A stretch of 32,787 bases of DNA from contig CAJBEZ010000113.1 of NCBI GenBank assembly GCA_903952205.1, positions 1-32,787 on the forward strand, given 5' to 3'. The notes under the pieces are model-generated. The model worked only from the letters and a program-made list of their open reading frames with translations, made no database searches and was not told where the DNA came from. Below, piece by piece: positions 1 to 32,787 of the stretch (the stretch's first letter is position 1; every line of letters starts with the position of its first letter). This DNA comes from an uncultured Desulfomonile sp. GTDB lineage: Bacteria; Desulfobacterota; Desulfomonilia; Desulfomonilales; Desulfomonilaceae. Position numbers and translations under genes: made by a program.

Positions 1-274
1 ATGTCAAACTGGTCTGGGGAAAAACATTTCAGGTGAAGGCACTATGGGAATGGGAAGGGCTTTCCAGTATGCTGGGGCAAAAAGTGTGTTGATGAGCCTG
101 TGGTCTGTCGAAGAGAGTTCTTCTGTGGATCTTGTGGAGGGTTTCTTCAGGAACATCAAGGAAGGCAAGAATAAGCTCGAAGCCTTAAAACTCGCACGGG
201 ATGAAATACGCAAACAGGGCTATGATCACCCCTTCTTTTGGGCCTCGTTTATTCTGGTGGGTGAGGTGAATTAG
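1..274 (+). CDS. CHAT-domain peptidase, C-terminal fragment (5' end outside window)
   Basis: The open frame runs in from the window edge (codons from position 2) and ends at TAA 272-274. Its first visible residues are CQTGLGKN, which matches the segment around the catalytic cysteine of CHAT (caspase-HetF-associated with TPRs) domains. It is followed by GMGRAFQYAGAKSV and LWSVEESSS, the usual C-terminal CHAT strands and helices, and a closing HPFFWASFILVG. CHAT proteins are caspase-like cysteine peptidases, often fused to TPR repeats and used in signalling or defence. The catalytic His and any N-terminal repeats lie upstream of the window, so architecture and target cannot be judged. The ATG at 44 is internal, not the start. 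Confidence 0.8.
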   Translation, partial: CQTGLGKNISGEGTMGMGRAFQYAGAKSVLMSLWSVEESSSVDLVEGFFRNIKEGKNKLEALKLARDEIRKQGYDHPFFWASFILVGEVN

Positions 275-354
275 TTCAACAAAAGAAGGCATGCTGAATC
301 ACGCCATAACGCCTTAATGGAAAACCTCAGGAAAGGTCTAATTCAGGGAGTTTT

Positions 355-642
355 ATGATGTCTTGGCGTGTTTATTTGCTCCGTTGCTCTGACGGGTCGC
401 TATACTGCGGAACGACAACGGACGTCGACCGCCGGTTACACAAGCATAACCTGGGTGTGGGATCTCGCTACACTCGGTCAAAACTTCCTGTCAGTCTGTT
501 TTGGTCATCCGGCGAATTGAGTAAGCCGGAAGCATTCAAGGAAGAATACCGAATCAAGCGCTTGAGCAAGGTCGTAAAAGAGGAGATTATCGGCGCTGGC
601 GGGAATGAGACAAAAAGCCCTGGCGAAGAATGCCAAGGCTGA
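355..642 (+). CDS. GIY-YIG nuclease superfamily protein (UPF0213/YhbQ type)
   Basis: This 95-aa protein begins at the tandem ATGs 355/358, behind a GGGAG ribosome site. The N-terminal half carries VYLLRC and LYCG about ten residues apart, the degenerate GIY and YIG strands, followed by the TTDVDRRLHKHN helix with its conserved Arg and by GSRYTRSKLPV. This is the single-domain YhbQ/UPF0213 pattern, and 95 aa is the normal length. Such proteins are presumed small nucleases or DNA-binding proteins; some members cleave branched DNA, but most are uncharacterised. It stands alone, about 80 bp after the CHAT gene. Confidence 0.85.
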   Translation: MMSWRVYLLRCSDGSLYCGTTTDVDRRLHKHNLGVGSRYTRSKLPVSLFWSSGELSKPEAFKEEYRIKRLSKVVKEEIIGAGGNETKSPGEECQG

Positions 643-1124
643 TGCGAAAAATATCTTCCAAGATAGAAAATTTGCACAACATTACTGAAACAGTGAATTG
701 TGATCTCTGGGAATTATTCTTTACGCGACGTGCTCGACAGGCGTGAACAGATCCGGCTGAGAGATTTTAGCGTAGACTTTGACCATGTGAGAGTAATTCT
801 CACAATATTTCGAAGAATCTTTGCGGCTATTACACGGGCAAGATTCCATGTAATGGATGCAAAACTCACTCATGCATTTCCTGATTATGCTTTTCTCAAC
901 TAAAGTTAAGCTGGTGAGGTCAGCATTCTGAGGTAATCGTTTCATCATGACTCCATATTTTTTTGGACTGTTTGCTTCATTCCAGGGTGATATTCACAAT
1001 TGACGTTCCCGAACATCGAGAAGTCCCTACCACAATTTGACTCGCAAGCGAATAAAAACTTTTTCTCTAAATCTGTAATTGTCCGTTCGTATTTTTCTCA
1101 GAACTAGAAGAAGGAGGTTCCACT
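643..1124. other. Intergenic stretch without a supportable gene
   Basis: About 480 bp with only short open frames on both strands that overlap each other: 67 aa forward at 700-903 and 75 aa reverse at 721-948. The reverse frame has a GGAG four to seven bases before tandem ATGs and four cysteines, so a small protein is not excluded, but I recognise neither. The last part (about 1070-1124) must hold the leader of the next gene, with an AAGGAGG ribosome site at 1111-1117. Confidence 0.4.
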
Positions 1125-1679
1125 TTGGTAGTCAAGCAGAAACGACGCGGCCCAACATGGTCAGACGTAAAGAGTAAGGTAGTCAATTTGGACCAAAAGC
1201 AGCTCGTTCAAATTGTTGGGGAACTTTATCGCCTGTCAAAAGAGAATGAGGAGTTTCTTAACGTTCGCTTTGGGGTCTTGGATGATCCGTTGGCCTCATT
1301 CAAGAAATCCATCGAGGATGCTCTGTGTCCGGACGTCCTAGGCGACAAGCCGATTCAGATTTCAAAAGCCAAAGCATCTATTCGGCGTTATTCCAAGGCA
1401 TCAGGAGACTTGACGGGAGAGGCCGAACTCAAAACCTTTTTTGTGGAATCCGGCAACCGTTACACTCTGGATTACGGTGACATGTACGAAGAGTTTTACG
1501 ACGCAGTTAACCTCATGTACAGGGAGGCCATTAACACTATACTGAGTCTTCCCCGGGAACAACGTGGAGATTTCAGGGAACGCCTCAGGATAATCATGGA
1601 GTCTGCCAAAGACATTGGATGGGGCTATTACGATGAACTTCGTGAAGACTATTACGAAGCTTTTCCCGAGGACGATTAG
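1125..1679 (+). CDS. Hypothetical protein, possibly DUF6155-like
   Basis: This 184-aa cytosolic protein has no signal peptide or membrane segment. The start is TTG 1125, chosen because a strong AAGGAGG lies seven bases upstream. The N-terminal part (KQLVQIVGELYRLSKENEEFL, residues about 25-45) resembles the helical start I associate with DUF6155-type proteins. That match is from memory and weak. The C-terminus is rich in Tyr, Asp and Glu and fully helical in appearance. No catalytic motif is visible and neighbours give no clue to function. Confidence 0.7.
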   Translation: MVVKQKRRGPTWSDVKSKVVNLDQKQLVQIVGELYRLSKENEEFLNVRFGVLDDPLASFKKSIEDALCPDVLGDKPIQISKAKASIRRYSKASGDLTGEAELKTFFVESGNRYTLDYGDMYEEFYDAVNLMYREAINTILSLPREQRGDFRERLRIIMESAKDIGWGYYDELREDYYEAFPEDD

Positions 1680-1755
1680 GCTCCTGTTCGGCTTGAGCGC
1701 ATAGGTCAATTACAGGTCCCGCAATGACGTCACTTAACTCCGCCTTTAAAGATGG

Positions 1756-2751
1756 CTAAAAGTTCAGAGTTGCGTTTGCCTCGACATACTTCTGCTCTGA
1801 CCAAACTTTGGCGCCATCCCAAGACAAGGCTGTTCCCGGCTCTGTCCATGAATGACTCCCTCGAGTCCTGATGCTCATAAAATCGCCCGCCAAACCCAAG
1901 GTGAAAAACTTCTTTAGTCGATACTCCGCAGCAAGGTTTAGATGCCAGCAAATTCCTGAGGTGTATTCGTAAGTTAATCTCGGGCCTGGTTCGCGCAGGA
2001 CATGGAAATCCAGATTATTGGCGGTTACATATCCGACGTCCCCCTGCAGTCTGAGAAAGAAATTATAATCTGCAAGGGTTCCTATTGATCTTCCCGGTTC
2101 GAACTGAGCGCACAATGCGCCGCCACCATAATAAATCTTGTAGGACTGGTTGAACTGAATTACTTCACCGGCTTCATAAATGGGCTGCTTTCCCAACTCT
2201 CGTTGCAACATATCTGTGTATGTAAATCGAAACTGTTGGGCGCGATATCCCAACAGCCATTGAACACCCGGCGCAATTGGCAAAGCAAAGCCTATACTGG
2301 TATCAATGGTCCAGTTTCTGGGCATTGCCAAGCCATCACTAAAAGTAGTCTTTTGATTTGGATTCGCAGGATCTTCCCAATCACTGTCCTGAGCCAGTAG
2401 ACCTGAATCCTTGAATAGAGTTGACGCTCCCTCGAAATTGACCTGAACGCCAGGATAGTTGTGACCCAATTTTATAACACCAAAAGTTTGCTCCCAAGGC
2501 CACTCCAATCGGCTGATAGGATCAGTGCCGCCATCACCACCTGGACTGTCAGGAAATTGGTAAGAAGTAAAGCTGTTGATATACTTTCGCAATCCTAGCG
2601 TCATGAAGCTTCCTTCCCTGTCAGGCCGGAACGAAGCCAACGGCGTTGATGTCACCGTATTACTGAAGGGCCATTGTCCGTAAGAGTCAACAACACTGAA
2701 AAAAGACAACAAGGCTATCGTGATGGCAAGCCCAACTTTATTGGACGACAT
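1756..2751 (-). CDS. Omptin-family outer-membrane aspartyl protease
   Basis: This 331-aa protein has a signal peptide (residues 1-25, ending before QWPF) and ends in Phe, as outer-membrane barrels do. It matches OmpT in order: SRLEWP (OmpT SQLDW), then DSDWEDPANP with D122 and D124 aligned to the catalytic Asp83/Asp85 pair, then NNLDFHVLREPGPRLTY with D248 and H250 aligned to Asp210/His212, and a final EANATLNF strand. Omptins are ten-stranded barrels that cut peptides, often between basic residues, at the cell surface. All four catalytic residues are present, so activity is plausible. The start has GGGAGG upstream. It follows a small membrane-protein gene by 69 bp on the same strand and may share its transcript. 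The family is best known in enterobacteria. Confidence 0.8.
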   Translation of the reverse strand: MSSNKVGLAITIALLSFFSVVDSYGQWPFSNTVTSTPLASFRPDREGSFMTLGLRKYINSFTSYQFPDSPGGDGGTDPISRLEWPWEQTFGVIKLGHNYPGVQVNFEGASTLFKDSGLLAQDSDWEDPANPNQKTTFSDGLAMPRNWTIDTSIGFALPIAPGVQWLLGYRAQQFRFTYTDMLQRELGKQPIYEAGEVIQFNQSYKIYYGGGALCAQFEPGRSIGTLADYNFFLRLQGDVGYVTANNLDFHVLREPGPRLTYEYTSGICWHLNLAAEYRLKKFFTLGLAGDFMSIRTRGSHSWTEPGTALSWDGAKVWSEQKYVEANATLNF

Positions 2752-2820
2752 GGAAGGCCTCCCGGACGAGCGTCATTGAGCGATATAATTAGGCGCCATG
2801 AATACTTGCTCCACAGGTTC

Positions 2821-3090
2821 TCAGGTTAGTTTGAAACCTTCAAGAAGTTTTTTGTTGTATGAATGAGCAGCGAGCGCTCCCCATACTACACAGATGGGAT
2901 GCGTAATTATGAGGCCGCCGAGCGTCACAAAACCAACGACACCATATATTATCAGCATTATGATCGCCCCCCATATTGTGCTGTAAAACATCCCCAGCGG
3001 TCCAAAAAGAACTGTCAAGATAATTGATATTCCAACGCTCTTGGTCGGCGTAACGATTATTTGTCTAGGAAGTTCCCTATTGTCGGCCAT
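2821..3090 (-). CDS. Small two-helix membrane protein, unknown function
   Basis: This 89-aa protein starts at ATG 3090 behind GGGAGGG. Residues about 18-40 and 42-72 are strongly hydrophobic and form two membrane segments with a Gly-Pro-Leu-Gly turn, and the tail HSYNKKLLEGF is basic. Small proteins of this kind occur widely but I cannot assign a family. It lies 69 bp upstream of the omptin gene on the same strand. Confidence 0.65.
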   Translation of the reverse strand: MADNRELPRQIIVTPTKSVGISIILTVLFGPLGMFYSTIWGAIIMLIIYGVVGFVTLGGLIITHPICVVWGALAAHSYNKKLLEGFKLT

Positions 3091-3225
3091 TCGATTTACC
3101 CTCCCACCTGAGATATCGGCTGAGGCAATAAAACTAAACTTTCAGGTTACAAATATCAAGCATCGAGTTCCTCAACAAACGATATGGAATGAACGAACTT
3201 GATAGCTACGCCTTTTGCAGATAAA

Positions 3226-3266
3226 TAAAGGAAAGGCCTCCTGTAGAGCGCATGCCTACGGAGGCC
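3226..3266 (-). terminator. Rho-independent terminator of the Cys-rich small protein gene
   Basis: A strong hairpin: GGCCTCC 3235-3241 pairs with GGAGGCC 3260-3266, and GTAG 3243-3246 with CTAC 3256-3259, with one bulged base and a nine-base loop. Read on the minus strand it is followed by a T-rich tract (TTTCCTTTATTTAT). It lies about 90 bp beyond the stop of the gene at 3356-3634. Confidence 0.75.
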
Positions 3267-3355
3267 ATCATTGTTTGAGACAATATTCTGATAATAGCTT
3301 AACTCAAAACTAGATTGGCAATCATCTGTAATATTGATTTAGCAGTTATCGCAGA

Positions 3356-3634
3356 CTAATTGCTACGTGGGAACTGTGAACCCATTGGGACTTGACTGGT
3401 TTGCCTCTGATTAAAATTAGGCCCTCCAGGGGCGCAACAGCTCGCGGCATTAACAGCAGGGGTTGTAGAGTTGAACGAGCAACAGGAAGCGTTGCCATAC
3501 CCACCTTGAGGACCTACAAATCCGCCACTGGAAAAACCACCTTGGTACCCATTACCACCGCAACAACCGCCGGCATAGGCCATGCCGCTTCCAGCAATTA
3601 ATAAAACTCCTAACATCAATACCAGTTTCTTCAT
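3356..3634 (-). CDS. Small exported Gly/Cys-rich protein with three Cys-Cys pairs
   Basis: I start it at ATG 3634, not at the longer frame's ATG 3727, because AAAGGAG lies just upstream of 3634 and a clean signal peptide follows (MKKLVLMLGVLLIAGSGMAYA). The mature part, about 70 aa, is low-complexity Gly/Ser/Asn/Gln with CC in three places (GGCCGG, ASCCSF, ASCCAPGG). Double cysteines could bind metal or cross-link in the envelope; that is inference. I do not recognise a family. It has its own terminator at 3226-3266 and appears monocistronic. Confidence 0.75.
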   Translation of the reverse strand: MKKLVLMLGVLLIAGSGMAYAGGCCGGNGYQGGFSSGGFVGPQGGYGNASCCSFNSTTPAVNAASCCAPGGPNFNQRQTSQVPMGSQFPRSN

Positions 3635-3860
3635 TATCAATTCTCCTTTAAAATTTAATTTGAAGCATCCAGTCAGACGCCCCTGCCCCCGGTTTATACC
3701 GGCACTGTTTCTTATTACCGATGACAAACGGATAACCCGCGCTAAGAATAAAAAGAATTCCAGTTAATTTCTCTCAGGTGATTACGATTGTTTATGAAAT
3801 CCTTCGGGTATAATATTGAGTCACCGTTCAACAGAAATTGGAGAATGGGCGCCTCAAAAA

Positions 3861-4361
3861 ATGAGATGGCTTGGTTATGTAACTCTAGCTCTGGTTTTTA
3901 CGATGGGATTGACTTTGCAGTCTGACGCTCAAGTTTACAAGATCCAACCTATAGGACATGTGGTCAAGAACGCCGGGAAGGTTAATCTCGAAATTTTATC
4001 TCAGTACAAAGACGCTTTACTAGGATTAAATGAGTTTTCTCATGTTCTTGTTTTCTATTGGTTCGAGCGGAACGACTCGCTGGAAAAAAGAGCCATACTG
4101 AGGGTTCATCCGCGAGGTAACAAAGAAAGCCCCATTACCTGAGTTTTTGCCACACTTTCGCCATGTCGGCCTAATCTTATCGGATTGACGGTATGCAAAA
4201 TAAAAACCATCGATGATTGTATAATCACAGTTGATGATACAGACGCCTTTGATGGCACACCCATAATTGATCTCAAGCCGTACAGACCTGGCCCTGATTG
4301 CGTTCCTGACGCATCGGTCCCGGGTTGGGCAAAACGCAATAACGAAGAGAAAAGGCATTAG
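3861..4361 (+). pseudogene. Exported TsaA/TrmO-domain protein interrupted by an in-frame TGA
   Basis: From ATG 3861 the frame encodes an apparent signal peptide (MRWLGYVTLALVFTMGLTL...), then the TsaA (UPF0066, TrmO) domain: YKIQPIGHVV, GLNEFSHVLVFYWF, LRVHPRG. A TGA at 4140-4142 stands where the family has Gly in GVFAT. Behind it the same frame continues to TAG 4359-4361 with SPCRPNLIGLT, DDTDAFDGTPIIDLKPY, the conserved second half. TrmO methylates t6A37 of tRNA in the cytosol, so an export signal is unexpected. A GGA to TGA change explains the stop most simply, and the gene is probably dead or truncated. A TTG at 3816 is an alternative upstream start. Confidence 0.7.
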
Positions 4362-4530
4362 CGCCAAACATCGGCAACTGGCCGTAACCTATATGTCTTA
4401 GTTTTAGGGCGCTTTCGGGGATGACCTTGTTGTTTTGCTTTTGCGATGTATGATTTCAACCCATTTGGACAAAAACGGTGGGCGCTATGGCACAGTTTGT
4501 TTAGGTTTTGTGGAGTTTTTGTGGAGGCCG
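4362..4530 (+). other. Leader region between TsaA remnant and PLD remnant
   Basis: About 170 bp with no gene. It ends in GGAGG (4522-4526) serving the tandem ATGs at 4531/4534. No convincing promoter was found; a TGGCAC at 4488 lacks a correctly spaced -12 element. Confidence 0.4.
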
Positions 4531-5080
4531 ATGATGACAATCAGAAAGTTATATTCCGCAATAATTTTCTCAGTTTTGTTCCTATTTCTATCCTTCCCAA
4601 TATGCTTTTCCAGTGAATTGACTCTTAATAATACGCCGGTTCAGGTCTATTTCAGTCCTTTTGGCGGATGCACGCAGGCTATTGTCAAAGAGATCGGTAA
4701 AGCGAAGAACCAAATACTGATCCAGGCTTATTCTTTCACATCAAAACCTATTGCAAAAGCTCTTTTGGATGCTCACAAACGAGGTGTTAAAGTTGAAGCG
4801 ATTGTCGATAAGAGCCTGCGCACAGCGAATTATAGCTCAGCAACCTTTCTGGCGAATTCAAGGGTCCCAACCTTCATCGATGACGCTCATGACATTGCTC
4901 ACAACAAGATATTATTGATGGCCAGCCAGTGATTACCGGATCTTTCAATTTCACAAGAGCCGCAGAGGAGATAAACGCCGAGAATGTTCTGATCATCAAA
5001 TCACATGAACTGGCGAAGCTATATGTCGCGAATGGATGAATCACAGGGAATACTCGCAGCCTTATTCGCCGAGGGGTTAA
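4531..5080 (+). pseudogene. Exported phospholipase D-like nuclease (Nuc type) with two frameshifts
   Basis: The start ATGs 4531/4534 follow GGAGG and open a signal peptide (residues about 1-28). The mature part matches single-HKD Nuc-type endonucleases: VQVYFSPFGGC, QILIQAYSFTSKPIAKAL, HKRGVKVEAIVDKS, DDAHDIAHNKI. At about 4909-4914, directly after the catalytic H-x-K, the frame breaks. The continuation DGQPVITGSFNFTRAAEE and AENVLIIKSHELAKLYV is in another frame. A second break at about 5031 is needed to reach WMNHREYSQPY and the stop 5078-5080. Each break fits a single-base change. The proteins of this family are periplasmic or secreted nucleases; this copy is unlikely to be functional unless the breaks are sequencing errors. 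Confidence 0.8.
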
Positions 5081-5090
5081 TTGATCGGCT

Positions 5091-5116
5091 AAAAAAGAAA
5101 AACCCCAGCGGGGGGG
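5091..5116 (-). terminator. Probable terminator downstream of HU gene
   Basis: Read on the minus strand, a C-run and G-run (CCCC-GCT-GGGG) form a short GC hairpin followed by TTTTTCTTTTTT. It lies about 140 bp past the HU stop codon. The three-base loop is tight, hence moderate confidence. Confidence 0.55.
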
Positions 5117-5258
5117 ATGCCAGGGCTAAGGGTCTCATCCTGTAGGGAGAGGCGCCTATGGGCGATTCAATTATCAGGAGCGTTGACACATGTCAATGCA
5201 AAGTTAAAAAATATTTATCTGACCATAGCTCCCCTCCAACTACGCAACAAAACTGGAA

Positions 5259-5531
5259 TCACTTTACTGAATCTTTCAGGGCTTTTGCTCCAGTAAACTT
5301 GGGAACCTTCTTCGCCGGGATCTTGATTTTCTTTTTGGTCTGGGGATTCAATCCTGTTCGGGCTTTTCTTGTCACGACCGAGAATTTGCCGAAACCAGGA
5401 ATGGAGATTTCTTCACCGGCGACCAACCCGTCGGAAATGGATGAAAAAACCAGATCTATGGTATCTGAAGCGAGTTTCTTGGTTATCTCGCCCTTCTCCG
5501 CAAGTTTGTCCACAAATTCAGACTTTGTCAT
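5259..5531 (-). CDS. hup: HU-family DNA-binding protein
   Basis: This 90-aa protein has the full HU/IHF fold: an N-terminal helical dimerisation part (MTKSEFVDKLAEKGEITKK), the GEEISIPGFGKFSV strand pair, the arm beginning RKARTGLNPQT with the intercalating Pro region, and the C-terminal KVPKFTGAKALKDSV helix. HU is a nucleoid protein that bends DNA. GGAGG lies upstream of ATG 5531. The preceding PNPOx-like gene stops at 5544, only 12 bp upstream, so the two are probably co-transcribed, with the hairpin at 5091-5116 as terminator. Confidence 0.95.
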   Translation of the reverse strand: MTKSEFVDKLAEKGEITKKLASDTIDLVFSSISDGLVAGEEISIPGFGKFSVVTRKARTGLNPQTKKKIKIPAKKVPKFTGAKALKDSVK

Positions 5532-5543
5532 GATCGCGCCTCC

Positions 5544-6143
5544 CTACAGATCCGCCGGATCGAAGCCCATTGCCTTAACTGCTTCCAGATCTCCGGGCCA
5601 ATTACGATTTTTAAGGTATTTCGCTATTGCCAAGCGTTCATCTGGGGACTTTTTTTGCCCGAGATCACTTTTCGCTGACATAGAGGCTGGCTCGACCTCA
5701 ATCACTTCACAGGAGCTGTAACCTGGCATTTCCTTGTTTACCAACTCATGACCGGCGCCTCTCTCATGCTTGGTTACCAGGGCATTGAGGGCAGTTACCT
5801 TTAAGGGGCCTTCCGGGACAACACTCGCCTTTCCCCGAATAATGACCGAATGATAATACTGGTGCAGATGGCAAATCCGTTTGTGGAGATCAAAACCCGC
5901 ATCAATATATGCCAACGGAATATCAATCTCAAAACAGACCTTGGGATCTCGCTGTAGGTTGTCCAGCTTCTCGCCCTTTGATGCGCAATGAAAATAGATG
6001 TTTCCCTCGTGACACACAAAATTTACCGGAGTAATATAGGGATAACCGTCGGCTCCATTCGTAGCCAATCGGCCGATCGTGGTTGAACTGAGAATCCGTT
6101 GAATATCTTGGGGGTCTGTTATTTCACATTGCTTAAGACGCAT
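5544..6143 (-). CDS. Pyridoxamine 5'-phosphate oxidase-like flavin-binding protein (NimA type)
   Basis: About 199 aa from ATG 6143, which has AAAGG upstream; a longer frame to 6224 has no ribosome site. The split-barrel FMN-binding fold is recognisable: IGRLATNGADGYPYITPVNF, NIYFHCASKGEKLDNL, KVCFEID, and HLHQYYHSVIIRGKASVV. These match NimA/pyridoxamine-phosphate-oxidase-like proteins, which bind FMN or haem and reduce small molecules; the true substrate is unknown. The C-terminus (DERLAIAKYLKNRNWPGD) is typical of the subgroup. It is probably co-transcribed with HU downstream. Confidence 0.85.
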   Translation of the reverse strand: MRLKQCEITDPQDIQRILSSTTIGRLATNGADGYPYITPVNFVCHEGNIYFHCASKGEKLDNLQRDPKVCFEIDIPLAYIDAGFDLHKRICHLHQYYHSVIIRGKASVVPEGPLKVTALNALVTKHERGAGHELVNKEMPGYSSCEVIEVEPASMSAKSDLGQKKSPDERLAIAKYLKNRNWPGDLEAVKAMGFDPADL

Positions 6144-6357
6144 TTGTGACGCTACCTTTCTTGCTGGGCCTTGATTTCGCAGGCCTGTTTCAGTGAACGC
6201 ATGGCCTTGGAATAGCGTTGCCATAGCTCATAACAAAATAAAAGGACTTTTATAAGAGGCTTGTCGTTTTTCTTGATGAGCATGTGTTCTCTATAATGCA
6301 AAACATGCAAACCTCTATCGACTTTCTGGAGACCCACTCCCTGTCAAACCTGCTCAA

Positions 6358-6756
6358 TTGCCCGATCGAGGCTGCGCTGAGAAGACACTTAGGGAACCCA
6401 TGTCGATGAGTATCTTTTGTCATGCGCATCCTCTGACTTCACTGAGGAACATTTTGAGAAAACAGAAGGTGGTTACATCTAGTAATTTGCGTCGGATGCC
6501 CAGTGGCGCAACAGTTAGAGTTTCAGGAATGCTGATTCTGGTTCACACGCCACCCACCAAGTCCGGCAAAAGAGTTATGTTCTTGACGCTGGAAGATGAA
6601 GTGGGGCTTTTTGAAGTGGTGGTCTTCTCTAAGGCTCAAGATAGTTTCGCAGGGATGATTTTGACCAGTGAGGTATTAACGATTGAAGAAAGACTGGCGT
6701 CAGGGGCCCACAGGCCTAGCTATATTCATTATCATGAAGAAGGCAAAAGGCAATGA
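6358..6756 (+). pseudogene. DnaE-type OB-fold remnant (error-prone polymerase C-terminus)
   Basis: The open frame covers 132 aa. Residues about 45-110 (SGATVRVSGMLILVHTPPT, KRVMFLTLEDEVGLFEVVVF) match the OB-fold found near the C-terminus of DNA polymerase III alpha/DnaE2 proteins. Everything upstream in those proteins (PHP, palm, fingers) is absent, and the segment before residue 30 looks unrelated. A standalone OB-fold protein is possible, but the DnaE-like linker (ILTSEVLTIEERL) and the decayed surroundings favour a gene fragment. Confidence 0.55.
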
Positions 6757-6783
6757 TTGGCCTTTGCGGAAGTTTGGTGAAGC

Positions 6784-6830
6784 TTTTGGGATATGTAATC
6801 AAAATTCCCAAACTTAGGACATATTCCAAA
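6784..6830. repeat. Imperfect inverted repeat
   Basis: TTTGGGATATGT (6785-6796) and ACATATTCCAAA (6819-6830) are complementary at 11 of 12 positions, around a 22-base spacer. The pair sits between the DnaE remnant and the decayed transposase. It could be an old IS end or a simple hairpin. Confidence 0.4.
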
Positions 6831-6991
6831 CCGTCCACTACGATTAACCCTACAACGCAACTTATTGATTTCTTGTTTGCAATTCCATCCAATGCCTGCC
6901 ATCCTACGCAACATACCATAAAAAGAGGAGGCAGGCTATGCTCCCGTGTCCACGATGTGACGAACACCTCTAACCGGTCCCAAAATTTGAC

Positions 6992-7980
6992 TTGGACAGA
7001 GACGATATTGCAGCTTTCATCCACGAACTCAGAGGCTTCCACAAACAGTTCGCCGACTGTTTTGTACTAAGCGAATCCAGGGAGCACTTCTTCAACTACA
7101 TGGCCGGCCAATTCAGCGAGCTGGAACGGAAATCCATTGAACCCATAGCACTGGCTCTGAAAGACAGCAATATCAGAGCATTGCAGCGTTTTATCAGCGA
7201 TGCCCCGTGGGACAATGACAGAATTATGCCCAAGTATGGTAGTTTGGTTAGTGATGATCTAGGCAGTCCAGATGGAGCCCTTGTCTTCGACGAAAGCTGC
7301 TTTGTCAAGAAAGGCTAAAACTCAGTCGGTGTCGCTCGCCAATACTGTGGAACAATCGGAAAAGTCGACAATTGCCAGGAAGGAGTCTTTGCCGGGTATG
7401 TGTCTGAACACGAATATGCCTTGGTCGACAAGCGACTGTTTATCCCTGAGAAGTGGTTCGGGGACGACTATGTTGAGCGACGAACAAAGTTCAATCTGCC
7501 TGCTGAAATTGGTTTCCAGTCCAAGCCCAAACTGGCGACGGAAATGCTCACTGCCCTCAGCCAAGAAGATGTCCTACCTTTCAAGTATGTGCTTGCCGAC
7601 TCTTTGTACGGAGTCAGCCCTGAGTTTATCTCAGCAGTTAAGGCACTGCCAGGCAAAACCTACTTCGTATCGGTTCCCAAAGATACCCAATGCTGGTTGA
7701 AGCGGCCGATGACCATTACCAAAGAGTGCCGCTGGGGAGGAAAGGAACGCAGGAAGAGAGTTTTGGCTGCTCCTGACACCAAGCCCTTGACCGTGGAGGA
7801 TCTCGCCAGAAACATGAACGACTAATTCTGGTATCGTCGGAAGGGACCAAGGGGCCAATCGTCTATGATTTTACCCGACGCCGGGTTATCCTGGCGGCTG
7901 CCGGGCTTCCAAAGAAAACCGTTTGGTTGTTGATCCGTCGAACGTTGGGCAACGATCCGCAATACAGCTATTTCATCAAA
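6992..7980 (+). pseudogene. IS701-like DDE transposase, decayed
   Basis: The frame beginning near 6992 encodes an N-terminal transposase part (residues such as ERKSIEPIALAL, VFDESCFVKKG) and hits TAA at 7316-7318. The same frame resumes immediately with NSVGVARQYCGTIGKV, FIPEKWFGD and LPFKYVLADSLYG, so the stop probably replaced a Lys codon. A second stop (7823-7825) and then a frame change near 7845 lead to GPIVYDFTRRRVILAAAGLP. The sequence is lost at about 7980, where the plsC-like gene ends on the other strand. The C-terminal catalytic region is missing. It resembles IS701-family transposases; the assignment is from remembered motifs. Confidence 0.75.
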
Positions 7981-7983
7981 TCT

Positions 7984-8784
7984 TCATTTATCATTTTTCT
8001 CCATTTGTTGTGCCACTGAGTCAGCGCTGATTCGAGGAGCGAAGCGCCATTTAAAAGGATCATATTCCGGATCGAGATATTTTTTCATTTCGGCTCGAGT
8101 CTTTTCCATCAAAGCCGGCACATCCTTTTCATCGAGACCTGTAGTCATAATAGGGTTGCCAATGATCACTTTCACATGCCCCGGCTTGATGAGCCTTGAA
8201 CCCCTGGGCATGATCTTAAACGGGCCATTGCAAGTTACAGGGAGAATCGGAACACCGGTCCTGATTGCCAATATAAATGGACCTTTTTTAAACGGGAGCA
8301 TCAGCCCGTCGGGGGTTGTGGTCCCTTCCGGATAAACCAGAAGGCTCCAGCCATCATTGAGTTTTTCCGAGGCGCCTAATATGGCATTGAAAGCCTTGTC
8401 GCGTCTGGACCGGTCTATGGAGACAGCTCCGATAGATTTCAGGCCGCATCCGAATAACGGAACGCTCATCAATTCTTTTTTCAGAACCCATCGAAAGCGC
8501 ATGGGCAATGTCGATAACAACGGTAGGAAATCCGTAATCGATTGATGATTAGGCGTGATAATGTAAGAAGCGCTTGAATCAATATTCGTGGCATTTTCGA
8601 TAGAGCACGAAATCCTCAGCGCCCTCAGGACGAGTTGAGCCCATTTGACCGTCAATCTTTGAGCTGCCTTGCCGGATATGAAACGGCTTATAATAATGAC
8701 TGTGGTAGAGACTATTGTGGTGGCCGCAATTACAAAAATAAGCGGCAATACCATTCCCGTAAAAATGTGAATAGGAAAAGTCAA
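7984..8784 (-). CDS. 1-acyl-sn-glycerol-3-phosphate acyltransferase (PlsC family)
   Basis: This 266-aa protein has an N-terminal membrane helix (about residues 10-38) and the acyltransferase motifs: NHQSITDF (HX4D, the catalytic His-Asp), a central RSRRDKAFNAI block, VYPEGTTTP (EGT, phosphate binding) and GVPILPVT. PlsC enzymes acylate lysophosphatidate to phosphatidate at the inner membrane. The start shown is TTG 8784; ATG 8751 is an alternative that would shorten the N-terminus by 11 residues. Its 3' end borders the decayed transposase. The patatin-like gene lies 150 bp upstream on the same strand, so lipid turnover may be a shared theme. Confidence 0.85.
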   Translation of the reverse strand: MTFPIHIFTGMVLPLIFVIAATTIVSTTVIIISRFISGKAAQRLTVKWAQLVLRALRISCSIENATNIDSSASYIITPNHQSITDFLPLLSTLPMRFRWVLKKELMSVPLFGCGLKSIGAVSIDRSRRDKAFNAILGASEKLNDGWSLLVYPEGTTTPDGLMLPFKKGPFILAIRTGVPILPVTCNGPFKIMPRGSRLIKPGHVKVIIGNPIMTTGLDEKDVPALMEKTRAEMKKYLDPEYDPFKWRFAPRISADSVAQQMEKNDK

Positions 8785-8934
8785 TGTTGCTTTCTCATTG
8801 AATACTTAGATTTAGATGCATCGAGGTACAATCCAATGTTTATTGCTTGAAGACATTACGGTTAAGATTACCTGGCCTGTGTTAGAAAGTTCGGGAGAAG
8901 ATTCTTGTTTTCTGACACTGGCTCATGCATCTCT

Positions 8935-9774
8935 TCATTCATTTTCTAAAATATTTTTTCTGAGAAGCATCCGCAGCTCCTCAATTGCAGGCTGGGTCTG
9001 TCGGAAAACATCCTCAATTTTGTTGAAATCGAACATCCTCACGTCGCTGATTTCAGGATGGATGTAAATGTCCGGCTCCAGATGCTTCATCTTCTCGGCA
9101 AGGGCCGACATTTGCATGATCTCGAAAGTTCCAAGGATTGACTCCAAAACTGTAGGGGGGTCGAGTTTGCCTGGAGTTCGGGCCTTGGCGACGTTCACAA
9201 CAATCGACACGTCGCATCGGTCAATAATGTGGTCGTATGGAACCAAGTTCACAACGCCCCCATCCACAAGCACTTTATCGCTGATTGATACCGATCCAAA
9301 GACCCCGGGGACGGCCATACTGGCCTTTAACGCTGGAAGGAGTTCCCCCTTTTCCATAACAACTTCCTCACCGCCCCAGAAATCGGTAGCAACCACAAGC
9401 AGGGGTGTCTCGAGTTCTTCGAATGTTTTTTCTCCGATCTCAGATAATAGATAGCTCAGGAATTTATCTGTGTTTATCAGTCCTCCTCGCCCGAATTCAA
9501 GCGACAAAGCATCAACCCATTTCAGTAAATCCGCTTTCTTCCTGAGGACATCCGGCCAAGTATCGCTCTTTGACACGGTATGTCTCATGATTAATTCTCT
9601 GATGGTTTCTCCAGACATTCCTGACGCATAGAGGGCGCCGATGACAGCGCCCATGCTGGTTCCTGATATCACGCTTGGCCTGCAGTCAAACTCATCGAGG
9701 GTTTCCAGGACAGGGATATGAGCTAGACCCCGTACCCCTCCACCTCCCAATGTTAAACCAATTCTTCTCTTCAC
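8935..9774 (-). CDS. Patatin-like phospholipase / NTE family serine hydrolase
   Basis: This 279-aa cytosolic protein starts at GTG 9774 behind GAGG. It has the oxyanion-hole loop GGGGVRGLAH (residues 10-19), the nucleophile motif GTSMG with S40, and VDGG with D171, the Ser-Asp dyad of patatin-like lipases. The central FWGGEEVVMEKGEL and MAVPGVF segments are typical of bacterial RssA/YchK-like members. It probably hydrolyses membrane phospholipids or lysophospholipids. All catalytic residues are present and the length is normal. Confidence 0.9.
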   Translation of the reverse strand: MKRRIGLTLGGGGVRGLAHIPVLETLDEFDCRPSVISGTSMGAVIGALYASGMSGETIRELIMRHTVSKSDTWPDVLRKKADLLKWVDALSLEFGRGGLINTDKFLSYLLSEIGEKTFEELETPLLVVATDFWGGEEVVMEKGELLPALKASMAVPGVFGSVSISDKVLVDGGVVNLVPYDHIIDRCDVSIVVNVAKARTPGKLDPPTVLESILGTFEIMQMSALAEKMKHLEPDIYIHPEISDVRMFDFNKIEDVFRQTQPAIEELRMLLRKNILENE

Positions 9775-10264
9775 ACCCTCACCTCACTGCCATGAAGGCC
9801 GGCCGCCACCTTTGCTTAACGGAGAGCAGTGAACTTTAGAGATTGATGATTGACCAGACACTTTGAGAAACGGCGTCCAACATGTTTGAGAAAAAGCGTC
9901 TGCCGCTCCATCAATGTACCGGAAACTACAGATGTCGCATGAGGACGACCCGTAATAAGAAATACTCCCTTAGAGCTCCAGAATCAATACCAGTTTTAGA
10001 TAGGATGGACTAATTCATTTCACGTTTTAAGATTTGGCGCATTTTGAATCGAGTCGGTATCAGAAGGGGTTTCGTAATTATTGTGGTACTCGCACCATTC
10101 TTTTAAGAAAATATGTCATTCGGAAAGGCATAATCACAGGTCAGACTCGATTACCCTCACAGCGAGGACACACCACTGGCATGGGCCAAGGAAAATCTCG
10201 CCCCTTGGCAACAATCTCCTTGATGGAAACAAGAACGCAGACTATCATTAGAAAACCTTTTAGG
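9775..10264. other. Non-coding stretch, no gene recognised
   Basis: Roughly 490 bp upstream of the patatin gene with no recognisable product. A 124-aa forward frame (10034-10408) runs straight through the dispersed repeat at 10263-10366 and has no family resemblance, so I do not call it. The promoter of the patatin gene should lie near 9790-9850. Confidence 0.4.
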
Positions 10265-10366
10265 GCCAAAAGCCCGTACATGGTTCGGGCGGTAGCTCCA
10301 TTAAAACCACCGCCCTCTTTCAGTCCATCTATTCTGATACTTTTCCCTCTCAGGTTAATATATGAG
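10263..10366 (+). repeat. Dispersed hairpin-containing repeat, copy 1
   Basis: About 95 bp, from GCCCGTACATG to the AATATAT end, match the reverse complement of 32691-32787 at roughly 90% by eye. The central 39 bp running from CCGCCC through CTATTCTGATA are identical. The element contains GGGCGGT...ACCGCCC arms that can form a hairpin, plus CCCG/CGGG arms. It ends within a few bases of an IS-like end at 10366. It is probably a non-autonomous mobile repeat or an IS-associated end. Confidence 0.75.
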
Positions 10367-10610
10367 CCTCTTGCAAAACTCTTTTTTGTGGGGGTTAAGC
10401 ATGTGTAATAAATTATGGTTGATAGGAACCATGCAACGAAGTCTGTTTCCTAAATTGGAAGAGTCTTGGAATGGCCCTTTTACTGAAAAAGAGAAACAGA
10501 CCATAGCATCATTACACGACAGTCAGGTTGCCATACCGCTCATGAAGATAAGCACCTCCAGAGTAATCTATTTCTATGATGTTATGGATTCGGCCTATTG
10601 TACTGCGTAA
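10364..10610 (+). mobile_element. Fragment of an IS element (transposase N-terminus only)
   Basis: After GAGCCTCTTGCAAAACT, a sequence resembling terminal repeats of IS5/IS1182-type elements, a frame from ATG 10431 encodes MQRSLFPKLEESWNGPF and TEKEKQTI. This is similar to the start of such transposases. The similarity stops after about 30 residues and the frame ends at 10610. No DDE catalytic domain is present. The assignment is tentative. Confidence 0.45.
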
Positions 10611-10867
10611 ACCGTAAACAAAGGATTATCTACGTTGGCGCTAAAGGAACCAAGGAGCGAAATAAAAAACGAGTCCCCATTCATTTTGAGCTGTTGTCAA
10701 TTTTTAACGGCCTTAAGGTTCGTGAATTAAACAATCAAGACGTGTTTGCGATTAATGGACAGCCTTTAGGTAAAGACTCAACTAAAAAGGCATGGGATAG
10801 GGCGTTAACAAAATGTAAGCAAACCGCCGAAAAAGAGGAAATGCTCCGATGCGCCTCGAAGCAATAA
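10598..10867 (+). pseudogene. Tyrosine recombinase (phage integrase) remnant
   Basis: The frame encodes RIIYVGAKGTKERNKKRVPI and HFELLSIF, which matches the beta-sheet and following helix of the integrase catalytic domain (the TKxxRxRxVPL segment). The N-terminal SAM-like domain, the first catalytic Arg, the H-x-x-R box and the Tyr nucleophile are all absent. The fragment stops 26 bp from the 3' end of tRNA-Ala, a classic integration target, so it is probably the remains of an island integrase. Confidence 0.6.
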
Positions 10868-10892
10868 CCTATTATAATCATGATGTTTGGCG

Positions 10893-10967
10893 TGGTGGAG
10901 ATGATGGGATTTGAACCCACGACCCCCGCGTTGCGAACGCGATGCTCTCCCGCTGAGCTACATCCCC
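10893..10967 (-). tRNA. tRNA-Ala (anticodon CGC), CCA encoded
   Basis: A full cloverleaf can be folded on the minus strand: acceptor GGGGATG/CATCTCC with the G3-U70 pair diagnostic of alanine tRNA, D stem GCTC/GAGC, anticodon stem TCGCG/CGCGG with loop TTCGCAA (anticodon CGC, reads GCG), T stem GTGGG/CCCAT with TTCAAAT loop, A73 and an encoded CCA. It is 75 nt long. The integrase remnant abuts its 3' end. Confidence 0.96.
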
Positions 10968-10979
10968 ACGTATCTCATT

Positions 10980-11008
10980 AAATTAACATTTAATTATATA
11001 TCTGTCAA
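10980..11008 (-). promoter_or_regulatory. Sigma70-type promoter of tRNA-Ala
   Basis: On the minus strand, TTGACA (11003-11008, perfect -35) is separated by 17 bases from TAATTT (10980-10985, -10). The -10 ends about 12 bases before the first base of the mature tRNA. Confidence 0.7.
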
Positions 11009-11073
11009 TAAAAGCCGGCAAATAACGATTCAGGTCCATTATTCGAGGCCGATTCTAACAACCGTTCTCCTAG

Positions 11074-11346
11074 TCAAGCCACGAAAAGATCATTGTCAGA
11101 AGACACAGAGCCGGTTTTGCTTCTTGTGTAAAGAGTTTTGAACTTACCCTCAAAACCGGAAACGTCAAAACAACTACTGCATTGAGATTCGTCTCCTATT
11201 ACACCGTCAACTACAAGGGTTTCGAATCCGATGGAGTTGTAATAATTGGCCATTTCGGTCAATCGCGGATCCTGAACCGAGAATCTCCGTTCCCACCCCT
11301 GTGAAATCAACTCGGCGTGATTATAATCTTTCGGAGTGCTTCCCAT
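11074..11346 (-). CDS. Small conserved-looking protein with CSSC motif
   Basis: This 90-aa protein starts at ATG 11346. It has an N-terminal helical part (ELISQGWERRFSVQDPRLTE), then YYNSIGFETLVV and ESQCSSCFD followed by FKTLYTRSK. I recall similar small proteins in anaerobes with GFE and E-x-C-x-x-C blocks before a YTR motif, without known function. The CxxC could bind metal or act in redox chemistry. It lies 24 bp behind the metallophosphoesterase gene and is probably co-transcribed. The last 15 residues are low in similarity to anything I know. Confidence 0.65.
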   Translation of the reverse strand: MGSTPKDYNHAELISQGWERRFSVQDPRLTEMANYYNSIGFETLVVDGVIGDESQCSSCFDVSGFEGKFKTLYTRSKTGSVSSDNDLFVA

Positions 11347-11370
11347 GTGCGATGTTTGCGCATCCTTGTC

Positions 11371-12708
11371 TTAAACTTCCCTAGTGGAGAGTCCGGGGGG
11401 AACCAGGTTAATAATGGCGATCTCCGGTGGACAATTTATTCGTGCCGGCACAAATGTCAGTCCAACCCCTCTGTTTACATACATCCGAGAGTTTCCCGCC
11501 TTGTACATGCCAAGGGTGTATGGAGAGACCAAACCGGCGAGGCTCCATGGTCGAGACTCTCCCGGCGCTGGTAAGGTAATTTGGCCACCGTGAGTATGTC
11601 CCGAAAGCGTCAAGTGGATGTTTTCCTGAACCGCGAGAGGAAAAACTACGGGACGATGACTCAACAAAATTCGGAACCCTGGTTCTTGTGGTTCCTTTCT
11701 AATAAACTCGAAGAATTCTGGAAACTGCTTGCCGGTGAGCCAGTTTGCCCTTGGATCATCAATACCACCTATACGAATATTAGCCCCGTCCTCATGAAAC
11801 GTGATCCACTCATTACGTAAAAGACTGATTCCTCCCTGAGTAATTGCCTGGACTGAACGCTCTATACCAGTATAAAAATCGTGGTTTCCTAAAACTGCGA
11901 AATTGCCCCATCTACGTTTTCTCAAACGCCGTAGGATTGGGGCGGCTGATTCTACTGGAGTGTTTGGAGAATGAAATAAATCACCAGTAATTACAAGGGC
12001 GTCGGCTTCAATGGAATTCAGGTTTCCGACCAGTGCCCCTAGCGAAAAGCTCCCGTAAAACATTCCATAATGGATATCGGTCACTTGTATGAGCCTGATT
12101 TGCCTGGAAAGGCCAATTAGAGATTGATCAGTTACTTTAAAACTTTCCAGTCTGGGCGAGTCGTATGCTTCCGCCAAACCATAGGACCCCAGTGTCACTA
12201 TTGCCCCAGTACCTGTGGTTGCAGCGTATCGCATGAATGTCCTTCGGGTCATCTTGGAATTGGCACGTTCATCAGTTGCCCCACTGAATGCATTTTCCTC
12301 AATGTCTCTATTAAGTTTTTTGTCATCATCTACCACTGCCTGGTAAGTCGATCTTTTCTGGCGCATTATAAAATCTAGAGCGGAGCGATAAGCCCCAAAA
12401 AGCAGATCAATTCCACCAAGAGCAAGAAAAAATACGAATAATGCAAGACAGATACCTAGGAAAAAGAAATAACTCACGCTTATAAATTGCTTCAATACGG
12501 AGTCATTATCACCCCCAAAGGGCATAATAGAAAGATACGCTATCACAAGGTTAACTATCACCGACAAGCCCAAAATGGCCAGATTCCGAACTCCAAAGTG
12601 GAATTTTGGCAGCGCGAGCATATACTTTCTTACACAAAGAAGGACAGTCCACTGGGCAACCAGCAAAATCACGAAAAGGAACGTTACTATCCAAAAGAAA
12701 CTGATCAT
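11371..12708 (-). CDS. Membrane-anchored calcineurin-like metallophosphoesterase (YkuE/YaeI-like)
   Basis: About 445 aa from ATG 12708, preferred over ATG 12744 because GAAGG lies upstream of it. Three or four membrane helices (residues about 1-110) are followed by a linker and an internal TRRTFMRYAATTG, a Tat-like twin-Arg motif with a hydrophobic stretch behind it. The catalytic domain carries all metal-binding motifs: VTDIHYG, VITGDLFH, LGNHDFY, LSHRP and GHTHGGQ. The family (YkuE/YaeI type) binds two metals and cleaves phosphoesters such as UDP-diacylglucosamine at the membrane surface; the substrate here is unknown. The CSSC protein follows directly. Confidence 0.85.
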   Translation of the reverse strand: MISFFWIVTFLFVILLVAQWTVLLCVRKYMLALPKFHFGVRNLAILGLSVIVNLVIAYLSIMPFGGDNDSVLKQFISVSYFFFLGICLALFVFFLALGGIDLLFGAYRSALDFIMRQKRSTYQAVVDDDKKLNRDIEENAFSGATDERANSKMTRRTFMRYAATTGTGAIVTLGSYGLAEAYDSPRLESFKVTDQSLIGLSRQIRLIQVTDIHYGMFYGSFSLGALVGNLNSIEADALVITGDLFHSPNTPVESAAPILRRLRKRRWGNFAVLGNHDFYTGIERSVQAITQGGISLLRNEWITFHEDGANIRIGGIDDPRANWLTGKQFPEFFEFIRKEPQEPGFRILLSHRPVVFPLAVQENIHLTLSGHTHGGQITLPAPGESRPWSLAGLVSPYTLGMYKAGNSRMYVNRGVGLTFVPARINCPPEIAIINLVPPGLSTREV

Positions 12709-12744
12709 GTTCAAAGCCTTCAATCCAGCTTGTGTCAATAACAT

Positions 12745-13256
12745 AATAAGTCTTTTTTAAACTTGATGGAATGGTGTTGAAACATATCATGATCCCGATT
12801 TTTAGTTGAATCAACACAAAGACTTTATTCAGTATCCGTGCAAGAGGGTTTCCGACCTAAACTTTGGCCGATTCATGGGGGCTGATTGATTAGAAGGAAA
12901 GATGGCGAATAATTTTTCGGATGGTTAGTAAATACTTCACATCTGTCATCTCAGGGTTTAAACAACTAGTGTGGCGTTCCGGTAATTAATTTGTATGGAT
13001 GGACTCGCCTTATTATTTGAAGTTACAAATGTCCATCCAACCTGAGGAACGCTACACCAGCGCTTACCTTGAAGGTGTACAACACTCATTCAAGGCGCCA
13101 AGGCAATGGGTGCGATACTTTCGCCTAAGACACTCAATTCTCTCGTCACCCATACCCACCCCTAAAAATTGTGAACTCAAAGATTCGTTTTACGCCTTGT
13201 AGGAAGTTTAAACTACACAGATATTTTGTCAAGTGGAATATGTGCGAAATAGGACA
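12745..13256. other. Non-coding stretch with an imperfect palindrome
   Basis: About 510 bp between the metallophosphoesterase and PAS genes with no supportable gene. GTGTGGCGTTCC (12969-12980) is complementary at 11 of 12 positions to GGAACGCTACAC (13046-13057). An inner pair TGGATGGA (12996-13003)/TCCATCCA (13032-13039) makes a nested hairpin of about 90 bp. It may be a small non-autonomous repeat. No promoter is assigned. Confidence 0.5.
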
Positions 13257-15065
13257 CTATTTGTAATTATCGCTATTAATACCCATTTTGGCCATCTGAC
13301 GCATCAACGTGAAGCGAGATATTCCCAGCAACTTTGCTGCAGGCTGAACCTTGCCTTTAGTCTTACGAAGAGCGTTCTCAATATAGTTCCTCTCAAGGTT
13401 TTTCGAGACATCTGTGAGTGTGCGTGACTCTACATGTTGGTTTGCGGTCTGTACCATCTCGGAATGCATGTTTATCAAATCTCTGAGCGATTGGAATAAT
13501 GTGCGGTATCTGGTTTCACTTTCTCTCAGAGCGTCTTCCGTCTGTTTTCGGAGGGCGACATCCTCTGTTACGGTAAATGCCCCTATTATTTCGCCATTCT
13601 CATCCATGTGAGGTTTGATGACAGACCTCAAAAAAGTCCGTTTACCCCATTTGGTTGTGTATTGGGTCTCAGCGTCTACTAATTTCCCACACTTTAGACA
13701 ATCGTGGTAATGTTGAGATAACCCGGATTCAATTATCGGAGGAAATGTCAGCATATTGATTGTTTTTGTAGCCTCAGCCCCCGGAGAACCCAATATATCG
13801 AGCATTTTCTGATTGACTTCCAGAATATTCCCATCTTTATCGAGATACATCATTCCTATAGGCGATTCTGAGAACATGAGGCGGTATTTTGTCTCAGACA
13901 TTTCTAACGCGGCTTCGATTTGTTTTCGCTCAGTGACATCCTGAAATGTGCCTACGATTTGAGCAACATCCCCCTCCTCGACTCGCATTAATCCCCTGAC
14001 TTCGGTCCAGATTTTTTTGCCACTGGTGGTTGTAACCTCTGCTTCTACTTTGAATGGTTCATTATGATCTATGGCTCGAGTTAAAGCTTCTTTAAGGATG
14101 GGCCTATACTGTGGAGTATAGTAGTCTAAGCCGCGTTCCAGACCTGGTTTGTAATCGAAAGGGGCTTCCAAAATGTCGTAAACGCCTTCCGTCCAATTCA
14201 CACTGTCAATGATAGGGTTGACCTTCCAGCCTCCTATGCGAGCGATTTTTTCAATCTGGCGAAGGAACCGCTCACTGTCCCGCAATTTATCCTCTGTCAG
14301 CTTGCGCTCTGTGATGTCGTCCACAAAACCCTCTATTATCGCATTTTCCCCTGGAACAAGGCGAAAGGCTATACGTCCATTTATTATTGAGCTATCCTTG
14401 CGACGATACAGCGCTTCACCCGTGAACCATCTTCCCGGGGACATTGCCGCCTTGACTGTTAAATCAGCTCTAGCTGGGGGGTTAACATACATAGCTTGAG
14501 CAACAGATGTCTGATTCACAACATAAATCATTTCCTCCGGAGATTCATATCCGAAGATTCGAGCAAGCGCAGGGTTTGCGTCAATAATTTTACCGTCAAG
14601 AGTAGATTGAATTATCCCCACAGGAGCGTTGTCAAAGATATTTTGGTACTTTTCTTTTAATCGAACCCTGTCCCTATCGGACCAGTGATTATGTGAGATG
14701 TCGCAAAAGCTCCAAACCCTTCCCACAATTTCATCCCCCATTTTATGGGGTCGTGTATACCTTGCAAAAACTCTTCCATCCAAAAAAATGACAGTATCGT
14801 AGCTCTCCTCTTTCGGGCGGCTATATATTTCCGTAACTTTTTCAAGAAAACCCTGGGGTTCCTCGAGTTGACTCAGAATACAATTTAAGGCAACCTCATC
14901 CCGTTTACTCTCCAACACATCCGGAGGAATGTTCCACATTCTCTCAAACTTCTGGTTGTACAGTATTATCTTACCCATCAGGTCAACAACCAGGACGCCA
15001 TCGGTCACGGAATCCAATAATGACTGTAAAAGTGATAGAATTAATTTACTATTGGTTGTGTCCAC
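13257..15065 (-). CDS. Four-PAS sensor with Fis-type HTH, lacking AAA+ domain
   Basis: This 602-aa protein starts at GTG 15065 with GGAGG nine bases upstream. Four PAS repeats can be seen at about 8-120 (VTDGVLVVDLMGKII), 135-255 (NAPVGIIQSTLDGKIID), 262-380 and 385-505 (SPIGMMYLDKDGNILEVN). Each is followed by a PAC-like segment ending in DITER, DVTER or VTEDVALRK. The C-terminus (ERNYIENALRKTKGKVQPAA, KLLGISRFTLMRQM) is a Fis-type helix-turn-helix of the kind that ends sigma54 activators, but no AAA+ ATPase lies between. It is probably a ligand- or redox-responsive DNA-binding protein of unknown regulon. It lies 278 bp downstream of the adenylate cyclase gene on the same strand. Confidence 0.85.
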   Translation of the reverse strand: MDTTNSKLILSLLQSLLDSVTDGVLVVDLMGKIILYNQKFERMWNIPPDVLESKRDEVALNCILSQLEEPQGFLEKVTEIYSRPKEESYDTVIFLDGRVFARYTRPHKMGDEIVGRVWSFCDISHNHWSDRDRVRLKEKYQNIFDNAPVGIIQSTLDGKIIDANPALARIFGYESPEEMIYVVNQTSVAQAMYVNPPARADLTVKAAMSPGRWFTGEALYRRKDSSIINGRIAFRLVPGENAIIEGFVDDITERKLTEDKLRDSERFLRQIEKIARIGGWKVNPIIDSVNWTEGVYDILEAPFDYKPGLERGLDYYTPQYRPILKEALTRAIDHNEPFKVEAEVTTTSGKKIWTEVRGLMRVEEGDVAQIVGTFQDVTERKQIEAALEMSETKYRLMFSESPIGMMYLDKDGNILEVNQKMLDILGSPGAEATKTINMLTFPPIIESGLSQHYHDCLKCGKLVDAETQYTTKWGKRTFLRSVIKPHMDENGEIIGAFTVTEDVALRKQTEDALRESETRYRTLFQSLRDLINMHSEMVQTANQHVESRTLTDVSKNLERNYIENALRKTKGKVQPAAKLLGISRFTLMRQMAKMGINSDNYK

Positions 15066-15343
15066 AAAGATCAGCCTCCAGTGTAATTACCCTTTAAGAT
15101 AAACCTAATGTTGTTAACAGTCTACAAGAATAAACATCGGCTTATGTGAAAGTCTTTCTATACTTGGATTTCATCAGGGGAAATTACAAATCTCCCTGAA
15201 AGATATAGGGTCGGGACGCAAATCAACAATGGAGATTCGACGGTCTGTCACGATTTGTTTTCCGGAATTGGCCTTCATATCGCTCGCTTCGTGTGATGTC
15301 TCAGAAAAGAGTCCCCGAGATAGATGGAATTACACATCCGAAG

Positions 15344-17515
15344 CTAAGACGGCAAGGTTAAGGCCAGCAACGCTCTCAGCATCTCGTAGGCCGGGGCGGA
15401 AACCGATGTGAAACGAATGAGCGCTTCGGCGCCACTGTCTAGCGCAGTCACGGAAAGTACCTTCCCGTAGATTTCGGCGTTTGTTTCTGTTGACTCGCCA
15501 ACCATACAGAGCATCCGAACATCTTCCCACTTCGTTATTTCATCATCGAATATGACCTTTGCCGACATCAGGGATGCGTGAGTCATGACAGCGGTCTTAC
15601 CTGTATCCCTAAGAATCTTCTGATCCATCCCATACACCAGAAGCGTAACTTTTTCCGTGAGTGGGACCATCGTTTCATCCCTGTCCGGCAATCTGGCTTC
15701 GTGAGCCCCTGAAATTCCCCTAACGTCGTAGAGCTTTACCTTGCCGGGAACACCCTTCATCTCGACATCCAGGGCATCACTAATGTCGAGTTTCTGAGCA
15801 ACCAATTCGTACGTGGCCTGGCTAATCAGAACCTGCCCTCCCACAGTAAAGGATTCCAACCGTCCGGTGAAGTTGACCTGAGATCCAACGGCCCCGTACT
15901 TGGCCCGTTTCTCCGATCCGATATTTCCAACGATCACTTCCCCTGTATTGACGGCAATCCCCATCTCAAGATGAGGCAGCCCATCAGCCTCGTTCCGGGC
16001 ATTTATTTCCTGCATGGCAATTTGCATTTTGAGCGCACAGGCTACCGCTAATTCCGGATGATTTTCCAATGTCTCCGGCGCTCCGAAAAAGGCCAGTATG
16101 CCATCCCCGATTATCTCGTCGATTATGCCGTGGTGGTCCAAAATGATTTCGAGCATCTTGCCCAGGTAGCGGTTCAGAAAAGTGATCACATCCTCCGGTT
16201 TCATGCTGGAAGTTAGAGCTGTGAATCCCCTTAGATCAGACATCATCATGGAGATCCTTCTGGTTTCTCCTCCAAGTTTGAGCCCTTCTTTTGATTCAAG
16301 GAGACGCTTTACCACTTCTTGGGTCAAGTAACGTCCAAATGTATCCTTTATACGATCCCGGTCTTTGAGGCCTTCCGTCATAGCGGTAAAAGCCCGTGCT
16401 AGCTGACCTACTTCATCGGTTGACCGTATACTGGTCAGATCAATATTAAGATCTCCCTGGCCTACTCGCACAGCTTCAACAGCCATTTTGCGTAACGGAC
16501 GGCTAATGGACCGCGCTATCAGGATTGCCAGCGCCACGAGCAGAGCAATTCCCAACGCTGCCAGAATCGCTGTCTGATGATGCAGAGATTCAACCTTTGC
16601 AAACATCTCATGTTTGGGCAAAACGGTACCGACTATCCAACCATGTGGCTTGATACGGGTGAAAGCGAGAAAAGAGTCTGTCCCGGTGACTGCGGATCCG
16701 ATGTCTTCAAAGCCCTGGTCTTTAGAGAGCATCGTTTGGGCGATTTCCAGACCCCGGGGATGTTTGTACTGCTCCACAACGTCAAAAATCGACATCCTGC
16801 CGATACGTTCCGGGAATCTACTGGTGATAAGCGCTCCTTTGCCGGAAAGGACCATGCAAAACCCTGATTCGTACACCCCCTGGGAATTGACTCGGTCATT
16901 TAGGGCTGCCAGAGAAATCTCCGCGGTGACTATAGCAACCATTTTCTCAGCAGAACCATCCGGACTTCTTTTGAACATCGGACTCGAATAAGTGGTCATT
17001 ACCACTCTCCCGCCTTCCTTATCGAAGTAGGGATCAGTCCAGACTGACTTTCCGAGTTCCCTGGAAATCCGGAACCAGTCTTTGGCAAAATAGTCATACG
17101 ACATAGTCTCCAGTTGTCTGGACACTATGTCGCCTTCTGACCAAAAGAAATAGGGAGCGTATTTTTCGATCTTGGAGTCGAACTCGAAGGGTAAAAAGGC
17201 CACGGCAATTCCGTGTAATTTCGTAGTATCTCCCACCATCCGCCGAATCCGATTCAAAAGGGTTTGCTCATCCCAATTGAAAACCTCCAGAGAAGAAGTC
17301 AAGTCATCAACGGCCTTGGCCACGATCAAGAACTCCTGCTCTATGTCGTTGCGCAAGGCTGCGGTTAAATTTATTGCGCTGGTTTCCGCTTCCTGGCGAA
17401 TCAAATCACGGGATTTGGTGTAGCTCATTCCCAAAACAAACGCCAAGACGAAGCATGTGCCGCCAAGCACGAGAAGAGTGATCTTAAGCATTATGCTACT
17501 GCGGAGAAATCTCAT
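15344..17515 (-). CDS. Membrane class III adenylate/guanylate cyclase with dCache and HAMP
   Basis: This 723-aa protein starts at ATG 17515 behind AAAGGA. TM1 is at about 10-31, followed by an extracytoplasmic dCache-type sensor (about 35-305, with the YDYFAKDWFR and WTDPYFDKEGGRVVMT signature), TM2 (about 315-335), HAMP (336-390) and a cyclase homology domain (415-595). The metal-binding aspartates are D427 (MSDLRGFT) and D471 (GDGILAFFG). N548 and R552 (VNFTGRLE) fit the transition-state residues. The last 110 residues form an extra domain of no clear family. It should make cAMP (or cGMP) in response to a periplasmic small ligand. Confidence 0.9.
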   Translation of the reverse strand: MRFLRSSIMLKITLLVLGGTCFVLAFVLGMSYTKSRDLIRQEAETSAINLTAALRNDIEQEFLIVAKAVDDLTSSLEVFNWDEQTLLNRIRRMVGDTTKLHGIAVAFLPFEFDSKIEKYAPYFFWSEGDIVSRQLETMSYDYFAKDWFRISRELGKSVWTDPYFDKEGGRVVMTTYSSPMFKRSPDGSAEKMVAIVTAEISLAALNDRVNSQGVYESGFCMVLSGKGALITSRFPERIGRMSIFDVVEQYKHPRGLEIAQTMLSKDQGFEDIGSAVTGTDSFLAFTRIKPHGWIVGTVLPKHEMFAKVESLHHQTAILAALGIALLVALAILIARSISRPLRKMAVEAVRVGQGDLNIDLTSIRSTDEVGQLARAFTAMTEGLKDRDRIKDTFGRYLTQEVVKRLLESKEGLKLGGETRRISMMMSDLRGFTALTSSMKPEDVITFLNRYLGKMLEIILDHHGIIDEIIGDGILAFFGAPETLENHPELAVACALKMQIAMQEINARNEADGLPHLEMGIAVNTGEVIVGNIGSEKRAKYGAVGSQVNFTGRLESFTVGGQVLISQATYELVAQKLDISDALDVEMKGVPGKVKLYDVRGISGAHEARLPDRDETMVPLTEKVTLLVYGMDQKILRDTGKTAVMTHASLMSAKVIFDDEITKWEDVRMLCMVGESTETNAEIYGKVLSVTALDSGAEALIRFTSVSAPAYEMLRALLALTLPS

Positions 17516-17607
17516 GTTGTTATTCCTTTGCGTCAGACTGAAGTATTATCACAATCAATCTCGTTATCAATTCATAAACCATCTGATGTCCCTAGAATAC
17601 CACCAGA

Positions 17608-17937
17608 TTATACAGCATACATTTGGAATACATCCCCTTGAGGGTCGCAGACAATGAAAAAAGGCCAATCCGCCTCATTAGTAGCAGAAGCAAAAGTTTC
17701 AGTCGAGCTTTGCAAAAAGACAAACACCTTAATTTTCTTTTGCGTAAACAATCCTATCTCTCGTTTTAGCTCAGCCATCTCCATCGGACAAACCACCAGG
17801 CAACCTTGGTAGCGCAGGAACACCAACATTAATGGGTTGTTACCAAGTGAAACGGCCTCTGCAAAAACTTTCTCTTCGCTCTGAGAAGGAAGTTGAGGCA
17901 GAAGCCGTTTTATTTGCAAACTTGTAGACTTATGCAA
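17608..17937 (-). CDS. Short thioredoxin-fold, AhpC/TSA-like protein
   Basis: This 109-aa frame starts at TTG 17937, the only in-frame start, without a clear ribosome site, 30 bp after the molybdoenzyme stop. LMLVFLRYQGCLVVCPMEMA resembles the active-site strand and helix of AhpC/TSA-like redoxins, which normally show CxxC or a single Cys; here the spacing is CxxxC. The later IKVFVFLQSSTETFA and WPFFIVCDPQGDVF fit the following strands. It ends about 50 residues earlier than typical relatives, so it may be a truncated redoxin or a degenerate gene. Position suggests co-transcription with the reductase operon. Confidence 0.55.
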   Translation of the reverse strand: MHKSTSLQIKRLLPQLPSQSEEKVFAEAVSLGNNPLMLVFLRYQGCLVVCPMEMAELKREIGLFTQKKIKVFVFLQSSTETFASATNEADWPFFIVCDPQGDVFQMYAV

Positions 17938-17967
17938 ATCCAGTTTAAATGGCCGTTGACTTTAGGA

Positions 17968-20900
17968 CTAAACGGGAACCAGTTTTACGTGAGTGTCATA
18001 GAAACTGACGCTTCCGCCAACAGGATCTAGCATACAAGTGTTTTTAAGCGCCGGATCTATCCACATTGCTGCGTTAGCGTGAATGCCCGTGTCCCTGTTG
18101 GGTTCGCCCTTGATGACAGCGCCGTCAATAGAGAAATCTGCGGCCCCGGTAGCCCAGTGACCAAAACCCAGGGCAAAACTCGTCACACCCGGTCTCATTG
18201 TCTGCGTTAACTGCAATCTGCCAATCATCAACTTTTTTCTCCCAGCCCCGAGATCCCACTCCCCCGATGGATTGGTTGCGCTGACCACTTTCACTTTCTG
18301 GCCGTCTTTCAATCCGAGTCGTATTGCGTCAGTCGGGTTTATCAACACTGCGTTTTCAGGCATTAGAGGATGAAGCCATTGGTTGGTTATCGTCCGGCTT
18401 TTTGTATGCACGATTGATCTGTGAGTTATAAGCGCCAAGTCGTAACCTTTCCTCAAATCATCCGGCTCCTTCCCATGATAATCCATGATGGGAATGTAGT
18501 TTGCGTAGCCCTTATTTTTCTTGCCTGTTCCGGAGTGAATCGTGGAAGCTGTCTTCTCCTGATACAAGTTCAGGAGTTTTCCATAAGGATGCGCCAGTCT
18601 GTCTCCTTTGTAAGCTTTGTCGTGATCTTCGAAACGACCGCCACGATTCAAAACATAGACTACCTTTGGCCAGACTTTCTCCCCTGCTATTTTCTTCCAC
18701 CTATCGACGTCGAAAACGGTCTTTGGCAAGTTCCTACGAGCCTCCAGGAACACGTCGATTTCCTTCTCATCCGCATCGGGGACTGAGTCCGATCCGTCAG
18801 GTTTCTCACCAAAGGCCAGATTGGCCACAGCCCGAATGTAAAAGTCATCAAAATGCTTCAGATCCATACCAGGGCCGAACGCATCCGCCCCGAATCCCGG
18901 AAGTTTCAGATTTTCGGCGAGGGCAAAAAGCATGCTTTCAAAACTAATAGGCATCTCAGCCTCAAAAGCCTTGCAGGTCTGGGGGATAGGCGCCATTGCA
19001 GGCTGCCTCACGGGCTGTACCTTGCAAGTCATGCTTGGGTGACTGCCCTGGAATTCCCATCGTTCGAGATAGGATAAATCGGGGAATATGTAGTCCGAAT
19101 ACATTGACGTAGTTCCGATCAGGATGTCGCTGGTAATGAAAAGAGGAACCTTTTCAAGATCACAAAGGATCTTGATATTTGTCTGCCCGGCAGGCAACGA
19201 ATATGTTGGAGCGCCCATATACAGGAACAGGGCTTTTACAGGATAAGGATATGCGTCTCCTATCGATGGAATAATCTCTTCATAAATGTCGCTACTGAGC
19301 GGGTACCAATTGCGTTTAGCAGGATAGCCTTCGAAAATCGTTGTCTTTTCATAATCCAGGCCGTGTCGGATCGAGCTAATTCCAAATGGCCCCATCTTGC
19401 CTGGCTGAGCCTTCAAGTCGTAAAGTTTACCCTTGCCCATTGTGTCGTATGTAGTAGCCTTACTCATTCCACCCTTGGCGTCAAAATTGCCGAGGAGCAT
19501 GTTTATTGTCATCCAGCTCAATACGTTGTAAAAGCCATTTGTGTGTTGAGCCGGTCCTCGATGTATATCCACGGCCGCTTTTTTTCCATGGCTGGTGAGT
19601 TCTCGCGCCACATCAATCATGTCGGACTCTTTTACTCCGGCAATGTCTCCCCACTCCTTGAATGATTTTTGTTTAACGTTGTCCAAAAGTATCTGCAGAC
19701 CTGACTTCACTTGTGTTCCATCAGGCAATTTTGCATCCACGAACAGGTCAGCGAACACTGGAGTCTTAGTGTCGTTCGGATCAACCACAGTAGGAGTTCC
19801 CTGAACCATGGCCACAAGGAATTTTTCCTGATAATCCTTACCATCCTTTGTCTTGCGAGTCTCGGGCGAAGCCAATCCAACGTCTGCCGCTCTAACAAAA
19901 TTTCCTGGCTTGCCATCTTTGATTTGAACGAGCCAGGTTGTGTTTGTCCAACTAGTCTCACCGTTGGCCGTCGCTGCAGCTTTATTGGCATTGGAGAGAA
20001 ACTTCTCATCGTAACGCTTGTTTTCCAAGATCCAGCGAATCATGCCTGAAGCAAGAGCCGCGTCTGCGCCAGGCTTGATCGGCAGCCATTTCCAGGCTTT
20101 GGACGCCAATTTGCTGAACCTTGGATCGGCGACGGCGATTTTGGTGAAGCCGCTGACGAGATTGCCGGTCAATCTTACAGTTCTGTTAGGAGGACCATAG
20201 TTACCTTCAAAAAGATTCGCTCCTACGAAAAACACAAACTTGCTGTTTTCCGTGTCGGCCTGCCAATAGAATTTGTTGCCGTCGGTGAACTTACCGTCAA
20301 CGTATTGTTCACTTATCGCCTTACATGTAAAATAAAGCGAACCCTGACAAACGGTAGTGTGCCCATGAGCGTTAGTGGTTCCAAGACCGTCGGCAAATCT
20401 TTTGTACAGATCGCTCCTACCCCCCTTCAGCCGTCCCCATGCCACTACTATCTGATTGTTTTTCGGACCAAAGTCGGGGTGATTTGGATCGATTAGCTTA
20501 TCTAAATCAGCGGAGTGCTTGTGTTTGAACTCTTCGACAAGAGCCTTCTTTTTCTCCTTGTCCTTCTCATCAAGGATAGCCTTGACATCAGTGGCCATAG
20601 CCTTGGCCACTTTCGCGTCCTTTAGAACAGCTATCTTTGATAATCCTTCGACCTCTCTGTTCTGTTCGCCGGGAACATTAGCGAATAGCTTGCCACCTTC
20701 AGCGATTTCCTTTATCGCTTGATCGAAGGAGATCACTGTCCACTTGTTTTCCCCACGTTTACCAGCCCTCTTTAACACTTTTCTGATCCTGTAGGGATCA
20801 TAGGCGGTTTGAAGGCCGGCCTGCCCTTTGGGACAAATTGCTCCGTCAATGGCGGCGGCGGTTTCCACATTTGTTTTGAATGGTATCTGCGGGAGCAAGG

Positions 20901-21192
20901 TCCACGGGTTGTAGGGATTGCCGTCGATCTTGACTATTATTCCATCCTGCAACTTGGCGGATATCCCACAGCCGGTGTTGCATTGGAGGCAAGCAGTGTG
21001 AATTGTGTTCGACGGTTTAGAAAGCTCATAAGGCGCATCGGCGCGATCATTATTCATAATTGCAGAGTCCCGTTTATCCGGAGCGGCAGCGGCCTCGGTT
21101 CCGGCAAGGGCTATCCCGGCGCCCAATAGAGCGCCACCAGCCAGGAATCCTCTACGGGACGAATGCTTTTTGTTGTTATGGTAGTTCATCAT
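17968..21192 (-). CDS. Tat-exported molybdopterin oxidoreductase catalytic subunit (TtrA/SrdA-like)
   Basis: About 1074 aa from ATG 21192 (GTGAGG just upstream, 18 bp after the NrfD stop); the longer frame to 21453 overlaps the NrfD gene and is not used. The signal is SSRRGFLAGG (R13, R14) followed by an Ala/Gly-rich stretch. C68, C71 and C75 (CLQCNTGC) plus C120 (ICPKGQ) form the [4Fe-4S] site. HGHTTVCQGS places C282 as the probable Mo-ligand cysteine. A charged insertion (about 190-235, DEKDKEKKK) precedes it. The C-terminal dinucleotide-binding part includes THRSIVHTKSRTITNQWLHP. Size, CLQCNTGC and gene order B-C-A fit tetrathionate/selenate-type reductases better than ArrA (about 850 aa) or polysulfide reductase. 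The exact oxyanion cannot be read from sequence. It acts in the periplasm. Confidence 0.88.
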   Translation of the reverse strand: MMNYHNNKKHSSRRGFLAGGALLGAGIALAGTEAAAAPDKRDSAIMNNDRADAPYELSKPSNTIHTACLQCNTGCGISAKLQDGIIVKIDGNPYNPWTLLPQIPFKTNVETAAAIDGAICPKGQAGLQTAYDPYRIRKVLKRAGKRGENKWTVISFDQAIKEIAEGGKLFANVPGEQNREVEGLSKIAVLKDAKVAKAMATDVKAILDEKDKEKKKALVEEFKHKHSADLDKLIDPNHPDFGPKNNQIVVAWGRLKGGRSDLYKRFADGLGTTNAHGHTTVCQGSLYFTCKAISEQYVDGKFTDGNKFYWQADTENSKFVFFVGANLFEGNYGPPNRTVRLTGNLVSGFTKIAVADPRFSKLASKAWKWLPIKPGADAALASGMIRWILENKRYDEKFLSNANKAAATANGETSWTNTTWLVQIKDGKPGNFVRAADVGLASPETRKTKDGKDYQEKFLVAMVQGTPTVVDPNDTKTPVFADLFVDAKLPDGTQVKSGLQILLDNVKQKSFKEWGDIAGVKESDMIDVARELTSHGKKAAVDIHRGPAQHTNGFYNVLSWMTINMLLGNFDAKGGMSKATTYDTMGKGKLYDLKAQPGKMGPFGISSIRHGLDYEKTTIFEGYPAKRNWYPLSSDIYEEIIPSIGDAYPYPVKALFLYMGAPTYSLPAGQTNIKILCDLEKVPLFITSDILIGTTSMYSDYIFPDLSYLERWEFQGSHPSMTCKVQPVRQPAMAPIPQTCKAFEAEMPISFESMLFALAENLKLPGFGADAFGPGMDLKHFDDFYIRAVANLAFGEKPDGSDSVPDADEKEIDVFLEARRNLPKTVFDVDRWKKIAGEKVWPKVVYVLNRGGRFEDHDKAYKGDRLAHPYGKLLNLYQEKTASTIHSGTGKKNKGYANYIPIMDYHGKEPDDLRKGYDLALITHRSIVHTKSRTITNQWLHPLMPENAVLINPTDAIRLGLKDGQKVKVVSATNPSGEWDLGAGRKKLMIGRLQLTQTMRPGVTSFALGFGHWATGAADFSIDGAVIKGEPNRDTGIHANAAMWIDPALKNTCMLDPVGGSVSFYDTHVKLVPV

Positions 21193-21209
21193 AAACCTCA
21201 CATGTCTTC

Positions 21210-22394
21210 TTAATATCTGGATTCTACGAGTTGATTCAATTTTGCGCCGATGTAGAAAATGGTCATTGCAACTGATATCATCAGTAAGGCCACAAGATAC
21301 TCCATAGCCGTTATGTGGTAGCTGTATGACAGCCTTGGGTCTTGAAAAGCCTCGGCCAGTCCCGGAATCTGGCCAACCACCTGCCCCGGCACCAGGATGC
21401 AAAGACGTGCGGCGCCAAACCCAACGATTGAAAGTAATGACCCCAAAAACCATGCGCCTCTACTTCTTGAAGCTAAAAGAATTAACGGAGCTACTACACC
21501 TACACCAAGGTGTAAGACCCAAAAAACCATCCAATATCCGCCGAAGAGCAGATATTCGGTGTTGGGAGAGTACACTCCCGGATTCCAAAAAGTGATTGAA
21601 AACTCGGCGAACTCAAAGACCACGTATACGATGAGACCTATCAAGATTGTCGCCCTTAACACTCGGAACGCCGAATCCAGATAAGCTTTGTCAGCCCTGG
21701 AAGATGACTTTGGCGCAGTGGCAGCCCGAACAAACAGGAGCGAGCCTGCTCCGAGGGTAATTGCGGAAACGAAAAACAGCATCGACAATAGGGGGCTTCT
21801 CCAGAATTCATTAGTGCGAACAGCCTCGAAAAAAACCCCGCTTTGACTCGGGAACACTATCGAAAAAAACATCCCTAGCGTTAGCAGCGGTTTCAGCCAT
21901 GAGGTCTTTTGTTTGAAACTCAAAAACCAGCAAAGAACGGCTACGACCATAAATATGTTGTACATCCAGGCGTTGAAAGCCATCATACTTGTGAAGGACG
22001 GGTGAACAATAATATTCATCAGCCTGTCCATACGCCCCAGATCCAACCAAACGCCCAGGAACGCCGGTAAGATAGCCGCTAAACTCAACACTATCGCGCA
22101 CCTTAAGTCCGAAGATTTGGAGAACCCCTCAACTCCGAATAAGTAGCCAAGGCCACCAAGAATGAATGAACCTCCCGAGATCCCGACTCCAAGAAAATAC
22201 ACGCCTATCCATAGGCCCCACGGCACATAGGATCCGTAACCGGCGGCGTTATGACCGTGAGTCATTCTAAGAACTACACCAACAATGCCTGCGATAAGAA
22301 AAAAAATCCAAACGAGCCACAGAATTGGGGTCCATTGATTGCCGAGCCCAGATCCACCCTGAATCTTGTCGGAGGAGTAATCTTGCTTCGTCAT
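21210..22394 (-). CDS. NrfD/PsrC-type quinol-oxidising membrane subunit
   Basis: About 394 aa from ATG 22394, which has GGGAGGA seven bases upstream; the longer frame to 22448 overlaps the FeS-subunit gene. It has eight to ten membrane helices, starting WTPILWLVWIFFLIAGIVG, and the SYVPWGLWIGVYFLG, LDLGRMDR and HPSFTSMMAFNAW motifs of the NrfD family. These subunits take electrons from menaquinol and pass them to the FeS subunit. It lies between the B and A genes with gaps of 17 bp on either side, so the three form one operon. Confidence 0.92.
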   Translation of the reverse strand: MTKQDYSSDKIQGGSGLGNQWTPILWLVWIFFLIAGIVGVVLRMTHGHNAAGYGSYVPWGLWIGVYFLGVGISGGSFILGGLGYLFGVEGFSKSSDLRCAIVLSLAAILPAFLGVWLDLGRMDRLMNIIVHPSFTSMMAFNAWMYNIFMVVAVLCWFLSFKQKTSWLKPLLTLGMFFSIVFPSQSGVFFEAVRTNEFWRSPLLSMLFFVSAITLGAGSLLFVRAATAPKSSSRADKAYLDSAFRVLRATILIGLIVYVVFEFAEFSITFWNPGVYSPNTEYLLFGGYWMVFWVLHLGVGVVAPLILLASRSRGAWFLGSLLSIVGFGAARLCILVPGQVVGQIPGLAEAFQDPRLSYSYHITAMEYLVALLMISVAMTIFYIGAKLNQLVESRY

Positions 22395-22411
22395 GGAATA
22401 TCCTCCCTTTC

Positions 22412-23338
22412 TTAAACGATGTAGTAGCACTTGGGCTTGTTGTCCCAATGTGGTAAAAGAGTCTGAACGTTGTTCCTGGTCACCAATTCAACAACCATGC
22501 TGTCCTGGTCATTAGAATCCCCAAAATATGTCGCCCTGCCTATACAGGTTGTTACGCAAATCGGCAATAACCCGTTTTCGAGTCGATGCAAGCAGAAATG
22601 GCACTTTCTTGCGTTTCCTACCGGCGAGCCATGATCTTTTCGATTCCAGGACTTGCCATATTCGTTACTGGGCAAACCTTCCCAGGGAGCTGGCGCCCCG
22701 GATATCGGCCTATCCTTTCCTTCCGGGGCCCCTTGCGCCTCGTTTGAAGTGTAGTTTCTACCAAAGTCGCTTGTTCTTGCGCCGTAAGGACATGCGTTGA
22801 GACAATATCGACACCCGATGCACTTGTCATAATCTATTACAACAACTCCGTCAGGTCGCTTCCATGTGGCCTTGACCGGACAAACCGGAACACAGGACGG
22901 GTTTTCACAGTGCATGCAAGGTCTGGGAAGGAAATGAAGCTGTACATTAGGAAACTCTCCAGTTTCTCGCTGAATGACCGGTCTGTAGACGACCCCGGGA
23001 GGCAGTTTATTCTCAGCTACGCAACCTATCGTACAGGCCTGGCATCCAACGCATTTCCGAAGATCGATCACCATTATCCATCTACGCTTTTCGACAGGTT
23101 TTGACATGGCCGTGGCCAATTCCCGTTGCATTCTGATGTGATCATCTTCGTTGTGTTGAGGTTTAAGGTCTTTTAAGGCCATAAGATTCCTTACGGTCTT
23201 TTCACCGGTAGGATCCTTTGAGGGGGTCGCCATACGATCCTTCACAATCACGGCGCCGGCCGCCACAGCCCCAGCGCCTATGAGGCCTCCGGCGAGAATA
23301 AATTCCCGTCGTTCCATGATTTCGCTTACCTTCTTCAT
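22412..23338 (-). CDS. Tat-exported four-cluster ferredoxin-like FeS subunit
   Basis: About 308 aa from ATG 23338 with AAGGAG eight bases upstream. A twin-Arg signal ([20 protein letters not shown]) leads to a periplasmic protein. Sixteen cluster-binding cysteines are arranged as in PsrB/TtrB/Nrf[36 protein letters not shown] and [11 protein letters not shown]...CVTTC. These hold four [4Fe-4S] clusters carrying electrons from the NrfD subunit to the molybdopterin subunit. A Tat signal on both A and B subunits means both carry an export signal. It is preceded by the receiver gene (65 bp gap) and followed by the NrfD gene. Confidence 0.93.
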
Positions 23339-23403
23339 CCCTATCTCCTTATAATTGTCGCGGTGATCCGATCTAGCTCCAACGGTCAATCAGCGATATC
23401 GAA

Positions 23404-23811
23404 CTACACATCAAAGCTACTTTCCTTTAATGCTGTAATCATCGGGTTTGTATTAGCCTCTGTTATGCTGTTAAGCCAGTAGACAAGCTCATCGGCGTTC
23501 AATGGCTTGCCCAAACATGCGCAAACATCTTCTTTCAATGATTCTTTAAGCTCCGGATGGTAGGTTCGGCTTGAGAATGCTACGATCTGCACCCCCTTGT
23601 GACTTCGACGAAAATCGCGAATCTGCCGATTCGTAATCTCTTTTCCGTCAAGATCGATGAGTAAGACACTTGACCAAGTCCGATCCAATTTCTGAGTTGC
23701 ATCTTCAATTGACTCACAACTCTCGATTTCATAACCACCTTCATCCAAAATCGATTTTATCTCATCACTCAGGTAGATTTCAGAGCCGACAAAAATTAGC
23801 TTGGATGCCAT
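23404..23811 (-). CDS. Stand-alone receiver-like protein, acidic pocket degenerate
   Basis: About 135 aa from ATG 23811 (AAGAGG upstream). The longer frame to 23868 is rejected because the -24/-12 promoter lies inside it. The fold follows a response-regulator receiver: strand KLIFVGSE, helix, VLLIDLDGKE with the phospho-acceptor-position Asp, VQIVAFSSRT, and CLGKPLNADEL with the conserved Lys-Pro. The usual acidic pair after strand 1 (DD) is replaced by GSE, so phosphorylation may be weak or lost. It has no output domain. As first gene of the reductase operon it may act as a feedback partner of the regulator; this is inference. No histidine kinase is in the window. Confidence 0.75.
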   Translation of the reverse strand: MASKLIFVGSEIYLSDEIKSILDEGGYEIESCESIEDATQKLDRTWSSVLLIDLDGKEITNRQIRDFRRSHKGVQIVAFSSRTYHPELKESLKEDVCACLGKPLNADELVYWLNSITEANTNPMITALKESSFDV

Positions 23812-23846
23812 GGAAACAGGCCTCTTGAAAAGTATGCCAATCGACT

Positions 23847-23862
23847 TACAAAACCTGTGCCA
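23847..23862 (-). promoter_or_regulatory. Sigma54 (-24/-12) promoter of the reductase operon
   Basis: On the minus strand the sequence is TGGCACAGGTTTTGTA. It matches the consensus TGGCACG-N4-TTGCW except for A in place of G at position 7 and T in place of C in the -12 element. The GG-N10-GT spacing is correct. The predicted start is at about 23835, about 25 bases before the receiver gene's ATG 23811, with its ribosome site in between. A sigma54 activator gene lies directly upstream. Confidence 0.72.
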
Positions 23863-23965
23863 TTTCAAATATGTGCTCTGTGATTCGCACTAAGCCTTGG
23901 AGCCTACTTCTGAGCAACCTGTGTAATAGATCTTGTTACGCACCAACTGGAGGGAAATCTGCAGA

Positions 23966-23982
23966 GCGCCAAGGTTTGGCGC
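23966..23982. promoter_or_regulatory. Perfect palindrome, candidate activator binding site
   Basis: GCGCCAA-GGT-TTGGCGC is a perfect 7-bp inverted repeat with a 3-bp spacer. It lies about 130-145 bp upstream of the predicted sigma54 start, the usual distance for an enhancer site. It is not followed by a T-run in either direction, so it is not a terminator. A further weaker dyad, GTGTAAT...GTTACGCAC, covers about 23921-23943. Confidence 0.5.
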
Positions 23983-24157
23983 AAAAATAAAATAGCAGGT
24001 TAACCGTGTCTCATTTTTGGGCGCCATTATGATATTTAAAGACAATATAGCGTCAGATCAATATGTTATATGTGTCCACAAACAAGACGCGTCAGCATGT
24101 TCAGGTACACTTACACGCCCTGTCTAAAGCAAATATGCTGATTTAATTAATGATGAA

Positions 24158-26359
24158 CTAATGGATGGTTCTTTTGTCCAAACCGTATCGGCGCAGCTTC
24201 GAATACAGGGTGCTTCGGCCTATTCCTAGCTCTTGAGCTGTTTTCTTCTTGTTCCAGGCATTTCTCGATAGCGCGTTTTCAAGAAAAGCCCTCTCATTCT
24301 CGGAAAGATTCGGAACATTGAGAGGTTGACTTTTTGCTTCAAATCCTCTTAGTGAGGACGGAAAATCACCGACTTCTATCGCTTGCCCCTTAGACCTTAC
24401 AACAGCGTGTTCTATACTGTTTTCAAGTTCGCGAACATTACCCGGCCACGCATAGTCCATTAGTATTCTCAGGGATTCTGAACTATATTCAGTAATGTTT
24501 TTCCCCTGCTCAGAGCTAAAACGTTTCAGAAAGTATCTCGCCAACATTGGAATGTCGTTTCGGCGATCTCTAAGTGGCGGTATAATGATGGGGATAACAT
24601 TCAACCTGTAAAACAGGTCTTCGCGGAATGTTCCTCTTTGAACCTCCGCCAACAAATCCTTGTTGGTCGCCGCCAGGATCCTGACGTTAATTGAAATGGT
24701 TCGCTCAGCTCCCAAGCGTTCAAATCGGCGAGTCTGCAAAACCCTGAGCAGCTTGATTTGGACCTGAGGCGGAATTTCACCAATCTCATCCAGGAAGACT
24801 GTCCCACCATCGGCCTGTTCGAATCTGCCGGCCTTCTGTCTCAAGGCGCCGGTGAAAGCCCCCCTTTCATGGCCAAATAATTCACTTTCTATAAGGGTTT
24901 CGGGATAAGCCGAGCAGTTAATGACTACAAACGGCATGATTCTTCTGTCGCTTCGCTCATGGATAGCTTTCGCCACCAACTCTTTCCCTGTGCCGCTTTC
25001 TCCCTGAATCAAAGCCGTAGCGTCAGTGGGGGCGATATCCTCAATAAGTCGGTAGACAATCTGCATTTTCGGGTCTTTACCAATTATGCCGCTGAATTCC
25101 GAAGAAGCCTCCAGTTTTTGCTGAAGGTTTAGAATCGCCTCCTCATGCGCAATTGAGCGCCTAATGACTCCTCCGGCCTGATCTAAAATGAGATTTGCCA
25201 TCCTCATTTCTTCGGAGTCACACTTGCACGTCGGGGAACAACCAACGACTAGAATGCCGTAAACTCCTCCATCAGCCCTTATTGGGAGGATTGATTCCCG
25301 ATCCCGCCGATTGAACGAATCGGGTAAGGATAAACCTTGCAAACACGATATGGATTCAATTTTGGGCTCGGTTAACTTGTCTACAATCCGGATTACCAGA
25401 TTTACCTGCTCCGAATCACGAGATGTAATAACTTCTCCAGCCGTAATAATGAAAATGAACTCCCTGTTTTCATTTAATAAAAGTATGGATATCTCACCAT
25501 TCAGCACTACTTCTCTGAGCCTGTAAATCAAGGTTTGTCCTAAGTCGCGTAAATTGGGAAGAGAGCCGAGTTCCCTGACTATCTCACAGAAAGTTCTGGT
25601 TTGATTGTGGACCCTTTCTATTTCCAGCTTCTGGTTTTCCAGTCGCTCGGTATATTCCTTCAATCGCGACGCCATGCTTTGGAATGACTTGGCCAAGATT
25701 GCCACTTCATCCTGCCCTGATGCGTGAACCTTAACGTCCCACGAGCCTCTGTTAATATTCTCAACAGATCGAGCAAGCTCCCCTAGTGGTCGGGTAATTC
25801 TTTTTACAAAAAATAAGCTGCCGGCAAGGGCGCCAACGAGTATAATCAAAGTTATCAGGCTCATCTTAAGACGCAAATAGCGAACCTGTCTTTCGAGATG
25901 CTTTTCGGCGACTCCCAATCGCAATAGACCTGCTTTGCCCCCGAAAATCGGCCAAGCGATATCGATGAATTTTTCTCCGTTTGTTGAAACAATAGTCTGT
26001 CCATTACCTTGATCCTCCGAAGTCGCCTTATTTGCGTCCAAAAGCTGTTGAGGGAACCCCTCGTCAAAGGTGTGAGCCAAAACCTGCCCATCACGAACGA
26101 CAAAGAGATAGGCTAATGATCGATTGCTCTTCATCTGATGGTCAAGCGACTTTTGTAAGGCTACTAGATCATGAGTGAGGACCTTGTCGGCCGATTCCAT
26201 CGCCAACGCATGCGCCAGATTCTCGGCCTGGACCTTTGCAGAATCAATCAGACTCTCGCTATATTGCCGAGAAACAAGCAAAGAAAGGGCCAAACCGCTG
26301 CTGATAACGAGCAATGAAGCCGCCACCAACAGTTTAGTCTTGAGGCTTCGAAAACCCAT
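24158..26359 (-). CDS. Transmembrane sigma54 activator: periplasmic sensor-HAMP-GAF-AAA+-Fis HTH
   Basis: This 733-aa protein starts at ATG 26359 with GGAGA upstream. TM1 is at about 9-30, a periplasmic sensor region at 31-160, TM2 at 166-185, HAMP at 186-240, a coiled linker, and a GAF-like domain at 255-400. The sigma54 AAA+ domain (about 420-655) has Walker A GESGTGKE 453-460, GAFTGA 500-505 and Walker [12 protein letters not shown] 518-528. A Fis HTH is at 690-725. GAFTGA is intact, so it should contact sigma54. The GAF region carries C374, C378 and C380 (GCSPTCKC). Sensor and activator are in one polypeptide, without a kinase or receiver. The gene overlaps the PhnD-like lipoprotein gene by 26 bp, so the two are translated together. 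Likely target: the promoter at 23847-23862. Confidence 0.92.
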
Positions 26360-27335
26360 TCTTGGTCTCCATGCTTGTCCCTGAGGATTCTAGAACAGCC
26401 CGTATTGAATTATACCAATCGTCTTTGGCCACAACGAATCTGTCAATCATTAAACGATCAAGTATCTCAGCGCCTTTCTTATCAGCTCGCATCCCAAAAA
26501 GCGCCTCCTTGATTGCTTCCTTTGTTGAGACAGCCACCTGCATTGAGGCAACAAGAGGAGGCATTCCGTAATTCTCGGATTTTAGGATAACCCTGGTCTT
26601 GGAGGTAATGTCCGGATTGGTTTTGCTAAAATATTCCCATATCAAACCGTCAACCGACGCTCCATCTACCACTCCCTTTGAAACTGCCAGTATCGAATTG
26701 TCATGGCTGTAAGTGTAAATAAAAGAACCGAAAAAGGTTTCTGGTTTTTCCCCGATCTTTTTGAGCCAGGCTGCAGGGGCAAGCTTTCCGGTGTTGGAAT
26801 CTGGGTCAGTGAATGCAAAGGCTTTCCCCCGAAGGTCCTCAAGCTCATTAAACCGACTATCCTTGTTCACAATTAGATAAGCGTTGTAGAAATGTGACCC
26901 ATTGACTTCAGGGACAGCCAGCAACTGGAGGCCAGACTTATCCTTGCCCACTACATAGGGCCCTGAACAGACAAATGCCAAGTCGACTTCACCCGTGCCT
27001 AATAATTCATTGATCTCCTGGTAAGTTTTTCGTTGTTTAAAAACAATTTTTTTTCCGAGTTTCTCGCCCAGATAATCCAACAATTCCTGATAAGTTGAAA
27101 GTGACTCTTTCGGAGAAACCATTGCCCCAATAGCTATTCGTAATTGATTATCCCCTTGCTCTTTAGTGTCCGGTCTCTCCAGAATGATCGTGTTGGAAAA
27201 GTCTACAACCTTGGCTTGTTCATTGTCCGAGCACCCAACGTTCAAAAAAGCCACTATGATCGTTAACCAAATAACGTAGAAAACGCCTAGCTTGACGCCT
27301 GTAAGGCAAAGCAATGACGATCTGGTTCGAATCAT
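26334..27335 (-). CDS. PhnD-like periplasmic oxyanion-binding lipoprotein
   Basis: This 333-aa protein has a long signal sequence ending in the lipobox LNVGC (C35), so it should be a membrane-anchored lipoprotein. The mature part is a PhnD/TctC-like type II solute-binding protein: LRIAIGAMVSPKESLSTYQE, LLDYLGEKLGKK, TGEVDLAFVCSGPYVVGK, LEDLRGKAFAFTDPDSNTGK and VVDGASVDGLIWEY. Such proteins bind phosphonate, phosphite and, in sensor roles (the TtrS sensor domain, ArxX/ArrX), related oxyanions. No ABC permease or ATPase gene is nearby, so a sensory rather than transport role is likely. It overlaps the membrane sigma54 activator by 26 bp. It is divergent from the cytochrome gene (182 bp apart). 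Confidence 0.88.
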   Translation of the reverse strand: MIRTRSSLLCLTGVKLGVFYVIWLTIIVAFLNVGCSDNEQAKVVDFSNTIILERPDTKEQGDNQLRIAIGAMVSPKESLSTYQELLDYLGEKLGKKIVFKQRKTYQEINELLGTGEVDLAFVCSGPYVVGKDKSGLQLLAVPEVNGSHFYNAYLIVNKDSRFNELEDLRGKAFAFTDPDSNTGKLAPAAWLKKIGEKPETFFGSFIYTYSHDNSILAVSKGVVDGASVDGLIWEYFSKTNPDITSKTRVILKSENYGMPPLVASMQVAVSTKEAIKEALFGMRADKKGAEILDRLMIDRFVVAKDDWYNSIRAVLESSGTSMETKNGFSKPQD

Positions 27336-27517
27336 GCTGATCCCGAAGAGACTATATATTCGACGTGATTTAAGAGCTGAACCATTGGTTGCGGCTCGTC
27401 AAGAAAACTCAAAATTTCTTTGACCTATTCTATTAACGATAGTAGCATCCAACAAGTAAAAAATTAATATTTCCGAAACTGAAAATAGATTTTAGGTCAT
27501 GGGGCGCATGAGAAAAA
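27336..27517. promoter_or_regulatory. Divergent intergenic region between lipoprotein and cytochrome genes
   Basis: This AT-rich 182-bp region must carry both promoters. A TTGACC at about 27419 could be a forward -35, but no clear -10 follows. A small dyad CTATTAACGATAG is at about 27429-27441. No correctly spaced -24/-12 element was found for the cytochrome gene. Confidence 0.35.
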
Positions 27518-28750
27518 ATGAACAAGAAATATAGACTCCCGACTATCGTCAAATCTCATAGAGTGACAGTCATATTGATACTTTTAGGAATGACTCTCGT
27601 TCTGTTTCTGGACAATCCGGCCCTGGCTAAAGGCGAGCCCGAAGTTCAAGTCAATTCGCTCGCTGAACTCGTGAAGATGTTTGACTCCTCGAGTTGTAAA
27701 GAATGTCACAAAAAGATTTATGAGCAATGGGAGAAGTCACATCACGCTCGACCACTGATGGGTCTTAATGACCAGATATTCATCAAAGGGTATCTGGTGA
27801 GAGGACCGCTCGCTGTTAAGCCTGGGGAGAAAGCTACAAAATATAACTTCCCGTGTTTCAAATGCCACTTCCCGCAGATAAAATATGCGACGGACCTGGT
27901 AGCCGCCGAAATAGCGGACGCTGTGTTGAAAGATGACAAAGAGACCATTCGCAAACTGAACATCAGTTGTCTGGTTTGTCACAATGAAAAGGCCGTCGTC
28001 CATGGCCGACCAGAGAAAAATGTCATTTATGGGAACAAAGACATAATTGATCACCCCAAGACCCCTGTCAAGAAAAGTCCTCTACTCAAGAATTCGCTGC
28101 TGTGCGGGCAGTGCCACGGGCTTGGTCCGAACCTTGAGTTTGAGACGCCAGTGCAGTGCGCAACACTTTACGGTAGTTATCTACACGCATACATCCCTTC
28201 CGGTGGAACAGAGACTTGCCAGCAATGCCACATGAAGGATGGCGATCACTACATGCCTCCGAATTTCAACAACAGGGTTGAGTTCTCGGAGCGCATGAGA
28301 GACGCTCTTCCTATGCAGGTTCGGACGTTAGCGTATTCGTTCCAGCCGAAAGAAGGAGATGTTCGGCCGATGGTAGTGGTAAATACGAAAATCACAAGTA
28401 AGGCGGGCCATCGAATCCCGGATGGTTGACCGTCCAAGACTGAAGTGGTCCTGGATGTGACCGCAACCGATACTACCGGCAAGAAAATATTCCAGACGTC
28501 AAAAATTTACATGGCTCAGGCTACAGATTCCCGGTCAAACCACATGGTCTTGGGACCCGACAAGAAGTTGGGTTTCATTCGTGATACCAGCATTCAGCCC
28601 TTCATCTCCAAGGAAGAGACATTCGAAATCCCTTTGCCACCAGGGGTTACGGATGTGGATCTGGAAATTAGCCTCCGTTATCAGCCGAGACCGGGGGACA
28701 TTTACCCAATCCACACGATCAAAAGGAGTGTCAGTCTCGACCAGAAATGA
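27518..28750 (+). CDS. extKL: Five-haem c-type cytochrome with in-frame TGA, candidate selenoprotein (ExtKL-like)
   Basis: The frame from ATG 27518 has a signal or anchor helix (about 15-37) and five CxxCH sites: C60KECH, C113FKCH, C151LVCH, C196GQCH and C234QQCH. At codon 304 (28427-28429) it meets TGA in the context GHRIPDG-TGA-PSKTEVVLDVT. The same frame then stays open to TGA 28748-28750 and encodes a plausible C-terminal beta domain. The whole would be 410 aa. I recall relatives named ExtKL (multihaem (seleno)cytochromes linked to Geobacter ext operons), in which this residue is Sec or Cys. Two alternative hairpins follow the TGA (28432-28456; 28445-28464). The alternative is a nonsense mutation giving a 303-aa protein. 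It probably transfers electrons in the periplasm. Confidence 0.7.
28432..28464 (+). promoter_or_regulatory. Candidate bacterial SECIS hairpin(s) after the in-frame TGA
   Basis: GTCCAAGACT (28432-28441) pairs with GGTCCTGGAT (28447-28456) at nine of ten positions, closing a GAAGT loop that starts with G, as bacterial SECIS loops do. Its loop begins 12 bases after the TGA, shorter than the usual range. A competing stem, GTGGTC (28445-28450) with GACCGC (28459-28464), puts an eight-base loop 21 bases after the TGA but lacks a G in its first two bases. Neither is a textbook element. Confidence 0.4.
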
Positions 28751-28927
28751 ACGAAGCTTCTCAGAGAGGCTATTCTGGAGAGGAGGAGATCTACCCATTA
28801 AGCCGGGGAGATGGCACGCCATCCACTGCCCCATGTTAAGATCTATATGCCTTGTTTTCCTGGTCGGTTTTTTCAGCTCATTGATTACAAGAAGGAACAC
28901 TTTAAACAATGATCCATTCTGTGTTTT

Positions 28928-30676
28928 TTACCTGTAGGCGCTCAAAGACCTGAGACGAATAGGCCGGTTGTCGTTGTCAATCGGTCTATAACGCAAGTAA
29001 CGGCCTTCAACGGGTTCCGCTCCGTAGTACTCGTAGGCCGGCCATAAAGAAAAATTGTCCAGACTTTTGTTATCACCATTTATCCATGGTACCCAGTTCT
29101 CATTGTCAGTGGATATGTCTACAGCCCACTTCTCGGGCACGGAATCTTTATCCCCCCAAACAATCTTCATACGGCTCATCTTGAACTCTTCCTGTAAATC
29201 AAGCGTGATGTCCTGCCTTTCCCCATTTTCAAAGGATTTTGACGAGTACAGCGTGTAATTGGGATATCCGGTAAGAATGTTCGCTACGCCATTTTTATCA
29301 TTATCCGGCTCCGGGGCGTATAAAACATTAGATGTTACCGTTAAGTTCCAGAAGAAGCTGCTAATGTCATCAACCTTGTCGCCTTCTGTTAGGGGTCGCT
29401 TGAAAATAGCGCTCTTGATGACGTTGGAGAGTTGCTTGGCGATCAAATAATTCGCTCCAGAGGTAAGATGACACCAATCCGTAAAAACCCACTCTGATGC
29501 TTGGTCGAAATACTCTGAAAAGTCGACAAGAATGTAACCCTTTTTCTCTGAGCTGAGCTTGATTGTGTCAATAATGAATTTATAGACGTCTGCCGTGCTC
29601 ATATCATAATACTGTTGGTGCTCTTCAGTCGCCTCGATTTTTTCTTCAATCTCGTTTCGAGGTTTCTTGCTGAGGTATAGCAATGGTTGCAAGGCAAAAA
29701 TGTGCGGCACGCCATCATTTTCAAGGGCGCTGTGGTAATTCTCCAGGACACGCACAACTGTCGATACGTTATCCGAGAGCATTGCGGATCTTTCTTCGGG
29801 AGTGATTTCGCTGGCCTGAAACGCTTTAAGGTCACTCGGAACTGAAGCGCGGTGAAGTCTATTGCCCGATTCCATAGACTGAAGAAGGTCGGCTCCATTC
29901 CAAAATATTGACATCAGGAAGGTGTTGTTCTTTAGCCACAACGTCAAATAGGAAGCCAACCCTGGCCCATCATACGAAAAGATCTCCCTTAGCACGCTAT
30001 TATATTGCCCCTCTCGGAAATAGTTCCATTCTTTCGCAGGCACGCTAACCGGATTAATTTCATTCACCCCATCCAGGGAAACCAAAAGATCAGGTTTGTA
30101 GCCTCTAAGCTTGGTGATATATCGGAGCAAATCATGTTGATACGCGTGCCCCCAGACAGCGGTGTTATAAACTCTTATGGTTTTACCGGGTATGAGCTCA
30201 GAAATGTTAAGGATTCTCTCCATTACATGCGAAATTGTCTCTCTATATTCAATGCCGTAGGAACCGGTGATTTGGCCTGTATTACCAGTGGAACCCAAAC
30301 CAAAAGCCGTGGAGCCGCCGGTTAGGAAAATCCTGAATTCATCCGAGGGTTTTTCCAACGAAATTGATCGGGGTTCTCTAAATCCAGCGTTGTTAGCATA
30401 CTCAAACTGGTTGCCCTTAGCTTGATTGTGCACAAGACACACGCCAGGGACAAGATCATAATCATAATTGGAGACAGGTTCCGTGAAATCTCTTTTTGCC
30501 CTGTCGAAACCTCTGGGGTAAACGTCCCCGAGATAAGTTGTTTTCAAGGCTACTTCCGAGAGTTTTTCCAAAGCCAGTAAAAGCAGTCCAATGGCGACTA
30601 TCAGGAAGACCACATATCCAATTTTTCTGAGGCCAAGTCGAACAGCCAACCCAATTCGTTGAAAGATACCGCTCAT
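28928..30676 (-). CDS. Membrane-anchored SGNH/GDSL hydrolase with C-terminal discoidin-like domain
   Basis: This 582-aa protein starts at ATG 30676 behind AAAGGG. An N-terminal helix (about 18-38) anchors it, with the bulk outside the cytoplasm. The SGNH blocks are present: FLTGGSTAFG with S122 as nucleophile, SLDGVNE with N205 as oxyanion-hole residue, and TDWCHLT with D400 and H403 as catalytic acid and base. The C-terminal part (about 450-582: DITLDLQEEFKMSRMKIVWG, KWAVDISTDNENW, RYLRYRP) resembles F5/8 type C carbohydrate-binding domains. It may deacetylate or esterify an exopolysaccharide or cell-wall glycan. It faces the cytochrome gene tail to tail. Confidence 0.82.
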   Translation of the reverse strand: MSGIFQRIGLAVRLGLRKIGYVVFLIVAIGLLLLALEKLSEVALKTTYLGDVYPRGFDRAKRDFTEPVSNYDYDLVPGVCLVHNQAKGNQFEYANNAGFREPRSISLEKPSDEFRIFLTGGSTAFGLGSTGNTGQITGSYGIEYRETISHVMERILNISELIPGKTIRVYNTAVWGHAYQHDLLRYITKLRGYKPDLLVSLDGVNEINPVSVPAKEWNYFREGQYNSVLREIFSYDGPGLASYLTLWLKNNTFLMSIFWNGADLLQSMESGNRLHRASVPSDLKAFQASEITPEERSAMLSDNVSTVVRVLENYHSALENDGVPHIFALQPLLYLSKKPRNEIEEKIEATEEHQQYYDMSTADVYKFIIDTIKLSSEKKGYILVDFSEYFDQASEWVFTDWCHLTSGANYLIAKQLSNVIKSAIFKRPLTEGDKVDDISSFFWNLTVTSNVLYAPEPDNDKNGVANILTGYPNYTLYSSKSFENGERQDITLDLQEEFKMSRMKIVWGDKDSVPEKWAVDISTDNENWVPWINGDNKSLDNFSLWPAYEYYGAEPVEGRYLRYRPIDNDNRPIRLRSLSAYR

Positions 30677-30982
30677 GCTGCACCCTTTTGTTCGGCGCTA
30701 AAAACTTCAAAACGATCTCCGGAATAGTGTCTGAGGAAGCCTTCAGACATTTGGCTTGTTACGGCATTATGGCGCCACAGGAAAATAACTCTCGACTTTT
30801 GAGTTTTCATTCCCACGATCCTCTCGTCAGTGAAATGGGAAATACGATCAATTCCTACTAAAACCCATTCTTGGGTGACGACAATCTGTTAATTGAAGAT
30901 TTAACCAGAACCTCAATTAACAGAAAAAACTAATTGACTCATTCCTTTCCCTCAAGTGTCTTAAGAATTAAGTTTGCGAATT
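30677..30982. other. Intergenic region with an 11-bp perfect inverted repeat
   Basis: About 300 bp between the acr3 stop and the SGNH gene, no gene seen. CTGTTAATTGA (30886-30896) and TCAATTAACAG (30913-30923) are perfectly complementary around 16 bases. The stem is AT-rich and no T-run follows in either direction, so it is either a weak terminator for acr3 or an operator. Confidence 0.55.
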
Positions 30983-32047
30983 TTACCTGTGCCAAACCGG
31001 CCCACCCTTAAAATATTTGTCCCTGAATTTGAATGCTACATTTACAAGACCTATTAGAACTGGAACTTCTATCAACGGTCCGATTACAGTAGCAAAGGCC
31101 TCGCCTGAATTGATGCCGAACACTGCGATAGCCACTGCAATCGCAAGCTCAAAGTTGTTGCTCGCCGCTGTGAACGATAGAGTGACAGTTTTTGGATAAT
31201 CGGCGCCGATCTTATGTCCCATCCAGAAACTCACGAGAAACATAACAACAAAATAGACACACAAGGGAATGGCTATCCTGACTACATCGAACGGAATGGT
31301 AAGAATTAAATTGCCCTTGAGACTGAACATAACAACAATCGTGAATAACAAAGCTATCAGCGTGATTGGGCTTATCGTTGGGATGAACTTATTCTCATAC
31401 CACGCTTTACCCTTGATCTTCAGCATGATGAATCTCGTGAGAATTCCACCAAAGAAGGGAATCCCAAGGTAAATAAACACGCTTTCCGCAATCTGCTTCA
31501 TGCTGACCTGTACAACGCTCCCGCTGAGACCAAAAAGAGGAGGAAGCACGGTAATAAAGAACCATGCGTATAAACTGAAAAAGATAACTTGAAAAACGCT
31601 GTTGAACGCAACCAAACCCGCAGCGTATTCAGTATCACCCTCCGCAAGTTCGTTCCACACGATGACCATGGCGATGCATCGGGCCAGGCCGATCATGATT
31701 AACCCAACCATGTATTCGGGTCGGTCAGGCAACAACAAGATCGCAAGGAAAAACATGAGCACTGGGCCTACTACCCAGTTCTGAACCAATGAGAGGACCA
31801 AAACTTTTGTGTCGCGAAAAACTTGCCCCATCTCTTCATATTTAACTTTTGCCAAAGGCGGGTACATCATAAGTATCAAGCCTATTGCAATAGGCACGGA
31901 TGTTGTCCCAACCTGCAGCCCGGCGATGAATTTTGTGATAGCCGGAGCGAAATATCCAATCCCGATGCCCAAAGCCATCGCAATGAAGATGATCAAAGTC
32001 AGGTATCGGTCAATAAGGGAGAGACTTTTTCTAGATGCCATGACCAT
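30983..32047 (-). CDS. acr3: ACR3-family arsenite efflux permease
   Basis: This 354-aa protein has about ten membrane helices. The family motifs are visible: the conserved catalytic-type cysteine in [12 protein letters not shown] (C124), [25 protein letters not shown] and [10 protein letters not shown] with its conserved Glu. ACR3 proteins export As(III) (some also Sb(III)) by proton antiport. The start is ATG 32047 (AAAGG upstream); ATG 32041 is an alternative. The arsR gene lies 112 bp upstream on the same strand, the standard arsR-acr3 arrangement. No ArsC-type arsenate reductase is adjacent. Confidence 0.93.
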
Positions 32048-32159
32048 AGGCCTTTCTCTTAAACTAAGTTTATGCGACGAGTGGCGCTCAAGGTGAAAAG
32101 ATCATGTCTATAGAGCATTAACTGACATCCATTAGCTAATATGTCCGACAAGAAAAAAG

Positions 32160-32534
32160 TTACTTGCCGATCTTCGACTTGCAAAGCGCATCGGGATCCA
32201 GGCGTACGTTTTCGTTAAGTATCTTTAGGTCATCCAGAATAACAGGATCATTTGAAGTTGCTTCACAAACCCAATTCAAGGCCTGTTCAGCTAAAAACGA
32301 ACGTCCTGGGTCATTATTCAGCCTGTAATAGACCCATCGGCCTTTCTTTCGCGATTCAACCAAGCCCGCCTGTTTTAGTATCGACATGTGCTTGGAGACC
32401 GTCGAGTGCGCCAGTTGTAGCAATTCAACGATTTGACATACGCACAACTCGCCTGTTCGCAGCGCCATGATGGCCCTCAACCTGTTTTCATCGCTAATCG
32501 CCTTAATAATGTCCAGGAATTTTGGGATACTCAT
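32160..32534 (-). CDS. arsR: ArsR/SmtB-family metalloregulator of acr3
   Basis: About 124 aa from ATG 32534; the longer frame to 32591 and an ATG at 32546 are possible and none has a strong ribosome site. The winged-helix fold is clear: FLDIIKAISDENRLRAIMAL, then ELCVCQIVELL with C31 and C33 (the As(III)-binding CVC in the recognition-helix region), HSTVSKHMSILKQAGLV and the wing RKKGRWVYYRL. ArsR represses its own operon and leaves DNA when arsenite binds the cysteines. It lies directly upstream of acr3. Confidence 0.92.
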   Translation of the reverse strand: MSIPKFLDIIKAISDENRLRAIMALRTGELCVCQIVELLQLAHSTVSKHMSILKQAGLVESRKKGRWVYYRLNNDPGRSFLAEQALNWVCEATSNDPVILDDLKILNENVRLDPDALCKSKIGK

Positions 32535-32690
32535 AAGTCTATACATCGCCACATAACGAAATATATGAATACTTAACTCACCGCATTTCAATTGTCAATC
32601 TAGCTGAAAGAATTCTTTCTATTTTTTAGCGTAATGTCTGAAACCCTGTTATTTTTCACATTCTATGGACAGAAAAGGGGTAAATTTTTC

Positions 32691-32787
32691 ATAATATATT
32701 GACCTGAGGGGAAGAAATATCAGAATAGATGGACTGAAAGAGGGCGGTAGCTTTAACGGAGCGACCGCCCGAGTCATGTACGGGCCA
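32691..32787 (-). repeat. Dispersed hairpin-containing repeat, copy 2 (runs off window)
   Basis: The reverse complement of this segment matches 10263-10366 over about 95 bp with roughly ten differences by eye. The two copies are therefore inverted and 22.3 kb apart. The palindromic GGGCGGT...ACCGCCC core is retained with base changes on one arm. The element may extend beyond the window edge. Confidence 0.75.

Follow-up and report, generated by a model that had tools for sequence, protein, structure and literature searches.

Probable selenocysteine decoding in an ExtKL-type pentahaem cytochrome, and an ExtKL branch located among arsenic-handling genes

ExtKL and the related cytochromes

ExtKL of Geobacter sulfurreducens (GSU2937-2936) is a pentahaem c-type cytochrome for which a selenocysteine (Sec) at the junction of ExtK and ExtL has already been predicted in print (PMC6148476, PMC5877670). 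A 2026 review tabulates selenoprotein families, ExtKL (NF040886) among them (PMC13188914). Related sequences in the PDB are those of MccSep, a "multiheme cytochrome c selenoprotein" (9wt8, 9wta and 9wtb), and a sequence with Ala at the Sec position that is labelled in part "mutant (MccSep U325A)" (9wt9 and 9wtc). The small pentahaem cytochromes (sPHC) of cable bacteria have been grouped with ExtKL by structure prediction, and one of them has a two-gene layout like that of ExtK/ExtL (PMC11976967). The words selenocysteine and selenoprotein do not occur in the main text of that article; the two-gene sPHC may reflect an unrecognised Sec TGA.

The locus described here lies in a stretch of 32,787 nucleotides of DNA from an uncultured Desulfomonile sp., which is referred to at its full length as the window. 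Its selenoprotein is an additional member of this selenoprotein family already described from metal-reducing bacteria. Like the Geobacter protein, it is a pentahaem cytochrome with a predicted Sec at the junction. Unlike in Geobacter, the neighbours scanned are arsenic genes with no recognised ext partner: the porin ExtI, the rhodanese ExtH and the multihaem ExtM/ExtN were not seen among the window ORFs scanned, a scan whose queries did not include ext proteins. In a PDB sequence search with the window protein, MccSep and its U325A-labelled counterpart were the best two matches. They align over residues 45-375 with 230.4 and 231.2 bits and place a non-standard X and an Ala, respectively, opposite residue 304, where the Sec is predicted.

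The internal TGA and its alignment column

The extKL gene occupies positions 27518 to 28750 on the forward strand and encodes a protein of 410 residues. A sequence-only reading of this DNA had described a pentahaem cytochrome with a single TGA in an otherwise open 410-codon frame, followed by 106 sense codons, and each of these points was confirmed, coordinates included. The TGA is codon 304 (28427-28429), and the final stop codon of the frame is likewise TGA. Five CXXCH haem motifs are present in the read-through protein: CKECH (residues 60-64, 27695-27709), CFKCH (113-117, 27854-27868), CLVCH (151-155, 27968-27982), CGQCH (196-200, 28103-28117) and CQQCH (234-238, 28217-28231). The protein begins with a hydrophobic N-terminus, taken from its sequence as a putative export signal or anchor, and continues with a haem domain and a C-terminal beta domain. 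The ORF listing (translation table 11) splits the gene into a 303-residue frame and a 101-residue frame with a GTG start (28445-28750), which is the truncation that had been expected of gene callers. With mechanical gene calling the protein ends after 303 of its 410 residues, and the probable reactive residue and most of one domain are missing.

The proposed ExtKL-type identity proved right, as the read-through protein matches NF040886, "multiheme c-type cytochrome (seleno)protein ExtKL", at 467.1 bits across the TGA (cut-off 250). The part before the TGA covers profile positions 8-314 (347.2 bits) and the part after it positions 316-422 (95.5 bits), so the TGA occupies the single profile position left over. 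The segment after the TGA is under purifying selection, with dN/dS values (NG86) of 0.152, 0.093 and 0.085 against the homologues L022, L037 and L038, compared with 0.046, 0.037 and 0.036 before the TGA in the matching comparisons; with L036 and L023, dS was saturated and no ratio was obtained. Because both halves match adjacent stretches of the profile and selection acts downstream, the split by a TGA is more than chance.

The same feature recurs throughout the family. In a draw of 395 genomes from the phylum, 40 contain NF040886 matches above the cut-off. The 50 matches of this draw, window included, hold one TGA in 43 cases, no stop in six and a TAA in one; the match with TAA has Cys (TGT) at the Sec column and its TAA elsewhere. 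Seven of 42 genomes in a class sample exceed the cut-off, with exactly one TGA in all seven matches. The order of genome G313 adds 11 of 21 genomes with one TGA in each of 11 matches, six of which are already counted in the 395-genome draw. The sequence-only reading had allowed for an assembly error at the TGA, which is very unlikely given its recurrence in 43 of 50 above-cut-off matches.

Homologues were aligned across the TGA in 53 rows, window included, without duplicate loci, distant homologues and the partial rows L025, L026 and L096. The Sec column contains Sec-TGA in 47 rows, Cys in four, Ile in one and Val in one. The expectation of Sec or Cys at this position is therefore borne out in 51 of 53 rows, and it does not extend to the two paralogues with Ile or Val or to distant relatives from gammaproteobacteria (best segments 22-32% identical), which have Ala. 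The Ala of these relatives makes Sec look like a speciality of the ExtKL family, and the Ile and Val of the paralogues indicate that Sec is dispensable to the fold. The conserved GHxxPDG motif of the family is present in the window protein, where the context reads GHRIPDG-U-P. His298, Pro301, Asp302 and the non-haem Cys214 are invariant in all 53 rows, and Cys214, His298 and Pro301 are kept also in the three gammaproteobacterial sequences that were aligned.

The paralogues with Ile or Val are L078 (G068:C12), which sits in tandem with a Cys-type ExtKL copy, and L069 (G238:C132); loss of the redox residue after duplication is a possible explanation for both. A further locus, L096 (G127:C8:94530-95026), is a broken second ExtKL copy whose two matching pieces lie in different frames by coordinates.

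An AlphaFold model of ExtKL generated with 8 sequences is poor overall (mean pLDDT 53.8), and its beta domain alone is usable, with pLDDT of 78-93 for ten-residue blocks within 261-290, 311-330 and 361-410. The modelled beta domain has seven strands, two before the TGA and five after, and Sec304 falls in a low-confidence loop (301-307) between strands of this domain. His298, six residues upstream of Sec304, is probably an axial haem ligand, and the sequence position of Sec304 suggests that it may lie near a haem or substrate site.

These results bear on whether the TGA is a true nonsense mutation that leaves extKL as a pseudogene truncated at residue 303. Gene decay does occur nearby: a 36-residue remnant on the reverse strand (30694-30801), similar to an ArsC-type (LMWPc) protein of genome G010 (tblastn, 58%, 2e-9), lies between the gene for an F5/8 type C protein and that for the permease ACR3. 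The identical TGA column in dozens of genomes, the purifying selection after the TGA and the strands of one beta domain that flank it nevertheless make a nonsense mutation in extKL very improbable.

Decoding machinery and the SECIS hairpin

The genome that holds the window (4.78 Mb, 99.99% complete by the tool used) was searched for the machinery of Sec insertion, as the sequence-only reading had proposed. Matches above their cut-offs were found for selB (398.6 bits), selA (595.2), selD (364.2) and tRNA-Sec (70.3), the last with the anticodon TCA according to ARAGORN. The selD gene of this genome itself has one in-frame TGA, reading TSG-U-AAK.

A bacterial SECIS hairpin, for which the sequence-only reading had also proposed a search, is present downstream of the TGA at 28445-28464 on the forward strand. 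It consists of a 7-bp stem with a bulged U and the loop UGGAU, with a spacing of 22 nt between the UGA and the apical loop and a fold energy of -9.2 kcal/mol. The printed bSECIS model specifies a loop of 3-9 nt with G within its first two positions, a spacing of 16-37 nt, an upper stem of 4-16 bp and an energy of at most -7.5 (PMC13188914). The window hairpin falls within these constraints, though another fold of the 51-nt segment is more stable, with the minimum energy of -11.7 kcal/mol.

The hairpin is conserved at synonymous sites in Sec genes and not in Cys genes. At three positions where wobble bases face each other, 117 of 147 cells are paired in 49 Sec genes, against 63.4 +/- 5.6 expected from synonymous-codon shuffles (n=1000, shuffle maximum 85); related sequences are non-independent, so this signal is strong but carries no formal probability. 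Pairing at the same positions is near expectation in the four Cys genes (4/12 cells versus 4.4), the Ile/Val paralogues (3/6 versus 2.9) and ten distant homologues (14/30 versus 14.0). Sequences outside the window's family were analysed further, using 41 of 43 Sec segments and leaving out L095 (divergent) and L096 (broken copy). Two-sided changes occur in five of nine SECIS pairs among these sequences, which 0 of 500 shuffles reach, and 85.4% of the cells are paired, compared with 25.5-71.3% for slid partners. Pairing fails at the outermost position in 19 of the 41 sequences and at the innermost in 14.

A covariance model was then built from these 41 sequences, without the window's family. The window scores 45.4 bits and is the top match in its genome, and four other genes of the window's family score 42.1-59.6 bits. 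When the model was applied to five non-Sec loci, weak matches at the site were obtained for L069 (16.2 bits) and L077 (11.8), and none at the site for L078, L079 and L080. Screening by free energy gives a weak signal in the 51 nt downstream of the TGA (z averages -0.94 across 49 Sec genes, 8 of which reach p<0.05); the hairpin is clear from synonymous-site pairing alone.

Two candidates were rejected during this search. A second genomic match of the covariance model, at G000:C8:30855 (26.5 bits, E 0.0015), was taken as chance because its TGA is out of frame; the longer open frame overlapping it presumably encodes a rubrerythrin. An earlier hairpin candidate in the window (loop GAAGU, 12 nt from the UGA) is folded, among other Sec genes, by close relatives only, and it lies nearer to the UGA than the printed 16-37 nt (PMC13188914).

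The hairpin also bears on the idea that the locus encodes two proteins, ExtK ending at the TGA and ExtL translated from the GTG at 28445. This arrangement would agree with the listed ORF at 28445-28750 and with the Geobacter gene having been named as two, ExtK/ExtL (PMC6148476). However, the SECIS stem begins with this GTG as its first triplet, a single uninterrupted frame is seen in three of the four Cys homologues while the fourth has its TAA elsewhere, and the MccSep chain in the PDB matches across the site, so that two separate products are highly implausible. An altered code that assigns tryptophan or another residue to TGA would equally leave the frame open. It is scarcely credible when extKL itself ends in TGA, a SECIS hairpin and the Sec machinery are present, and Cys fills the column in four of the six rows that lack Sec.

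The column tally, the bSECIS hairpin, the presence of selA, selB, selD and tRNA-Sec, and MccSep in the PDB together support the original proposal, and we put the probability that the TGA at 28427-28429 is a selenocysteine codon in an extKL-family gene at about 0.93. On this reading of the sequence, ribosomes with SelB and tRNA-Sec would insert Sec304 as directed by the hairpin at 28445-28464, and the product would be a pentahaem cytochrome of 410 residues.

An in-frame TGA was also observed in an ArsP_1-type permease gene of the same genome (G000:C8:127973-128833) and in one ArsP_1-type permease each of the class relatives G007, G010, G011 and G012. These permeases are possibly another selenoprotein.

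Arsenic genes around extKL and a possible function

AioX, ArxX and ArrX are sensors that bind arsenite or arsenate (PMC5908839). Divergent from extKL, on the reverse strand at 26334-27335, lies a gene for a putative periplasmic arsenic-oxyanion sensor of this type, which scores 199.4 bits against the ArrX sequence in the PDB, 161.5 against AioX, 63.1 against PtxB and 38.8 against PhnD. In the alignment it has one Cys common to ArrX and AioX, a candidate counterpart of AioX Cys106. The AioXSR system has a separate kinase and regulator, whereas the gene adjoining the sensor in the window (24158-26359, reverse strand) has no histidine-kinase match in Pfam and encodes a sigma-54 activator with a HAMP domain. 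Given this domain, a single membrane protein may combine sensing with activation. After it, at 23404-23868, comes a gene for a receiver-domain protein.

Further along the reverse strand are genes for a 4Fe-4S electron-transfer subunit (22412-23389, Pfam), an NrfD-like membrane subunit (21210-22448, Pfam NrfD 97.3 bits) and a large molybdopterin oxidoreductase of 1161 residues (17968-21453). The top matches of the oxidoreductase are TtrA, the best in NCBIfam, PsrA-type and ArrA, each below every listed curated cut-off. The cluster at 17968-23389 beside the ArrX-like sensor is possibly an undescribed arsenic- or sulfur-oxyanion enzyme. Positions 1-11000 of the window look sparse in recognisable genes, as three of eight scanned ORFs have a Pfam match above cut-off (patatin, acyltransferase and pyridoxamine oxidase).

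On the other side of extKL, at a distance of 3.4 kb, the reverse strand holds a gene for the arsenite efflux permease ACR3 (30983-32047; TIGR00832, 454.6 bits, cut-off 282.8), followed by one for an ArsR/SmtB metalloregulator (32160-32591; NF033788, 96.2 bits, cut-off 55). The window thus has the pattern of an arsenic island, with genes for an ArrX-like sensor, arsenite efflux and an ArsR-type regulator near extKL. Queries for DsbD-like proteins and thioredoxins gave no tblastn match in the window. In G010, from the same family as the window, extKL is flanked by genes for ACR3, an ArsR-type regulator, ArsE-family and other thioredoxins, a DsbD-like protein, an ArsP_1 permease and an ArsC-like protein below its NCBIfam cut-off. 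The PF03773 permease of G010 also has below-cut-off matches to SaoE and Cu/Zn efflux models; the PF03773 family is not wholly arsenical, which counts against the proposed arsenic function. The island thioredoxins have a hydrophobic N-terminus and a CxPC motif, and the former suggests that they are probably exported. Neighbourhood clusters 2 and 6 were dropped because their ORFs, judged by position and letters, appear to run antisense to extKL and the DsbD-like gene, and the neighbourhood table was redone with tblastn.

The association was quantified for 54 ExtKL genes, comprising 49 of the 50 above-cut-off matches of the 395-genome draw (the G238 fragment was left out), G075 (below cut-off) and four class matches. 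ACR3 or ArsP lies within 10 kb of 12 of these genes, against about 0.78 expected by random placement, counting 30 of 48 ACR3 rows (those over the cut-off) and 72 of 98 ArsP rows and leaving out the weaker rows. In a tree of the 54 proteins made without the Sec column, for which the program warned of long branches, 11 of the 12 linked rows fall in one clade of 17 (support 94/69), with 10 in its 15-row core (97/93). The link label changes six times on this tree compared with 10.9 for shuffles, 0 of 500 being as low, and outside the clade one of 37 genes is near ACR3/ArsP. Six rows in the clade are unlinked, four of them on contigs of 10,061, 6,194, 5,441 and 4,965 bases; three of these four have an ArrX-like gene beside extKL. 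The other two are L087, on a 44 kb contig with ArsR-type matches at about 2 kb, and L088, on a 114 kb contig with neither an ACR3/ArsP link nor an ArsR-type match.

Five further ExtKL genes, from genomes of one order outside the earlier sets, all lie in arsenic islands. Each has ArsP, ArsE-like, DsbD-like and thioredoxin matches as well as an ACR3 match (one at only 30% identity), and four of the five have an ArsC-like match. Earlier positives, and also the unlinked L088, belong to the order of these five genes, which therefore test consistency and not wider spread.

The location of an ExtKL branch among arsenic-handling genes looks new. No report of an ExtKL-arsenic link was found in the literature searched, which was mostly without subscription journals. 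The arsenic passage of PMC13188914 does not name ExtKL, and the mentions of arsenate in PMC5877670 are confined to a reference and to its use by the species as an electron acceptor.

Sec may be real and its arsenic neighbourhood incidental, with ExtKL serving as a general electron-transfer cytochrome of extracellular or metal respiration. Such a role would fit the Geobacter extKL, which occurs with porin-like and further multihaem genes and for which a role in selenite reduction is discussed (PMC5877670), and it would fit the 42 of 54 ExtKL genes without ACR3/ArsP within 10 kb. The excess of linked genes over random placement, their clustering on the tree and the five of five further genes of one order argue against coincidence, and we give the incidental reading a substantial chance, somewhat short of even.

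We tentatively propose, at similar odds, a periplasmic redox cytochrome that handles metalloid species with Sec304 as its reactive group; in the arsenic-island branch these species would be arsenic compounds, and the haems would conduct the electrons. Re-reduction of the Sec would in many relatives fall to two proteins encoded nearby, a DsbD-like membrane protein and a probably exported CxPC thioredoxin. A more specific proposal, which we hold as rather doubtful, is that one ExtKL/MccSep branch is a dedicated periplasmic arsenic enzyme, in which a haem-adjacent Sec, re-reduced by the DsbD-like carrier and exported thioredoxin of the cluster, converts arsenic species.

For ExtKL/MccSep, structures have been solved, yet we encountered no established substrate. 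The recurrence of extKL in arsenic clusters, alongside genes for DsbD- and thioredoxin-like proteins, suggests arsenicals as a substrate class, in addition to selenite and tellurite, whose reduction has been discussed for the Geobacter cluster. The arsenic-cluster branch is accordingly the part worth following. If the proposal of a dedicated enzyme is true, example substrates would be the arsenicals, methylated or inorganic, that ArsP and ACR3 release, and some of these cells would sense arsenic by an ArrX-like protein.
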